DNA of 64,000 nucleotides, from assembly GCF_028649455.1 (NCBI RefSeq), contig NZ_JAQSIO010000004.1, positions 1 to 64,000 of the forward strand, in the 5' to 3' direction. The position numbers and the translations under genes were made by a program. Positions within the stretch are counted from its first letter, which is position 1. Each line of letters opens with the position of its first letter. The notes below the pieces were generated by a model. That model searched no databases. It saw only the letters and a list, made by a program, of their open reading frames with translations, and was not told where the DNA came from. Source of the DNA: Curvibacter microcysteis (lineage in GTDB: Bacteria; Pseudomonadota; Gammaproteobacteria; Burkholderiales; Burkholderiaceae_C). Shown piece by piece: positions 1 to 64,000 of this stretch.

Positions 1-969
1 CGCGGTGTCGGCATTGGTCTTGACGGTGCTGGTCAACTCCTCCATCGAGGCGGCCGTCTCTTCGAGGTTGCTGGCTTGGGACTCGGTGCGCTGGCTCAGG
101 TCGGCGTTGCCGGTGGCGATTTCGGCCGAGCCCGTGGCGATGCTGTCGCTGCTGTGGCGAACCTGGCTGACCACGTCGACCAGGCGGTCGTTCATGTGCT
201 GCAGGGCCAGCAGCAGCGCCGCGGCTTCGTCACGGCCTTCAATGTGGATGGTGGAGGTCAGGTCGCCTCCCGCCACGGTTTCAGCCACGTTGACGGCCTC
301 CTGGATGGGCACCAGGATGGAACGGGTCAGCAGCACGGCAAACAGCAGCCCCAAGCCCATTGCCACCACCATCAGGCTGGAAGTCAGGGTCAGTGCCATG
401 CGGTAGTCATGATCAGCTTGGGTGGTGGCCTGCAGGGCCCCTTTTTCATTCAACTCGATCAGCTTGGTGAGCGAAGCCAGCACCTGCGCAAACACCTGCC
501 CTGTTTCGCCGGTGGCCAAGCTGCGGGCCTGGCGCTCCTCGGCAGCCCCCACCTCGGACAACTGGATTTGCCGGGCGTCCAAGGCAGAAAACTGGCTCCA
601 GAGGGCCTTGGTGTCGTCCCACAGCTTGCGCTCCTCGGGGGAGGAGATCAGCTTTTCATAACTTTCAAACGCCTTGACCGTGCGGACCTTGAGCGCTTGC
701 TCATGCAGGGCCGTCTGCTGCTTCTTGTTGTCTGGCAGCTCTTCGAGCACATGGCGCAAACCAATGCGGCGGACCTCGTTCATGGAGGCGCGCACCTCGC
801 CCAAACTCTTGATGCTGGGCATCCAGTTGGAGCCCAACTCTTGGGCGTTGGCGTTGACGCGCTTGATTTCATAAAGCCCCACACCGCCGACCGTGCAAAG
901 GAACAACAGCAGAAGGCCCAGGCACAAGCCCAAGCGGGCGCCAATTTTGAGTTGTCGAAGAAAGGACAT
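1..969 (-). CDS. Methyl-accepting chemotaxis protein, C-terminus cut off by window edge
   Basis: Membrane chemoreceptor that would signal to CheA/CheW. The reading frame starts at an ATG (967-969) and stays open to base 1, so the protein is truncated by the window. Residues about 8-30 form a first membrane segment, followed by a periplasmic four-helix-type sensor and a second membrane segment near residues 190-212. A HAMP region comes next, then the start of the signalling domain, with the typical SQRTESQASNLEETAASMEE stretch. The ligand cannot be told from sequence. A weak sigma28-like pair (TAAA, then GCC 14 nt later, reading on the minus strand at 1145-1125) lies upstream and may be the promoter; this is tentative. 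Confidence 0.93.
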   Translation of the reverse strand, partial: MSFLRQLKIGARLGLCLGLLLLFLCTVGGVGLYEIKRVNANAQELGSNWMPSIKSLGEVRASMNEVRRIGLRHVLEELPDNKKQQTALHEQALKVRTVKAFESYEKLISSPEERKLWDDTKALWSQFSALDARQIQLSEVGAAEERQARSLATGETGQVFAQVLASLTKLIELNEKGALQATTQADHDYRMALTLTSSLMVVAMGLGLLFAVLLTRSILVPIQEAVNVAETVAGGDLTSTIHIEGRDEAAALLLALQHMNDRLVDVVSQVRHSSDSIATGSAEIATGNADLSQRTESQASNLEETAASMEELTSTVKTNADTA

Positions 970-1496
970 GGGGGTTTTGACGTGGGTTGGGGAGAACACA
1001 AGAGACTCAGGGCTCAAGAGAGCCGGGGCCAGACAAGAACTTCAGCCCCCACAAAAAGCCCGGCCTCCCTAAGAAGACCTCGAGCCGGATCAACACACGA
1101 ATTCAATCGTTTGATGGCCAAAGTGGCTTTTTTCTCGATTGTTTATTTTTGTAGATGATTGTGAAGATTCAGAAAAAATGACACAAGTGGAATCAACGGA
1201 TTGACCTTTCGCAACCCGGGTCTTTTGAACCCCACCGACCACGAACTCGCCCCCATCAAGCTGGGCATCCCATGGGCCAAAGCATTGCGCAAGCCCATCG
1301 CCAAGCGGTGTCGCGCGGCTGCCACAGCCGGTGTGCGCGGCTGAGCTGTCCTAAAATCGGCACCCTGAGCCCAGGCAATGCCCTGCCATGGGTCTCTGGT
1401 CCTGGCCCTGACGCAGTTGCCTGGCACAGCCTCCAGGCCCTGCAGCAGGAGGTCTTCAGCGATGGACCTGCCACACCCCCTACTTTGAAAGCCCCC
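970..1496. other. Gene-free divergent region between chemoreceptor and permease
   Basis: About 530 bases separate two divergent genes. The left part (1100-1190) is AT-rich compared with its surroundings and probably carries the chemoreceptor promoter. The right part contains open frames on both strands, but none has a recognisable family or ribosome site. A TAAAAT at 1349-1354 could be a -10 element for the permease, but no good -35 was seen. Confidence 0.5.
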
Positions 1497-2312
1497 ATGT
1501 TGCTGGACCCCTTGTTGATCATCGAATTGGCCTTGCTGGGCCTGGGCTCTGGGTTTTTAGCGGGTCTGCTGGGCATTGGTGGCGGCATGCTGATGGTGCC
1601 CTTCATCACCTTCATCCTGAGCAAGCAAGGGGTGGCGGCCGACCTGAGCGTGAAGATGGCCATTGCCACTTCGATGGCGACCATCATGTTCACCTCGATC
1701 TCCAGCGTGCGTGCCCACCACCGGCGTGGTGCCGTGCGCTGGGACCTGGTCAAAGGCCTGGCCCCCGGCATTGTGCTGGGTGGCGCGGTGGCCAGCCTGG
1801 GGGTGTTTGCGCTGCTCAAGGGCAGCTACCTGGCGATCTTTTTTGGTCTGTTTGTGGGCTTCTCGGCCACGCAAATGTTCCTCGACAAGAAGCCGGCTCC
1901 GACACGGCAAATGCCCGGGGCTGGAGGCCAACTGGCCGCAGGTGGCGTGATTGGTTTTCTGTCCGGTCTGGTGGGCGCGGGCGGTGGCTTCATCAGCGTG
2001 CCCTTCATGACCTGGTGCAACGTGGCCATCCACAACGCCGTGGCGACCTCGGCGGCACTCGGCTTTCCCATCGCCGTGGCCAATGTGGTCGGCTATGCCC
2101 TGGCGGGACAATCGGTGGCCGACCTGCCCTCCGCTTCGCTGGGCTACATCTGGTTGCCCGCGCTGGGCGTGATTGCTGCTTGCAGCGTGTTGACCGCGCC
2201 ACTGGGAGCCAAAGCGGCCCACCAGTTGCCAGTGAAAAAACTCAAGCGGGTGTTTGCCTGCACGCTGTACCTGCTGGCCAGCTACATGCTCTGGAAGGGC
2301 TTGAGCAGCTGA
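1497..2312 (+). CDS. TauE/SafE-family membrane permease
   Basis: A 271-residue integral membrane protein of the TauE/SafE (DUF81) family, whose members are proposed exporters of sulfite or small organosulfonates. It shows the family's internal duplication: the first half carries LGIGGGMLMVPF and the second half GAGGGFISVPFM, each at the start of a repeat, with about eight hydrophobic segments in all. The frame is open upstream to 1272, but the ATG at 1497 gives the normal family length and starts directly with the first membrane segment. It stands alone, so its substrate is not indicated by neighbours. Confidence 0.85.
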   Translation: MLLDPLLIIELALLGLGSGFLAGLLGIGGGMLMVPFITFILSKQGVAADLSVKMAIATSMATIMFTSISSVRAHHRRGAVRWDLVKGLAPGIVLGGAVASLGVFALLKGSYLAIFFGLFVGFSATQMFLDKKPAPTRQMPGAGGQLAAGGVIGFLSGLVGAGGGFISVPFMTWCNVAIHNAVATSAALGFPIAVANVVGYALAGQSVADLPSASLGYIWLPALGVIAACSVLTAPLGAKAAHQLPVKKLKRVFACTLYLLASYMLWKGLSS

Positions 2313-2360
2313 GGCCCGGGCGAGCCATCGCCCTGGGCGGCCCAACCGGGTGCGGCGGAC

Positions 2361-4766
2361 TCAGGCCGAGGGCTGCAGAAATGCAGCGAACTTGTCTGGC
2401 GACACGCCCGGCGAGCACAGAAAGCCTTGGTACTCATCGCAGCCCAGGCGCTGCAAGGTCGCGCGCTGGGACTCGGTTTCCACGCCTTCGGCAATCACCG
2501 ACAGCTTGAGCGCACGCGCCATGCTGATCATGGCCACCACGATGGCCGTATCGCTCTCATCCTCGGGCAGGCCGCGCACAAAGGACTGATCAATCTTGAG
2601 CTTGTCGATGGGAAACTTCTTCAGGTAGGCCAGGCTGGAGTAGCCCGTGCCGAAGTCATCAATCGCCAAGCGGACCCCCAGGTTGGAGAGGGCTTGCAGG
2701 CGCTGCAAAACCTCGTCAGCGTCCTGCACCAGGATGGATTCTGTCAGCTCCAGCTCCAGCATGTCTGCGGGCAAACCAGCCTCGACCAGGGTCTGTGCCA
2801 CCTTCTGTACAAAGTCAGGCTGGCGGAACTGCAGCGCCGACACGTTGACGGACACCAGCACGGGCGTGCCCGCCTGCTGCCAACAGACGGCTTGCCGCAC
2901 CGCTTCACGCAGCACCCAGGCGCCGATGTGAACGATGAAGCCGGACTCCTCGGCCAGCGGGATGAACTGGCCTGGCGGCACCGGTCCCCGCTCCTCGTCA
3001 GTCCAACGGATCAAGGCCTCGGCGCCCACCAACTGCCCAGTCAACAAGTTGAGCTGGGGTTGGTAGTGCAGCCGGAACTTGCCTTGGTCCAGCGCCTGGC
3101 GCATGGCGGTCTCGAGCTTCATGCGCGAGAGCACGTCCACATTCATCTGGGGACGGTAAAACCGGAAGTGCCCGCGTCCCGTGGCCTTGACCTCGTACAT
3201 GGCGGTGTCGGCCTGCTTGATCAGGTCATCCAAGGTGCTGCCGTCTTGCGGGTACATGGCCACGCCGATGCTGCAACCAATGCTGAAGTTCATGTCGTCC
3301 TGCAAGAAGGGACGGGTCAGCTCCTGCAGGATGCGCCCCACGACCAGCTCGGCGCCCTCGGCCTCAACACCATGCAGGTAGACCACAAATTCATCCCCGC
3401 CCAGGCGGCACAGGGTGTCCACATCCCGCAAACACGACCGAATGCGGCCCGCGACCTGCACCAGCACCCGGTCGCCAAACTGGTGGCCCAGGGAGTCATT
3501 GATGTTCTTGAAACGGTCCAGGTCCAGGAACAGGATGGCAAAGCTGGTGGATTGCCGGCGTGCCATTTGCAAGGCAAAGTCCACCCGCTGCGACAAAAGC
3601 AAGCGGTTGGGCAAACCCGTCAGCACGTCGCTGTAAGCCAGTTGCTCGATGCGGTGGCGAGCCGCCCGCTGCTCGGTGAGGTCACGGAAGAACCCGATGC
3701 TTTGGCGAACCTGATCCTGCTCATCTCTGAGCACCACCCAGGACAGCTGGACCGGACAGGTGCTGCCATCGTCACGACGCAGCCACACCTCGCCTTCCCA
3801 GAAGCCGTGGCGTCGCCAATGGGAACGGATGGTGTCCAACAACTGGTCGTTGTGCGGATCGCTGAACAAGGAACCCGCCACGCGCCCCAACAAGCGGGCA
3901 GCCGCCTGGTAGCTCAAGCGCTCACAGGCTGGGTTGACGGCCACCAGAAGCTCGTCGGCCGAGGCGATGAAGGCCGCATCCAGGCTGCACTCAAACACCT
4001 TGGCGGCCAGTTTCAGGCCCGCCTCCGCCGCCATTTGATCGGTCACGTCACGGAAGGAAAAGACCCGCCCCACTGGCCGGCCTCGGCTCAGTTGGGGAAT
4101 GCTGACGCGCTCCAGGACCCGGCCGTTGCGCAATAACAAGGTGTCCGTGCCCTGCATTTCGGGCATGTTGGACAAGACCTCAAGCCGCGCCTCGTAAGCC
4201 GCACCATCGACCACGCTGTGCACCAGATGGGCGTGCAACATCGCGTCATCACGGCGGGTTTGCAGACTCTCGGGCAGCCCCCAAACTTGCACAAAACGGC
4301 GGTTGAAAGCGCGCACGTCGCCGCGCAGGCTGCAGACCAGAATGCCATCGGCGGTGGAGTCCAGCGTGGCGCGCAACTCGGCGACCAGTTGCTCGAGCTC
4401 ATTGGCAGCCTGTTGCTCACGGCTGCGGTCCAGCAAGGCAACCAGGTAGGCCGGTCGGCCGTCGGCCAGCACAGCGGGGGTGACGCGCCGCTCCACGGAC
4501 AGCACTTGGCCGTCGGGTCGGCGAATCAGACTTTGCGACCACAGCTCATCGCTGTGGCCGCTGGCCACTCCGGACCAGAACACCATGTCTTCGGGAGAAA
4601 CGGCCCACTCAGTGACCTCGCGCCCCAACATCACTTCAGGGGCTATGTCACCCATCAAATGACGGGCTGCTGCGTTCAGTGCGCAGATGGTCAAGCCCTC
4701 CGCCTCCACCAGCCAGACTGCCTCCAGCAGCCCATCCAGAGATGGGACTGGGGGCATGGCCGTCAC
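2361..4766 (-). CDS. PAS-GGDEF-EAL cyclic-di-GMP enzyme
   Basis: An 801-residue soluble signalling protein. Three PAS-like sensor modules fill roughly residues 1-370. A GGDEF domain follows (intact LGGDEF, family signature DLDRFKNINDSLGH), then an EAL domain with intact EALIR, DDFGTGYSSL and E/Q catalytic positions. It could both make and break down cyclic-di-GMP; which activity dominates cannot be read from sequence. Translation may begin at GTG 4766, whose GTGA overlaps the stop of the upstream HD-GYP gene by 4 nt, or at ATG 4757. Either way the two genes look translationally coupled. No membrane segments are seen, so it is probably cytoplasmic. Confidence 0.92.
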   Translation of the reverse strand: MTAMPPVPSLDGLLEAVWLVEAEGLTICALNAAARHLMGDIAPEVMLGREVTEWAVSPEDMVFWSGVASGHSDELWSQSLIRRPDGQVLSVERRVTPAVLADGRPAYLVALLDRSREQQAANELEQLVAELRATLDSTADGILVCSLRGDVRAFNRRFVQVWGLPESLQTRRDDAMLHAHLVHSVVDGAAYEARLEVLSNMPEMQGTDTLLLRNGRVLERVSIPQLSRGRPVGRVFSFRDVTDQMAAEAGLKLAAKVFECSLDAAFIASADELLVAVNPACERLSYQAAARLLGRVAGSLFSDPHNDQLLDTIRSHWRRHGFWEGEVWLRRDDGSTCPVQLSWVVLRDEQDQVRQSIGFFRDLTEQRAARHRIEQLAYSDVLTGLPNRLLLSQRVDFALQMARRQSTSFAILFLDLDRFKNINDSLGHQFGDRVLVQVAGRIRSCLRDVDTLCRLGGDEFVVYLHGVEAEGAELVVGRILQELTRPFLQDDMNFSIGCSIGVAMYPQDGSTLDDLIKQADTAMYEVKATGRGHFRFYRPQMNVDVLSRMKLETAMRQALDQGKFRLHYQPQLNLLTGQLVGAEALIRWTDEERGPVPPGQFIPLAEESGFIVHIGAWVLREAVRQAVCWQQAGTPVLVSVNVSALQFRQPDFVQKVAQTLVEAGLPADMLELELTESILVQDADEVLQRLQALSNLGVRLAIDDFGTGYSSLAYLKKFPIDKLKIDQSFVRGLPEDESDTAIVVAMISMARALKLSVIAEGVETESQRATLQRLGCDEYQGFLCSPGVSPDKFAAFLQPSA

Positions 4767-6067
4767 GGCGCGACCCCCGTCTCGACGGGCGCCTCCACAG
4801 CGCGCTCAAAAAAGTAACAGATGCGTTGCCGCGGCGAGAGGTAGTCCAGGGCTGCTTTGGGCAATTGGGCGGCTTTCAGACTGCGCTTGATGCCCAGGTC
4901 GGGCGTATGCTCCAGATCCAGGATCAAGGCCTCCGAGCGGGGCACTTGAGGGTCGTGCACCAAAATCCGGGGGCGCAGCGGCCGCGAAGAATTGACCGAC
5001 ACCACCAAGGCAAAGCGGTCATTGACCAGTTGCACCACCGAACCGGGTGGATACACCCCCATCATCCGAATGAAAGCGCCCAGCACCGCCGGGTCAAAAC
5101 GCGCCTTCATCTGCGCAAAGATGACCGACAAGGCCTCGTGCGGCGTCAGGGCAATCGCCATGCGAGCGGGGTTGCAGAGGTTGTCGTAGCGGTTCACCAG
5201 GGACACGATCTTGCCGTAGGTCTCCAACCGATCCACTTTGTGGCGCATCGGGAAGCCACTGCCGTCGGCCATCTCATGGTGCTGGGCAATGCCTTTTTGC
5301 ACCGACGCCGACAGGCCCATGCGCTGGGCAACTTGCACGCTTTGTTCGACGTGCTCCTGGTACATGCGGTATTCGGCGGTGGAGAACTGGTCATCAAAAG
5401 CCCGCACGCGCTCGGGCAATTCCTGCTTGCCCAGATCGTGCAGCATGGCCACCAGGCCCAATTCTTTGAGCTCTTGCTCGCCCAGGCCCAAGGACCGGCC
5501 CAGCAACAAGGAGATGATCATCACATTGATCGGGTGCGTGGCACTGCGATCGCCGGAGACTTCGGTCAGCAGCCGAATGACCGACTCACCGTTGTCCAAC
5601 AGCTCGGCAACGCAACCGTTGACCAGGTCCTCGCTTTGTTCGCGGGCCTGGACGGGGCTGGTTCGCACCTGCTCGCCCACCTTGCGGTACTGGCGCGTCG
5701 CCTCAAAGAAGCGCCGCTCGCACAGCTCCAGGCTGCGTTCCTGTGAAGCGCGATCAGCCAGACGCTTGCGTCGGGCCAGCTCCAGAGGGCTCAGGGTGAT
5801 GGTGGGAGGGACTGCAGGGTCCGGGGAAGCCGGTGGCACCACCGTGGTGTCTGCCACAGCCAGGTCTTCAACCTGCACATCGCTGCGTGATGGCACGTAG
5901 CGAATTTGGCTCAAGCCCAGCGAACGAACGGTCTGCAACTGCTCATCTGAGCTGATCTTGAAACTGCCCACCGGAAAGGGGTGGTCCATCCAGCCGAGCT
6001 CAAGCTGCACAAACATGCCTTTGCGCAGCTGGTGAATATCGATGAGCTTGGTTTGACTTGCTTCCAT
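4763..6067 (-). CDS. HD-GYP-type c-di-GMP phosphodiesterase with DUF3391
   Basis: A 434-residue protein. The N-terminal ~130 residues match the DUF3391 module (starting KLIDIHQLRKGMFVQLELGW). The C-terminal half is an HD-GYP phosphodiesterase, with the metal-binding HDLGK and a later HHE..DGSGFP. The usual GYP triplet is GFP here, while the HD, HH and DG metal ligands are kept, so hydrolysis of cyclic-di-GMP remains likely. It is first in a two-gene unit with the PAS-GGDEF-EAL gene, so one transcript encodes potentially opposing c-di-GMP activities. Confidence 0.9.
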   Translation of the reverse strand: MEASQTKLIDIHQLRKGMFVQLELGWMDHPFPVGSFKISSDEQLQTVRSLGLSQIRYVPSRSDVQVEDLAVADTTVVPPASPDPAVPPTITLSPLELARRKRLADRASQERSLELCERRFFEATRQYRKVGEQVRTSPVQAREQSEDLVNGCVAELLDNGESVIRLLTEVSGDRSATHPINVMIISLLLGRSLGLGEQELKELGLVAMLHDLGKQELPERVRAFDDQFSTAEYRMYQEHVEQSVQVAQRMGLSASVQKGIAQHHEMADGSGFPMRHKVDRLETYGKIVSLVNRYDNLCNPARMAIALTPHEALSVIFAQMKARFDPAVLGAFIRMMGVYPPGSVVQLVNDRFALVVSVNSSRPLRPRILVHDPQVPRSEALILDLEHTPDLGIKRSLKAAQLPKAALDYLSPRQRICYFFERAVEAPVETGVAP

Positions 6068-6194
6068 GGGAGAACCTGACCAAATCTACATGGTCAAATC
6101 TCATTATGGCGGTAATTAGCTACAACTTTTACGTATAGAGGATGCACGGCATGGGCATCCTTTAAAAAGCACGGCCCTCTCCGCCCACTTGGGT

Positions 6195-6956
6195 TCATCG
6201 GCACCAGTCGGCCACGCGCTGGGCCATGTCCATCCACAAAGCCCATGCCCCCATCGCGCACAGCAGGAGGCCCGAAGCTCGGGTGCCCCAGTCCTGGCGC
6301 CAGGCCTTCACATGCCGCTGCAGCCCACGCCAGGCCCAGGGCCCCAGCAACAAGGAGGCACTGCTGCCCAAGGCAAACAAGGCCATGACCCCCGCACCAT
6401 CGACCACGCTGCCAGACAAACCAGCCACCAACAGCGCGGAGTAAAGCAGCCCACAGGGCAGCAAGGTCCAAAGCACACCTGTTGCAAAAACACCACTCTG
6501 GCGCGTTGCCAAGGGCCCCACCCGTTGCCAGACCGAACGCGCAGCGCCTTGAACCCAAAGCGGTTGCTGCGCATTCAAGAGCAGCATTCCGCCCCACACC
6601 AGCACCAGCACATGGAACAAGGTCCAGACCGGGCGCAAGACGGCGGTCTGCGCGCTGAGCCAAGCCAGGCTGTCGACCGCCATGGCCGCCGCTGCGCCAG
6701 CCAGTGAGTAACCCACCAAGCGCCCCAACTGAAAAAGCAACTCACGCCCCGTGGGCCAGACCTGCTGTGAAGCCTTGGGCAGATGGTCCACACGGGCTTC
6801 AGGGCTGGCTCCGGTGTCTGACACGATGGGAATGAAGGACTTGGCTGGCTTGGGGCTGGCACGCCCCAAAGCCGCACAGGCAGCGCCGCACATGGCCACG
6901 CAATGGGGGCCACCCGCCAAGCCCATCAACAAGCCTGTCCATGCCAATGTACTCAC
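6195..6956 (-). CDS. UreH/TauE-like membrane protein of cytochrome assembly type
   Basis: A 253-residue protein with about six hydrophobic segments, beginning MSTLAWTGLLMGLAGGPHCVAMCG. The GGPHCVAMCGAAC motif near the N-terminus is typical of the UreH_2/cytochrome-biogenesis transmembrane family that sits near cbb3 oxidase genes in betaproteobacteria. Family members have been linked to metal (copper) handling during oxidase maturation. The location beside hemN, fnr and the cco genes supports a role in cbb3 assembly, but that is inference. It lies downstream of hemN on the same strand with a 120-bp gap. Confidence 0.78.
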   Translation of the reverse strand: MSTLAWTGLLMGLAGGPHCVAMCGAACAALGRASPKPAKSFIPIVSDTGASPEARVDHLPKASQQVWPTGRELLFQLGRLVGYSLAGAAAAMAVDSLAWLSAQTAVLRPVWTLFHVLVLVWGGMLLLNAQQPLWVQGAARSVWQRVGPLATRQSGVFATGVLWTLLPCGLLYSALLVAGLSGSVVDGAGVMALFALGSSASLLLGPWAWRGLQRHVKAWRQDWGTRASGLLLCAMGAWALWMDMAQRVADWCR

Positions 6957-7076
6957 CCAGGTCTCCTAGCCAACGCGCATGCCCCAGAGCGCGGGGTCAA
7001 GCACCCGCCCGATCGGACCGAGGGGCGTTCGCGCCACCCGCCCCAGCCAGCGCCTGCAAAACAAGCACTGCAAGCC

Positions 7077-8462
7077 TCAGATGATGCGCGAAAAGCGGGC
7101 CCGGGTGCGGTCAGCTTGCAAATAGCGGTCGAACACCATGGCCACCGCACGAATGAAGTACCACCCATTGGCTGTGACTTCGATGCCGGTCTCGTCCAAG
7201 GTCAAAAGACCATCGCGGGCCAGGTCGGCCAACAGCGACATCTCATTGGCAAAGTAAGTGCGGAAGTCGATCAACCAAGCCAGGTCAATGGACTCATACA
7301 CCACACGGCCCTGGCACATCAAGGCCATGATCACCGACCGGCGCACCAGGTCGTCGCGCGACAGCGCCAAGCCCCGCACCACCGGCAGACGCCCCTGATT
7401 GAGGTAGTCGTAGTAGTCGTCCAGCGTTTTGGCGTTCTGGCTGTAGGTGGAGCCCACGCGGCCAATGGCCGATACGCCCAAACCAATCAGATCGCAATCG
7501 GGCTGGGTGCTGTAGCCCTGGAAGTTGCGGTGCAAACGCCCTTGGCGCTTGGCCACTGCCAGCGAGTCGTTGGGCAAGGCGAAATGGTCCATGCCCACGT
7601 ACACATAGCCCGCGCTGATGAAGGCCGACAGCGAGCGCGACAACATCGACACCTTGGCGGCGGCCCCCGGCAACTCGGCCGAGACAATGCGACGCTGAGG
7701 CTTGAAGCGCTCAGGCAGGTGCGCGTAGGCGTAAAGCGCGATGCGGTCGGGGCGCAATTGGGCCACTTGGGCCAAGGTCCGGTCGAAGGATTCGGGGGTT
7801 TGGCGCGGCAGGCCGTAGATCAGGTCCACATTGATGGACTCAAAGCCCAGGCGACGCGCCTCGGCCACCAGATCAAACACCTGCTCCGCAGGCTGCACAC
7901 GGTGCACCGCTTTTTGCACGGCGGGGTCAAAGTCCTGCACACCAAAGCTCAAACGATTGAAGCCCAGTTGCGCCAGAAACGCCAGACGCTCCGAGGTGAC
8001 CGTGCGCGGATCGACCTCAATCGAGTACTCCCCCCCTGGCGCCAAGGCAAAGTTGCGGCGCAAAATGCCCATGAGCTCACTCAGGCGCTCATCGGACAAG
8101 AAGGTGGGGCTGCCGCCGCCCAAGTGCAGCTGACTGACGGCTTGACCGGCCCCGATCTGCTGCACGTGCAGGTCGATTTCGCGGCTCAGATATCGCAGGT
8201 ACTCGTCGGCGCGCTCAGGGTGCTTGGTGATGATCTTGTTGCAGGCACAGTAGTAGCAAAGCGATTCGCAGAAGGGAATGTGCACATACAAAGACAAAGG
8301 CAAGACCAAAGCCGCAGCGCCTCCGCCTCGGCGCTGGTTCAGGGCCTGACGGTAATCTGCTTCGGTGTAAGCCTCAACAAAGCGGTCGGCCGTAGGATAC
8401 GAGGTGTAACGTGGTCCAGGCACATCAAATCGACGAAGCAGGTCTGGCGAAACGACATTCAT
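7077..8462 (-). CDS. hemN: Oxygen-independent coproporphyrinogen III dehydrogenase
   Basis: A 461-residue radical-SAM enzyme that decarboxylates coproporphyrinogen III to protoporphyrinogen IX without oxygen, allowing haem synthesis at low oxygen. The iron-sulfur motif CESLCYYCAC (CxxxCxxC, the last C being the third ligand) follows YVHIPF, and GGGSPTFLS is the glycine-rich SAM-binding region. The length and the N-terminal VPGPRYTSYPTADRF match HemN proper rather than the shorter HemW. A perfect FNR box is centred 60 bp upstream of the start, shared with divergent fnr, so oxygen control by FNR is strongly suggested. Confidence 0.96.
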   Translation of the reverse strand: MNVVSPDLLRRFDVPGPRYTSYPTADRFVEAYTEADYRQALNQRRGGGAAALVLPLSLYVHIPFCESLCYYCACNKIITKHPERADEYLRYLSREIDLHVQQIGAGQAVSQLHLGGGSPTFLSDERLSELMGILRRNFALAPGGEYSIEVDPRTVTSERLAFLAQLGFNRLSFGVQDFDPAVQKAVHRVQPAEQVFDLVAEARRLGFESINVDLIYGLPRQTPESFDRTLAQVAQLRPDRIALYAYAHLPERFKPQRRIVSAELPGAAAKVSMLSRSLSAFISAGYVYVGMDHFALPNDSLAVAKRQGRLHRNFQGYSTQPDCDLIGLGVSAIGRVGSTYSQNAKTLDDYYDYLNQGRLPVVRGLALSRDDLVRRSVIMALMCQGRVVYESIDLAWLIDFRTYFANEMSLLADLARDGLLTLDETGIEVTANGWYFIRAVAMVFDRYLQADRTRARFSRII

Positions 8463-8515
8463 CTGGCATTTTTCCTTCTAGTGCCTCCACTGTGCCTTGA
8501 CCACAAAAACAGGGC

Positions 8516-8529
8516 TTGATCTGGATCAA
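8516..8529. promoter_or_regulatory. FNR/Anr box between hemN and fnr
   Basis: The sequence TTGAT CTGG ATCAA is a perfect match to the FNR consensus TTGAT-N4-ATCAA. Its centre is about 60 bp from the hemN start and 57 bp from the fnr start, so it could serve both divergent promoters. The distance fits a class II (-41.5) site with a short leader in each direction. This implies autoregulation of fnr. Confidence 0.85.
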
Positions 8530-8579
8530 GCTCCCAAGCGAACCCTCGCCTCACAATTTGAGACACATCAGGAGGCGCC

Positions 8580-9371
8580 ATGTTTGACACAGCTGTAACG
8601 TCTGAAGCTGCAAAACCGCTAAGCTCTGACCTTGACTTTTCCACTCGGCGAATGAACCCACAAACTATCAAAGTTGCCTGCTCGAACTGCAATCTGCGCG
8701 AGCTGTGCATGCCCATGGGCCTCAAGCCCGAAGAACTCGAACGCATTGATGAGGTGGTGGCCGTGCGCCGCAAGGTCAAGCGTGGAGCGACCTTGTTCCG
8801 CAATGGTGAAAAATTCACCTCGCTCTACGCGATTCGCACAGGTTTCTTCAAGACCTGTGTTGCCACCGAAGACGGCCGCGACCAAGTCACGGGCTTCCAA
8901 ATGGCCGGCGAAATCATCGGCTTGGACGGCATTGTTCAAGACCACCACACCTGCGATGCGGTCGCTCTGGAGGATGCGGAAGTGTGTGTCATGCCCTTCG
9001 ATCGCATCGAAGAGCTGTCACGCGAAGTGACCGCCCTGCAGCACCATGTGCACAAAATCATGAGCCGTGAAATCGTGCGCGAACACGGTGTGATGCTGTT
9101 GCTGGGCAGCATGCGGGCCGAGGAGCGCTTGGCCGCCTTCTTGCTGAACCTGGTGCAGCGACTGCACGCACGCGGCTTCTCGCAGTCGGAGCTGGTGCTG
9201 CGCATGACGCGCGAGGAAATCGGCAGCTACCTGGGCCTGAAGCTGGAGACGGTGAGCCGGACCTTCTCGAAATTTGTCGACGAGAACATCGTCGAAGTGA
9301 AGCAGCGCCACGTGCGTATCCTCGACACCGACGCACTCAAGCGCATCGTGAACTCGCAGACCTGTCAGTGA
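8580..9371 (+). CDS. fnr: FNR-type oxygen-sensing transcription regulator
   Basis: A 263-residue Crp/Fnr-family regulator. The N-terminal cluster CSNCNLRELC supplies three cysteines and C at 'HTCDAV' supplies the fourth, as needed for an oxygen-labile [4Fe-4S] cluster. A cyclic-nucleotide-binding-like beta-roll follows, then the C-terminal helix-turn-helix MTREEIGSYLGLKLETVSRT. The ExxSR recognition helix (here ETVSR) is the one that reads TTGAT half-sites. It is the likely regulator of the FNR boxes found in this window. It stands at the end of the cco block, convergent with the small gene at 9548. Confidence 0.95.
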   Translation: MFDTAVTSEAAKPLSSDLDFSTRRMNPQTIKVACSNCNLRELCMPMGLKPEELERIDEVVAVRRKVKRGATLFRNGEKFTSLYAIRTGFFKTCVATEDGRDQVTGFQMAGEIIGLDGIVQDHHTCDAVALEDAEVCVMPFDRIEELSREVTALQHHVHKIMSREIVREHGVMLLLGSMRAEERLAAFLLNLVQRLHARGFSQSELVLRMTREEIGSYLGLKLETVSRTFSKFVDENIVEVKQRHVRILDTDALKRIVNSQTCQ

Positions 9372-9415
9372 TCTGCTCAGTCAGGGCCTAGGACCTGCAC
9401 TGCAGGCCCCGCAAA

Positions 9416-9447
9416 AAAGGGCAGTCGACGCCAAGTCGCTGCCCTTT
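9416..9447 (+). terminator. Terminator hairpin downstream of fnr
   Basis: AAAGGGCAG (9416-9424) pairs with CTGCCCTTT (9439-9447). It has A and T flanks on both sides, so it may stop transcription from either direction. It lies 45 bp past the fnr stop and is also downstream of the minus-strand gene ending at 9548. Confidence 0.75.
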
Positions 9448-9547
9448 GCTCATTCATGGGCCCCTCAGGCCTGGGTGTCTGAAGGACGGAAACCTGGCCC
9501 CTGCGCCATGCAAGGACCCCACCCCGCCGATGTGGCCAGCCAAAGAC

Positions 9548-9826
9548 TCACTTGGGGCAGGCTTCAGGGCGGCCCGCCAGCGGCAGCGGGCATTGATTGA
9601 CGTCCACAGGGGAGCGTGCAAGCACCGTGGTCAAGCCACTGGACACCATCGCGCAAAGCCAAAAGGCAAAGAAAGACAGGGTGTAGACGCCTTGACGCGA
9701 CAAGCTCAAGGGGTGCCCCAGCCAGGTCAGATCGCTGGGATCGACCACGGCGAACACCAGCATTTCAAGCACACCGGCCACCAAAAAGGCGGGCCAAACA
9801 ATCCACATGAGGCGTTGACTCAGCAT
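9548..9826 (-). CDS. Small membrane protein at end of cco cluster
   Basis: A 92-residue protein with two predicted membrane helices, around residues 8-30 and 48-68. I do not recognise a named family. It begins about 60 bp downstream of ccoH on the same strand, so it is probably the last gene of the ccoG-ccoH unit. Small unannotated membrane proteins are often found at this place in related cbb3 clusters, which makes a role in oxidase assembly or stability possible but unproven. Confidence 0.7.
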   Translation of the reverse strand: MLSQRLMWIVWPAFLVAGVLEMLVFAVVDPSDLTWLGHPLSLSRQGVYTLSFFAFWLCAMVSSGLTTVLARSPVDVNQCPLPLAGRPEACPK

Positions 9827-9885
9827 GGCGTATCTCCTTGTTGTGTCAGCCCATCCTAGTCGCCCAGGGCAGGAAAGTTAAGCGT

Positions 9886-10182
9886 TCAACGCTTGGGTTC
9901 GGGAATGTCCTGAGCCGGGGTGGCGGCGTGGTTGCGCCCCTGCAAGGCAGGCAGCATGGCTTTGGGCGCCACATCGGGCAGGCTGCGGTTGATTTCGATG
10001 CCGCGCTTGTAATAGTCGTCGGCCACCACCGGGTCGGGCATGCGAATCGCCAGCCACAGGGTGACGAAGCCCGCCACCACGACCACCGCAGGGCCTGAGA
10101 TGAGCAACCAGACATGGCCGAAACGCCACCAGGGGCGCGGGGACGTGGCCGCTTTCGCAGCCGGGTGTTGCGGGGTGTTCAT
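9886..10182 (-). CDS. ccoH: FixH/CcoH cbb3 oxidase assembly protein
   Basis: A 98-residue protein of the FixH family. It has one membrane anchor (about residues 20-45), then a short periplasmic domain with MPDPVVADDYYKRGIEIN. The YYKxGxxIN pattern is characteristic of FixH. CcoH takes part in maturation of cbb3 oxidase and stays bound to it in species where it has been studied. Start chosen at ATG 10182, 12 nt after the ccoG stop; a TTG further upstream would overlap ccoG and is less likely. Confidence 0.88.
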   Translation of the reverse strand: MNTPQHPAAKAATSPRPWWRFGHVWLLISGPAVVVVAGFVTLWLAIRMPDPVVADDYYKRGIEINRSLPDVAPKAMLPALQGRNHAATPAQDIPEPKR

Positions 10183-10193
10183 TGTTCTATCCT

Positions 10194-11633
10194 TCAACGG
10201 GGAACCAGAAATACAGACTTCTCAGATACATGGGCCTGGCCTTGCAGGTCAGCCACACCAAAGTACACCGGATGAGAGCCTTCGGACGCAGATCCGTAAG
10301 CAATTTGCAGGCGCACCGGCACCCAACGCGATTCGGCCGGCCCCACATCGAACTGCTGCTCGGACACCACCTCCAAGCCCTCCAGCCCAGAGGCTGTGAT
10401 GCGGTAGGACTGGGTCTTTTCGGTGGCGTTCATGACCTGCAGTCGGTAAACGTTCTCCAGCTTGCCACCGGCCACGATGCGCGACAAAGCGGCGCGGTCA
10501 CGCACCACATCCACCTTGAGCGGGGTGCGCAACACCAGGCTGACCAGCATGCCCACGGTCAGCAACAGCAACACCGTGCCATACAGCAGGGTGCGCGGGC
10601 GGAACACGCGCTTGATGATTTCAGGGCGCCCCCACTTCTGGGTCACCGCGTTCTGGGTGGAATAACGAATCAAACCCCGGGGGTAGTTCATTTTGTCCAT
10701 CACCGTGTCGCACACGTCGACACAGGCGCCGCAACCGATGCATTCGTACTGCAGTCCCTCTCGGATATCAATGCCGGTGGGGCACACCTGCACACACAGA
10801 CTGCAATCCACACAGGACCCCAAGCCCAGTTGGGCGGGATCGGCCTTGCGTGAGCGCGAGCCACGCGGGTCGCCTCGCGCCTCGTCGTAGGTGACGATCA
10901 AGGTGTCCTTGTCGAACATGGCGCTTTGGAAACGCGCATAGGGGCACATGTACTTGCAGACCTGCTCACGCATGAAGCCGGCGTTGCCATAGGTGGCGAA
11001 ACCATAGAACAAGACCCAGAACAGCTCCCAGCCACCCATGTGGGTTTGCAAAAAGGCCATGCCCAAGTCCCGAACCGGCGAGAAGTAGCCCACAAAGGTG
11101 AAGCCGGTCCAAACTGACAAGGTCAGCCACACAATGTGCTTGAAGCTGCGTTTGACCAGCTTTTCCAGCGACATGGGCGCCCCGTCCAAACGCAAACGCG
11201 CTTGCCGGTCGCCTTCTATGTGGTGTTCGATCCAGAGAAAAATCTCGGTGTAGACGGTTTGCGGACAGGCATAACCGCACCACAAACGCCCAGCCACCGC
11301 GGTGAACAAAAACAGCGCCAAAGCCGAAATGACCAGCAAGCCCGTCAGGTAGATGAAGTCCTGCGGGTAGAGCACCAGGCCAAAGATGTAGAAGCGCCGC
11401 GCCTCCAGGTCAAACAGCACGGCTTGACGCTGCCCCCACTCCAGCCAGGGCAGGCCATAAAAAATCAGTTGGGTGAAGATCACCAGCGCCCAGCGCCATT
11501 TGGAGAAAAAGCCGCTGACCGAACGGGGGTGGATCTTCTGCTGCGCTGCGTAGAGCGACACCATGTCCGGCTCATCGTCGGCCACAGGCACGATGGGAAT
11601 GACTTTCCGGCTGTCAGTCGATGTGGGTTCCAA
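10194..11633 (-). CDS. ccoG: CcoG/RdxA iron-sulfur membrane protein
   Basis: A membrane-bound polyferredoxin of the CcoG (FixG, RdxA) family, needed for copper delivery to cbb3 oxidase, probably as a cupric reductase. It has several membrane helices, a CGYACPQTVY motif and two ferredoxin clusters, CVDCSLCVQVCPTGID and CIGCGACVDVC. A C-terminal Ig-like domain (FixG_C) ends the protein. The start is uncertain: no ATG gives the expected N-terminus. I prefer TTG at 11633 (479 residues, LEPTSTDSRKVIPIVP), because the longer frame from 11702 would run through the terminator of ccoP. Confidence 0.92.
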   Translation of the reverse strand: MEPTSTDSRKVIPIVPVADDEPDMVSLYAAQQKIHPRSVSGFFSKWRWALVIFTQLIFYGLPWLEWGQRQAVLFDLEARRFYIFGLVLYPQDFIYLTGLLVISALALFLFTAVAGRLWCGYACPQTVYTEIFLWIEHHIEGDRQARLRLDGAPMSLEKLVKRSFKHIVWLTLSVWTGFTFVGYFSPVRDLGMAFLQTHMGGWELFWVLFYGFATYGNAGFMREQVCKYMCPYARFQSAMFDKDTLIVTYDEARGDPRGSRSRKADPAQLGLGSCVDCSLCVQVCPTGIDIREGLQYECIGCGACVDVCDTVMDKMNYPRGLIRYSTQNAVTQKWGRPEIIKRVFRPRTLLYGTVLLLLTVGMLVSLVLRTPLKVDVVRDRAALSRIVAGGKLENVYRLQVMNATEKTQSYRITASGLEGLEVVSEQQFDVGPAESRWVPVRLQIAYGSASEGSHPVYFGVADLQGQAHVSEKSVFLVPR

Positions 11634-11681
11634 GCTGCTGTCCCCGCTGAATATCTGGCACTGCGAACACGATTGAAAAAG

Positions 11682-11717
11682 AAAAAGCCGTCCGGACGTC
11701 AATCAGCGCCCGGACGG
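11682..11717 (-). terminator. Rho-independent terminator after ccoP
   Basis: Read on the minus strand, CCGTCCGG (11717-11710) pairs with CCGGACGG (11695-11688) and is followed by a run of T residues. It lies about 15 bp past the ccoP stop. It should separate the ccoNOQP transcript from ccoG, and it argues against translation of ccoG from the upstream TTG at 11702. Confidence 0.85.
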
Positions 11718-11732
11718 ATTCAGGCGCAAGCC

Positions 11733-12656
11733 TTACTGGGCACGCTTGGCGGGTGCCTGGTTGTTGGACAAGCCCCACACATAGGATGCCAGCACATGGA
11801 TTTGTGCAGCCGTCAGCTTTTCAGCCTGGGCCGGCATCTGGTTGGTCTTGCCGTTGTTGATGATGTTGATGATCGCCGCCTCACCCCAACCATGCAGCCA
11901 GATGTCGTCGGTCAGGTTGGCCGAGCCCAAGGCCTGGTTGCCCTTGCCGTCCGCACCGTGGCAGGCAGCGCAAGCACCAAACTTGGCCTTGCCCAAGGAA
12001 GCGCGCAGCGAGTCGTGCGGGCTGCCCGACAGGCTCAGCACGTAGTTGGCGACGTTCTTCACATCGTCAGCCGTGCCCACCGCTGCGGCCATTGGAGGCA
12101 TGTTGCCCATGCGGCCTGCCGTCAAGGTCTCAGTGATCTTCTCGGGCGTACCGCCATGCAGCCAATCGCCATCGGTCAGGTTCGGGAAGCCCTTGCTGCC
12201 GCGTGCGTCAGAGCCGTGGCATTGAGCGCAGTTGTTCATGAACAGGCGCTCACCAATGGCGGTGGCTTGCGGGTCCTTGGAGACCTCTTCCACCTTCATG
12301 CCCGTGAAACGCGCATAGAGGGGCTCGAGCTCTTGGTTGGCCTTGGCGATTTCCTTGTCGTACTCGCCGCTGGTCGACCAGCCCAGCTTGCCGGCAAAGT
12401 TGCCCAGGCCTGGGTAGAAGGCCAGGTAGCTCAGACCAAAAATCACCGTGATGATGAACAGCCCCACCCACCACAGGGGCAGTGGGTTGTTCATTTCGGT
12501 AAGGTCGCCGTCCCAGACGTGGCCCGTGGTGTTGTCGCTTGTGGCGACGACCTTCTTGCGGGACGCGATCCACAACAGCAGCAAGCAGGCAATGATGCCC
12601 CCGAGCGTGATGGCGGTGACGTATACCGACCAGAAGTTGCTTGTGAAGTCACTCAT
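11733..12656 (-). CDS. ccoP: cbb3 cytochrome oxidase di-haem subunit III
   Basis: A 307-residue membrane-anchored di-haem cytochrome c that passes electrons into cbb3 oxidase. Two hydrophobic segments at the N-terminus (about residues 9-29 and 57-78) are followed by two CXXCH haem sites, CAQCH and CAACH. Each is paired with a later methionine ligand region (MGNMPPM, NQMPAQ). Gene order ccoN-O-Q-P with short gaps marks a single operon. Confidence 0.96.
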   Translation of the reverse strand: MSDFTSNFWSVYVTAITLGGIIACLLLLWIASRKKVVATSDNTTGHVWDGDLTEMNNPLPLWWVGLFIITVIFGLSYLAFYPGLGNFAGKLGWSTSGEYDKEIAKANQELEPLYARFTGMKVEEVSKDPQATAIGERLFMNNCAQCHGSDARGSKGFPNLTDGDWLHGGTPEKITETLTAGRMGNMPPMAAAVGTADDVKNVANYVLSLSGSPHDSLRASLGKAKFGACAACHGADGKGNQALGSANLTDDIWLHGWGEAAIINIINNGKTNQMPAQAEKLTAAQIHVLASYVWGLSNNQAPAKRAQ

Positions 12657-12676
12657 GGTGCTCTCTCGTTCTGTGT

Positions 12677-12814
12677 TCAGTCTTGTTCAAAAGGAAGCTG
12701 GGCAGCCTCCTGGAAACCAGCCGCATTGCGACGCGAGAATGCCCAAGCGATGATGCCGATGAAGGTCACAAAGCAGGCCAACGTCGCCACGACGCGAAGG
12801 GTGGTGATGTCCAT
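12677..12814 (-). CDS. ccoQ: cbb3 oxidase small subunit CcoQ
   Basis: A 45-residue single-span protein, MDITTLRVVATLACFVTFIG and so on, ending QLPFEQD. Its size, one membrane helix, tail rich in Asn/Ala/Gln/Glu and place between ccoO and ccoP identify it as CcoQ, which stabilises CcoP in the complex. It starts 9 bp after ccoO and ends 20 bp before ccoP. Confidence 0.9.
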   Translation of the reverse strand: MDITTLRVVATLACFVTFIGIIAWAFSRRNAAGFQEAAQLPFEQD

Positions 12815-12823
12815 GGCAGCTCC

Positions 12824-13453
12824 TTACTTGAGCGCACGGCCCAGGGATTGCAGGTAGGCGACCAGAGCGTCTTGCTCGGTCTTGCCCTTGACCTCATCAG
12901 CACCTTGAGCAATTTGCTCGTCGGTGTAAGGCACGCCCACAGTGCGCAGGGCCTTCATGCGAGGCGCCACCACGGAGGGATCCACCACCGCCTTGTCCAG
13001 CCAGGAATAGGCCGGCATGTTGGACTCGGGCACCACGTCACGCGGGTTGTTCAAGTGGATGCGATGCCATTCATCGCTGTACTTGCCACCTACACGGTGC
13101 AGGTCAGGACCGGTGCGCTTGCTGCCCCATTGGAAGGGGTGGTCGTACACGAACTCACCCGCCACCGAGTAATGGCCATAGCGCAGGGTTTCAGCGCGGA
13201 AGGGACGAATCATCTGCGAATGGCAGTTGTAGCAACCCTCGCGGATATAGACGTCGCGGCCCACCAATTGCAGCGCGGTGTAGGGCTGCACGCCCTTGAC
13301 GGGCTCGGTGGTGGACTTTTGAAAGAACAGCGGCACGATTTCCACCATGCCACCCACCGCGATCACCAGCAAGATCAAAACGATCATCAGGAAGTTGCTG
13401 GTTTCAATCTTCTCGTGAGAGAAGGTGCTGGGCGTGTTGTTGTGTTGACTCAT
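12824..13453 (-). CDS. ccoO: cbb3 cytochrome oxidase mono-haem subunit II
   Basis: A 209-residue membrane-anchored cytochrome c. After an N-terminal anchor (about residues 20-42) comes the haem site CYNCH within [20 protein letters not shown], a stretch diagnostic of CcoO. Start chosen at ATG 13453, which lies 11 bp past the ccoN stop and is preceded by GGAGAG. The frame is open further upstream but overlaps ccoN. Confidence 0.96.
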
Positions 13454-13464
13454 GGTTTCTCTCC

Positions 13465-14901
13465 TCAAGCGTGGGCCGTCACTGCGGGCACAGCCGTGTC
13501 CACCGAGCGACCCGAGATGGCCGTCATCCAGACGTTCCAGGCCATGACGATCATGCCGCCGAGGTACAGCAAGCCACCCGCCACACGGATCACATAGAAC
13601 GGGAAGGTCGCCTTCACGCTTTCGACAAAGGTGTAGGTCAGGGTGCCGTCGGGGTTGATGGCACGCCACATCAGACCTTGCATCACACCGGCAATCCACA
13701 TCGCAGCGATGTACAGCACGATGCCGATGGTGGCCGTCCAGAAGTGGACTTCAATGGCCTTGACCGAGTACATGGACTTCTGACCGAACAGGCGCGGCAC
13801 CAGGTAGTACAGCGAACCCATGGAGATCAGACCCACCCAGCCCAGGGCGCCCGAGTGCACGTGGCCCACGGTCCAGTCGGTGTAATGGCTCAGGGCGTTG
13901 ACGGTCTTGATGGACATCATCGGGCCCTCGAAGGTGCTCATGCCGTAGAAGGACAGGGACACGATCAGGAAACGCAGCACGGGGTCGTCACGCAGCTTGT
14001 GCCAGGCGCCCGACAGGGTCATGATGCCGTTGATCATGCCGCCCCAGCTGGGGGCCAGGAGGATCAGCGAGAAGACCATGCCCACGGACTGGGTCCAGTC
14101 CGGCAACGCGGTGTAGTGCAGGTGGTGAGGACCCGCCCACATGTAGGTGAAGATCAGCGCCCAGAAGTGGACGATGGACAGGCGGTATGAGTACACCGGA
14201 CGGCCTGCCTGCTTGGGGATGAAGTAGTACATCATGCCCAGGAAGCCTGCGGTCAAGAAGAAGCCCACCGCGTTGTGGCCGTACCACCACTGCACCATGG
14301 CGTCCTGCACACCGGCGTAAGCCGAGTAGGACTTCATGAAGCCGGCCGGCACTTCAGCGCTGTTGACCAGGTGAAGAATTGCCACCGCCAGGATGAAGGC
14401 GCCGTAGAACCAGTTGGCCACATAGATGTGCTTGACCTTGCGCGTGCCGACCGTGCCAAAGAACACGATGGTATACGAGACCCAGACCAGGGTGATCAGG
14501 ATGTCGATGGGCCATTCGAGCTCAGCGTATTCCTTGCCCGTGGTGTAACCCAGCGGCAGGCTGATCGCCGCTGCCAAAATCACCAGCTGCCAACCCCAGA
14601 AGGTGAAGGCCGCCAGGGGCGCTGCGAACAGCCGGGTCTGGCATGTGCGCTGCACCACGTAATAGCTGGTCGCGAACAGCGCACAGCCACCAAAGGCAAA
14701 GATCACGGCATTCGTGTGCAGCGGACGCAAGCGCCCGTAGCTGAGCCATGGAATGCCAAAGTTGAGTTCGGGCCAAGCCAGTTGGGACGCGATGACCACG
14801 CCGACCAACATACCGACCACCCCCCACACCACCGCCATGATTGAGAACTGCCTGACGACGGTGTCGTTGTACAGGGCAGCTTGTGTATTGGATGATTTCA
14901 T
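13465..14901 (-). CDS. ccoN: cbb3 cytochrome oxidase catalytic subunit I
   Basis: A 478-residue polytopic haem-copper oxidase subunit. It reduces oxygen to water with high affinity and pumps protons. The expected histidine ligands are seen in [14 protein letters not shown] (low-spin haem), [18 protein letters not shown] (CuB/active-site region), [11 protein letters not shown] (the CuB histidine pair) and [12 protein letters not shown] near the C-terminal part. First gene of the ccoNOQP operon, with an FNR-type box centred 59 bp upstream. Confidence 0.97.
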
Positions 14902-14953
14902 CGATTACCTCTAAGTTGCTATCCGAGTGTCAGAGTGAAAGCGCACAGACGCA

Positions 14954-14967
14954 TTGACGCACGTCAA
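14954..14967. promoter_or_regulatory. FNR-like box upstream of ccoN
   Basis: TTGAC GCAC GTCAA is a perfect palindrome differing from the FNR consensus only at the inner base of each half. It is centred 59 bp upstream of ccoN and overlaps the last codon and stop of ccoS. Microaerobic activation of ccoNOQP by FNR/Anr is the usual arrangement. Confidence 0.75.
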
Positions 14968-15101
14968 TCGTTCCTGAGAATGCGCTCGCCCTCTTGCTCC
15001 ACCCCCTCAAATTGCCCGTGGTAAATGGACCACCACAAGCCCCCCAAAATCAACAACACGAGAGCGACCGAGAGGGGAATCAGCAGAAAAAGAATGTCCA
15101 T
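14964..15101 (-). CDS. ccoS: cbb3 oxidase maturation protein CcoS
   Basis: A 45-residue protein, MDILFLLIPLSVALVLLILG then WWSIYHGQFEGVEQEGERIL. One N-terminal membrane helix and the conserved GQFEDLE-like segment (here GQFEGVEQEGERIL) identify CcoS, needed for haem and copper insertion into CcoN. Its start overlaps the ccoI stop by one base (TGATG), so translation is probably coupled. Confidence 0.92.
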   Translation of the reverse strand: MDILFLLIPLSVALVLLILGGLWWSIYHGQFEGVEQEGERILRND

Positions 15102-17482
15102 CAGGTGCTCCGCAAAGACGGAAAAGCCAGCGACAGGCGGGCTGCATTGAGCACCACCCACAAAGAACTCATGGCCATGCCCAAACCAGCCAACCAAGCA
15201 GGCAACAGGCCCATGACGGCCAGCGGCACACACACCGCGTTGTAGGCCGCAGCCCAGCACAGGTTTTGCCGCACCACCGACAGGGTGCGGCGCGCCAGGG
15301 CGATGGTCTCGGGGATGCGCGTCAGCTGCCCCCCCATGACCACAAAATCAGAACGCGAGCGGGCCAGCGGCACCGCCTGGCCAAAGGCAAAGGAGACATG
15401 GGCGCCCGCCAGCACAGGCCCGTCATTGAGGCCATCCCCCACCATGGCTACCTGGTGCCCGGATTGCTGGGCCATGCGCAAGCGGTCCAACTTGTCGGCG
15501 GGGGTGCAGCCCCCCGACACCTGTTCGATGCCCAAGGCCGTCCCAACACGCTGCGCGGCGGCTTGGCGGTCTCCGGAAAGCAAGGCCACCGACACCCCCA
15601 GGTCCTTCAGCCCCTGAATCGCCGCCAAGGCATCAGCGCGCACGTCTTCTTGCAAATCGAAGCTGGCCAACCAGCCTTCGTCATCCGCCAGATGAACCTG
15701 GGCCGAGGCCTGCGACTGAGCCCCACCCGCCACATCCTCCGGCAGGTGACACCAGCGCGCCGACCCCAGACGCAAGCGGTGGACCTGGGCGTCAGGCCCC
15801 TGCCAGTCGCCCTCCAGCCCTTGGCCGGGGACTTCATGCACAGCGCGCAACCCGACCCCAGACGCTGTGGCTTGACGCTGCAAGGCACGCGACACCGGGT
15901 GCAAGGAGTGAGACGCCAGGGCGCTGGCCAGGGAGCGCGCACGATCAACATCGAATCCCTCACGAACGCGCCAGCCGGTCACTGCCATGCCGTCCTGGGT
16001 GAGCGTCCCGGTCTTGTCAAAGACCACCTGGTCCACCGCGGCCAAAGCCTCCAGGCCCTGCAGGTTGCGCACCAGCACACCGCGGCGCGCCAGCGCACCC
16101 GCCGCCGCCAACATGGCCGCAGGCGTGGCCAGCGACAAGGCACAAGGGCAGGTCACAATCAGCACCGCCACCGCCACCATCAGGGCCCGCCCCGGGTCCA
16201 CGGACCACCAATAGGCAGCGGCCAAACCGGCTGCCACCAGAACCGACAGCAAAAAAGGACGCGCCCAGCGATCGGCCAAGACCGCCAGGCGCGGCTTGTC
16301 CATCGAGGCCCGCTCCATCAACGCGACGATCTCAGCAAAGCGGGTTGACGCGCCCAGTCGCTGCACCAGGACCAGCACGGGGGCGGTCAAGTTGTGGCTG
16401 CCGGCCGTGACCACGCTGCCCAGACCATGCCAAACTGGGCTGGATTCACCGGTCAGCAAGGCCTCATCGACCTGGGTCTGCCCCTCAATGACCTCGCCGT
16501 CCGCAGGGAAGCCCTCGCCCGGCAGCACCCGGACCACATCCCCCAAGACAAGACGACGCACCGCCACGCGCTCAAAGGAGCCGTCGGCCTGCCGCCGCTC
16601 GACGCTGTCGGGCATGCGGTTCATCAAGGCCTCCAGCGCGCCAGCCGTGCGGTCACGCAGGCGCAACTCAAACCAGCGCCCCGTCAGCAGGAAAAACACA
16701 AACATGGTCAACGAGTCGTAGTAGACCTCGTGACCCAAGATGCCCGCCGGGTCGAAGGTGGCGCCTGAGCTGACCACAAAAGTCACCGCCATGCCCAAGG
16801 CCACAGGCAGATCCATGCTGATGCGGCGCTGGCGCACGTCCCGCCAGGCGCTGGCGAAGAAGGGGCTGCAGGCAAAGATCATGACAGGCAGTGTCAAAAC
16901 CCAGGAGGCCCAGCGCAGCAACTGCGCCATGTCCTCGGTCATGTCCCCCGGGGTGGAGACATAGGCCGGCCACGCGTACATCATGACCTGCATCATGCAA
17001 AAGCCTGCGACGCCCATGCGCCACAAAGCGCGGCGTTGCTCGCGCTGGCGCAGCTCGGCATGGAAGGCATCCCGTGCAGGCAACGCCTGGTAACCAGCCG
17101 CCTCCACGGCGCGGACCCAGGCCGACGGCAAGACATGGTCGGGGTGCCACACCACGCGGGCCCGCCGCGTGGCCGCGTTGACCTGGGCATCCGTGACGCC
17201 TGGCACCTCCAGCAAAGCCTGCTCGATGGTCAAGGCACAAGCGGCACAGTGCATGCCTTCCAGCACCACCTGCGATTCCCAAGGCCCAGCCCGCAAAGCC
17301 GAGTCGGCAGACACGGCATCCAGGGGGCCATCGGCTGACACGGGATGACCAAAAAAAGTCCACTCCTGCGGATCGTCCAGCAGGCTCAAACGCTCTGCGG
17401 CCTTGCTCACGGCGGGATCCGACGCAGCCGACGGCGCCAGCAAATCCGCATGACCGATGGACAAAGAAGGTGCAGGGTTCAT
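15101..17482 (-). CDS. ccoI: Copper-translocating P-type ATPase for cbb3 oxidase
   Basis: A P1B-type ATPase of the CcoI/FixI group that supplies copper for cbb3 oxidase. It has an N-terminal metal-binding domain (EGMHCAACAL), eight membrane helices with the CPC ion motif (VTCPCALSLATP), the phosphorylation loop DKTGTLTQDG, TGES and GDGLNDGPVLAGA. Start chosen at ATG 17482 (793 residues). The ATG at 17503 would lie only 14 bp from the FNR box and leave no room for a promoter. Confidence 0.95.
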   Translation of the reverse strand: MNPAPSLSIGHADLLAPSAASDPAVSKAAERLSLLDDPQEWTFFGHPVSADGPLDAVSADSALRAGPWESQVVLEGMHCAACALTIEQALLEVPGVTDAQVNAATRRARVVWHPDHVLPSAWVRAVEAAGYQALPARDAFHAELRQREQRRALWRMGVAGFCMMQVMMYAWPAYVSTPGDMTEDMAQLLRWASWVLTLPVMIFACSPFFASAWRDVRQRRISMDLPVALGMAVTFVVSSGATFDPAGILGHEVYYDSLTMFVFFLLTGRWFELRLRDRTAGALEALMNRMPDSVERRQADGSFERVAVRRLVLGDVVRVLPGEGFPADGEVIEGQTQVDEALLTGESSPVWHGLGSVVTAGSHNLTAPVLVLVQRLGASTRFAEIVALMERASMDKPRLAVLADRWARPFLLSVLVAAGLAAAYWWSVDPGRALMVAVAVLIVTCPCALSLATPAAMLAAAGALARRGVLVRNLQGLEALAAVDQVVFDKTGTLTQDGMAVTGWRVREGFDVDRARSLASALASHSLHPVSRALQRQATASGVGLRAVHEVPGQGLEGDWQGPDAQVHRLRLGSARWCHLPEDVAGGAQSQASAQVHLADDEGWLASFDLQEDVRADALAAIQGLKDLGVSVALLSGDRQAAAQRVGTALGIEQVSGGCTPADKLDRLRMAQQSGHQVAMVGDGLNDGPVLAGAHVSFAFGQAVPLARSRSDFVVMGGQLTRIPETIALARRTLSVVRQNLCWAAAYNAVCVPLAVMGLLPAWLAGLGMAMSSLWVVLNAARLSLAFPSLRST

Positions 17483-17517
17483 GGTCGTGAGCCTAACCTT
17501 CATTCTGCGCTTGCTGC

Positions 17518-17531
17518 TTGATGCAGATCAA
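17518..17531. promoter_or_regulatory. FNR box between ccoI and uspA
   Basis: TTGAT GCAG ATCAA matches the FNR consensus exactly. It is centred about 62 bp before uspA, a good distance for activation. It is only about 42 bp before the preferred ccoI start, which would make a ccoI transcript nearly leaderless if the site acts at -41.5. Confidence 0.82.
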
Positions 17532-17586
17532 GGCTCTCAGGCCAGCGATCGCTAACCTGAAGGCTTAACAGTTCAAGGAGATCTTC

Positions 17587-18030
17587 ATGTACAAACGCAT
17601 TCTCGTGGCCACCGACGGTTCCAAGTTGTCGCAAAAGGCCGTTAAGTCTGGCATTGAACTGGCAAGTCTTGTTGGCGCCGAGTTGGTCGCGGTGAAGGTG
17701 GTCCCGCGTTACCCGCAAAGCTACTTTGAAGGCTCGGTCCCGTTGAGCGTGGACGAGGTGGGCCGCATTGAAAAAGAATGGTCCGACCACGGGCAGGCCG
17801 TGGTGGATGCAGTCAAGGCCGCCGCTGTCGAACAAGGTCTCAAAGCCAAGGCCGTGGTGGTCAAGTCTGACCTGATCGCCGAGGCGGTGCTGGCGGCCGC
17901 CAAGAAGCACAAATGCGACTTGATCATCATGGCCTCACACGGCCGCCGTGGCCTCAAGCGCCTGCTGCTGGGCAGCGAAACCCAGCAGGTGCTGACGCAC
18001 TCCACCATCCCGGTCCTGGTGCTGCGCTAA
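17587..18030 (+). CDS. Universal stress protein, UspA family
   Basis: A 147-residue single-domain Usp with an N-terminal MYKRILVATDGSKLSQKAV and the nucleotide-binding loop MASHGRRGLKRLLLGSET (G-2x-G-9x-G-S/T), so it should bind ATP. AAGGAG lies 7 nt before the start. The perfect FNR box upstream suggests induction at low oxygen, as known for Usp genes in FNR/Anr regulons of other proteobacteria. Confidence 0.93.
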   Translation: MYKRILVATDGSKLSQKAVKSGIELASLVGAELVAVKVVPRYPQSYFEGSVPLSVDEVGRIEKEWSDHGQAVVDAVKAAAVEQGLKAKAVVVKSDLIAEAVLAAAKKHKCDLIIMASHGRRGLKRLLLGSETQQVLTHSTIPVLVLR

Positions 18031-18060
18031 GCCGGCCCGCCCTGCCACGCCGGCCCCTCA

Positions 18061-18588
18061 TCAGGGGTAGCTGCCATGGCAGGTGGCGGGCAGGTAGCGC
18101 CTTTCCATCGTGGTCCCGCCTGCAATCGGCAGGCCGGCCCGTGAACCGCAGGCCCAACCATCCAGGGACTGCCCGCCACCGGTGGCACCAACAAAGGCTT
18201 TGTAGACCATGGCGTCGCTGCTGCCGGAGCTGACCACTGGGGTGAAGGTCAGCACATTGTTGGTCCCCAGCGACGACAAGGTGGCAGGGTTGGCCGTGAC
18301 TTGAACCATCCCATTGCCATCCACACTGACCTTGGCGACGTACTTGGACAACTGATCAGTGCAAGCCTGCTTCAGCGCGTCCTCCACATTGGCGCTGGAG
18401 GCGGTCTGTATGACCTCGCTGACCGAGGTTCGACACGCTGTGGCGGCCATGATCACCTCGGACACCTTGGCCCGCACGGTGTAGTCGCGGTAGGCTGGCA
18501 GCGCGACTGCCGCCAGGATGCCGATGACGGCGACAACGATCATCAGTTCGATCAGGGTGAAGCCGCTTTGCGCGGTGCGTTTTGACAT
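18061..18588 (-). CDS. pilA: Type IV major-type prepilin
   Basis: A 175-residue prepilin. The short leader MSKRTAQSG ends at the PilD cleavage site [11 protein letters not shown], with the conserved Glu at mature position 5 and a hydrophobic helix after it. A C-terminal cysteine pair (WACGS and ATCHG) forms the usual disulfide loop. A very strong ribosome site (AAAGGAGGT) lies just upstream, fitting an abundant structural subunit. The pilA name is a family-level call, since several prepilins may exist in the genome. Confidence 0.85.
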
Positions 18589-19019
18589 GGTGACCTCCTT
18601 TGAATTGACTTGAACAGGCCCGGCGGAACGACTCCCCCGGACAGCTCAAGCTAAAGGTGGCCACCGAAAAAAACCAGCAGGCTTTGTAAGCACGTCACGC
18701 CAACCGCCCAGCCACCCCAAAGGCCGATCAAGGGATGCAAGCGCAGCGATCACCTCAGGGCAGGCCTCCTCCACCCCATGTCTGTTCAGCGAACATTTCT
18801 GATCGAAACAACACTCAATCTATAACAGCGCTCAAGAGACGCGCACTTGCGACTGTTACGAACACCAGCGCCAGCCCCTCCGCCAACGCATTCAAAACGA
18901 ACGAAATTGGGACGAAAAAAAACCTGCCGAAGCAGGTTTTTCGCCAGCGGGTCTGGGCGCCCAATGCCCGCCCCTGACGGGGCGGTACAGCACCCCAAGC
19001 CCTGAGGCCGGCCTCCCGA
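18589..19019. other. Gene-free region upstream of pilin and downstream of acs
   Basis: About 430 bases with no convincing gene. It should carry the pilin promoter on the minus strand (no clear sigma54 -24/-12 pair was found) and holds the acs terminator at 18915-18941. Confidence 0.6.
18915..18941 (-). terminator. Terminator downstream of acs
   Basis: CCTGC (18923-18927) pairs with GCAGG (18932-18936) around a CGAA loop, extended by A and T runs on each side. On the minus strand the hairpin is followed by eight T residues. It lies about 80 bp past the acs stop. Confidence 0.82.
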
Positions 19020-21002
19020 TCAGTAGGTTTGATCCAGCTGGGTCAGGATGGCGGGGTTCTCCAGCGTGCTGGTGTCCTGGGTGATCGCCTCGCCCTTGGC
19101 CAAGCTGCGCAGCAGGCGGCGCATGATCTTGCCCGAACGGGTCTTGGGCAGGTTCTCGCCAAAGCGGATGTCCTTGGGCTTGGCGATCGGGCCGATCTCC
19201 TTGGCCACATGGTCACGCAGTTGCTTGGCAATCGCCTTGGCCTCGTCGCCTTCGGGGCGCGAGCGCTTGAGCACCACGAAGGCGCAGATGGCTTCGCCGG
19301 TGGTGTCGTCTGGACGGCCCACCACGGCCGCTTCAGCGACCAGTTCGGTGCAGCTGACCAGGGCCGACTCGATTTCCATCGTCCCCATGCGGTGACCCGA
19401 GACGTTGAGCACGTCGTCGATGCGACCGGTGATGGTGAAGTAACCCGTCTTCTCGTCGCGGATGGCGCCGTCGCCGGCCAGGTAGTACTTGCCCTGGAAG
19501 TCAGCCGGGTAGTAGCTCTTCACGAAACGGTCCGGATCGCCCCAGATGGTGCGGATCATCGACGGCCAAGGCTTCTTGACCACCAGGATGCCGCCCTGAC
19601 CATTGGGCACGTCCTTGCCGGTCTCGTCGACGATGGCCGCCTGGATGCCCGGGAAGGGCAGCGTGCAGGAGCCCGGCACCATGGGCGTGACACCTGGCAG
19701 CGGGGTGATCATGTGACCGCCAGTTTCGGTTTGCCAGAAGGTGTCGACGATGGGGCAGCGGTTGCCGCCCACTTCACGGTAGTACCACTCCCAGGCGGCG
19801 GGGTTGATGGGTTCACCCACCGACCCCAGCAAGCGCAGGCTGCTGAGGTCATAGCTCTTGGGGTGCACGGCCGCATTGGCTTCAGCGGCCTTGATCAGCG
19901 AGCGGATGGCGGTGGGCGCGGTGTAGAAGATGCTGACCTTGTGGTCTTGGATCATCTTCCAGAAGCGGCCAGCGTCCGGGAAGGTGGGCACGCCCTCAAA
20001 CACGATCTCGGTGCCGCCCAGGGCCAGCGGGCCGTAGGTGATGTAGCTGTGGCCGGTGACCCAGCCGATGTCGGCCGTGCACCAGAACACGTCATCGGCC
20101 TTCAGGTCGAAAGTCCACTTGGTGGTCAGCGCCGCATGCAGCAAGTAACCGCCGGTGGAATGCTGCACGCCCTTGGGCTTGCCAGTGGAGCCCGAGGTGT
20201 AAAGCAGGAACAGCGGGTGCTCAGCTTCCACCCACTCCGGCTCGCACACCGTGGGCTGGTGGGCGATGACGTCGCTCATCCACAGGTCACGGCCTGCGGT
20301 CATGGGCAGCTCGGCGCCGGTGCGCTTCACCACCAGCACATGCTGGACGGATTCGCAGCCGCCCAAGCTCAGGGCCTCGTCCACGATGGCCTTCAGCGGC
20401 AGGTGCTTGCCGCCACGCACTTGCTGGTCGGCGGTGATGATGGCCTTGGCGCCGGTGTCTTGCACGCGGTCGCGCACCGACTGGGCCGAGAAGCCACCGA
20501 ACACCACCGAGTGGATGGCACCGATGCGGGCGCAAGCCTGCATGGCGGCCACGCCGTCGATGGACATGGAGATGTAGATGATGACGCGGTCGCCCTTGCC
20601 CACCCCGATGGACTTCAGCCCGTTGGCGATCTGGCAGGTCTTGGCCAGCAGCTCGCTGTAGCTGATCTTGGTGACTTCGCCGCCGTCGGCTTCAAAGATC
20701 AGGGCGGTCTTGTCGCCCAGGCCACGCTCGATGTTGCGATCCAGGCAGTTGTAGGACGCGTTCAAGGTGCCGTCGGCAAACCACTTGAAGAAGGGGGCAT
20801 TGCTCTCGTCGAGCACCTGGGTGAAGGGCGTCTTCCAGGTGATCAACTCGCGGGCCAGCCGACCCCAGTAGCCTTGGTAGTCCGTGGCGGCTTCTTGGCA
20901 CAGGGCGTCGTAAGCCGCCATGCCCGAGATGTGGGCGTTCTTGACGAAGGCGTCGCTGGGCAAGTACACGGCGGTTTCGCCGGCGTTCGGGGTGGCACTC
21001 AT
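19020..21002 (-). CDS. acs: Acetyl-CoA synthetase
   Basis: A 660-residue AMP-forming acetate-CoA ligase that activates acetate. Adenylation motifs are [12 protein letters not shown] (P-loop), [10 protein letters not shown] and [11 protein letters not shown]. The C-terminal [11 protein letters not shown] carries the lysine that is reversibly acetylated in this family. Start chosen at ATG 21002 ([15 protein letters not shown]), which gives normal length and has GGAG upstream; the frame is open further but without family similarity. Apparently monocistronic. Confidence 0.97.
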
Positions 21003-21189
21003 GTTTGTCTCCTGGTAGTAGGACGGGATATTTGCGCATAAATGTGGGGCTTGGCGCTTACATCGCTCTGACTGAAACACGTCAGTGGGCGGCCAGGTCC
21101 ACCGACCAAGCCCTTGTGACGCCAACGGTCACAGAGCTTGCCTAGAATCCAGGGCTGTTTTTATACCTGATCACAACCCAGCCCCCACC

Positions 21190-21792
21190 ATGACCGTCCC
21201 CCGCAATAAACAGCCTGCTGCCCTGCGCCCCTTGCCCGCGCTGATTTTTGCCAGCCGTTGGTTGCAGCTGCCGCTGTACCTGGGCCTGATCGCAGCCCAA
21301 GCCATTTATGTCTTCCACTTCTGGGTGGAGCTGGTGCACCTGGTGGAAGCGGCCTTCGGCAGCACCAGCGCCCTGGATGCCCTGATCACCAGCATTGGCT
21401 ACAAATCGAATGTGGCCATCACCTCGCTGAACGAGACCATCATCATGCTGGTGGTGCTGGCGCTGATTGACGTGGTGATGATCTCCAACCTGCTGATCAT
21501 GGTGATCGTGGGGGGCTACGAGACCTTTGTCAGCCGCATGAACCTAGAAGGCCACCCCGACCAGCCCGAGTGGCTCAGCCATGTGAATGCTTCGGTGCTC
21601 AAGGTCAAGCTCAGCACCGCCATCATCGGCATCAGCTCGATCCACCTGCTCAAGACCTTCATCAACGCCGACAACTACGCCGACCGGGTGCTGATCGCGC
21701 AAACCGCCATCCACATCACCTTCTTGCTGTCGGCCTTGGCCATCGCCCTGACCGACCGTCTGATGTCGCACGGCAGCGACGACAAGCATTGA
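21190..21792 (+). CDS. TIGR00645/YqhA-family inner-membrane protein
   Basis: A 200-residue protein with four hydrophobic segments matching the UPF0114 (YqhA, TIGR00645) family: ASRWLQLPLYLGLIAAQ near the N-terminus, then LIDVVMISNLLIMVIVGGYE and KVKLSTAIIGISSIHLLKTF. The family is widespread, with no firmly established function. Start set at ATG 21190, whose product begins with the family's usual polar leader. Confidence 0.9.
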   Translation: MTVPRNKQPAALRPLPALIFASRWLQLPLYLGLIAAQAIYVFHFWVELVHLVEAAFGSTSALDALITSIGYKSNVAITSLNETIIMLVVLALIDVVMISNLLIMVIVGGYETFVSRMNLEGHPDQPEWLSHVNASVLKVKLSTAIIGISSIHLLKTFINADNYADRVLIAQTAIHITFLLSALAIALTDRLMSHGSDDKH

Positions 21793-21799
21793 ACCACGG

Positions 21800-21820
21800 G
21801 CCGGCGGCCCTGCCGCCGGC
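21800..21820. terminator. GC-rich hairpin between convergent genes
   Basis: GCCGGCGGC (21800-21808) and GCCGCCGGC (21812-21820) form a perfect 9-bp stem between the convergent YqhA-like gene and fumC. There is no T-run, so it may work as a weak or Rho-assisted terminator, or simply block read-through. Confidence 0.45.
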
Positions 21821-21837
21821 GCCAGCAGCGTCGGGCT

Positions 21838-23226
<1,389 letters not shown>

Positions 23227-23368
23227 GGAGCGACCTTTGCTTGTTTCAACCTGTCAAAATAACGGGTGCCCGGGATTCGGGCAAGCCCTGACAGGCCAGC
23301 CTCCGGCTCGCCAACCCAGGACACCCTCGACCGGATCCAGCATTGTTCCTTCCAGCCCACGAAGCACC

Positions 23369-24919
23369 ATGACCACCATCAAACAAAGCGACCTCATCGA
23401 CTCCATCGCCGGGGCCCTGCAGTACATCAGCTACTACCACCCGACCGACTACATTGCCCACCTGGCGCGCGCTTATGAGCGTGAACAAAGCCCGGCGGCC
23501 AAGGACGCGATCGCTCAGATTCTGACCAACAGCAAGCTCAGCGCCACCGGTCAGCGTCCGATCTGCCAGGACACCGGCATCGTCAACGTGTTCCTGAAAG
23601 TGGGCATGGACGTGCGCTGGGAAGGTTTCACCGGCAGCCTGGACGACGCCATCAACGAAGGCGTGCGCCGTGGCTACAACCACCCTGACAACACGCTGCG
23701 CGCCTCGGTCGTGGCCGACCCGCAGTTCGCCCGCAAGAACACCAAGGACAACACCCCGGCCGTGATCTTCAGCGAGATCGTTCCCGGCAACACCGTTGAA
23801 GTGACCGTGGCCGCCAAGGGCGGCGGCAGCGAAAACAAGAGCAAGATGGTCATGCTCAACCCCGGCGACAGCGTGGTCGACTGGGTGCTCAAGACCGTGC
23901 CCACCATGGGCGCTGGCTGGTGCCCGCCGGGCATGCTGGGCATCGGCATTGGCGGTACCGCTGAAAAAGCCGTGCTGATGGCCAAGGAAAGCCTGATGGA
24001 CGACCTCGACATGTACGAGCTGCAAGCCAAGGCCGCCAAGGGCGACGCACTGACCCAGACCGAAGAACTGCGCCTGGAACTGTTCGAGAAGGTCAACGCC
24101 CTGGGCATTGGCGCCCAAGGCCTGGGCGGCTTGACCACCGTGCTGGACGTCAAGATCAAGATGTACCCCACCCACGCGGCCAGCAAGCCCGTGGCCATGA
24201 TCCCCAACTGCGCGGCCACCCGCCACGCCCACTTCGTCATGGACGGCTCGGGCCCGGTCTACCTGGACCCGCCGAGCCTGGACCTGTGGCCCAACGTGGA
24301 CTGGACGCCCGACTACAACAAGAGCAAGAAGGTCAACCTCGACACGCTGACCCAGGCCGAAGTGGCCAGCTGGAAGCCGGGCGACACCTTGTTGCTCAAC
24401 GGCAAGATGCTGACTGGCCGCGATGCCGCCCACAAGCGCATCCAGGACATGCTGGCCAAGGGTGAGAAGCTGCCCGTGGACTTCACCAACCGCGTGATCT
24501 ACTACGTCGGCCCGGTGGACCCAGTCAAGGACGAGGCCGTGGGCCCTGCCGGCCCGACCACCGCCACCCGCATGGACGGCTTCACGGACATGATGCTGGC
24601 CCAGACCGGCCTGATCGCCATGGTGGGCAAGGCCGAGCGCGGTCCGGTCGCCATCGAAGCCATCAAGAAGCACAAGTCGGCTTACCTGATGGCCGTGGGC
24701 GGCGCCGCCTACCTGGTGTCCAAGGCCATCAAGGCCGCCAAGGTGGTGGGCTTTGCCGACCTGGGCATGGAAGCCATTTACGAATTTGACGTGGTCGACA
24801 TGCCCGTGACCGTGGCCGTGGACGCCGGCGGCACCAGCGCCCACATCACCGGTCCGGCCGAATGGCAAAAGCGCATCGCCACCGGCGAATTCAAGGGCAT
24901 CACCGTCGGCGCCGCCTGA
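23369..24919 (+). CDS. Class I iron-sulfur fumarate hydratase
   Basis: A 516-residue class I fumarase (FumA/FumB type), unrelated in sequence to FumC and dependent on an oxygen-sensitive [4Fe-4S] cluster. The N-terminal part has ICQDTGIVNVFLKVG and the fumarase-alpha region GGGSENKSKMVML. The fused beta-type C-terminal half has VGPAGPTTATRMDGFT. Cluster cysteines are likely those in ICQDTG, WCPPGM and NCAATRH. Start at ATG 23369 gives the usual length. A strong terminator follows. Confidence 0.95.
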   Translation: MTTIKQSDLIDSIAGALQYISYYHPTDYIAHLARAYEREQSPAAKDAIAQILTNSKLSATGQRPICQDTGIVNVFLKVGMDVRWEGFTGSLDDAINEGVRRGYNHPDNTLRASVVADPQFARKNTKDNTPAVIFSEIVPGNTVEVTVAAKGGGSENKSKMVMLNPGDSVVDWVLKTVPTMGAGWCPPGMLGIGIGGTAEKAVLMAKESLMDDLDMYELQAKAAKGDALTQTEELRLELFEKVNALGIGAQGLGGLTTVLDVKIKMYPTHAASKPVAMIPNCAATRHAHFVMDGSGPVYLDPPSLDLWPNVDWTPDYNKSKKVNLDTLTQAEVASWKPGDTLLLNGKMLTGRDAAHKRIQDMLAKGEKLPVDFTNRVIYYVGPVDPVKDEAVGPAGPTTATRMDGFTDMMLAQTGLIAMVGKAERGPVAIEAIKKHKSAYLMAVGGAAYLVSKAIKAAKVVGFADLGMEAIYEFDVVDMPVTVAVDAGGTSAHITGPAEWQKRIATGEFKGITVGAA

Positions 24920-24978
24920 ATGAGCGCTCACTGAGCCTGCCCGCGCTGCCCCGTCGGCGCTGAGGCAGGGCTGCATCG

Positions 24979-25016
24979 GCCCCCGAGCTGCTTCGGCAGG
25001 TCGGGGGCTTTGCTTT
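24979..25016 (+). terminator. Rho-independent terminator after class I fumarase
   Basis: GCCCCCGA (24979-24986) pairs with TCGGGGGC (25001-25008), and TTTGCTTTT follows. It separates the fumarase gene from murI. Confidence 0.85.
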
Positions 25017-25059
25017 TGGCGGGTGGCAAAATCGACGCTCGCCTGGGTTCCCGCTGCGC

Positions 25060-25962
25060 ATGCCTCACCAAGATCCATCCCTCACCCTGAATCCCGCCCC
25101 TGCACCCGCCCTGCCCTCGCACCGAGCCGAAGCACCGATTGGTGTGTTCGACAGCGGCATTGGCGGCCTGAGCGTGTTGCGCGCGCTGCGCCAGGCCCTG
25201 CCGGGCGAAGACTTCATTTACCTGGCCGACAGCGGCTTTGCCCCCTATGGCGAGCGCAGCGACGCATTTGTGCGTGAACGCTCCGAACGCATCACCCGCG
25301 AGTTGGTGGCCCAGGGCGCCAAGGCGGTGGTGGTGGCCTGCAACACGGCCACCGCTGCGGCGATTGCGGCCCTGCGCCGCCAGTGGCCTGAGCTGCCCCT
25401 GGTGGGCCTGGAGCCGGCCTTGAAGCCTGCCGTGCAGGCCAGCCTCAGCGGTCAGGTGGCCGTTCTGGCCACGCAGGGCACGCTGCAAAGCCCCAAATTT
25501 GCCCAGTTGCTGGCACAGTGCCAGGCCCCCGGCCGCCACATCCATTGCCAACCCTGCGATGGCCTGGCCGATGCAATTGAACAAGGCGATGAAGCCCGCG
25601 TGGCGGACTTGTGCCAGCAGTACCTGGGGGCGCTGGACTTGGCGGCCCACTCAGGCAACGCCGCCATCGACACCGTGGTGTTGGGCTGCACCCACTACCC
25701 CTTGGTACTGGCTGAAATTCAAAAAGGATTGAAGCCCGGTGTCGCCGTGCTGGACACCGGAGCGCCAGTGGCCCGGCAGACGCGCCGCTTGCTGGAGGCG
25801 GCAGGTCTGTTGCGACACGCGCCGGAGAGCCCCGGCCGCGTGACGTGGCAAACCACGGGCCAGCCCAGCCAACTCAGCGCCGCTGTTCAGCGCTGGTGGC
25901 CCGGGGGCCAGGGCCTGCACGACCGCGGCCCGACCCTGGTGAGTCCCGGCGCAAGCCGGTGA
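25060..25962 (+). CDS. murI: Glutamate racemase
   Basis: A 300-residue enzyme making D-glutamate for peptidoglycan. Signatures are IGVFDSGIGGLSVLRAL at the N-terminus, VACNTATAAAI with the first catalytic cysteine, and GCTHYPL with the second. The first ~25 residues are a proline-rich extension of low complexity, so a start further inside cannot be excluded. Confidence 0.93.
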   Translation: MPHQDPSLTLNPAPAPALPSHRAEAPIGVFDSGIGGLSVLRALRQALPGEDFIYLADSGFAPYGERSDAFVRERSERITRELVAQGAKAVVVACNTATAAAIAALRRQWPELPLVGLEPALKPAVQASLSGQVAVLATQGTLQSPKFAQLLAQCQAPGRHIHCQPCDGLADAIEQGDEARVADLCQQYLGALDLAAHSGNAAIDTVVLGCTHYPLVLAEIQKGLKPGVAVLDTGAPVARQTRRLLEAAGLLRHAPESPGRVTWQTTGQPSQLSAAVQRWWPGGQGLHDRGPTLVSPGASR

Positions 25963-25982
25963 ACCCACCGTCACAGCAACAC

Positions 25983-26291
25983 TCAGGCCTTCTTGGCCCA
26001 GGCGCTGCACCAGCCCTTGCCGGCGACTTGCTTGCCGGCGAACAGCGGGCAACCGCCGGCGGCGTCCGACGCCTTGCCTTGGTACAGCGCGCAGCCCGCG
26101 CAGTTTTGGCCGGCGGCGTACTTGGGGAACTTGGTCTTGTCGACCTTGCTGGCGTCAGCCTTGTAACCCAGCGCACCGGCTTGGGCATCGGACTCGGCGA
26201 CCATCGGGCCGTTGGCCATGGCGCCAGCGCTGGCAAACACAACACCAGCGCCCACGCTCAGTTGGACAAAGAATTCACGGCGATTGGACAT
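25983..26291 (-). CDS. High-potential iron-sulfur protein (HiPIP)
   Basis: A 102-residue periplasmic electron carrier. The leader NRREFFVQL then a hydrophobic stretch ending near ASAGAMA is a twin-arginine (Tat) signal, as expected for a protein exported with its cluster. The mature part has the four [4Fe-4S] cysteines in NCAGCALY, GGCPLF and GWCSAW. HiPIPs carry electrons to photosynthetic centres or terminal oxidases; no photosynthesis genes are in the window, so a respiratory role is more likely. Confidence 0.92.
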   Translation of the reverse strand: MSNRREFFVQLSVGAGVVFASAGAMANGPMVAESDAQAGALGYKADASKVDKTKFPKYAAGQNCAGCALYQGKASDAAGGCPLFAGKQVAGKGWCSAWAKKA

Positions 26292-26507
26292 GGAAAAACC
26301 TCAGGTGGGGGAGAACTCGAATAGGTATGGCGCCAACCATTTCAGGCTGATGCGCAACCATTGTCCGGCGCCCCACCAGAACGCACCTTGAGGCAAAGCA
26401 AGGCCGACTCAATCAGTCCAGCAAACAGCCCTGGCGGGCACTGCGCCGACGCACACAGCCAAGCCCTTGGGGTCTGTGGCGGGCCCCATCGGTCGCGCGG
26501 TGCCGGT

Positions 26508-27047
26508 TCAGGGGCTCGCTGCTGGCGCCCACAACCGCTCGCCACCGGCCTCCAGATGAGTCAGGTACAGGCGCACATCCAGCTCGAGCCGGTGGTAATC
26601 GGGCTCCAGGTGCTCGCACAAACGGTAGAAGGCGCGGTCGTGATCGCGCTCTTTGAGGTGGGCCAGTTCGTGCACCACGATCATGCTCAGGAACGGGGGC
26701 GGCGCATCGCGGAACAGGGCGCCGATGCGGATCTCGTGCTGCGCTTTCAGGCGACCGCCTTGCACGCGCGACACCATGGTGTGCAGGCCCAGCGCATGGC
26801 GCACCACATGGATCTTGCTGTCAAACAGCACCCGATCCAGACGGGGCGTCTGCCGCATGTGCTCCTGGCGCAAAGCCTCCACATGGCGGTACAGCGCGCC
26901 ATCGGTGCGCAGACCATGGGCCTGGGGGTATTTGTCCAGCAACCAGCTGGCCAGGCGTCCTGAGTCAAGCAGGCGCTGGGCTTGCTGCTGCAGTGTCTCC
27001 GGGTAAGCCGCCAGGTATTTGAGGGCCTTGGGCGGGCTGTTCGTCAT
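26508..27047 (-). CDS. YgjP-like zinc metallopeptidase
   Basis: A 179-residue protein of the YgjP/DUF45 (M48-like) family. The zinc site HELAHLKERDH combines HExxH with a further histidine four residues on. Family members are small cytosolic metallopeptidase-like proteins of poorly known function. Start at ATG 27047 is preferred over frames reaching to 27266, which add low-complexity sequence and run into the neighbouring gene. Confidence 0.85.
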   Translation of the reverse strand: MTNSPPKALKYLAAYPETLQQQAQRLLDSGRLASWLLDKYPQAHGLRTDGALYRHVEALRQEHMRQTPRLDRVLFDSKIHVVRHALGLHTMVSRVQGGRLKAQHEIRIGALFRDAPPPFLSMIVVHELAHLKERDHDRAFYRLCEHLEPDYHRLELDVRLYLTHLEAGGERLWAPAASP

Positions 27048-27108
27048 GCCGAAGCTCCCCACGCCGGGAGCACGCAGGGCACGAGTGCCCCGCGCGGCAC
27101 CCGAGGGC

Positions 27109-27729
27109 TCAATGCAGGTGGCGCGGCCGACGACCGCCACCGTGGCCCGAGCCCCCCGAACCGCGAGGCGGCCGGCCGATCTCCAGCGAGTTGACCAGGT
27201 CATCGAAACGCTGCGAGAACAGCTTGTCGATCTCGGCCACCACACCGCCCAGTTCGGAGCCGTCAAAGTGGCGCTCCATCATGTTGACCACGTCCTGCAC
27301 GAGCAGGTCACGCTGCACCTGCATGATGGCCGCCGGGTTGGGGCCCACGAAGAGCATCACGAAGTCGTCGCGCGACTCGGCCCCCCGGTCTTCCTCTTCC
27401 TCATCGAACTCGGCGTCGTAGAAGGTGACCTCAATGGCCGCCCCCAGCTCGGAGAGTTCGTTGAGGTTCATGCACATCTCGTCGAGCACCTGGCGAAAAT
27501 CCTCATCGCCGCGCACCGTCCAGCACATCTGAAGCAGGTGCTCTTTGGGCTCGAACTTGATGCCGGGCTCTTCTTCGTAGACGCTGGTGGCGCCATCTGC
27601 CAGGGAACGGGCGCCCGCGTAACGCCAAAGGGGTTTGAGCGCTTCTTGCAGCTGTTCAAACAGAACGTCGCTGCGCAGCACCACCTGTCCGTGGACATGG
27701 ATTTCAAAAGGGGCGTTGTAACTTGACAT
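27109..27729 (-). CDS. Conserved hypothetical acidic protein with Gly/His/Arg tail
   Basis: A 206-residue soluble protein I cannot assign. It has an ordered-looking N-terminal part (FEIHVHGQVVLRSDVLFEQL), a strongly acidic patch (DAEFDEEEEDRGAESRDD) near residue 120, and a low-complexity tail RPPRGSGGSGHGGGRRPRH. Start at ATG 27729 gives MSSYNAPFEIHVHG; an upstream ATG at 27762 is possible. It precedes the YgjP-like gene on the same strand with a 61-bp gap. Confidence 0.75.
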   Translation of the reverse strand: MSSYNAPFEIHVHGQVVLRSDVLFEQLQEALKPLWRYAGARSLADGATSVYEEEPGIKFEPKEHLLQMCWTVRGDEDFRQVLDEMCMNLNELSELGAAIEVTFYDAEFDEEEEDRGAESRDDFVMLFVGPNPAAIMQVQRDLLVQDVVNMMERHFDGSELGGVVAEIDKLFSQRFDDLVNSLEIGRPPRGSGGSGHGGGRRPRHLH

Positions 27730-28022
27730 GATCCGATGGTAATTGAGCCCCAGGGCCATCCGTTCAGCCCGCACCGCAGCGGCAGCCAGCTGACGGAATA
27801 ACGGCGTCCTGGCCAGGCCGAAGCCCGACAGCAGCACGCCGTGGCCGCTTGTGAAGACCGCATTTTCGCATGTTCACCACGCAGCGCCGATCTGGCGTGC
27901 GAGCTAATCGCCTTCCCGCCAGTCAGGCCCCTCCCGCAAAGCCTGCCGAGACCACAGGTTCTTTGGGCTTGGTGCATCATGCGCAGCCCCGTGGGCGCTT
28001 TGTGTCCCCCTTCTTTCTTCCC

Positions 28023-28937
28023 ATGCAACTCCCCCGTCGACGCCGCGCCGACTTTGCCCCTGCCGAAGCCTTTCAATACCCCGCCCACCTGAAGGCGGCG
28101 GTGGCGGACCTGCCGGCGGCGCCCGGGGTGTATGTCTTTCATGGGGACCAAGAGAACCTGCCGCTGTACATCGGCAAAAGTGTGAACCTGCGTCAGCGCG
28201 TCTTGTCCCACCTGCGCAACCCCGACGAAGACCGCCTGCTGCGGCAAACCCGGCGCATCAGCCACATCCGCACCGCGGGCGACATCGGGGCCCAGTTGCT
28301 GGAAGCGCAGATGATCAAGACCCAGCAGCCCCTGTTCAACCAAAAGCTGCGGCGCAACCGGCAACTGTGCGCCTGGCAACGCCAGGGGGATGGGCTGGTG
28401 CTGGTGTATTCCAAAGACCTGAACTTTGCGACCGCGCCCGAGTTGTACGGCCTGTACGCCAGCCGGCACGCCGCGATCGAGCGCCTGCGTGAAGTGGCCG
28501 ACCAACACCGCCTGTGCTGTGGGCACCTGGGGCTGGAAAAGCTTCCGCCGGGCAAAGCCTGCTTTCGCGCCGCGCTGCGGCAATGCGCCGGGGTCTGCCG
28601 CGGCGACGAAAGCGTGGCCGAGCACGACGCGCGCCTGCTGTCAGCGCTGCGCCAGGTGCAAGTGCAGTGCTGGCCGCACCCGGGGGCGGTGGGCCTGGTC
28701 GAGCGCGATGGCGACTTCACGCAAATCCATGTGCTCAACCATTGGTGCTACCTGGGCAGCGTCGGCACGCTGGCCGAGGCCGCCGCCCTCAGCCACCAGG
28801 CCGTGGGCTTTGATGCCGACGGCTACCAGATCCTGGTGCGCCCGCTGATGGAAGGCCGGGCTGAGTTGTTGCCCCTGCTGTCCCCTGGCGCCGCGTCGGC
28901 CCCCAAGCCCCGCCGCCGCCCCCGAGCCAGCCTCTGA
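28023..28937 (+). CDS. GIY-YIG endonuclease of the Cho/UvrC type
   Basis: A 304-residue nuclease resembling Cho, the UvrC homologue that makes the 3' incision at bulky DNA lesions. The GIY-YIG core appears as GVYVFHGDQENLPLYIGKSVNLRQRVLSHL, with later E in LLEAQMIK completing the catalytic set. After the nuclease domain comes a Cys-containing region (CCGHLG, CFRAALRQCAGVC). Start at ATG 28023 gives MQLPRRRR; the frame is open upstream but of low complexity. Confidence 0.85.
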   Translation: MQLPRRRRADFAPAEAFQYPAHLKAAVADLPAAPGVYVFHGDQENLPLYIGKSVNLRQRVLSHLRNPDEDRLLRQTRRISHIRTAGDIGAQLLEAQMIKTQQPLFNQKLRRNRQLCAWQRQGDGLVLVYSKDLNFATAPELYGLYASRHAAIERLREVADQHRLCCGHLGLEKLPPGKACFRAALRQCAGVCRGDESVAEHDARLLSALRQVQVQCWPHPGAVGLVERDGDFTQIHVLNHWCYLGSVGTLAEAAALSHQAVGFDADGYQILVRPLMEGRAELLPLLSPGAASAPKPRRRPRASL

Positions 28938-29012
28938 GCCCACGCACAGACGTGGTGATGTAGGCCAGGGGCCGATCCAAGCACGGCCCGACATGGCCGT
29001 CCAAAGGACCGA

Positions 29013-29063
29013 TTTTTACGGTTTTTATACGGGCTCAGGCCGCAATTCAACCCGCTTTTTACG
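29013..29063 (+). promoter_or_regulatory. Putative kdp control region with repeated T-tracts
   Basis: TTTTTACG (29013), TTTTTATACG (29022) and CTTTTTACG (29055) are spaced repeats just ahead of the kdp operon. KdpE in E. coli binds a T-rich TTTATAC-type site, so these are good candidates for KdpE binding. No experiment supports this here. Confidence 0.5.
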
Positions 29064-29113
29064 CCTGAAAACCTACGCTTCAAGCATCGTTTTTTGCGAA
29101 ATGGAGCGTGAAC

Positions 29114-29218
29114 ATGGACATCGCTTGGCTCGCCCTGGCGGCCCTGCTGGCCGGCCTGATGGCCGCCCTGACCCGGGGGTTGCAGGCCCTGGAAACCCCC
29201 CACGGGGGCCAATCATGA
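29114..29218 (+). CDS. Small membrane protein ahead of kdpF
   Basis: A 34-residue frame, MDIAWLALAALLAGLMAALT followed by RGLQALETPHGGQS. One hydrophobic helix is followed by a short polar tail. Its stop overlaps the kdpF start (ATGA), and small ORFs of this kind precede kdpF in other betaproteobacterial kdp operons as far as I recall. It is probably the first gene of the operon; function unknown. Confidence 0.6.
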   Translation: MDIAWLALAALLAGLMAALTRGLQALETPHGGQS

Positions 29219-29313
29219 TGGCGGCTCAATGGCTCTACAGCCTGGGCGGCTTGATCGCTTGCGGCCTGCTCGCCTACCTGGTTTACGCGCTGATTCGCGC
29301 CGAGGAGTTCTGA
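29215..29313 (+). CDS. kdpF: Potassium-transporting ATPase subunit F
   Basis: A 32-residue membrane peptide ending GLLAYLVYALIRAEEF, the typical KdpF end (YLxYALixAExF). KdpF stabilises the KdpABC complex. Either ATG at 29215 (overlapping the previous stop) or at 29218 could be used. Its TGA is directly followed by the kdpA ATG. Confidence 0.85.
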   Translation: MMAAQWLYSLGGLIACGLLAYLVYALIRAEEF

Positions 29314-31119
<1,806 letters not shown>

Positions 31120-31146
31120 TCCAGCCCCCACAAGAAAGTCACCATC

Positions 31147-33237
31147 ATGAGTCAATCCACTGGTTTTGCACTCTTCGACCCCACCCTGGTCAAGCCCGCC
31201 ATCGGCCAGGCTTTCGCCAAACTCAACCCGCGCGTGCAATGGCGCAACCCGGTGATGTTTGTCGTGTATGTGGGCAGCATCTTCACCACACTGCTGGGCC
31301 TGCATGCGCTGCACGGCCATGGCGAGGCCCCGCCCCTGTTCATCTTCAGCGTGGCCGTGTGGCTGTGGTTCACCGTGCTGTTTGCCAACTTCGCGGAAGC
31401 CCTGGCCGAGGGCCGCAGCAAAGCCCAGGCGGCCTCCCTGCGCAGCATCCAAAAAGCGGGCTGGGCCAAGAAGCTGCAACAACCCCACCACGGCAGCCCC
31501 TGGTTGCCACAGGAGTCCTCCCGGCTGCGCCGGGGCGATGTGGTGCTGGTCGAGGCCGGTGACATGGTGCCCCTGGATGGCGAGGTCATCGAAGGGGTGG
31601 CCTCGGTGGACGAGTCCGCCATCACCGGCGAGTCGGCACCGGTGATCCGCGAGTCAGGGGGCGACTTCTCCGCCGTCACTGGCGGCACGCGGGTGCTGTC
31701 GGACTGGTTGGTGCTGCGCATCGGGGTCAATCCCGGCGAGAGCTTCATCGACCGCATGATCCGCATGGTCGAAGGCGCCAAGCGCCAGAAGACGCCCAAT
31801 GAGATCGCGCTCAACATCCTGCTGGCCGCCCTGACCATCGTGTTCCTGGTGGTCACGGTCACCCTGCTGCCCTACTCGCTGTTCAGCGTCCAGGCCGCCC
31901 AAAGCGGCAGCCCCGTGACCATGACGGCCCTGGTGGCGCTGCTGGTGTGCCTGATCCCCACCACCATCGGTGGCCTGCTCAGCGCCATCGGCGTGGCCGG
32001 CATGAGCCGCATGATGCAAGCCAATGTGATTGCGACCTCAGGCCGCGCCGTGGAGGCCGCCGGTGATGTCGACGTGCTGATGCTCGACAAAACCGGCACC
32101 ATCACCCACGGCAACCGCCAGGCCACCACCTTGCTGCCGGCCCATGGTCAGACCGAGGCGCAGCTCGCGCAGGTCGCCTGGCTGGCGTCCCAGGCCGATG
32201 AAACCCCCGAGGGCCGCAGCATCGTTGCCCTGGCGGGTCTGCGCCTGACCCCGGTGGCGCGCGAGCGCCTGGCCGACAGCATGGCCCAAGCCGTGACCGT
32301 CCCCTTCACCGCCCAGACCCGCATGAGTGGTGTGGACCTCAGCGAAGCCGGCCAGGTGCGGCGGCTGCGCAAGGGCGCCGTGGACGCGGTGCACCGCCAT
32401 GTCGAGGCCTTGGGGGGGCACATGCCTGCCGAGCTGCTGCGCGCGGCCGACGATGTTGCACGCCGTGGCAGCACCCCCCTGGTGGTGGCCGACGGGCCCC
32501 TGGCCCTGGGCGTGGTGGAACTCAAGGACATCGTCAAAACAGGCATCAAGGAGCGTTTTGGCGCCCTGCGCCGCATGGGCATCAAGACCGTGATGATCAC
32601 CGGCGACAACCCGCTGACGGCCGCCGCCATCGCCGCCGAAGCCGGGGTGGACGACTTTCTGGCCGAGGCCACGCCGGAGGCCAAGCTGGCCCTGATTCGC
32701 CAGTACCAGCAAGAAGGCCGGCTGGTGGCCATGACGGGCGACGGCACCAACGACGCGCCCGCCCTGGCCCAGGCCGACGTGGCCGTCGCCATGAACTCCG
32801 GCACCCAAGCGGCCAAGGAAGCCGCCAACATGGTGGACCTGGACTCCAACCCCACCAAGCTGCTGGAGGTGGTGGAAACCGGCAAAGCCTTGCTGATGAC
32901 CCGGGGCTCGCTGACCACCTTCTCGATCGCCAATGACGTGGCCAAGTTCTTCGCCATCATCCCGGCCATCTTCGTGGTGACTTACCCGCAGCTGGAGGCG
33001 CTGAACATCATGGCGCTGGCCAGCCCCAGCTCGGCGATTTTGTCGGCCGTGATCTTCAACGCCCTGGTCATCGTGTTCCTGATTCCCCTGGCGCTCAAGG
33101 GCGTGCGCTACCGCGCGATTGGCGCCGCGGCCCTGCTGCGCCGCAACCTGCTGATTTACGGCCTGGGCGGGCTGATCGTGCCCTTTGCCGGCATCAAGCT
33201 GATTGACCTGCTGTTGGTGGCCCTGCACCTGGCCTGA
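31147..33237 (+). CDS. kdpB: Potassium-transporting ATPase ATP-binding subunit
   Basis: A 696-residue P-type ATPase. It has the phosphorylation site [13 protein letters not shown], the TGES dephosphorylation loop (ITGESAPVI), the nucleotide-domain region and [15 protein letters not shown]. It couples ATP hydrolysis to K+ movement through KdpA. Length and domain order are normal. Confidence 0.97.
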
Positions 33238-33274
33238 GCCCGCCCCTGATTTGCACTGCACAAGGAACAATGTC

Positions 33275-33859
33275 ATGTCCATCCCCCACCTCCCCCTCGT
33301 GCGCCCGGCGCTGGTGTTTTTTGTCGGTCTGAGCGTGATCACCGGCCTGCTCTACCCGCTGGCCGTCACCGGCCTGGGGCAAGCCCTGTTCCCAACACAG
33401 GCCCATGGCAGCCTGATCCAGCGCGAGGGGCAAACCGTCGGCTCACGCCTGATCGGCCAGAGCTTCTCAGACCCCGCTCACTTCTGGGGCCGCCCCTCGG
33501 CCACCGGTCCGATGGCCTACAACGCCGCGGCCTCCAGCGGTGCCAACCAAGGCCCACTGAACCCTGCCCTGAGCGATGCGGTGCAAGCCCGCATCGCCGC
33601 CCTGCGCGCCGCCGACCCCGGCCAAACCGCCCCCGTCCCGGTGGACCTGGTGACCGCCTCGGCCAGTGGCCTGGACCCACACATCAGCCCTGCTGCCGCC
33701 GCCTACCAACGGCCCCGCGTGGCCCGTCTGCGCCAGCTGGACCCGGCCCGCGTGCAACAGCTGATCGAACAACACACCGAGCGCCCCCTGGGTGGCCTGC
33801 TGGGGGAATCCCAAGTCAATGTGCTGACCCTGAACCTGGCCTTGGATGCCCTTCGCTGA
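33275..33859 (+). CDS. kdpC: Potassium-transporting ATPase subunit C
   Basis: A 194-residue protein with one N-terminal membrane helix and a periplasmic domain. Recognised motifs are [31 protein letters not shown] and [14 protein letters not shown]. KdpC is part of the KdpFABC pump. Start at ATG 33275 with AAGGA upstream. Confidence 0.96.
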
Positions 33860-33883
33860 CCCCAGACAAGAGAGGAGGAGCCG

Positions 33884-33982
33884 ATGGCCATGTGGACTGA
33901 ATTGGGCCTGGCCCTGTGCGCGCTGGCTGTGCTGGCCCTGCCCCTGGCTTGGGCCTGGTTTCTGAGCGAGCGGGCACCATAA
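33884..33982 (+). CDS. Second small membrane ORF between kdpC and kdpD
   Basis: A 32-residue frame, MAMWTELGLALCALAVLALP, then LAWAWFLSERAP. It has one hydrophobic helix and a very strong ribosome site (AGGAGGAG, 4 nt before the ATG). It sits between the pump genes and the sensor gene, 24 bp after kdpC. No family is recognised; the strong ribosome site argues that it is translated. It resembles neither KdpF nor a leader peptide with a clear regulatory motif. Confidence 0.55.
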   Translation: MAMWTELGLALCALAVLALPLAWAWFLSERAP

Positions 33983-34008
33983 TTCCCCACCGATCCGAAA
34001 GCCATCTT

Positions 34009-36732
34009 GTGCCGCCCCCCCACGACGGTCGACCCGACCCAGACCACCTGCTGAATCAGCTGCGCGACGATCAAGCGCGCGCCAAGCGGGGGCGACTGCG
34101 CCTGTACTTTGGCGCCAGCGCGGGCGTCGGCAAGACCTGCGCCATGCTCAGCGCGGCCCAGCGCGAACTCGCGGCCGGGCGGGAACTGCTGCTGGGCGTG
34201 ATCGAGACCCACGGCCGCCCCGACACCGCCGCGCTGCAAGCCGGCCTGCCCCAGCTGCCGCTCAAGGCGCTGCCGTACCGGGGTCGCACGCTGCACGAGT
34301 TGGACCTGGACGCGGCCCTGGCACGCCAGCCTGAGGTGTTGCTGGTGGATGAACTGGCCCACAGCAATGTGGAAGGCAGCCGCCACCCCAAGCGCTGGCA
34401 GGACGTGGTCGAGTTGCTGGAGGCAGGCATCGAGGTCTGGACTGCGCTCAACGTCCAGCACCTCGAAAGCCTCAACGGCACGGTGGGCGCCATCACCGGG
34501 GTGCGGGTGCATGAAACCGTGCCCGACACCTTGCTGGACCGGGCCGATGAAATCATCCTGATCGACGTCAGCCCCGACGAGCTGCTGGCCCGCCTGAAGG
34601 CCGGCAAGGTCTACCGCCCCCAGCAAGCCGAGCGGGCGGCACAGCACTTTTTCCGCAAAGGCAACCTGGTGGCGCTGCGCGAAATCGCCCTGCGGCGCAC
34701 CGCCGAACGGGTCGAGGACGATGTGCACCTGTACCGCGTGGCGCAGGCCCAGGGCCCGGCGCCGGTGTGGAACACCTCGGGCGCCCTGCTGGTCGGGGTG
34801 GGCGAGCATGAAGGCGCGGAGCACACCGTGCGCGCCGCCGCGCGCCTGGCCGGTCAACTCAATGCGCGCTGGCGGGTGGCCTACGTCGAGACTCCGCGCC
34901 TGCAACGCCTGCCCTCGAGCAAGCGCGACCGCATCCTGGCGGTGCTCCAACTGGCCGAGGAAATGGGCGCCGTCCCATCCGTCTTGACCGGTGACGACAT
35001 CGCCACCGAACTGCTGCGCCTGGCCCGCCAGCACAACTGCGCCACCCTGGTACTGGGGCGGGCCCGCCCCAGCGCGGTGTTTTTTGGCCGCCGCTGGTGG
35101 CGGCCTCGGCTGGCCCAGCAGCTGGCTCACGCCGCGCCGGCGCTGGACTTGGTGGAAGTGGGCCAGCCGCCCGCCTCACGCCGCCTGCCCCCGGCCCTGG
35201 GCCCCACGTTGGAAGACGAAGCGCCGCACAGGCCACGCAAGCGTTGGCTGCGTTACGGCATCGCCACCGCCGTGTCGGTGCTGACCGCGGTGCTGGCCAC
35301 GCCCTTGCTGGGCTGGTTCGACCTGGCCAACATCGTGATGCTGTTCCTGCTGGGGGTGGTGATCGTCGCGGTCAAGCTGGGGCGCGGCCCCGCAGCGCTG
35401 TCGGCCGTGCTGAACGTGGCCGCCTTCGACTACTTTTTTGTGCCGCCGCGCTTTTCGTTTGCGGTCAGCGATGTGCAGTACCTGCTGACCTTTGCCGTGA
35501 TGCTGGCGGTGGGCCTGCTCACCGGACAACTGACGGCCGGCTTGCGGTTCCAGGCCCGCATCATGGCCGGGCGCGAACGCCGGGCGCGCTCGCTGTTCGA
35601 GCTGACCCGGGACCTGTCTTCGGCGCTGCAGAGCCAACAAGTGGCCGAGATGGGCGAAGCCGCGGTGCGCGCCAGCTTTGGTGGCGAAGTGCGAATCCTG
35701 CTCAGCGATGCCGAAGACCGCCTGCACGCCCCGGTCCCCACGCCACCGGACTTCGACCTCACCGTGGCCGACTGGGCCTTTCGCAACGGCCAAGCGGCGG
35801 GTCTGGCCACCCACACCCTGTCGGCCAACCCTTGGCACTACCTGCCGCTGAAGGCGCCCATGCGGGTGCGTGGCGTGCTGGCCCTGCGGCCGGCCCAGGC
35901 CCGCGGCTTGCTGATCCCGGAGCAGGTCCAGCAGCTCGACACCCTGGCGCGCCAGATCGCCATCGCTCAGGAGCGGGTTCACTACGTGGAGGTGGCCCAG
36001 CAGGCGGTGGTGCAAATGGAGTCGGAGAGCCTGCGCGCGGCGCTGCTGGCCGCCATTTCCCACGATGTGCGAACGCCGCTGACGGCCTTGATCGGGCTGG
36101 CCGACGCCTTGCGCAACACCCGCCCGGCACTGTCGCCAGAGCAAGACCGGCTGGCCCAGGCGATGACCGAAGAGGCCCGCCAACTGCACACCCTGGTCAG
36201 CAACCTGCTGGACATGGCGCGCCTGCAAAGCGGCGCGGTGAACCTGCGCAGCGACTGGCAGTCGGTGGAAGAGGTGGTGGGCGGCGCCATCCGCCAGGCC
36301 CGACCCGCCCTCGGGATGCGCCCCGTTCTGGTGCGGCTCGAGCCCGCATTGCCTCTGGTTGAGTTCGACGCGACCTTGATCGAGCGCGTGCTGGTGAACC
36401 TGCTGGAGAACGCCGCCAAGTATGGGCAACCCCCCATCGAGATCGACTCGGGCGTCACCGAAGCCGAATGGTGGCTCCGGGTGCGTGACCAGGGCCCAGG
36501 CTTGCCAGCCGCGCTGCGCGGGCGCGAGCACGAACTGTTTGACACCTTCACCCGAGGCGAGCGCGAGTCCGCCACGCCCGGCATGGGGCTGGGCCTGGCG
36601 ATTGCGCGCGCGATTGTCGAAGCACACCGGGGGCAAATCAGCGCCCAGAACGTGCCCCCGCCCGCACAGGGTGCAGAATTCACCTTGCGTCTCCCGCGCC
36701 GCGCTCCACCCACCCTGGACCTGGGCGAATGA
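34009..36732 (+). CDS. kdpD: Osmosensitive potassium channel sensor histidine kinase
   Basis: A sensor kinase of about 907 residues. N-terminal KdpD domain with Walker A FGASAGVGKTCAML, a Usp-like domain, four membrane helices near the middle (around residues 400-500), a GAF-like region, then the kinase core: H-box AAISHDVRTPLTALIG, N-box NLLENAAKYG, G-boxes DQGPGLP and GMGLGLAIA. The frame is open back to 33916, but a GTG start at 34009 gives a normal N-terminus (VPPPHDGRPDPDHLL). It controls kdpE and so kdp expression. Confidence 0.95.
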   Translation: MPPPHDGRPDPDHLLNQLRDDQARAKRGRLRLYFGASAGVGKTCAMLSAAQRELAAGRELLLGVIETHGRPDTAALQAGLPQLPLKALPYRGRTLHELDLDAALARQPEVLLVDELAHSNVEGSRHPKRWQDVVELLEAGIEVWTALNVQHLESLNGTVGAITGVRVHETVPDTLLDRADEIILIDVSPDELLARLKAGKVYRPQQAERAAQHFFRKGNLVALREIALRRTAERVEDDVHLYRVAQAQGPAPVWNTSGALLVGVGEHEGAEHTVRAAARLAGQLNARWRVAYVETPRLQRLPSSKRDRILAVLQLAEEMGAVPSVLTGDDIATELLRLARQHNCATLVLGRARPSAVFFGRRWWRPRLAQQLAHAAPALDLVEVGQPPASRRLPPALGPTLEDEAPHRPRKRWLRYGIATAVSVLTAVLATPLLGWFDLANIVMLFLLGVVIVAVKLGRGPAALSAVLNVAAFDYFFVPPRFSFAVSDVQYLLTFAVMLAVGLLTGQLTAGLRFQARIMAGRERRARSLFELTRDLSSALQSQQVAEMGEAAVRASFGGEVRILLSDAEDRLHAPVPTPPDFDLTVADWAFRNGQAAGLATHTLSANPWHYLPLKAPMRVRGVLALRPAQARGLLIPEQVQQLDTLARQIAIAQERVHYVEVAQQAVVQMESESLRAALLAAISHDVRTPLTALIGLADALRNTRPALSPEQDRLAQAMTEEARQLHTLVSNLLDMARLQSGAVNLRSDWQSVEEVVGGAIRQARPALGMRPVLVRLEPALPLVEFDATLIERVLVNLLENAAKYGQPPIEIDSGVTEAEWWLRVRDQGPGLPAALRGREHELFDTFTRGERESATPGMGLGLAIARAIVEAHRGQISAQNVPPPAQGAEFTLRLPRRAPPTLDLGE

Positions 36733-36765
36733 GGCCCGGCAATCCCCCTCAGCTTGCGCCCTGCC

Positions 36766-37479
36766 ATGTCCGCCCCCGTTGCCATCCTCATTGAAGACGA
36801 ACCCCAAATCCGCCGCTTTGTGCGCGTCGCCCTGGAAGCCGAGGGCTGGCTGGTCCATGAAGCCGAAGGCGTGAAACGGGGGTTGACCGAGGCCGGCACC
36901 CGCAAGCCCGACCTGATCGTGCTGGACCTGGGCTTGCCCGACGGTGATGGGCTGGACTTGATCCGCGATGTGCGCACCTGGAGCCAAGTGCCCATCGTGG
37001 TGCTGTCCGCGCGCAGCGATGAAGCCGACAAGATCGCCGCGCTGGACGCCGGGGCCGACGATTACCTGGGCAAGCCCTTCGGCGTGGGCGAACTGATGGC
37101 CCGGGTGCGAGCCAACCTGCGGCGTCCGCGCACCGCGGTGGCCGAGGGCGGCCCCAGCGGTGAAGGGCAAGACCCCGTGTTTCGCTTTGGCCCGGTGGAG
37201 GTCGACCGGGTGGCGCGCCTGGTGCGCCGCGAAGGGCAAAGAGTGCACCTGACGCCCATCGAATACCGCTTGCTGACCGTGCTGATCGGCCACGCCGGGC
37301 GCGTGCTGACGCACCGCCAACTGCTGCGCGAAGTCTGGGGTGCCAGCCATGCAGAGCAAAACCACTACCTGCGCATCTACATGGGCCACCTGCGTCAGAA
37401 GCTCGAACAGGACCCCGCCCAACCGCGCCACCTGCTCACCGAAACCGCCGTGGGCTACCGGCTTCAGGTCGAGGCCTGA
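36766..37479 (+). CDS. kdpE: Kdp operon response regulator
   Basis: A 237-residue OmpR-type regulator. The receiver domain has acidic pocket IEDEP, phosphoacceptor Asp in DLIVLDLGLPDGDGL and the conserved Lys in YLGKPFGVGEL. The winged-helix DNA-binding domain ends GYRLQVEA. It follows kdpD with a 33-bp gap and should be phosphorylated by it. Start at ATG 36766. Confidence 0.96.
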   Translation: MSAPVAILIEDEPQIRRFVRVALEAEGWLVHEAEGVKRGLTEAGTRKPDLIVLDLGLPDGDGLDLIRDVRTWSQVPIVVLSARSDEADKIAALDAGADDYLGKPFGVGELMARVRANLRRPRTAVAEGGPSGEGQDPVFRFGPVEVDRVARLVRREGQRVHLTPIEYRLLTVLIGHAGRVLTHRQLLREVWGASHAEQNHYLRIYMGHLRQKLEQDPAQPRHLLTETAVGYRLQVEA

Positions 37480-37635
37480 AGGGCTGGCACGGCCCCGGAG
37501 CGCGCGCCACGCGCAGGTGGGAAGGCACAGGACTTGCGTTGAGGTCGCCCATGCCCGGCGGAATCAAATGAAATTTTTGATATAAATGCCAATATCGACA
37601 CAGGCTGGGCGTTTTTAACTCCGCCCATCATCACC

Positions 37636-38529
37636 ATGTTCCGACTCTCCCTGCCCGGTCTGGGCGCTGCTTTGTTGTTGGCCTGCAGCGCACTCTCTGT
37701 CCAAGCGCAAGGTGTGCTGGACCGCATCAAGTCGGGAGGGCACCTGGTGCTGGCCCACCGCGAATCTTCAATCCCCTTCTCTTACCTGGATGCCCAGGGG
37801 CGGCCGGTGGGCTACGCCATGGACCTGTGCCTGCGCCTGGCCGAGGTGATCCGCAAAAAGACCGGTGCGCGTGACATGGTGATTGACTACCTGCCGGTCA
37901 AAGCCAGCGACCGCCTGGCGGTCATCGAACAAGGTCGCGCCGATCTGGAGTGCGGCTCCACCACCAACAACGCCGAGCGTCGCGAGAAAGTGGCCTTCAC
38001 GGTGCCCCACTTCATCACCGGTGCGCGCATGCTGGTGCGTGCCAACAGCCAGGTCACCCGCTTGGAGGAATTGGCAGGCAAAAACGTGGTGTCGACCCGG
38101 GGCACCACGCCGCTCAAGGTGATCGACCAACTCAACCGCCAGCATTTGGTGAACCTGAAAATCATCGAGGCCAACGACCACCAGCAGGCCTTGAAGCAAG
38201 TGGCAGAGGGCACGGCAGAGGCCTTTGTGATGGACGATGTGCTGTTGTACGGCCTGATTGCCAGCAGCCCCTCCCCGGCGGACTTCAAGGTGGTGGGCCG
38301 CTACCTGACCACCGAACCCTTGGCCATCATGCTGCCCAAGGGCGACACCGCGCTGAAGCAACTGGTGGACGAGGAAATGAAGCGCCTGATCACCAGCCGC
38401 GACATCTACCCCCTTTACGAGCGCTGGTTCCTGCGCCCCATCCCTCCAGCCAATGTGGCGCTGAGCCTGCCCATGAGTTACCTGCTGCGCGATTTCTGGA
38501 AGTACCCCACGGACCAGGTGCCGTTTTAA
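37636..38529 (+). CDS. Periplasmic amino-acid binding protein (GltI-like)
   Basis: A 297-residue solute-binding protein of the SBP_bac_3 family, closest in style to glutamate/aspartate binders. The N-terminus is a signal peptide ending near VQAQG. LVLAHRESSIPFSYLDAQGRPVGYAMDLC is the first binding-lobe signature, and GTTPLKVIDQLN and EAFVMDDVLLYGL follow. No ABC permease or ATPase genes adjoin it, so it is an orphan here and may feed a system encoded elsewhere. Confidence 0.88.
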   Translation: MFRLSLPGLGAALLLACSALSVQAQGVLDRIKSGGHLVLAHRESSIPFSYLDAQGRPVGYAMDLCLRLAEVIRKKTGARDMVIDYLPVKASDRLAVIEQGRADLECGSTTNNAERREKVAFTVPHFITGARMLVRANSQVTRLEELAGKNVVSTRGTTPLKVIDQLNRQHLVNLKIIEANDHQQALKQVAEGTAEAFVMDDVLLYGLIASSPSPADFKVVGRYLTTEPLAIMLPKGDTALKQLVDEEMKRLITSRDIYPLYERWFLRPIPPANVALSLPMSYLLRDFWKYPTDQVPF

Positions 38530-38574
38530 AGTCGGGCGTCAGTCCCGCTCCGAGGCGGGCCATCACCGCGCCCT

Positions 38575-41500
38575 TCAAGCCACGGGACACCGGCTCGTTG
38601 CCACCAAGGCCTCAATGGGTTCGGGCCGGTGCAGCAAGTAGCCTTGGGCATAGTCCACCCCAATCACACGCAGGCGCTCCAGCACGTCGGCGTTGTCCAC
38701 AAACTCGGCCACCACTTTCAAGCCCAGCAAACGGGCCACGTCGGCAAAACAGCGCACGGCGGCATCGTCCAACGCATCGCTGACCAGGTTGCGGATGAAC
38801 TGACCATCGATCTTCAGGCAATCCACCGGCAGGGCCTTGAGGTAGCCAAACGATGAGGCCCCAGCCCCAAAGTCATCCAGCGCCACCTGCACCCCGGTTT
38901 TGCGCACCTGCTCAATGAACACCGCCGCGTCAGCCAGGTTGGTGACGGCGGCCGTCTCGGTGATCTCGAGGCACAACTGCCTGCGGATCCGCTCGCCTGC
39001 AGAGGCCAGCAAGTCGCCAGCCCAGGCGTGAAAAGCTCGGTCCCCCACGGATTGCCCCGACAGGTTCACGCTCAAGCTCTCGATCAGGCTCGGGTCTGGC
39101 AAGCCTCGCAGCCAGTCGATCGCATGGCGCAAGACCCAGCGGTCCACCCTCGAGGCCAGGTGAAAGCGCTCGGCAGCCGGCAAAAAAGCCCCCGGCTGGA
39201 CCAAGGAGCCGTCGTCATTGCGCAGCCGCAGCAAGACCTCAGCATGGATGCCCCTGGAATTGGACTTCAGCGCCTGGATGCGCTGGGCAAACAACTCAAA
39301 GCCCTGGTGGTCCAAGGCCCGTTCGATGCGCGACGTCCACTGGATTTCATGGTGGCGCGCCCGCATGGCCGCGTCCGTGTCAAACCAGACATGCACCCGG
39401 TTGCGCCCGGCCTCTTTGGCGGCATAGCAAGAGGTGTCCGCCGCTTGCTGCAAGCCAGCGCTGCTGACCCAGCGCTTGTCCACGGGCACCAAGCCAATGC
39501 TGGTGCCAATGCGAAAACGCTGCTCCTCATGCACGAAGCGAAAGTCCTCCATGCGGTCGCAGATCTTCTGGGCGATGCGCTGGGCCTGCTCCACGGAGCA
39601 ATGTTCCAAGATGATGGCGAACTCGTCGCCGCCCAGGCGTGCCAGGGTGTCCCGCGTCCGGATGGAGTCACCCAGCAACTTGCCCACCTGCATCAGCAAC
39701 TGATCGCCAATGGCGTGGCCGCAGGCGTCATTGACGAGCTTGAACTGGTCCAGGTCGATGTAAAGCAGTGCGTGCTGACTGTCGTTCTCTTGAGCGTTGC
39801 GCAGGGTGCGCGACAAACGCAACTCAAACTCGCCGCGGTTGATCAGGCCAGTGAGCGGATCGTGGGTGGCCCGGTAAGTCATTTCGCCACTGAGGCGGCG
39901 CTGCTCGCTCACGTCATGGAACACCAACACCACGCCCAGCATCTGCCCCTGCGGGCTGAGGATGGGCGCAGCCGAGTCTTGGATGCCGTATTCCGAACCG
40001 TCGCGCGCAATCAACACGGTCTGATCGGCCAAACCCACCATCTTGCCCATGGCAATGCAGGCGGCGACCGGGTCAGGCGCCAGTTCCCGGGTTTCGTCGT
40101 TGACGATGTGGAACACCTGAGGCAAAGGCCGGCCCAGCGCGTCGGCGGACAACCACCCCGTCATGCGCTCGGCCACGGGGTTGAGCCAACTGATCAAACC
40201 CTGCGCATCGGTGGTGATCACTGCGTCACCAATGGACTGCAGGGTCACGCGCATCAACTCATGCTGTTGTGCCAGCTCGCTGCTCAGGCGCAGCAGGGCC
40301 TCGTCTCGCTGCTTGCGTTCAGTGATATCGATGTGGATCCCATAGACCCATTCAGGTCGACCTTCAGGGGTGCGGGTGATGAGTCGACCACGGTCTTCAA
40401 CCCAGACCCAGTGGCCATCGCGGTGACGCAGACGAAGCTCGGCCACATAGGCCTCCGTGCGGCCAGCAAAGTGCTCGCGCAGCAGTTCTTGGGTGTGCTG
40501 TAACTCCTCTGGGTGGGCAATGTCCACCCGGAACTGATTGGTCACCTGCCCCAGATCGGCCAGCGTCCAGCCCAGGATGGCGGCCCAACGCGGGTTCACG
40601 ATCACCTCGCCGGTCTGGACGTTCCACTCCCAGGTGCCGGCATTCGTGCCGTCGATGAGGTTGCGCATGCGCGCGTGCTCGCGGGCCAATTCCCGTTCGG
40701 CCTGGCGGCGCAGGGTGACATCCTCGGTCACCGACAAGCTGCGTATCGGTTGGCCTTGCGCATCACGCTCCAGGATGGCGGAGAGCAGCACGTCGATCAC
40801 CTGCCCTTGGCGGGTGATCATCTGGTAGGGCACCGCTTCGCAGTGCCCACTGGCAAAGAAATTCGGAAGCACCTCTTCCCGAGCGCGTCGACGGGACTCT
40901 TCCGTCAGGAAATCAGAGGACAGGCGTCCAATCACCTCATGGCGCTCGTAGCCCAGTCCAGCCAGCCAGGCATCACTGACGTGCAACAGGCGGCCCTGCA
41001 CGTCGATTGAATGCATCATCGCGGGCGTGGTTTCGTACATCGTGCGCAGCCGCTCCTGGGCCAGTTCGAGGGCCTGCTTCTGCTCCCGTTGCTGCGTGAT
41101 GTCCTGAATCGTGCCGCGCAAACCACTGACCGCCCCCGACGCATCGTGCAGGGCTTCACCCCGGGCCTCCAGCCAACCTGGCTGGCCATCAGGGCGCCGG
41201 TAGCGCAACTCGATCGCATAAGGAGTGCCGCTGCCAAGCGCGAGGTCAACCCGTGCACGCAGCTGGGTGTAATCAGCCGCCTCCAGGAACCTGGCCTGCT
41301 CGGCGAAGGTGGGTGGGGGCAGGTCAGGATCACAGCCCAGCATCCTGTACATCTGGTCCGACCAGAAGGTGTGGTTGCCCTCGGCCTGCCAACTCCAGCT
41401 GCCAATCTGCCCCAATCGCTGGGCTTGAGCCAACGCCAGTTGAGTGGACTTGAGCGCGGTGACGTCGGTGATGTTGACAAAAAATCCACGCACCTGGCCG

Positions 41501-42207
41501 TCGGTGGTGTCGGGCACATAGTGGGCCCAGGTGTGACCTTGGCTGCCGTCAGCCTTGGTCAGCTCGCGCTCAAATTGCTGCTCCCGCCCCGCCATCACGC
41601 CCTGGATGTAAGGCAGGTTCAGAGCGAACACCCGCTCGCCCAGCAAGTCCTGAAGGGTGGTGCCGATGAGGGCCTCGGGCGTTCGGTTGAACCACTGCAG
41701 ATAAGCCTGGTTGGCAAAACGACAGCGCAGATCCTGGTCCCAATACGCCACCATGCCCGGGATGGCATCGGTGATCCCTTTGATGAAACGCTGACTCTCC
41801 CTCAGGGCCTGGTTGGCGGTTTCAGCCAGGTTGCGCTGCTCCACCAACTCGGCTTCAAAACGATGCCGGTGGTGCACCCCGAAAAAGCACCAGCAGTAAG
41901 CCTTCTGCCCCTCGTGCTCGGTCCACCGGCTGTTGAGCAGCACCGGCACTCGTTTTCCATCGAGGCCCAGAAGCTGCAGATGGACTTCATCAATGCGCCC
42001 CTTGCGCAGCAGGGTGGGCCACACATGGGTCTGCAAAAAAATGCGACTGGGCGACGGCAACAGGGCCTCCAGCGATCGGCCCACCCAATCTGCCGCGGAG
42101 CCCCCCACCTGCGCCCCCAACTCTGCATTGGCCGCCAGAATGTGGCCAAAGGCGTCGGTGAAAAGCACCGAGCACGGTAAATGGTCCACCGAGTCCAGCC
42201 AGTTCAT
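38575..42207 (-). CDS. Multi-PAS GGDEF-EAL cyclic-di-GMP signalling protein
   Basis: A 1,210-residue protein. About six PAS/PAC modules fill residues 1-770, then a GGDEF domain (DLDQFKLVNDACGH, LGGDEFAII) and an EAL domain. The EAL motif reads EVL (HAEVLLRL), keeping the catalytic Glu; DDFGAG, the EITET glutamate, the Glu in VVAEF and the Gln in YAQGYLL are also kept. So phosphodiesterase activity remains plausible. No membrane helices, so sensing is probably cytoplasmic. Its ATG overlaps the stop of the RsbQ-like hydrolase (ATGA), which implies a functional pair. Confidence 0.92.
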   Translation of the reverse strand: MNWLDSVDHLPCSVLFTDAFGHILAANAELGAQVGGSAADWVGRSLEALLPSPSRIFLQTHVWPTLLRKGRIDEVHLQLLGLDGKRVPVLLNSRWTEHEGQKAYCWCFFGVHHRHRFEAELVEQRNLAETANQALRESQRFIKGITDAIPGMVAYWDQDLRCRFANQAYLQWFNRTPEALIGTTLQDLLGERVFALNLPYIQGVMAGREQQFERELTKADGSQGHTWAHYVPDTTDGQVRGFFVNITDVTALKSTQLALAQAQRLGQIGSWSWQAEGNHTFWSDQMYRMLGCDPDLPPPTFAEQARFLEAADYTQLRARVDLALGSGTPYAIELRYRRPDGQPGWLEARGEALHDASGAVSGLRGTIQDITQQREQKQALELAQERLRTMYETTPAMMHSIDVQGRLLHVSDAWLAGLGYERHEVIGRLSSDFLTEESRRRAREEVLPNFFASGHCEAVPYQMITRQGQVIDVLLSAILERDAQGQPIRSLSVTEDVTLRRQAERELAREHARMRNLIDGTNAGTWEWNVQTGEVIVNPRWAAILGWTLADLGQVTNQFRVDIAHPEELQHTQELLREHFAGRTEAYVAELRLRHRDGHWVWVEDRGRLITRTPEGRPEWVYGIHIDITERKQRDEALLRLSSELAQQHELMRVTLQSIGDAVITTDAQGLISWLNPVAERMTGWLSADALGRPLPQVFHIVNDETRELAPDPVAACIAMGKMVGLADQTVLIARDGSEYGIQDSAAPILSPQGQMLGVVLVFHDVSEQRRLSGEMTYRATHDPLTGLINRGEFELRLSRTLRNAQENDSQHALLYIDLDQFKLVNDACGHAIGDQLLMQVGKLLGDSIRTRDTLARLGGDEFAIILEHCSVEQAQRIAQKICDRMEDFRFVHEEQRFRIGTSIGLVPVDKRWVSSAGLQQAADTSCYAAKEAGRNRVHVWFDTDAAMRARHHEIQWTSRIERALDHQGFELFAQRIQALKSNSRGIHAEVLLRLRNDDGSLVQPGAFLPAAERFHLASRVDRWVLRHAIDWLRGLPDPSLIESLSVNLSGQSVGDRAFHAWAGDLLASAGERIRRQLCLEITETAAVTNLADAAVFIEQVRKTGVQVALDDFGAGASSFGYLKALPVDCLKIDGQFIRNLVSDALDDAAVRCFADVARLLGLKVVAEFVDNADVLERLRVIGVDYAQGYLLHRPEPIEALVATSRCPVA

Positions 42208-43037
42208 GCGATGGCTGGAGCGCCAAGGCCCGAAGACTCAAGCCGGAAATAGTCCCGCATAGCCTCGACCACCAAGGCCGGATCGCTGAGATGAGCGCAA
42301 TGCCCGGCCACGTCCAACACCTGAAGCTTGCTGAGCGGCAGCGCGGCATGCAGGTACTCCCCCACCGCCAGCGGCGCCAGGTTGTCCTGACGATGCTGCA
42401 GCAGCAAGCTGGGTCGCGTCACCTTGGGCAGGTCAGCCCGGTTGTCAGCAAAAAAAGTGGCTCGGGCAAAGACCCGCGCCACCGCCGGATCGGTGGAGCA
42501 GAAACTGTCGGTCAGTTGGTTCGCGACCTCGCCTTCCCCCGAGGGGCCGGCCGCCACGGGCGCAAGGTACTGTGCCCAGCCCATGTAGTTCTGGTCCATC
42601 AGGGTCAGCAAACCCTCCAGGTCTTCGCGTTCAAAGCCGCCGTGGTAGGCCGGCGGATCGTTCAAAAAGCAAGGTGAGGGCCCCAGCAACACCAGGCGGT
42701 CAAACAAGCTTGGACGCGCAATGGAGGCCAACAACCCAATGCTGCAACTGACCGAGTGACCGACGAAGGTCACGCCAGAGCTCAGGCCCAGCGCGTCACA
42801 CACCTCCAGAACATCTTGGGCGTAGCCCTTCAAGTCGGCATAGCGTTGGGGGTCAAATGCAGCCAAGTCCGATCGACCGCTGCCCACATAGTCAAAAAGC
42901 ACCTGGCGGTGGCTTGCGGCAAAGGCCGGCGTGACCTGAGCCCACATGTCCTGGTGACAACCAAAGCCGTGTGCGTAAAGCAAGACCGGCCCTGTTTCAC
43001 CCAGGACCTTGACGTTATTGCGCTTCAAAATGCTCAT
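42204..43037 (-). CDS. RsbQ-like alpha/beta hydrolase
   Basis: A 277-residue alpha/beta hydrolase of the RsbQ/KAI2/D14 type, starting KRNNVKVLGETGPVLLYAHGFGCHQDMW. The triad is visible: Ser in GHSVSCSIG, Asp in LLQHRQDNLAPL and His in VAGHCAHLSDP. In Bacillus, RsbQ is needed for signalling by the PAS-domain phosphatase RsbP, probably by handling a small hydrophobic ligand. Here the gene overlaps a multi-PAS c-di-GMP enzyme by 4 nt, so the PAS partner is likely that protein. The ligand is unknown. Confidence 0.88.
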   Translation of the reverse strand: MSILKRNNVKVLGETGPVLLYAHGFGCHQDMWAQVTPAFAASHRQVLFDYVGSGRSDLAAFDPQRYADLKGYAQDVLEVCDALGLSSGVTFVGHSVSCSIGLLASIARPSLFDRLVLLGPSPCFLNDPPAYHGGFEREDLEGLLTLMDQNYMGWAQYLAPVAAGPSGEGEVANQLTDSFCSTDPAVARVFARATFFADNRADLPKVTRPSLLLQHRQDNLAPLAVGEYLHAALPLSKLQVLDVAGHCAHLSDPALVVEAMRDYFRLESSGLGAPAIA

Positions 43038-43270
43038 CGTTGTTCTGCGGTGAAGGGGTGACCCAAACGACCCTGCCGCTCACAAACGGCGGCCAAGTAG
43101 TTTCTTGACATTGATCATAATGGCGAATCTGATGCCCCTCCGTCAGGGATAGTCATCAGACTTCGAGGCGCACTCAAGTCACAGCGTGAGCTTGATCGAG
43201 CCGCAAAGGCTGCACAGCGCAGGGTCAACCGGAGGGTGCTGGAGTGCCGGATTTCCGCACAACAAGCGCC

Positions 43271-43362
43271 CAAGAAAAAAACCCGCAGAGCCAACAGCCA
43301 TGCGGGTTTTGAGGGGTTTGGCGACCGCCTGAGGCGATCAAATGGTGCCGGAACCGGAATCG
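43271..43362. repeat. Left attachment repeat (distal att)
   Basis: A 92-bp sequence repeated at 60840-60931. It holds a terminator-like hairpin (43275-43310) followed by a remnant of the tRNA-Leu 3' end (TGGTGCCGGAACCGGAATCG). Compared with the right copy it has one extra A, two substitutions and one missing C inside the tRNA remnant. Beyond the remnant the sequence leaves the tRNA, so this is the non-functional att copy. Confidence 0.9.
43275..43310 (-). terminator. Hairpin copy in left att repeat (original tRNA-Leu terminator)
   Basis: ACCCGCA and TGCGGGT form a stem with flanking A and T runs. It matches the hairpin after the intact tRNA-Leu gene at 60844-60878. On the chromosome before insertion this was presumably the tRNA-Leu terminator. 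Confidence 0.7.
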
Positions 43363-43428
43363 TAAATAGACCGGAAAGCCTCATGAAATATAGGTTCCTG
43401 ATTTTTATGAAAGAAAAGTGCCGTAAAA

Positions 43429-43443
43429 AGTACCGTAAAAATA
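43429..43443 (+). repeat. Left copy of AGTACCGTAAAAATA
   Basis: This 15-base sequence recurs exactly at 60789-60803, near the other end of the island and in the same orientation. A weaker copy, GTGCCGTAAAAA, directly precedes it. The position inside each att site suits an integrase arm-type or excisionase binding site. Confidence 0.6.
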
Positions 43444-44048
43444 GGAAATGCGTCTGTTGCACCCGCACATCACTGAGCAGCGTCGATAGCGAGTGTCGAT
43501 GGTCCCCCATCACGCGAATTTGCCAGGTAGACCTGACAGCCCCAAGTCGGTAGGCCGCGAGCGCCAGAACTGCCCAGCCCCTTCCCTGGCGCACGCACGG
43601 CCAGCCCAGGAGTCAGCGTTAGACCCAGATCACGTGAGCACACAGCCAGGGCGATCCGATCCATGTACTCGGGCACCACGCGCGCAGGGGCACTTCGAGC
43701 AAAGCCAGGGGCGCTACCTTCGGCTCGGCGCAGGGTTCGCCACCACGTCGCGAGGGCATGCGGCCTAGCGAGATGGCTAGAGCCTCCAGCTACTTGCGCA
43801 CACCCAGCATCAGAACTGCCGTCAGGGCCACCCGGGCGGCACAGCATCCGTCTGTCAAACACCTCGGACCGGTATTGGGGACAGGACAGACCCTCCTCAC
43901 GAAGCGGCGTGCAGCCCTGGCATGGGGCAAGGCCCAAAACATGCTCCATAGTCTGGCAGCCAAGATACCGTAGCGCAGCACCCATACACCAGCCTTAGCC
44001 TGGGGAGAGGACAGCCGGCACTTGCCGGGCACGCAGTGACCCCGGACA

Positions 44049-44132
44049 GGCCTGGGCCTGGGCCTGGGGCTCGGGCTCGGGCTGGGGCTGGGGCTGGGGC
44101 TGGGGCTGGGGCTGGGGCTGGGGCTGGGGCTG
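44049..44132 (+). repeat. G-rich hexanucleotide tandem repeat
   Basis: Around a dozen near-identical units of GGGGCT, starting with variants GGGCCT and GGGCTC. The plus strand has many runs of three or four G residues at short spacing, so it could form G-quadruplexes. It lies 180 bp before the lipoprotein gene. The minus strand would encode an Ala-Pro repeat, but there is no sign that it is translated. Confidence 0.85.
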
Positions 44133-44312
44133 ATGTTCTACCGAAATGTTGCCCGACGACCTGAATGCTCTGTACGTGTGGCTGCTCCAGAAGTGGCACG
44201 ACGGAAGCAGGGTTCAAGCAAGACCAACCTAGAGCAAGAGCCTCGGCGGTTTCTGTCAGCTCATCTCACGGCATTACCCATAATGAAGGTATCAACAACA
44301 GGGAGGAATGCC

Positions 44313-44735
44313 ATGAAAAAGGCGTTGGTATGCATGCTGTCGGTCGTCATGCTTGCAGGGTGCGCGATCACGAATGAAACATCCGTTGTCGTTGGCCAGG
44401 TACGGCCTGCAACAACTCCAGAACGGGTGAAGCTCTACACCAAACCGCCAGCCAAGTATGAAGATGTTGCCCTGGTCTCCGCCGACGCTGCGCACGACTT
44501 CATGGCCAAGCAGGAACTGATGAACATCTCCATCGCCAAGCTCAAGACAGAGGCTGCCAAGGTGGGCGCCAACGGGATCTTGCTGGACAACGTGGGTGAT
44601 CTAGCCCTGGGATCGTCAGGCATTGCCGTCGCCCAGCCATTGGGGCGCAAAGGCGCAGCCATGGCCTGGGGGAGTTCGTCCCACAGAACCGGCAAACAAG
44701 CCAGTGGCATGGCGATCTACGTAATCGAGGAGTGA
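44313..44735 (+). CDS. Small lipoprotein of unknown function
   Basis: A 140-residue lipoprotein. The signal MKKALVCMLSVVMLAGC ends in a clear lipobox LAGC. The mature part has KLYTKPPAKYEDVALVSADA and an alpha/beta-looking stretch SIAKLKTEAAKVGANGILLDNVG. This resembles small RcsF/DUF4156-like lipoproteins in pattern, but I cannot confirm the family. Start at ATG 44313 with GGGAGG 6 nt upstream; an upstream ATG at 44284 is less likely. It lies within the island. Confidence 0.78.
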   Translation: MKKALVCMLSVVMLAGCAITNETSVVVGQVRPATTPERVKLYTKPPAKYEDVALVSADAAHDFMAKQELMNISIAKLKTEAAKVGANGILLDNVGDLALGSSGIAVAQPLGRKGAAMAWGSSSHRTGKQASGMAIYVIEE

Positions 44736-44788
44736 CCTAAGCTGGTCGATTGACCGGTTTAGGGTATTTGATCGCGGGTGGTGCCTGG

Positions 44789-45289
44789 TTAGTTGCTTCC
44801 AGGCAGATAAACCTGCTCCAACCAATGTACTCCCACCTTTGCCACGTCCAAGCTTCGCAGTAGCACCTCGATGTCGCCCGCCACGTTGTACCTGGCCAGG
44901 TCACTCAGGCGGAGGAACATGCTTTCGCGCACCCGCACCAGAACATGGTCCTCTGTCTCCCAGGCTGCAAAAACCCGCTCGCCGCTTGCCATGCAAAAGG
45001 GGGTGAAGATAAATCCATGAATTGGCGGCACTTTAAAGGCCGTCGGCGATGCCATGCGGAGGCGCTTCATTAAAGCAAGCTTCTCGCCGTAATCAATCGG
45101 CGCCGTCAGTATCCGGTACAGCGCAACTGCTCCAAACAGTGCGGCCTCCGTCGCAGTAAAGCCACCTGGTCGCCAGTTGGCCTGAAGCACACTTGGAAGC
45201 TCGTCGACAGCACTGTCAAAAAGCAACTTGGGGAATGGACGCAGTGGCAGCGGTATGTAACCCGGGGTGGGGAAGAATGTCGTTTTCAT
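44789..45289 (-). CDS. Hypothetical protein in island
   Basis: A 166-residue protein beginning MKTTFFPTPGYIPLPLRPFPK. No family is recognised. It looks soluble and globular, without membrane helices or a signal peptide. A start at 45289 is preferred because the frame further upstream crosses a terminator-like hairpin. It stands alone on the minus strand, convergent with the lipoprotein gene. Confidence 0.6.
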   Translation of the reverse strand: MKTTFFPTPGYIPLPLRPFPKLLFDSAVDELPSVLQANWRPGGFTATEAALFGAVALYRILTAPIDYGEKLALMKRLRMASPTAFKVPPIHGFIFTPFCMASGERVFAAWETEDHVLVRVRESMFLRLSDLARYNVAGDIEVLLRSLDVAKVGVHWLEQVYLPGSN

Positions 45290-45324
45290 GCCGCAGATTC
45301 TCTGCAGGTGGCATGAATTCGACA

Positions 45325-45348
45325 CAAAAAAAGCCCGTCGCCGGGCTT
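45325..45348 (-). terminator. Terminator-like hairpin
   Basis: AAGCCCG (45331-45337) pairs with CGGGCTT (45342-45348), and on the minus strand seven T residues follow. No minus-strand gene is apparent upstream of it, so it may be left over from a deleted gene or protect the gene at 44789 from read-through. Confidence 0.6.
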
Positions 45349-45487
45349 GCTGGGAGCGAAGGGTGGCGTTCAACCTGAATACCGCACCTACCGAGCCGAG
45401 GTCACAGCTGTTTTGTCTTAAAGCTTACCCTGTATCAGGGCAGGCCAGCGCCCGACCAAAAGCTTGTGGGTAAGTTAGAGTTAGCCG

Positions 45488-46042
45488 ATGTCTTACCTCG
45501 ACTATTTGCTGCAGCCCCAGGACTACACAGGGGCGGATTTGGCCAGAATTGAGGCCCTCCGCCAGGAGGCCTACGACGACTATCGCAGCAGGCCAATTGA
45601 AGAGGTTTGGGAGATGGCGGACTTCTCCCTCTGCTTCATGGATGACACTCCAGTCGAGATCATGGAGCGCTTTACGATCCGTAAGGACGTAGCGCGCGAG
45701 CTGACGCGTTACCACGAGTGGCGTTACCAGCGCCCCGCGCCCACCTTGCCGATCCCAAAGGACGCAGACTGGGTGTGGGGCGGTGTTGATCTAGAAACCT
45801 ACACCGAGGTCAAGGCACGCTACCCCGGCATCCTGACATACTTTGCCAGCAGCAACTCTGCGCCGAGACACACCCTTTGGTTCTGGATTTCACGATTCGA
45901 CCAGTGGGCAGCCTTGGAGCGCGACTTGATGCATCTCCTGGCCTGTGGTGAGCAAGTCGAGGATTGGAACGACTATGAGGCTAACGTGCGAAAGCATCTG
46001 GAGCGCGTGCACCTCGGCGTGGCACAGGGCGACTTTGCTTAA
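45488..46042 (+). CDS. Hypothetical protein in island
   Basis: A 184-residue soluble protein, MSYLDYLLQPQDYTGADLAR, rich in Asp, Glu, Trp and Tyr. It has no recognised motif and no membrane segment. It precedes the type I restriction locus but is separated from hsdM by 337 bp, so it is probably transcribed on its own. Confidence 0.6.
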   Translation: MSYLDYLLQPQDYTGADLARIEALRQEAYDDYRSRPIEEVWEMADFSLCFMDDTPVEIMERFTIRKDVARELTRYHEWRYQRPAPTLPIPKDADWVWGGVDLETYTEVKARYPGILTYFASSNSAPRHTLWFWISRFDQWAALERDLMHLLACGEQVEDWNDYEANVRKHLERVHLGVAQGDFA

Positions 46043-46379
46043 TCATTTGATAACCCACAACCAACTGTGGGACGCGCCGATCATGTCGGAGGCACCTGCC
46101 GGCACACACACCGGATGCTGTTATGAGGGCGGCCCGGGTGCTTCGATGAGCGGCCAGCTATGCAGCATCGGCAGGGCTTAGCGGCCAATCCCAGACCCGA
46201 CCGAAGACGGCATGCCACCTCGATGGACGACATTCGCACCAAAGGCGCGGATCAGCGACAGCACCCATCCTTGGACACCGAAAAATACCCTCGATGCCCA
46301 CGTCCTAAAATTTAGCTACTGGCGAGTTCAAGTCACGCACTTTCGCAGTGAAGATCAATGAACGTCAAGTTAGAAGTCC
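46043..46379. other. Gene-free region upstream of hsdM
   Basis: About 340 bases without a supported gene. It should hold the promoter of the hsd locus. No convincing operator or strong promoter was found by eye. Confidence 0.5.
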
Positions 46380-48218
46380 ATGAACCACCAAGCCCTCTCG
46401 TCTTTCATCTGGTCCGTCGCCGATTTGCTGCGCGGCGACTTCAAACAGTCCGAATACGGGCGCGTCATCCTCCCCTTCACCGTGCTCCGGCGCCTGGACT
46501 GCGTTCTGGAGGCCACCAAGCCGGCCGTCCTGGCCGAGTTCGAGGCCAAGACCAAACTGGGCCTGAACCCTGACCCATTTTTGGAGCGCAAGGCCGGCCA
46601 AACCTTCTTCAACACCTCGCCGCTCGACCTGGCGAAGCTGTTGGGCGACCAAGACCACATCCGGCAGAACCTCTACGCCTACGTCCAAGGCTTCTCTCCG
46701 GCCGCCCGAGACATCTTTGAGCGCTTCGATTTCTACACCCAGGTGGAACGCCTCGCCAAGGCCAATTTGCTCTACCTGGTGACCGAGAAGTTCGCGAACA
46801 TCGACCTGCACCCTGATGTGGTGGACAACGCCCAGATGGGCGGGGTGTTCGAGGAGCTCATTCGCAAGTTCGCCGAAATCAGCAACGAGACCGCCGGGGA
46901 GCACTTCACCCCACGCGAGGTGATTCGACTGATGGTGAACCTGCTGTTCATCGAGGATGACGATGTGCTCACCGCCGGTAACGCCGTGGTGCGCACCATC
47001 TACGACCCGACAGCGGGCACGGGCGGGATGCTCTCTGTGGCCGGTGAGTACCTGCTGGAGCACAACCCCCAGGCCCGTCTGACCATGTTCGGCCAGGAGC
47101 TCAACGACGAGTCGTACGCGATTTGCAAGGCCGACATGCTCATCAAGGGCCAGGACGTCGGCAACATCGTCGTGGGCAACACCTTGAGCGACGACGGCCA
47201 CGGCCTCCGCAAGTTCGACTACATGCTCTCCAACCCGCCCTTCGGCGTGGAGTGGAAGAAGGTGGAGAAGGCCGTGCGGCAGGAGCATGAGCAAAAGGGC
47301 TTTGACGGCCGATTTGGCCCGGGCCTGCCCCGGGTCTCGGATGGCTCGATGCTGTTCCTGCTGCACCTCTTGTCCAAGATGCGCCCGGCCCAGGAGGGCG
47401 GCAGCCGCTTTGGCATCGTCTTGAACGGCTCACCCTTGTTCACCGGGGGCGCCGGCAGCGGCGAGAGCGAAATCCGGCGCTACGTGCTGGAGAACGACCT
47501 GGTCGAGGCCATCATCGGCCTGCCGACCGACATGTTCTACAACACCGGCATCGCCACCTACGTCTGGGTCTTGTCGAACAAGAAGCCCGAGGACCGACGT
47601 GGCTTCGTTCAGCTCATCGACGCTTCGGCCTTCTGGCAAAAGATGCGCAAAAGCCTCGGCAGCAAACGCAAGGAGATGAGCGAGGAGCACATCGCCACCG
47701 TCACCCGCCTGTTCGGTGATTTCACCGAGGCGGAGCAGTTCACCGTGTTCGACGCCCAGGGCAAGGAGGTCGAGACCCGCCTGGTCACCGCGACCGATGC
47801 CCCGCCCGTGCACCCCGAAGGCGGCAAGCTCAAGAAGGTGCCGATTTCGCGCATCTTCGCCAATGAGGATTTTGGCTACACCACCATCACCGTCGAGCGC
47901 CCCCTGCGCGATGAGGCGGGTAACGTGGTTTTGGGCCTCAAGGGCAAGCAAAAGGGCAAGCCCCAGGCCGACAGCGCCCTTCGCGATACCGAGAACATTC
48001 CGCTTAGCGAAGACGTCACAACCTACTTCGCGCGCGAGGTGCTACCTCATGCACCCGATGCCTGGATTGAGCCGGAGAAGACGAAGGTGGGCTACGAAAT
48101 TCCGTTCAACCGGCATTTCTACGTCTTTGAGCCGCTGCGCAGCCTTCACGAAATCGACGAAGAGCTGAAGGCCGTCACGAGCAGCATCATGAAGATGCTG
48201 GGGGAGTTGGCGGAATGA
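46380..48218 (+). CDS. hsdM: Type I restriction-modification DNA methyltransferase subunit
   Basis: A 612-residue N6-adenine methyltransferase. An HsdM N-terminal helical domain ([20 protein letters not shown]) is followed by the SAM-binding motif [16 protein letters not shown] and the catalytic motif NPPFGVEW. With HsdS it methylates the recognition site; with HsdR it forms the restriction complex. The next gene, hsdS, overlaps by 4 nt (ATGA). Confidence 0.96.
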
Positions 48219-49555
48219 GTGTGTCGCAATACGCAGACTATGAGGACAGTGGATTTGATTGGCTAGGGAAAGTGCCGGCGCACTGGGAAGTGGCGCCTTT
48301 GAAGCGATACGCCGCTGTTCAAACGGGCATTGCCAAGGGCAAGGACAACGAGGGCAAGAACACGGTAGCCGTACCCTATTTGCGTGTGGCTAACGTTCAG
48401 GACGGTCACTTGGTGCTTCATGACATGGCCACCATCGACGTGACGGCTGACGCGATGTCTCGCTATCGTTTGAGGCCCGGCGACGTGCTGATGAACGAAG
48501 GTGGCGACGCGGACAAACTGGGCCGAGGTTGCATCTGGCAAGGCGAGATTGCGGATTGCATCCACCAGAACCATGTGTTCGCGGTTAGGCCGCAAGGGGT
48601 CTCATCCGAGTGGCTCAACTGGGTAACCAGTTCAGCAGGGGCGCAGTTCTATTTCCTCACGCGTTCCAAGCAAAGCACCAACCTTGCGTCCATCTCTTCG
48701 ACCAACATCATGGAGTTGCCGCTAGTCGTGCCACCTATTGATGAGCAAGCATCCATCACCGCCTTCCTCGACCGCGAAACCGCCAAAATCGACACACTGA
48801 TTGCCGAGCAAGAAAAGCTCCTGACCCTGCTCGCCGAGAAGCGCCAAGCCACCATCTCCCACGCCGTCACAAAGGGCCTTAATCCCGATGTGTCGATGAA
48901 GGACTCGGGGGTGGAGTGGTTGGGGGAGGTGCCGGAGCATTGGGATGTAAATAGACTCAAATTCATCGCATCCGTGCAAACCGGCATTGCCAAAGGCAAA
49001 GACACTGCGGACAAAGAAACCATCGCAATCCCTTACCTCCGGGTAGCGAATGTTCAGGATGGCTATCTCGCTCTTGACGATGTGGCCATCATCGAAATCG
49101 AGGTAGAACAGTTAGAGCGGTATCGCTTAGCGCCTGGCGACGTTCTGATGAACGAGGGCGGCGACTTCGACAAACTTGGGCGTGGTGCCGTCTGGCGTGG
49201 TGAGATTGCTGACTGTATTCACCAAAACCACGTCTTTGCGGTGCGGCCGCATGGTGTTAGCTCGGAGTGGCTCAACCTGATCACAAGTTCCCGATACGCT
49301 CAGTTTTACTTCATGAGTCGCTCGAAGCAAAGCACAAATCTGGCTTCTATCTCCTCGACGAACATCATGGAGCTACCAGTGGTCCTCCCGCCGCAAAGCG
49401 AGCAACGGACTATCTTGGCATTTCTCAAATCAGAAATTGGCAAGCTTGATAGTCTGACAAACCGTGCGAAGCGGGCTATCGGCCTGTTCAACGAGCGCCG
49501 CTCCGCCCTCATTTCCGCCGCCGTAACCGGCAAAATTGATGTCCGAAATATCTGA
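48215..49555 (+). CDS. hsdS: Type I restriction-modification specificity subunit with duplicated TRDs
   Basis: A 446-residue DNA-recognition subunit with two target-recognition domains (TRDs) and two helical spacers. The two TRDs are unusually alike: both contain [52 protein letters not shown] and [19 protein letters not shown]. By eye about two thirds of positions agree. The DNA of the halves differs at many synonymous sites, so this is not a recent duplication. Two like TRDs suggest a palindromic two-part recognition site. The spacers ([20 protein letters not shown] and [20 protein letters not shown]) follow each TRD. Confidence 0.95.
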
Positions 49556-49575
49556 AAAATTATTAGGGAGAAAAA

Positions 49576-51693
49576 ATGAGTCATACGCTGACCGCCAAAG
49601 AGCAGTCGCTTTCTAAAATTTTCAGTGACGACTACGCCTTCACTATTCCGGGCTACCAGCGCCCCTATGCTTGGGGCCGAGACCAAGCGCAGGAGTTGCT
49701 GGACGACTTGCTGGGCGCCCTGGCTGCTGCGCCAAATCAACTCAACGACGCTGCGCCGTATTTCCTCGGTAGCATCGTACTCATCAAGACCGAGGCCGTA
49801 CCCGACGCCACCGTTGTAGACGGCCAGCAAAGACTGACGACGCTCACGCTACTTTTGTCAGCTATCCGCGCGTCAGTTAATGACGCCGAACTTCAGAAGG
49901 ACATCACAGGCTGCATCTATGAAAGAGGCAGCTTAGTTAAAGGGACTCAACCGCGATACCGGCTGCTCCTGCGAGAGCGCGACCGTGATTTCTTCCGCGA
50001 TTACGTCCAACACGAGAACGGTCTACAAGAGCTTGCACAGCTTAATACGGTGTTGCCTGACGCCCAGAGCCGCCTCCGCGCGAATGCACTGGTATTCATG
50101 GAGGGCCTCGCGAAAATGCCGCAGGCGGAGCTGGTGCGGCTTGTGCAGTTTGTCATCACGCGCTGTTACCTCGTCACTGTGGCAACGCCAGACCTTGATT
50201 CGGCTTATCGAATTTTCGGTGTACTCAACAGTCGCGGCCTGGACCTGAGTGCGACAGATATCCTCAAAGCGGAAATCATCGGCGGCATTGCGCCAGCGTT
50301 ACGCGACGCGTACACAAAGAAATGGGAAGACGAAGAAGAGGACTTGGGGCGAGATGAGTTTGGCGAACTGTTCAGCCACATTCGCATGGTCTACCGTAAA
50401 GCCAAGTCCCAGGGGACATTGCTCAAGGAGTTTAAAGAGCATGTTGCACCGGCCAAACAATCACAGAGCTTTATTGACAACGTGCTGCTTCCGATGGCCC
50501 AAGCCTTCGGCGAACTACGAGATGCCGATTACGCAAGTACTCACCACGCCGAAGAGGTGAACGAGCACCTTCGATGGCTGAACCGTCTGGAGTTCAAGGA
50601 CTGGGTGCCTCCAGCCTTAACCTTCTTCGTCTCGCATCGGCAGCAACCTGACGCGGTGCTGGCCTTTTTTCGAGACTTGGAGCGGCTGGGGTATTCGATG
50701 TTGGCTCGCAAAACAGGAGTCAATGACCGCATCGAACGCTTTTCGGCACTGACCAATGCCGTCGAAGCAGGCGCCGACCTGTCACTCACCACATCCCCTC
50801 TCCAACTCTCGTCAGACGAGCAGTACCAAACCTACGCCGCGCTAAGTGGACCTTTGTACGAGACCCATTCGCCCCGTGCATTGGCACTCCTGCTTTTGCG
50901 ACTTGACCGCCTGATGTCGGACGGCAGTGCCAGCTACCAACATCAAGTTGTCTCGGTTGAGCACGTCATGCCTCAGCAACCGGCTCCAAACAGCCAATGG
51001 GCAACCTGGGTACCCGACAAGGCAGAGCACCAGCTCTGGGTCCACAGACTCGGCAATCTAACCTTGCTGAGCCGCAAAAAGAATAGCTCCGCAAGTAACC
51101 GAGATTTTGACTGGAAGAAATCAGCCTACTTCAGCAAGGGAGGCGTCTGCGCATTTGCTCTGACGACTCAGGTTCTCCAATACGCGGAATGGCACACCGA
51201 AGCGATGCAACAACGCCAGGAGTCCTTGCTCGCGAAACTGGAGGCGCATTGGCGCCTTGAGGACCGCAAGAGCAAGGCAGAGCTGGCCGAGGCGCTGTTG
51301 GCTGACCTGACAGCAGCAGGTGATGCCGTCATCTTCGAGCTTGAGAGCTCGCGCCACGGTCTCGTCGCCACAGCGAAGGAAAGTGGCAAGGCATTTACTG
51401 TGCTTGCAGGCTCACAGGTCAAGCTCGATTGGTCTGGCCAGCCCCACTCCTATTCGCAACTGCGAGAAGACCTGCGGGAATCGGGGGCGCTGAAACTATC
51501 CGAGACCGGTACCCATCTTGTCTTCGCTTGTGACACGGACTTCAAGAGCCCTAGCGCCGCCTCAGCCACGGTCCTGGGTCGTACCGACAATGGCCGGAAC
51601 ACCTGGCGACTTAAAGGGACTGCCATCACCTATGCAGCATGGCAAGACAACCTGCCGGGCAACCAGCCAGCGACAGGCCGCTCGGAGGTCTGA
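49576..51693 (+). CDS. DUF262-DUF1524(-DUF4357) nuclease-like protein
   Basis: A 705-residue protein. The N-terminal DUF262 part has IPGYQRPYAWGRDQ and VVDGQQRLTTLTLL, a ParB-like NTPase fold seen in GmrSD and BrxU. The middle has a DUF1524-like HNH nuclease pattern (VEHVMPQ, then HRLGNLTLLSRKKNSSASNRDF). The C-terminus (ASATVLGRTDNGRNTWRL) looks like DUF4357. Enzymes of this type cut modified phage DNA in known cases. It is inserted between hsdS and hsdR with 20- and 2-bp gaps, so it is part of the same operon. GGGAG lies before its ATG. Confidence 0.9.
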   Translation: MSHTLTAKEQSLSKIFSDDYAFTIPGYQRPYAWGRDQAQELLDDLLGALAAAPNQLNDAAPYFLGSIVLIKTEAVPDATVVDGQQRLTTLTLLLSAIRASVNDAELQKDITGCIYERGSLVKGTQPRYRLLLRERDRDFFRDYVQHENGLQELAQLNTVLPDAQSRLRANALVFMEGLAKMPQAELVRLVQFVITRCYLVTVATPDLDSAYRIFGVLNSRGLDLSATDILKAEIIGGIAPALRDAYTKKWEDEEEDLGRDEFGELFSHIRMVYRKAKSQGTLLKEFKEHVAPAKQSQSFIDNVLLPMAQAFGELRDADYASTHHAEEVNEHLRWLNRLEFKDWVPPALTFFVSHRQQPDAVLAFFRDLERLGYSMLARKTGVNDRIERFSALTNAVEAGADLSLTTSPLQLSSDEQYQTYAALSGPLYETHSPRALALLLLRLDRLMSDGSASYQHQVVSVEHVMPQQPAPNSQWATWVPDKAEHQLWVHRLGNLTLLSRKKNSSASNRDFDWKKSAYFSKGGVCAFALTTQVLQYAEWHTEAMQQRQESLLAKLEAHWRLEDRKSKAELAEALLADLTAAGDAVIFELESSRHGLVATAKESGKAFTVLAGSQVKLDWSGQPHSYSQLREDLRESGALKLSETGTHLVFACDTDFKSPSAASATVLGRTDNGRNTWRLKGTAITYAAWQDNLPGNQPATGRSEV

Positions 51694-51695
51694 GC

Positions 51696-54600
51696 ATGGC
51701 GCTACACAAGGAAGTCCACTTCGAGTCAGAAATCTGCGCCCACCTCGCGGCCCACGGTTGGCTCTACGCCGAGGGCGATGCCGAGCACCACGACCGCGCC
51801 AGCGGCCTCTTCCTGCCCGACCTGCTGGCCTGGGTGGAGGCCACCCAAGCCGAGACCTGGCAGCGCCTCACCAAGACCCACGGCCCGGCACTGGCCGAGC
51901 GCCTGGCCGAGCGGGTGCGCAAGAACCTCAACGAGCGCGGCACCCTCGATGTGCTGCGCCGTGGCGTGGAGATGATTGGGCTCAAAGAGCCCTTGATCCT
52001 GGCGCAGTTCAAGCCCTCGCTCGCCATCAACCCGGCTACCCTGGAGCGTTACGCGGCCAATCGGCTGCGGGTGGTGCGGCAGGTTCGGCACTCGCCCAAC
52101 AACACCAAAGATGCGCTCGACCTGGTGCTGTACCTGAACGGCCTCCCAGTGGCCACTGCCGAACTGAAGTCCGACTTCACCCAAAGCGTTCAGGACGCCG
52201 TGGACCAATACCGCTTCGACAGGCTACCCCAGCCCAAAGGCGGGGTGCTGGAGCCGGTTCTGGGCTTTCCTGGGGGCGCCCTGGTGCACTTCGCGGTGAG
52301 TCAGAGCGAGGTAATGATGACCACCAAGCTCGCGGGCCCGGCCACGTACTTCCTGCCTTTCAACAAGGGCAACGAAGGCGCAGCGGGCAATGCGCCCAAC
52401 CCCGAGGGCTTTGCCACGTCCTACCTGTGGGAAGAGGTCTGGGCCCGTGATAGCTGGCTCGACGTCCTGCATCGCTACCTCATCGGAAAACGCGACGACA
52501 AGAAGCAGCCGAAGAACGTCATCTTCCCTCGTTACCACCAACTCGACGCCACTCGGCGGCTGGTGGCCGATGTGCTGGCGAATGGTGCCGGTCAGCGCTA
52601 CCTGATTCAGCACTCGGCGGGCTCGGGCAAGACCAATTCGATTGCCTGGACAGCGCACTTCCTGGCCGACCTGCACAACGCCGAGCATCAAAAGATGTTC
52701 GACAGCGTCCTGGTGGTGAGCGACCGCAATGTGCTGGACGCTCAGCTCAAGGAGGCCATCTTCGACTTCGAGCGCACCCACGGCGTGGTGGAGAGCATCA
52801 CCAACGAGCACGGCAGCAAAAGCGCCCAGCTCAGCCAGGCGCTCAAAGATGGCAAGAAAATCATCATCTGCACCATCCAGACCTTCCCCTTCGCCCTTCA
52901 GGCGGTGCAAGACCTGGCGGCCACCGAGGGCAAGCGCTTCGCGGTGATTGCCGACGAGGCCCACAGCTCGCAAAGCGGTGAGGCGGCGGCCAAGCTCAAG
53001 CAGCTTCTATCGGCCGAAGAATGGGAGGCGCTGCAAGATGGTGGCGAAGTCGATACCGAGGCCTTGCTGGCCGCGCAGATGGCCGCGCGCAGCGCCGACA
53101 GCGCCGGGGCCAAGAGCCTGACCTACATCGCCTTCACGGCCACCCCGAAGCAGAAGACCCTGGAGCTGTTCGGCCGCCCCGGCCCGGACGGCTTCCCCCT
53201 GCCCTTCCACGTCTACTCGATGCGTCAGGCGATTGAAGAGGGCTTCATCCTGGACGTGCTGAAGAACTACACCAGCTACAAGCTCGCCTTCAAGCTCGCC
53301 CATGACGGGCAGGAATACGACGAGACCCAGGTCGAGCGCAGCGCGGCCATGAAGGGCATCATGAGCTGGGTGCGCCTGCACCCCTACAACATCGCGCAAA
53401 AGGTACAGGTGGTGGTCGAGCACTTCCGCGAGAACGTGCAACCCCTTCTCGCGGGCAAGGCGAAGGCGATGGTGGTGGTGGGCAGCCGCAAGGAGGCGGT
53501 GCGCTGGCAAAAGGCCATCCGGGCCTACATCGAGCGCCAGGGCTACCCCTTGGGCGTGATGGTGGCCTTCTCGGGCGAGGTAGACGACCCCGAGAGCTAC
53601 CCGGCCCCGGTCACCGAATCCAGCAAGGACCTGAACCCGGGCCTGAAGGGGCGCGACATCCGCGATGCCTTTGCCGAGCCCGATTACCACCTGCTCCTGG
53701 TGGCGAACAAGTTCCAGACCGGGTTTGACCAACCTCTGCTTTGCGGGATGTACGTGGACAAGATGCTCGGCGGCATCCAGGCCGTGCAAACCTTGTCGCG
53801 CCTGAACCGCGCCCACCCGGGCAAGGACACAACCTACATCCTCGACTTCGTCAACGAGCCCGCCGACATCCTCAAGGCCTTCAAGACCTATTACGAGACG
53901 GCCGAGTTGGAGGCCAGCACCGACCCGCACCTGGTCTATGACCTGCGGGCCAAGCTCGACGCCAGCGGCCACTACGACGACTTTGAGGTGGAGCGCGTCG
54001 CCAAGGTGGACGTGGACCCCAACGGCACGCAAAAGCAGCTCGACGCCGCGATTGCCCCGGTGGCCGACCGCCTTCTGAAGCGCTACAAGGCCGCCAAGGC
54101 CGATAAAACCTGGGCTGATGAACAAGGGGACGAGAAAGCGAGCCAGGCCGCCAAGGACGCGCTCGACGTCCTGGTGCTTTTCAAGAACGACATGGGCAGC
54201 TTCGTGCGCCTCTACTCATTCCTCTCGCAAATCTTCGACTACGGCAACACCGACATCGAGAAGCGCTTCCTGTTCTTCAAGCGCCTGATCCCCCTGCTGG
54301 AGTTCGGCCGGGAGCGCGACACGGTGGACCTCTCGAAGGTGGTGTTGACCCACCACACCCTGAAGAACCATGGCAAGCAGTCCCTGAACCTGAACGCCGA
54401 CGGCACCTACAAGCTGCCCCCGATGGATGCGGTGGGAACGGGCTCGGTGCAGGAGAAGCAGCAGGCCTACCTCAACGAAATCATCCAGAAGGTGAACGGG
54501 TTGTTTGAGGGTGAGCTCAGCGACGATGACCAGCTCATCTACGTGAACGGCGTTCTGAAGGGCAAGCTCCTCGAAAACGAGTTGCTGGTCCAACAGGCCG

Positions 54601-54818
54601 GCAGCAACTCGAAGGAGCAGTTCGCCAACTCGCCGGACCTGAAGGCGGCCGTGCTGAACGCGATCATGGATGCTCTGGACGCGCACACGACGATGAGTAC
54701 CCAGGCTTTGGGTTCGGAGAAGATTAGGGATGGTCTGACCGATACCTTGCTCGGGCCGGCGATGCTTTATGAGGCACTCAGAGCGAGGGCTCAGGGCAGG
54801 GACTCCACGTCGCCTTAA
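51696..54818 (+). CDS. hsdR: Type I restriction enzyme endonuclease/translocase subunit
   Basis: A 1,040-residue HsdR. The N-terminal nuclease domain has a D...ExK-type site (DLVLYLNGLPVATAELK). SF2 motor motifs follow: QHSAGSGKTNSIAW (Walker A), IADEAHSSQ (DEAH box), FTATPKQ and NKFQTGFDQPLLCGMYVDK. It translocates DNA and cleaves at a distance when HsdMS finds unmethylated sites. Start at ATG 51696, 2 bp after the DUF262 gene. Its end overlaps the convergent gene at 54815 by 4 bp. Confidence 0.96.
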   Translation: MALHKEVHFESEICAHLAAHGWLYAEGDAEHHDRASGLFLPDLLAWVEATQAETWQRLTKTHGPALAERLAERVRKNLNERGTLDVLRRGVEMIGLKEPLILAQFKPSLAINPATLERYAANRLRVVRQVRHSPNNTKDALDLVLYLNGLPVATAELKSDFTQSVQDAVDQYRFDRLPQPKGGVLEPVLGFPGGALVHFAVSQSEVMMTTKLAGPATYFLPFNKGNEGAAGNAPNPEGFATSYLWEEVWARDSWLDVLHRYLIGKRDDKKQPKNVIFPRYHQLDATRRLVADVLANGAGQRYLIQHSAGSGKTNSIAWTAHFLADLHNAEHQKMFDSVLVVSDRNVLDAQLKEAIFDFERTHGVVESITNEHGSKSAQLSQALKDGKKIIICTIQTFPFALQAVQDLAATEGKRFAVIADEAHSSQSGEAAAKLKQLLSAEEWEALQDGGEVDTEALLAAQMAARSADSAGAKSLTYIAFTATPKQKTLELFGRPGPDGFPLPFHVYSMRQAIEEGFILDVLKNYTSYKLAFKLAHDGQEYDETQVERSAAMKGIMSWVRLHPYNIAQKVQVVVEHFRENVQPLLAGKAKAMVVVGSRKEAVRWQKAIRAYIERQGYPLGVMVAFSGEVDDPESYPAPVTESSKDLNPGLKGRDIRDAFAEPDYHLLLVANKFQTGFDQPLLCGMYVDKMLGGIQAVQTLSRLNRAHPGKDTTYILDFVNEPADILKAFKTYYETAELEASTDPHLVYDLRAKLDASGHYDDFEVERVAKVDVDPNGTQKQLDAAIAPVADRLLKRYKAAKADKTWADEQGDEKASQAAKDALDVLVLFKNDMGSFVRLYSFLSQIFDYGNTDIEKRFLFFKRLIPLLEFGRERDTVDLSKVVLTHHTLKNHGKQSLNLNADGTYKLPPMDAVGTGSVQEKQQAYLNEIIQKVNGLFEGELSDDDQLIYVNGVLKGKLLENELLVQQAGSNSKEQFANSPDLKAAVLNAIMDALDAHTTMSTQALGSEKIRDGLTDTLLGPAMLYEALRARAQGRDSTSP

Positions 54819-55357
54819 AAGACCTTTTCAGCCTTGGCCGTCCATTCCTCAATCAAGCCTGTAGCTAGGCTGGAAACCTCCAGCAACTCCGCGGTCAACG
54901 CAGCAAAGGTCGACCACCGCATGTACCGGGGTTTGCCCAGGCTCATGTCAAACACCCCCACCGGCCAACCCAGGCGACGGCGGATGTCCGCCTCACGCCT
55001 GAACAGGCGAGTGCGCCGGTTTTCGCGCTGGGTGGCCGCTACCACCCCGTGGCATTGCCGGCACCCGAACCGGCCATGGTGAAGGTAGATCACACCGCAC
55101 CGCCGGTCGCAGATCGGGCACAAAACCCAGCGCATGGCCCCTCCAAAATGCCGCGGCTGGTGTACCAGGCCGACGGGCTGGACCAGGCGCCCAGCAGAAA
55201 GCACCACCAGGTCAGGCGATTCCAGCCGGGCTGTGATGGCTTGGCGGCCATCGCTGACCCCGTACAGCGCCTTGTTGGTCAGGCGCCAGGAGGGGATCTG
55301 CTCATTGGTTGGCCGGGCTGCCCTGAGGCCGTGACGGCCTGAAAGTATTGAACCCAT
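54815..55357 (-). CDS. Zinc-ribbon hypothetical protein
   Basis: A protein of about 180 residues with a zinc ribbon (CPICDRRCGVIYLHHGRFGCRQC) in its middle. The rest is Arg-rich and probably DNA-binding. Proteins of this kind occur near integrases and replication genes of betaproteobacterial islands; no function is known to me. The start is uncertain: ATG 55357 is assumed, while a TTG at 55447 would place the start inside a large inverted repeat. Confidence 0.65.
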   Translation of the reverse strand: MGSILSGRHGLRAARPTNEQIPSWRLTNKALYGVSDGRQAITARLESPDLVVLSAGRLVQPVGLVHQPRHFGGAMRWVLCPICDRRCGVIYLHHGRFGCRQCHGVVAATQRENRRTRLFRREADIRRRLGWPVGVFDMSLGKPRYMRWSTFAALTAELLEVSSLATGLIEEWTAKAEKVF

Positions 55358-55390
55358 TGTGTCGAGAAGAGTAGGGTTGTTAGAGCTGAA

Positions 55391-55484
55391 AAGTTGGATT
55401 TGTTGTATGCGCGTACGAGTGAAAAAATTAAAGAGAGAGCTTTTCAAATTTTTCTTCTCATACGCGCATACAACTTTTCCAACT
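55391..55484. repeat. Large imperfect inverted repeat by the replication gene
   Basis: The left arm (55391-55429) and right arm (55447-55484) are reverse complements with only a few mismatches; the core GTTGTATGCGCGTA (14 bp) is exact. A loop of about 17 bases separates them. The AT-rich hairpin lies immediately downstream of the replication protein gene and just before the zinc-ribbon gene. Candidates are a terminator or attenuator, a regulator binding site, or a replication-origin element. Confidence 0.75.
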
Positions 55485-58245
55485 ATTGCCAGGGCACTTT
55501 CGATCTCCGGGATTCAGCGACCGCCTGGATTGCCTCGGACATCTTTTTTCTCCTGTCTGCAATCCGCACCCCCTCTGCTTGGAACTTGCGATGGACTTCG
55601 GGGTTAACCAGGTACAACCCAGCAGATCGCCGACCTGGCTTCCCAACCTTGCGGCTTGGCGTGATGTCTTGTACCCAACCGAACTCGATCAAGAGGTCAA
55701 TTGCCCAGCTTGTGCTTTGATCGTTAGCGCTCCGCCAACCTGTAGCGTCCCGCGTCAGATCACCTCGACTAACCGCTTCCCACCCCTTGGTCAAAATTGC
55801 TTCGCACGCAGCTTTGACCAGCCCGGAGCCGACCCCCCCTTGCTGGTCAATGTCCTTGTAAGTCTCTTGGCTGTGCCGAAAGAGGCACATCAAAATGGCC
55901 TTGGCGTTGTTCATCGTCGCCTCGGAGACGGCCTCGCGAAACTGGCCAGTGGCGGCACACTCCAACCAATGCAGCGTTGATGCGACCCTAGCTAGGAACC
56001 CTGGGAACTTGTTGTAATGCTCAGCCAAACGGACATCGGCCACACCTTGGGCGACTGTTTGCATGTGGTTGTGGAATGCCTCCGCCACGGCACGTGCCCC
56101 GGGTGTTGCATCAAGATTCCGGGGCTCGCCGCTCCGGGCCATGCGGGCAAGGGTCAAAAACACAGAGCGACACTGATCCTCGACTTGGGGTGACCGCTTG
56201 TGCGAGTAGTCAACTGGGCGCTGCTGCGCCATCAAGAGGGGGAGAAAGCGCTGAAAGAGGCCGTCCGATGTGCCCGTCCTTTGTAGCATTTGTGCCAACT
56301 TCTCGGGCTGAACGGCGGTCAAAACGCCGACGCTAAAGTTATCCAAGACCATCGGCATCGGGTCAGATTTGCGGTTGACAGTCTGCCTCCCCCCGTCAAA
56401 AGACTTGAGGTAGATCGGTCGGTCTTTGCCCGCTGTGCCACTGTAGGCATCCATTCGCCCGCAGAACTCCGAAAACTCGTCCAAGTGGATCACCACACCA
56501 CCAGGGTTGTCCACCAGGAGCTTGGCCAAACCCTCCGTGGTGGTATCACCAGCAATCAATTGACGCCACGGGGGGGGTGAGGTCACTTTGCGATCCTTCG
56601 GGGGCAGCGTCAAATAGTCCGATTCGTGTCGTTCCTTCGATTCATTGACCATTTCCCTGTCGATCTCGGCGAGGAATTTCATGGCCGCCTTGATCACGGG
56701 GGACTTTCCGTCACCGGCCTTGCCGAGGACTATCCCCCAAAGAAAGGACGGCACAGAGAGCGGCCCAACATTGAACCTGTTCCGATGGTCAATTAATCCG
56801 GAAGCTGCGACCAACAATGAAAAGCCCACGGCCCCCTCGTCGAACCCTGAGCCTGCGCTGAAGTCGCGGCAATACTCGGCAAGCGGCCTTGGCAGGTGGT
56901 CCAGTGGGAAGCGCGGTGCGGGTTGATCTACAAAAGGATCAATGGGTTGAGGCCAGGGTAATAGTTCGAGCTTTTCTTCAAGGCTTGCCGGTGCTGGCGC
57001 AGCACACCCCGCGTCAAAAACCGCCTGCAAACCGGCAATGCAATCGCCGTCATTCGGCCCTGCTGCCCCTGTACGCTGGCCACCCGCCCCCTGCTGCAGG
57101 ATCGCCCTGAAGTCAGCGATAGAGGCTGCGCCCCCCGGCTTCAAATCGGACCCGATAGGAACACCGTTGACGGTCATCGTGATGGGTTCGGGCTCCATGC
57201 TCGGCAGGCACAAGCGCAGCGACTCGGTGGCCTTGGCGAACGTGGTCCCGTTGGCGTCCATCACCAGGTCAATGGGGGTCATGCCATAGTTGCCACCGAA
57301 GTCCATGATGCCGTGGGGGTGGATGCCGACGTTGGGGTTCTCGCAGGCCCGCCAGGTGGCGATGGCCCGGAACCCGTCTGCGTGCGCCCTTGCCGTGGGC
57401 ACCAGCTTGGTGACCCAGGCCCCAAGGTTGGCCAGGGCGTGCTGGTTCAGGTCGTGGAAATACTGGGCGTGGATCGAGCGCTCGCCCGGAATCACGTCCG
57501 GGCTGTCCTTGGGCGCTCGCGCAGGCTTCTGGTAATGTCGGTCTTCCTCGGTCTGGTACGGGGCAAGCACGCGCTCGACCTGGGCCATGAAGTCGTCGGG
57601 CAGCTGGGGCAGCTCATCAATGGGCCATAGGTTGTCCAGCGTTTCCTCCGTCAGCCACACGTAGTTGCAGCCGCTGGGGTGGGCCGTAGGCGGCACCACG
57701 GTTTGCCGACCGTCGGACAGGATGTCCAGCACCCGGTTGCCGCCCACGTCGAAGGACTTGGAGGGCTCGCCGTTGTAGCGGTAGAACTTGGTCCAGCCCT
57801 TGGCGCCCTTCTTGGCCACCGGGGTGTAGGGGATGATGGCGTCAAGGGCATCATTGCCCCCGGCCGGAAGGTCGTAGTCCTTGTCCAGGGCAACGATGCG
57901 CGACAGCTTGCCGCACACAACGCCGATACCGGCCCCTGGCCAGCGCTCCCAGTGCTCCAGCTCGATGCTGGTGGGCAACCGTTCGGCGAAGCGTGTCCAT
58001 TTGGACATTCCTCGCCAACCATCAACCTCTGACCATTCGCCGGGTTTCTTGCTGCCCGGGGCGATTGGAACGATGCTAATTTTTCGCTCAAGGTACTTCC
58101 AGGCGAACTCAGAAAAGACCGAATTGGCGGGGTAGGAAGCTTGCCCACTCACGCCACTTGCGAGAAAATCTTGGTGTTCCTGCTGTTTTTCCTGAGAGGC
58201 CTCGCTGGTTGCCGCCAGCGGGGCTTCATTCATTTGGGCGTTCAT
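55483..58245 (-). CDS. Prim-Pol/DUF3987 replication protein
   Basis: A 920-residue protein. The N-terminal part is a bifunctional primase-polymerase (Prim-Pol) domain with GIGVVCGKLSRIVALDKDYD (catalytic acidic residues) and KGWTKFYRYN. The C-terminal part is a DUF3987 helicase-type ATPase with Walker A GKAGDGKSPVIK and Walker B VVIHLDEFSEF. This combination is typical of replication proteins of satellites and integrated plasmids. Its ATG overlaps the stop of the upstream regulator (ATGA), so the genes are coupled. Confidence 0.88.
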   Translation of the reverse strand: MNAQMNEAPLAATSEASQEKQQEHQDFLASGVSGQASYPANSVFSEFAWKYLERKISIVPIAPGSKKPGEWSEVDGWRGMSKWTRFAERLPTSIELEHWERWPGAGIGVVCGKLSRIVALDKDYDLPAGGNDALDAIIPYTPVAKKGAKGWTKFYRYNGEPSKSFDVGGNRVLDILSDGRQTVVPPTAHPSGCNYVWLTEETLDNLWPIDELPQLPDDFMAQVERVLAPYQTEEDRHYQKPARAPKDSPDVIPGERSIHAQYFHDLNQHALANLGAWVTKLVPTARAHADGFRAIATWRACENPNVGIHPHGIMDFGGNYGMTPIDLVMDANGTTFAKATESLRLCLPSMEPEPITMTVNGVPIGSDLKPGGAASIADFRAILQQGAGGQRTGAAGPNDGDCIAGLQAVFDAGCAAPAPASLEEKLELLPWPQPIDPFVDQPAPRFPLDHLPRPLAEYCRDFSAGSGFDEGAVGFSLLVAASGLIDHRNRFNVGPLSVPSFLWGIVLGKAGDGKSPVIKAAMKFLAEIDREMVNESKERHESDYLTLPPKDRKVTSPPPWRQLIAGDTTTEGLAKLLVDNPGGVVIHLDEFSEFCGRMDAYSGTAGKDRPIYLKSFDGGRQTVNRKSDPMPMVLDNFSVGVLTAVQPEKLAQMLQRTGTSDGLFQRFLPLLMAQQRPVDYSHKRSPQVEDQCRSVFLTLARMARSGEPRNLDATPGARAVAEAFHNHMQTVAQGVADVRLAEHYNKFPGFLARVASTLHWLECAATGQFREAVSEATMNNAKAILMCLFRHSQETYKDIDQQGGVGSGLVKAACEAILTKGWEAVSRGDLTRDATGWRSANDQSTSWAIDLLIEFGWVQDITPSRKVGKPGRRSAGLYLVNPEVHRKFQAEGVRIADRRKKMSEAIQAVAESRRSKVPWQ

Positions 58246-58673
58246 TTGGGCGCCCCCTTTCTGGCGGCCGCGCGCTGCTCAATCCACTGTTCGACCTCAA
58301 CGCGGATCCATCGCTTGGACCTACCGACGATGATGGGCACCGGGAAGCCTACCTGGCGAGACAACTCATGCACGGCAGTCCGTCGCAGTCGTAACAGCTC
58401 CTGTAGGTCAGAAAACGTGATCAGGACAGGCCGATAGGACTGTCGTCGGGGCTCGGGGTCGGGATCAGGCTGGGGATCGTCAGAAGAGGCCGCTACGGGC
58501 GCTTCTGGGGCTGCCGACGCGCCACTACCACCTGACTCGGGTAGGTCGTTGGTGATGGTCGGTATCGTGGCCTCGGGGGCTTTGCGGGAGTCGCCGCCGC
58601 GAGCTCGGTGGAGGGCATCTGCGAAGTCACGCAGGCTGCCCGTGACGGACATGGAGAAAGGGCGAATGGTCAT
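58242..58673 (-). CDS. Helix-turn-helix protein, AlpA/excisionase-like
   Basis: A 143-residue protein. The first ~85 residues are low-complexity (proline, alanine, aspartate-rich). The C-terminal ~60 residues look like an AlpA/MerR-type winged HTH (ITFSDLQELLRLRRTAVHEL then GFPVPIIVGRSKRWIRVEVE). It probably regulates the replication gene it overlaps, or acts as an excision factor. An ATG at 58652 is an alternative start. Confidence 0.7.
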   Translation of the reverse strand: MTIRPFSMSVTGSLRDFADALHRARGGDSRKAPEATIPTITNDLPESGGSGASAAPEAPVAASSDDPQPDPDPEPRRQSYRPVLITFSDLQELLRLRRTAVHELSRQVGFPVPIIVGRSKRWIRVEVEQWIEQRAAARKGAPK

Positions 58674-58736
58674 TGCAGGAACCTGATCGGAGTCGAATAG
58701 AAGCGGCCAATATCGGGGGTAAATGGCAATTCGACG

Positions 58737-58946
58737 TCACGCAGCCAAGAAGGCGCGCAATTCGCCCACGTGCCAGCGCGTTGCGCGAAGGGAAATTTTC
58801 CGGGGGGCGGGCAAGGCGCCGCGCTGGACCATGCGCCAGACAGTCGCTTTGGAAACGCCAGTGACGGTGGTCACGACGTCGAGTGCGACAAACGCACTGT
58901 CGGGGAGGTCGTCGAAGTTGACGGCGGATGAGGGAATAGCGGCCAT
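58737..58946 (-). CDS. alpA: AlpA-family transcription regulator
   Basis: A 69-residue AlpA-type regulator (LDVVTTVTGVSKATVWRMVQ, then LPAPRKISLRATRWHVGEL). In P4-like elements AlpA controls integrase expression and excision. ATG 58946 is preferred; the frame is open to a GTG at 58973. It lies upstream of the second HTH gene on the same strand. Confidence 0.85.
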   Translation of the reverse strand: MAAIPSSAVNFDDLPDSAFVALDVVTTVTGVSKATVWRMVQRGALPAPRKISLRATRWHVGELRAFLAA

Positions 58947-59062
58947 GTGGATCTCTATTGAGGTGACGGACACACCGGGGTGATGTGTCTTGCGTGTTCA
59001 ATAGTGTTCCTGAGGCACTATGCGCCGTCGAGGCCAACAGGTCTGGGGCTTTTGACCTTGAC

Positions 59063-59509
59063 TTATTCCTGGTCGCTACGCATTGCTTCCTGATATTCCC
59101 GAACCCTGCGCCTCACCGTTGCCTCCGACAGCTCAAGCTTAGACAGATCAGGCTTAGCCGGATCACGCTTGTACGACTCGGCCAAGCTAGCGTATGCACC
59201 CTCAACGGTTAGCCCACGTCTTCTCAGAGCGTCAAATTCCTGCCCAATCTTGTAGTAGTCACCCTTGGGGCGCGCATTAAGCACTGTGAGGTGTAGCTCT
59301 CTTGCCAACTCCTTGGCCCTGGCTGCGGGTGGCTTCGCCATCGCAGCCTCAATGGCGCCGGCCAAATGTCCAGCCAGAGGGGTTGGCAAGGGCTTTCCCT
59401 CACGGATGTACCGAGCCGCTAACTGCAGGGCCTTGGCTGCTGCATCAGCGTCACCTGGCGCGCATGAGACGTACTCAGCAGCATCTGCGTCAAAGTTGAT
59501 CCAAACCAT
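59063..59509 (-). CDS. Hypothetical protein following the integrase
   Basis: A 148-residue protein starting MVWINFDADAAEYVSC. It is helical in appearance and ends with an HTH-like segment LSKLELSEATVRRRVREYQE that might bind DNA. Its ATG lies 4 bp after the integrase stop, so the two are co-transcribed. Function unknown. Confidence 0.65.
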   Translation of the reverse strand: MVWINFDADAAEYVSCAPGDADAAAKALQLAARYIREGKPLPTPLAGHLAGAIEAAMAKPPAARAKELARELHLTVLNARPKGDYYKIGQEFDALRRRGLTVEGAYASLAESYKRDPAKPDLSKLELSEATVRRRVREYQEAMRSDQE

Positions 59510-59513
59510 CAGC

Positions 59514-60734
59514 TCACCCGTTCGCACGCAGTTGGATCACGTCAGCCCCCTGGCGCAGCTTGTCCAGGTAGTCCGCCCACCGCTGCATCATTTCGCGCCG
59601 GGCTGGCAGGTGAGCCGTACGGTTGTAGGCGCGGCCATTGGGGTCTTTGACGGCATGAGCAAGCTGGTGCTCGATCAAGTCCACGCGCTCGCCCAGCACC
59701 TCATCCATGATCGTTCGGGCCGTTGCACGGAAGCCATGGGCGGTCTGTACCTCGTTGCTGTACCCCATGCCCCGCAAGGCTGCATTGACGGTGTTTTCGG
59801 ACATGCAGCGTTCGCCAGTGCGCATGCTGGGAAAAACATACCGGCCGTGCCCGGTGATTGGTTGCAGCTCCTGCAGAATCGCTACTGCCTGGCGACTCAG
59901 GGGAACGAGGTGATCGTTCTTCATCTTCATCTTGGCACCAGGGATGCGCCATTCGGCGGCCTCCAGATCAAACTCAGTCCACTCCGCTGAGCGCAGCTCG
60001 CCCGGCCGGACAAACACCAGCGGCGTCAGCTTGAGTGCAGCACTGGCGACGGGGTAGCCCGTGTACGCATGAATAGCCCGCAGCAGGGGCCCCAGCTGCG
60101 AGGGATCCGTGACAGCAGCGTAATGCGTCTTTTCAGCACGCTGCAGGGCTCCACGCAGATCCGTGGTCACATCGCGCTCAGCAGAGCCCTCGGCGACGGC
60201 AAAGCGGAACACCTGACCGCAGATCTGGTTCACCCGGTGCGCAGTGTCAAACGCCTTACGGGCCTCGATCTTGCGCACCACGGCCAAAACATCACGCGGG
60301 CCAATTGAGGTGATGGGGCTAGCACCGATGGAGGGAAAAACATCCTTCACCAGCCAGGTTTGGACTTTTCCCTGGGTGGACTCAGCACGACTGGCTGCCG
60401 TCGCCGTCAACCACAAGCGCGCGATTGCCTCGAAGGTGTTGGAGGCAGTTGCAGCGCGGTGTAACTTTTCCTCCCGCTTGGCCTGGCCGGGGTCGAGCCC
60501 ATCAGCCAACAGCTTCTTGGCATCTTCGCGCCTTTGGCGAGCCTTGGCCAGAGACACCTCAGGGTAGACACCCAAGGCCAACGTCTTGCGCTTGCCGTGG
60601 ATCGCATAGTCCATCCGCCAATACTTGCCTGCCGCCTTGACGAGAAGGAACATGCCAGCGCCGTCGGCGTACTTGTCCCCCGCTGGCTTGCCTGAGGGTT
60701 TGACTTGCTTGATGAAAGTATCGGTGAGGGGCAT
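59514..60734 (-). CDS. int: P4-type tyrosine integrase
   Basis: A 406-residue site-specific recombinase. The N-terminal DUF4102 arm-binding domain (TDTFIKQVKPSGKPAGDKYAD, KTLALGVYPEVSLAKAR) is followed by the catalytic domain. Catalytic residues are visible as Arg in FVRPGELR, HGFR in AHGFRATAR, and Tyr near AYNRT. It is placed next to the tRNA-Leu gene and reads away from it, the standard layout for tRNA-directed islands. Confidence 0.95.
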   Translation of the reverse strand: MPLTDTFIKQVKPSGKPAGDKYADGAGMFLLVKAAGKYWRMDYAIHGKRKTLALGVYPEVSLAKARQRREDAKKLLADGLDPGQAKREEKLHRAATASNTFEAIARLWLTATAASRAESTQGKVQTWLVKDVFPSIGASPITSIGPRDVLAVVRKIEARKAFDTAHRVNQICGQVFRFAVAEGSAERDVTTDLRGALQRAEKTHYAAVTDPSQLGPLLRAIHAYTGYPVASAALKLTPLVFVRPGELRSAEWTEFDLEAAEWRIPGAKMKMKNDHLVPLSRQAVAILQELQPITGHGRYVFPSMRTGERCMSENTVNAALRGMGYSNEVQTAHGFRATARTIMDEVLGERVDLIEHQLAHAVKDPNGRAYNRTAHLPARREMMQRWADYLDKLRQGADVIQLRANG

Positions 60735-60745
60735 GGAGGGGGCTT

Positions 60746-60803
60746 CTTACGGTATCTGGACCTACGGCATCTACCAAGTACCGTTCGAAGTACCGTAAAA
60801 ATA
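60746..60803. promoter_or_regulatory. Repeated TACCGT/ACGGTA sites upstream of int
   Basis: The stretch contains TACGGTA, TACGGCA, AAGTACCGTTCGA and AGTACCGTAAAAATA, the last an exact match to 43429-43443. The sites lie between the integrase start and the right att repeat. Integrase or excisionase binding, or AlpA operators, are the most likely roles. Confidence 0.55.
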
Positions 60804-60839
60804 CCGAGATGAGATGCTACCCCTTGAGCCTACCTGCGA

Positions 60840-60931
60840 CAAGAAAAAACCCGCAGAGCCAGAAGCCATGCGGGTTTTGAGGGGTTTGGCGACCGCCTGA
60901 GGCGATCAAATGGTGCCCGGAACCGGAATCG
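60840..60931. repeat. Right attachment repeat (att with intact tRNA 3' end)
   Basis: Partner of 43271-43362, 92 bp with four differences. Bases 60911-60931 are the 3' end of the intact tRNA-Leu gene (CCA end and T-arm). The rest is the tRNA terminator region. Confidence 0.9.
60844..60878 (-). terminator. Terminator downstream of tRNA-Leu
   Basis: ACCCGCA pairs with TGCGGGT, flanked by A and T runs. On the minus strand it lies about 33 bp past the tRNA 3' end and ends in a T-run. Confidence 0.8.
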
Positions 60932-61239
60932 AACCGGTACGACTTGCGTCGAGGGATTTTAAGCATGCTCTGTCTGCCGGTTTCCCCGCAGCATGGACTA
61001 TCTCTTTGCCCTCAGCTTGACCTGGTGGGGCAGTGGGCGCTCTTGCTGGTCATTAAGAGGGCTTGACCTCTCCAGTAGTCTCTGCACCTTCCAGAACTGC
61101 AGTTCTGGCTTGGCTCACGATCGGCATGGCTTGCGCTTTAGCCTCTCCTGAATTCACCCACAGCTTGCTTCGCCGTTACTGGCGAAGGGGGACTCGTTGT
61201 CTGACGATCCCTTGTGTCTACCAATTTCACCATCCGGGC
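60911..61239 (-). tRNA. tRNA-Leu(UAA), interrupted by a group I intron
   Basis: The 5' exon (61239-61207) begins GCCCGGATGGTGAAATTGG and the 3' exon (60963-60911) ends with the T-arm GGTTCGATTCC and the encoded CCA. Acceptor arms GCCCGGA and TCCGGGC pair. The anticodon loop sequence CTTAAAA gives anticodon UAA. About 243 bases interrupt the anticodon arm. The mature exons make a normal long-variable-arm leucine tRNA except for uncertainty of one base at the splice junction. The gene's 3' end is the island attachment site. Confidence 0.88.
60964..61206 (-). ncRNA. Group I self-splicing intron in tRNA-Leu
   Basis: The insertion has the conserved catalytic elements of bacterial tRNA group I introns. 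The R strand GGTGCAGAGACTACTGG (around 61090-61073) and the S strand AAGAGATAGTCC (around 61006-60995) would form P7. The 5' exon end GGGAU can pair with the intron's GUCCC, with a U-G pair at the splice site, and the intron ends in G before CTTAAAA. No ORF is inside. Exact junctions are unsure by one base. Similar introns are known from Azoarcus tRNA-Ile and cyanobacterial tRNA-Leu. Confidence 0.85.
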
Positions 61240-61364
61240 ACGGCGCGCAGTCTAGCACGAGCCGACCGGGTCACCGCCTTGGCGGCCCGGCGCGCAATCC
61301 CTCGGCTTGGGTCGGGCTCCTCAGGAGCCTGTCAGCGTTCACGGAGTGACCCCAGTGACAGGCG

Positions 61365-61395
61365 AAAAAAAAGGAAGCCGAAGCTTCCTTTTTTT
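61365..61395 (-). terminator. Terminator at end of tRNA-Gly array
   Basis: AAAAAAAAGGAAG and CTTCCTTTTTTT pair around CCGAAG. It lies immediately past the last tRNA-Gly in the direction of transcription. Confidence 0.88.
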
Positions 61396-61398
61396 GTT

Positions 61399-61474
61399 TG
61401 GAGCGGGAAAAGAGGCTCGAACTCTCGACCTCAACCTTGGCAAGGTTGCGCTCTACCAACTGAGCTATTCCCGC
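61399..61474 (-). tRNA. tRNA-Gly(GCC), copy 4 in transcription order
   Basis: A 76-base cloverleaf, GCGGGAATAGCTCAGTTGG at the 5' end, anticodon GCC in CTTGCCAAG, T-arm GAGTTCGAGCCTC and encoded CCA. Identical to the other three copies. Last of the array before the terminator. Confidence 0.97.
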
Positions 61475-61571
61475 GTGACCGTTTTTGCAGACCCTTTTTC
61501 AAGCGCCTACCGGATGCGGCCATTGCTGACCTCACCCTGCCCTCTGCGAGCCAAACCGCAGCGGCTTTATT

Positions 61572-61647
61572 TGGAGCGGGAAAAGAGGCTCGAACTCTCG
61601 ACCTCAACCTTGGCAAGGTTGCGCTCTACCAACTGAGCTATTCCCGC
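61572..61647 (-). tRNA. tRNA-Gly(GCC), copy 3 in transcription order
   Basis: Same 76-base sequence as its neighbours, exactly 173 bp from the next copy. The spacer of about 97 bases is repeated with few changes. Confidence 0.97.
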
Positions 61648-61744
61648 GTAACCGTTTTCGCAGGCCCTCTTTCAAGTGCCTGCCGGATGCCGCCATTGCT
61701 GACTTCACCCTACCCTCTGCGAGCCAAACCGCAGCGGCTTTGTT

Positions 61745-61820
61745 TGGAGCGGGAAAAGAGGCTCGAACTCTCGACCTCAACCTTGGCAAGGTTGCGCTCT
61801 ACCAACTGAGCTATTCCCGC
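61745..61820 (-). tRNA. tRNA-Gly(GCC), copy 2 in transcription order
   Basis: Identical 76-base gene, again on the 173-bp period. Anticodon GCC and encoded CCA are intact. Confidence 0.97.
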
Positions 61821-61917
61821 GTAACCGTTTTCGCAAGCTCTCTTTCGAGGGCCTGCCGGATGCGGCCATTGCTGACCTCACCCTGCCTTCTGCGAGCCAA
61901 ACCGCAGCGGCTTTGTC

Positions 61918-61993
61918 TGGAGCGGGAAAAGAGGCTCGAACTCTCGACCTCAACCTTGGCAAGGTTGCGCTCTACCAACTGAGCTATTCCCGC
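61918..61993 (-). tRNA. tRNA-Gly(GCC), copy 1 in transcription order
   Basis: First gene of the array, identical to the others. A strong sigma70-type promoter lies about 70 bp upstream. Confidence 0.97.
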
Positions 61994-62063
61994 AGGGCTT
62001 CTTTCGAAGCATTTTCGCTGTGCAGTTGGGGCATACACCGCAGCTTGTTCAGCGAAGCCTCAG

Positions 62064-62091
62064 ATTATACATATTTTTTCCTACATGCCAA
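62064..62091 (-). promoter_or_regulatory. Sigma70 promoter of the tRNA-Gly array
   Basis: On the minus strand TTGGCA (62091-62086) and TATAAT (62069-62064) are separated by 16 bases, a near-perfect sigma70 promoter. It points into the tRNA-Gly array. Together with the region up to 62316 it forms a 323-base gene-free gap; nothing else notable was seen there. Confidence 0.82.
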
Positions 62092-62316
62092 AATTTTTTA
62101 AAAATTCATCGAACCGTGGCCCTGCCCCACAGGCGGAGGCGCCGGGCACCAAGGGCCGAACTGCGCCATGGCGTGAGGCGCTTGTTCGAGGGCAAGCGCA
62201 GCACCGGACAAGGGCAAACCACCTGCCTTGCCCATGAGGGCTGACGTATGCTCGGTCCAAACAAGGCCACTGGCTGCCCTGCTCAGGCCGCCCATCGTTA
62301 CCAGGAGACACTGCCC

Positions 62317-63303
62317 ATGAACCGATCCAACACCTATTTGCCCCTCACACGCCGCGCCCTGGCGGGTTGGCTGGGCGCCAGCGCGCTGGGCTTGCAGGCG
62401 CAGGAGCGCTTCCCCAGCAAACCCATCACTGTGGTCGTCCCCCAGGCTGCCGGCGGCGCCAACGATGCGATCGCCCGGGTGGTGGCACAAAAGCTCAGCG
62501 AGCAACTGGGCCAGACCGTGTTGGTGGACAATCGCCCTGGAGCTGGCGGCAATGTGGGCACAGCCGCCACCGCGCGGGCCAAACCCGACGGCTACACCTT
62601 GCTGCTGACAGCCGACAGTGCCCAGGTGATCAACCCCTGGCTTTACAAAAACACGGGCTTTGACCCCGTCAAGGACTTCGAGCCCATCGCCCCCGTGGCC
62701 ACCGCCGGCTACGTGCTGGTGGCCAACCCCAGCTTCCCGGCGCGCAATCTGGCCGAACTGATCGCCCTGGCCAAGGCCAGCCCCGGCAAGTACGCGATTG
62801 CCTCAGCGGGCAATGGCACGCTCAACCACCTGATTGGTGAAATGCTGCAAAAGGCGGCAGGCATCGACCTGCAGCACATCCCTTACAAGGGCTCCGCTGC
62901 GGCCGCTACCGACGTGGTGGGCGGGCAGGTGCCACTGTCGGTCCAGAGCTTGCCGTCCTCCATTGCGTTCATCAAAACCGGCAAGCTCAAGGTGATCGGC
63001 GTGGTCAACCCCAAACGCATCGCTGCCCTGCCCGACAGCCCCACCATGGGCGAAACCCTGAAGGGCTTTGGCCAGACCCCTTGGTATGGGCTGTTCGCGC
63101 CTGCGGGCACACCGGCCGCCATCGTCAACCAGCTGCAGCAAGAGGTGAGCAAGGCCCTGGAGCAAAAAGAAGTCATTGAGCGCCTGGCCGCAGTGGGCTG
63201 CGAGCCCTTCAAAGGCAGCGCCACTCAACTGGCCGAGCTGGTGCGCGATGACCTGCAACGCTGGCAGAAGGTGGTCAAGGACACGGGCGCCACCCTGGAC
63301 TGA
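62317..63303 (+). CDS. TctC/Bug-family periplasmic binding protein
   Basis: A 328-residue solute-binding protein of the Bug (tripartite tricarboxylate transporter TctC) family. The signal peptide TRRALAGWLGASALGLQAQ is Tat-like. The mature protein has the family signatures FPSKPITVVVPQAAGGANDA, VDNRPGAGGNVGT and DGYTLLL. Such proteins bind carboxylates or other small acids and are very numerous in Burkholderiales. No TctAB permease genes adjoin it, so the ligand and transporter are unknown. CCAGGAG lies before the ATG. Confidence 0.93.
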   Translation: MNRSNTYLPLTRRALAGWLGASALGLQAQERFPSKPITVVVPQAAGGANDAIARVVAQKLSEQLGQTVLVDNRPGAGGNVGTAATARAKPDGYTLLLTADSAQVINPWLYKNTGFDPVKDFEPIAPVATAGYVLVANPSFPARNLAELIALAKASPGKYAIASAGNGTLNHLIGEMLQKAAGIDLQHIPYKGSAAAATDVVGGQVPLSVQSLPSSIAFIKTGKLKVIGVVNPKRIAALPDSPTMGETLKGFGQTPWYGLFAPAGTPAAIVNQLQQEVSKALEQKEVIERLAAVGCEPFKGSATQLAELVRDDLQRWQKVVKDTGATLD

Positions 63304-63496
63304 ACGCCCTCCCGCGCGGCGCCCGCTCACCCGATCGCCCGCCCCCACATCCCCGGCGGATAAAGCACGGTTCGCCGCCCGGATCGTCACGCTCGGGAGA
63401 CAATGGCGGCCTTCGGCGGGCACGGGCCCGCTGTGCCCAGCTGCGGCAGCCCACCTCTGCGGTGGACGGCTCCAGCCCCAGAGATTGAGAAAGCCC

Positions 63497-64000
63497 ATGA
63501 AAGTCGCCACCTGGAACGTCAACTCCCTGTCCGTTCGCCTGCCCCAAGTGCTGGACTGGCTGGCCGCCAACCCCGTTGATGCGCTGTGCCTGCAAGAGCT
63601 CAAGCTCAGCGACGACAAGTTCCCGGTCGCAGCACTGCAAGAGGCCGGCTACCACAGCGCCTTCTTTGGCCAAAAGACGTACAACGGCGTCGCCATCCTG
63701 AGCCGCAGCCCGCTGAGCGAGACGGTACGCAACATCCCGGGCTTTGAGGACGAACAGGCCCGCATCATCGCTGGCACCTTGCAGGGCGAAGATGGCCCGG
63801 TGCGCATCGTCAATGGCTACTTCGTCAACGGTCAAGCCCCCGACTCGGACAAGTTCGTCTACAAGATGCGCTGGCTGCAGGCGCTGCGCGACTGGCTGCA
63901 CAGCCAGCTCGAAGCGCACCCGCGTCTGGTGCTGCTGGGCGACTTCAACATCACGGCCGATGACCGCGACACCTGGGACCCCGAAGGCCTGCGCGAAACC
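63497..64000 (+). CDS. xthA: Exodeoxyribonuclease III, C-terminus cut off
   Basis: The first 168 residues of an Exo III/AP endonuclease: MKVATWNVNSLSVRLPQVLD, the metal-binding Glu in LCLQELKLSDDKF, and the catalytic LLGDFNIT. It acts in base excision repair of abasic sites. The frame is open to the window edge, so the last third is missing. Confidence 0.95.
   Translation, partial: MKVATWNVNSLSVRLPQVLDWLAANPVDALCLQELKLSDDKFPVAALQEAGYHSAFFGQKTYNGVAILSRSPLSETVRNIPGFEDEQARIIAGTLQGEDGPVRIVNGYFVNGQAPDSDKFVYKMRWLQALRDWLHSQLEAHPRLVLLGDFNITADDRDTWDPEGLRET

Follow-up and report, generated by a model that had tools for sequence, protein, structure and literature searches.

The tRNA-Leu(UAA) gene at 61239-60911 of the window (the 64,000-nucleotide stretch of Curvibacter microcysteis DNA analyzed here) lies on the minus strand, has a CCA end and carries a group I intron inserted ahead of the anticodon. 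We hold with good confidence that a group I ribozyme removes this intron between A31 and C32 of the tRNA, cutting at an A–U pair instead of the U–G pair that is typical of group I 5′ splice sites. Relative to known group I introns, and as judged by sequence comparison, this would be a new insertion site with an unusual 5′ splice site, in an intron that appears common to bacteria and viruses.

ARAGORN detects the split gene when introns are allowed, and a default tool run misses it. A 6 kb scan with the Rfam model RF00028 (Intron_gpI), run as a check on a preliminary description of this locus, gave a match at 61258-60974 with a score of 47.9 bits (E 4.1e-10), yet 2.1 bits below the curated gathering score of 50. 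Both results confirm what that description had proposed, namely a tRNA-Leu(UAA) gene whose exons are intact but interrupted by a group I intron, and the landmarks it had listed are present: P7 strands GACUA/UAGUC, GGGAU/GUCCC complementarity and a terminal G. Under the junction favored here, the 5′ exon (61208-61239, tRNA nucleotides 1 to A31) ends in GGGA, the exon strand of P1, and the 3′ exon (60911-60963) runs from C32 to CCA with the anticodon UAA at 60961-60959, both exons being read from the sequence and from ARAGORN with introns allowed. The predicted intron between them (60964-61207, likewise on the minus strand), as delimited by RF00028 and the comparative junction, starts with U and ends with a terminal G at 60964. 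Its length is then 244 bases (61207-60964); the earlier figure of about 243 fits the U–G junction.

The intron sits in what appears to be the sole tRNA-Leu(UAA) gene of this genome, which is 99.99% complete. Two patterns run across the whole genome found no second Leu(UAA) gene, although an odd-shaped gene could escape both: GGYAGAC-N9-TTAA matches solely inside the window intron, and TTAANATCC...GGTTCRANTCC matches the window gene alone. Since no second gene was found, the spliced tRNA should work.

With respect to the splice junction, the preliminary description had observed that a cut at the U–G pair combined with the terminal G yields an 8-base anticodon loop, and hence that one of the two boundaries must shift by one base. 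That reasoning holds; the use of the U–G pair to mark the cut is not supported. In a comparison set of 13 distinct members (five bacterial, including the window, and eight viral, giving 12 relatives), the base following A31, here called +1, is U in six, G in three and A in four. Because G or A thus replaces the supposed splice-site U in 7 of 13 members, the +1 base looks intronic and the splice-site pair looks to be A31–U. We infer that it is the 5′ boundary that moves: the exon would end at A31, the U would belong to the intron, the 3′ exon would begin at C32 and the loop would have seven bases. With +1 as the first intron base, A31–C32 and the loop CUUAAAA result in every member. C32 is native, since all 16 Leu(UAA) anticodon arms examined from relatives have it; 15 of them also have A31 (L028 has G31), and one of the 16 carries an intron at 34/35.

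P1 forms all four of its pairs in all 13 members, between the exon end (G/C)GGA and the guide UCC(C/G), and in L220 and L237 GGGA/UCCC is replaced by CGGA/UCCG, exon and guide having changed together. In the window, the internal guide (61189-61193, minus strand, 5′-G-UCCC) pairs through UCCC with the exon GGGA, and its G (61193) is a possible P10 partner of C32. Under the favored junction the –1 pair is A–U in 13 of 13 and the usual U–G is absent; since exceptions have been reported, we treat that pair as typical rather than defining. The guide G facing the +1 base is identical throughout, and U–G, G–G and A–G all occur at this position. The same G lies opposite C32 in every member, making a first P10 pair possible, and a second, U33–A, can follow in 10 of the 13. 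For the window, the P10 strand of the guide (GAG, 61193-61195, minus strand) has C32-U33-U34 of the 3′ exon as a possible partner, and across the joined exons GGGA-CUU the complementarity to the guide GAGUCCC is unbroken, with one G–U. A displaced U–G, one position downstream, can form in six members, among them all five from bacteria, and the other seven are unable to form even this pair.

At the far end of the intron, P9.0 (AUG/CAU, GG/CC or GUG/CAC) stands immediately before the boundary between the terminal G and C32, except in L251, where one of three pairs forms in the fixed register (two of three form in L218 and L220). The window has AUG at 60992-60994 and its partner CAU at 60965-60967 on the minus strand, directly ahead of the terminal G. 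The first two P9.0 pairs change on both sides among the nine members used for the structural comparison. A terminal G follows P9.0 in 13 of 13, a count for which the extraction pattern required G.

The patterns used to collect and excise these sequences constrain the junction to differing degrees. All 13 members were excised with patterns fixing A31 and C32, the search pattern for L080 and L107 (two of the five bacterial members) required U at +1, and the pattern that found L237, L251 and L263 fixes GCTTAAAATCC, which one other search also required. The fairest test comes from five virus members found with core motifs, which left the junction free: +1 is U in one, G in three and A in one, and all five read G-CUUAAAA at the far end, with the qualification that L149 was also found by a U-requiring pattern and that the 5′ end of L159 was reached with a pattern fixing the exon up to GGA.

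Were the RNA instead cut canonically, after the U at U–G and with the normal terminal G, the product would carry the 8-base loop UCUUAAAA, which might read UUA poorly or shift frame. GGGAU/GUCCC is indeed a textbook P1 in the window and five other members, and the stand-alone P1 fold of L149 pairs its +1 U with the guide G. The corresponding folds elsewhere differ: in the window A31 pairs with U, the guide G is unpaired and the +1 U pairs with A; in L162 A31–U forms and both the +1 A and the guide G are unpaired; and L195 prefers another register. A canonical cut would moreover place G–G or A–G at the splice site in the seven members without U, and for the 8-base loop ARAGORN returns a tRNA of undetermined type. 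Given those seven members and the lack of a spare Leu(UAA) gene by either genome-wide pattern, we rejected the 8-base loop and consider a canonical cut unlikely.

A 7-base loop would also result if the first cut followed the U and the second fell one base later, after C, giving the loop UUUAAAA and an intron ending in C. ARAGORN accepts this loop, and P10 would pair U33–A; however, P9.0 places G at the intron end, before C32, and seven of the 13 members would have a purine at position 32. Thirty-eight other tRNA introns that we compared also end in G, though their selection patterns required that. This arrangement was rejected, and we regard it as very improbable. The 38 control introns comprise 28 Ile, 6 gamma-proteobacterial Leu, 3 Leu (34/35) and 1 Thr, and their U at –1, like their final G, is there by construction of the extraction patterns. 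A guide motif fitting a U–G splice site is present in all 38, which is a weak test, the motif being short (for Ile, Leu 34/35 and Thr, three bases sought within the first 90; for the gamma introns, GTCCC) and the exon ends fixed.

Support for removal between A31 and C32 by a group I ribozyme also comes from the fold. Our structure, drawn by hand from the same sequences, consists of P1, P2, P3–P8, two extra hairpins between P7 and P3, P9.0 and P9. Across nine distinct members it leaves 95.7% of 610 cells paired, a percentage favored by the way the structure was drawn; two-sided changes, found in 31 of 68 pairs, are the better evidence. Pairing falls to 35.5-46.0% once partners are slid. None of 500 shuffles reached the observed pairing, the number of two-sided changes or the covariation score, and 12 of 500 reached the number of further pair types. 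P7, the guanosine-binding helix (in the window GACUA at 61076-61080 and UAGUC at 60996-61000, minus strand), is paired in 9 of 9 members, as is the anticodon stem, whose one two-sided change was matched by 65 of 500 shuffles; the P9 hairpin of the window lies at 60974-60991 on the same strand. Together, the RF00028 match and the pairing identify the conserved P3–P8 core with its P7 guanosine site. When five virus relatives were scanned with RF00028, four scored 54 to 63 bits, and L220 gave no intron match at E 0.01. The two extra hairpins after P7 suggest what we take to be an IA-like subgroup rather than the IC3 type of Azoarcus.

P4 (5′ strand 61147-61152, partner 61114-61119, minus strand) contains a G×G mismatch, seen in 9 of 9 members of the structure set and 12 of 13 of the full set, versus 0 of 18 tRNA-Ile introns with a readable P4. 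An apparent tie between this mismatch and the A31/C32 site (10 of 10 versus 0 of 18 tRNA-Ile introns) was rejected, as L263 breaks the rule, and we treat the mismatch as a correlate only. It could weaken folding, and together with the Rfam score below the cut-off it is what might suggest an intron that no longer splices and an inactive gene, a prospect rendered remote by the two-sided changes (including those of exon and guide together in L220 and L237), by the intact exons and by the lack of another Leu(UAA) gene in the two-pattern search.

In the mechanism that we propose, GGGA at the 5′ exon end would pair with UCCC of the internal guide to form P1, and a guanosine held in P7 would attack after A31, at the A–U pair rather than at U–G. 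The guide G, which normally faces the U, would pair with C32 of the 3′ exon in P10, and A31 would then attack after the terminal G. The joined tRNA would have the normal loop CUUAAAA, and an intron of 244 bases with U at its start would be released. In this scheme the catalytic steps and their order, the precise position of the cut and the use of P10 are our interpretation of the fold, the guide–exon complementarity, P9.0 and the varying +1 base seen in the compared sequences. As to why A–U would be used, the cut may be chosen by a guide that is continuously complementary to the joined anticodon arm, with the freed guide G serving P10 and the P4 change, beside the P1 docking site, perhaps enabling it; we would give this explanation slightly less than even chances.

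The tRNA-Leu(UAA) intron of cyanobacteria and plastids interrupts the same tRNA and is inserted between U34 and A35, whereas the window intron lies ahead of C32 and of the whole anticodon. Introns at 34/35 found in the window's own order (L005, L032 and L061) are placed elsewhere in the tree than the A31/C32 introns. A related core is found in beta-proteobacterial tRNA-Ile(CAU) introns, which are inserted after CAU with a guide that fits U–G, in contrast to the A–U between A31 and C32. Cases of tRNA-Ile2 with a group I intron in Acidovorax and Burkholderia are described in a part of the tRNAscan-SE 2.0 paper (PMC8450103). The window's own genome holds one more group I match, stronger at 66.8 bits, on another contig (L001, contig C7), with exons that read by eye as tRNA-Ile(CAU) and an intron directly after CAU; ARAGORN labels it Gln(CUG), and it occupies a separate branch of Ile introns, outside the Leu set. 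ARAGORN labels for intron-bearing tRNA-Ile(CAU) genes are Gln, Arg, Ser or Met. The gamma-proteobacterial tRNA-Leu(CAA) introns (L064, L073, L087, L090, L094, L104, L112 and L128) branch close to the Leu(UAA) introns and have, like the window intron, GUCCC in the guide (as read for six of them), but they are cut one base later (U32/U33), where U–G fits.

A one-base shift of the U–G pair is already known: in the relevant sections of PMC4227781, group B IStrons splice after G with U–G shifted by one into the intron, with in vivo evidence for BcISt1, and the exon end of known introns is given as virtually always U, exceptionally C. The displaced U–G has its likeness in the six members, window included, in which a U at +1 faces the guide G; the exon ends differ, being G in group B IStrons and A in the Leu(31/32) introns. 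IStrons also carry an insertion-sequence part, whereas the 244 nt of the window intron are taken up by the fold, without such a part. Passages of three papers call U–G critical or completely conserved (PMC8395846, PMC11835236 and PMC10020454), the 2025 database paper (PMC11835236) describing it as completely conserved and required for cleavage. In the full-text literature searched, which mostly excludes subscription papers, we found no report of the A31/C32 tRNA site, of sharing with virus contigs or of members unable to form even a shifted U–G.

Bacterial tRNA group I introns had been called scarce in the preliminary description, which needs qualifying: 36 of the 299 family genomes sampled carry a group I match, and it is at this Leu site that they are rare, an intron at A31/C32 being present in 3 of 399 family genomes (G000, G006 and G204, the window's own included; a fourth match, in G061, is a tRNA-Ile). 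The genus-mate G006 matches the window gene at 98%, and Curvibacter sp. HBC61 (L075), a relative of the window's genome, has the same intron. By exon pattern, 25 of 30 loci examined from the family group I scan read as tRNA-Ile(CAU); the rest include Leu(UAA) at A31/C32 (L043, L053) and, with the intron at 34/35, Leu(UAA) (L061) and Thr(UGU) (L060, its intron following U34 as placed by eye), and a separate search added two Leu introns at 34/35 (L005, L032). A class-wide pattern search found the own genome alone (1 of 369), and order-wide BLAST found the own genome plus two tRNA-Ile introns (3 of 399). Among plasmids, all 15 matches span just the first 33 bases, the exon end.

Scanning a collection of 84,980 species for GGTAGACACRRGGGATV, a search that, like the first virus scan, required U at +1, returned 77 stretches. 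Twelve were judged by eye to be intron-bearing tRNA-Leu genes, four of them beta-proteobacterial (L075, equal to G006; L138, equal to G204; L080; L107) and eight gamma-proteobacterial, the latter being tRNA-Leu(CAA) introns one base further on; in the remaining 65, a tRNA-Leu exon was not seen in the bases shown. Four of the gamma copies (L064, L073, L087 and L112) are nearly identical and come from assemblies named Porticoccaceae, Paraglaciecola, Porticoccus and Cycloclasticus, a near-identity that we attribute to either recent transfer or mixed bins. L087 and L112, as near-copies of L064, were omitted from the tree and the controls.

In a virus collection, GGTAGACACRRGGGATV gave 10 stretches, one of which (L149) holds the Leu intron, within a group of five tRNA genes. 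A core-motif scan found the intron in at least 6 of 46 stretches, about L176 to L194 being judged by ARAGORN alone, and added L159, L162 (identical over the region to L199 and counted once), L163 and L195. A 3′ junction pattern found it in 9 of 45 and added L237, L251 and L263; L218, L220, L216, L217 and L221 denote the records also listed as L149, L162, L163, L195 and L159, respectively. The virus contigs with the Leu intron measure 5 to 239 kb, and L195 lies among about 25 tRNA genes. One of five records searched, a 179 kb contig, has a T4-type portal gene; for the others the term virus rests on the collection. A search of named phages with the L149 gene matched 109 records, each over at most 80% of the gene. 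Other virus tRNA genes (L195, L158, L185, L206, L174 and L157, the last identified by eye only) also hold group I-like introns, some of them roughly 600 to 770 nt long, and L195 has two intron-bearing tRNAs.

With respect to origin, BLAST of the window intron to the tRNA-Ile(CAU) intron L144 gave E 7e-29, and the core is homologous with that of the tRNA-Ile(CAU) introns that have GGUGACC near the start. A supported set of 23 rows (95/87) unites the Leu(31/32) introns with four tRNA-Ile(CAU) introns (L034, L144, L145 and the viral L174) and the gamma Leu(CAA) introns. This grouping is consistent with movement between Ile and Leu genes accompanied by a change of guide, in a tree whose root is the midpoint only. 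A single clade for the 13 members is not rejected by the AU test (p-AU 0.627); in the free tree they show no resolved grouping relative to the gamma Leu(CAA) introns and L174, the virus Ile intron, and the branches of L251 and L263 are long. An earlier 10-member tree gave a similar supported set; its 96/87 clade was set aside, the rows having been trimmed unevenly.

An intron family working without U–G would show what else can define a 5′ splice site, and filters that require U could then hide real introns; a passage of the 2025 catalogue reports that 16,427 candidates without U at the splice site were discarded (PMC11835236). One tRNA intron would be common to chromosomes and virus contigs, and a tRNA for which no spare copy was found would depend on a ribozyme.

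The surroundings of the gene hold several further features. About 17.6 kb at 43276-60931 is bounded by direct repeats (74 nt at 97% and, by eye, roughly another 20 nt from the tRNA-Leu 3′ end) and looks like an integrative element, of which the intron-bearing tRNA-Leu would be the attachment site. It contains a tyrosine integrase adjoining the tRNA, a primase-polymerase protein, type I restriction-modification genes and a GmrSD-type nuclease, and near its left end (44049-44138) there is a short GC-rich repeat of GGGCTG-like units. Upstream of the tRNA-Leu, at 61399-61993, stand four tandem tRNA-Gly(GCC) genes with 173-base spacing and equal Rfam scores.
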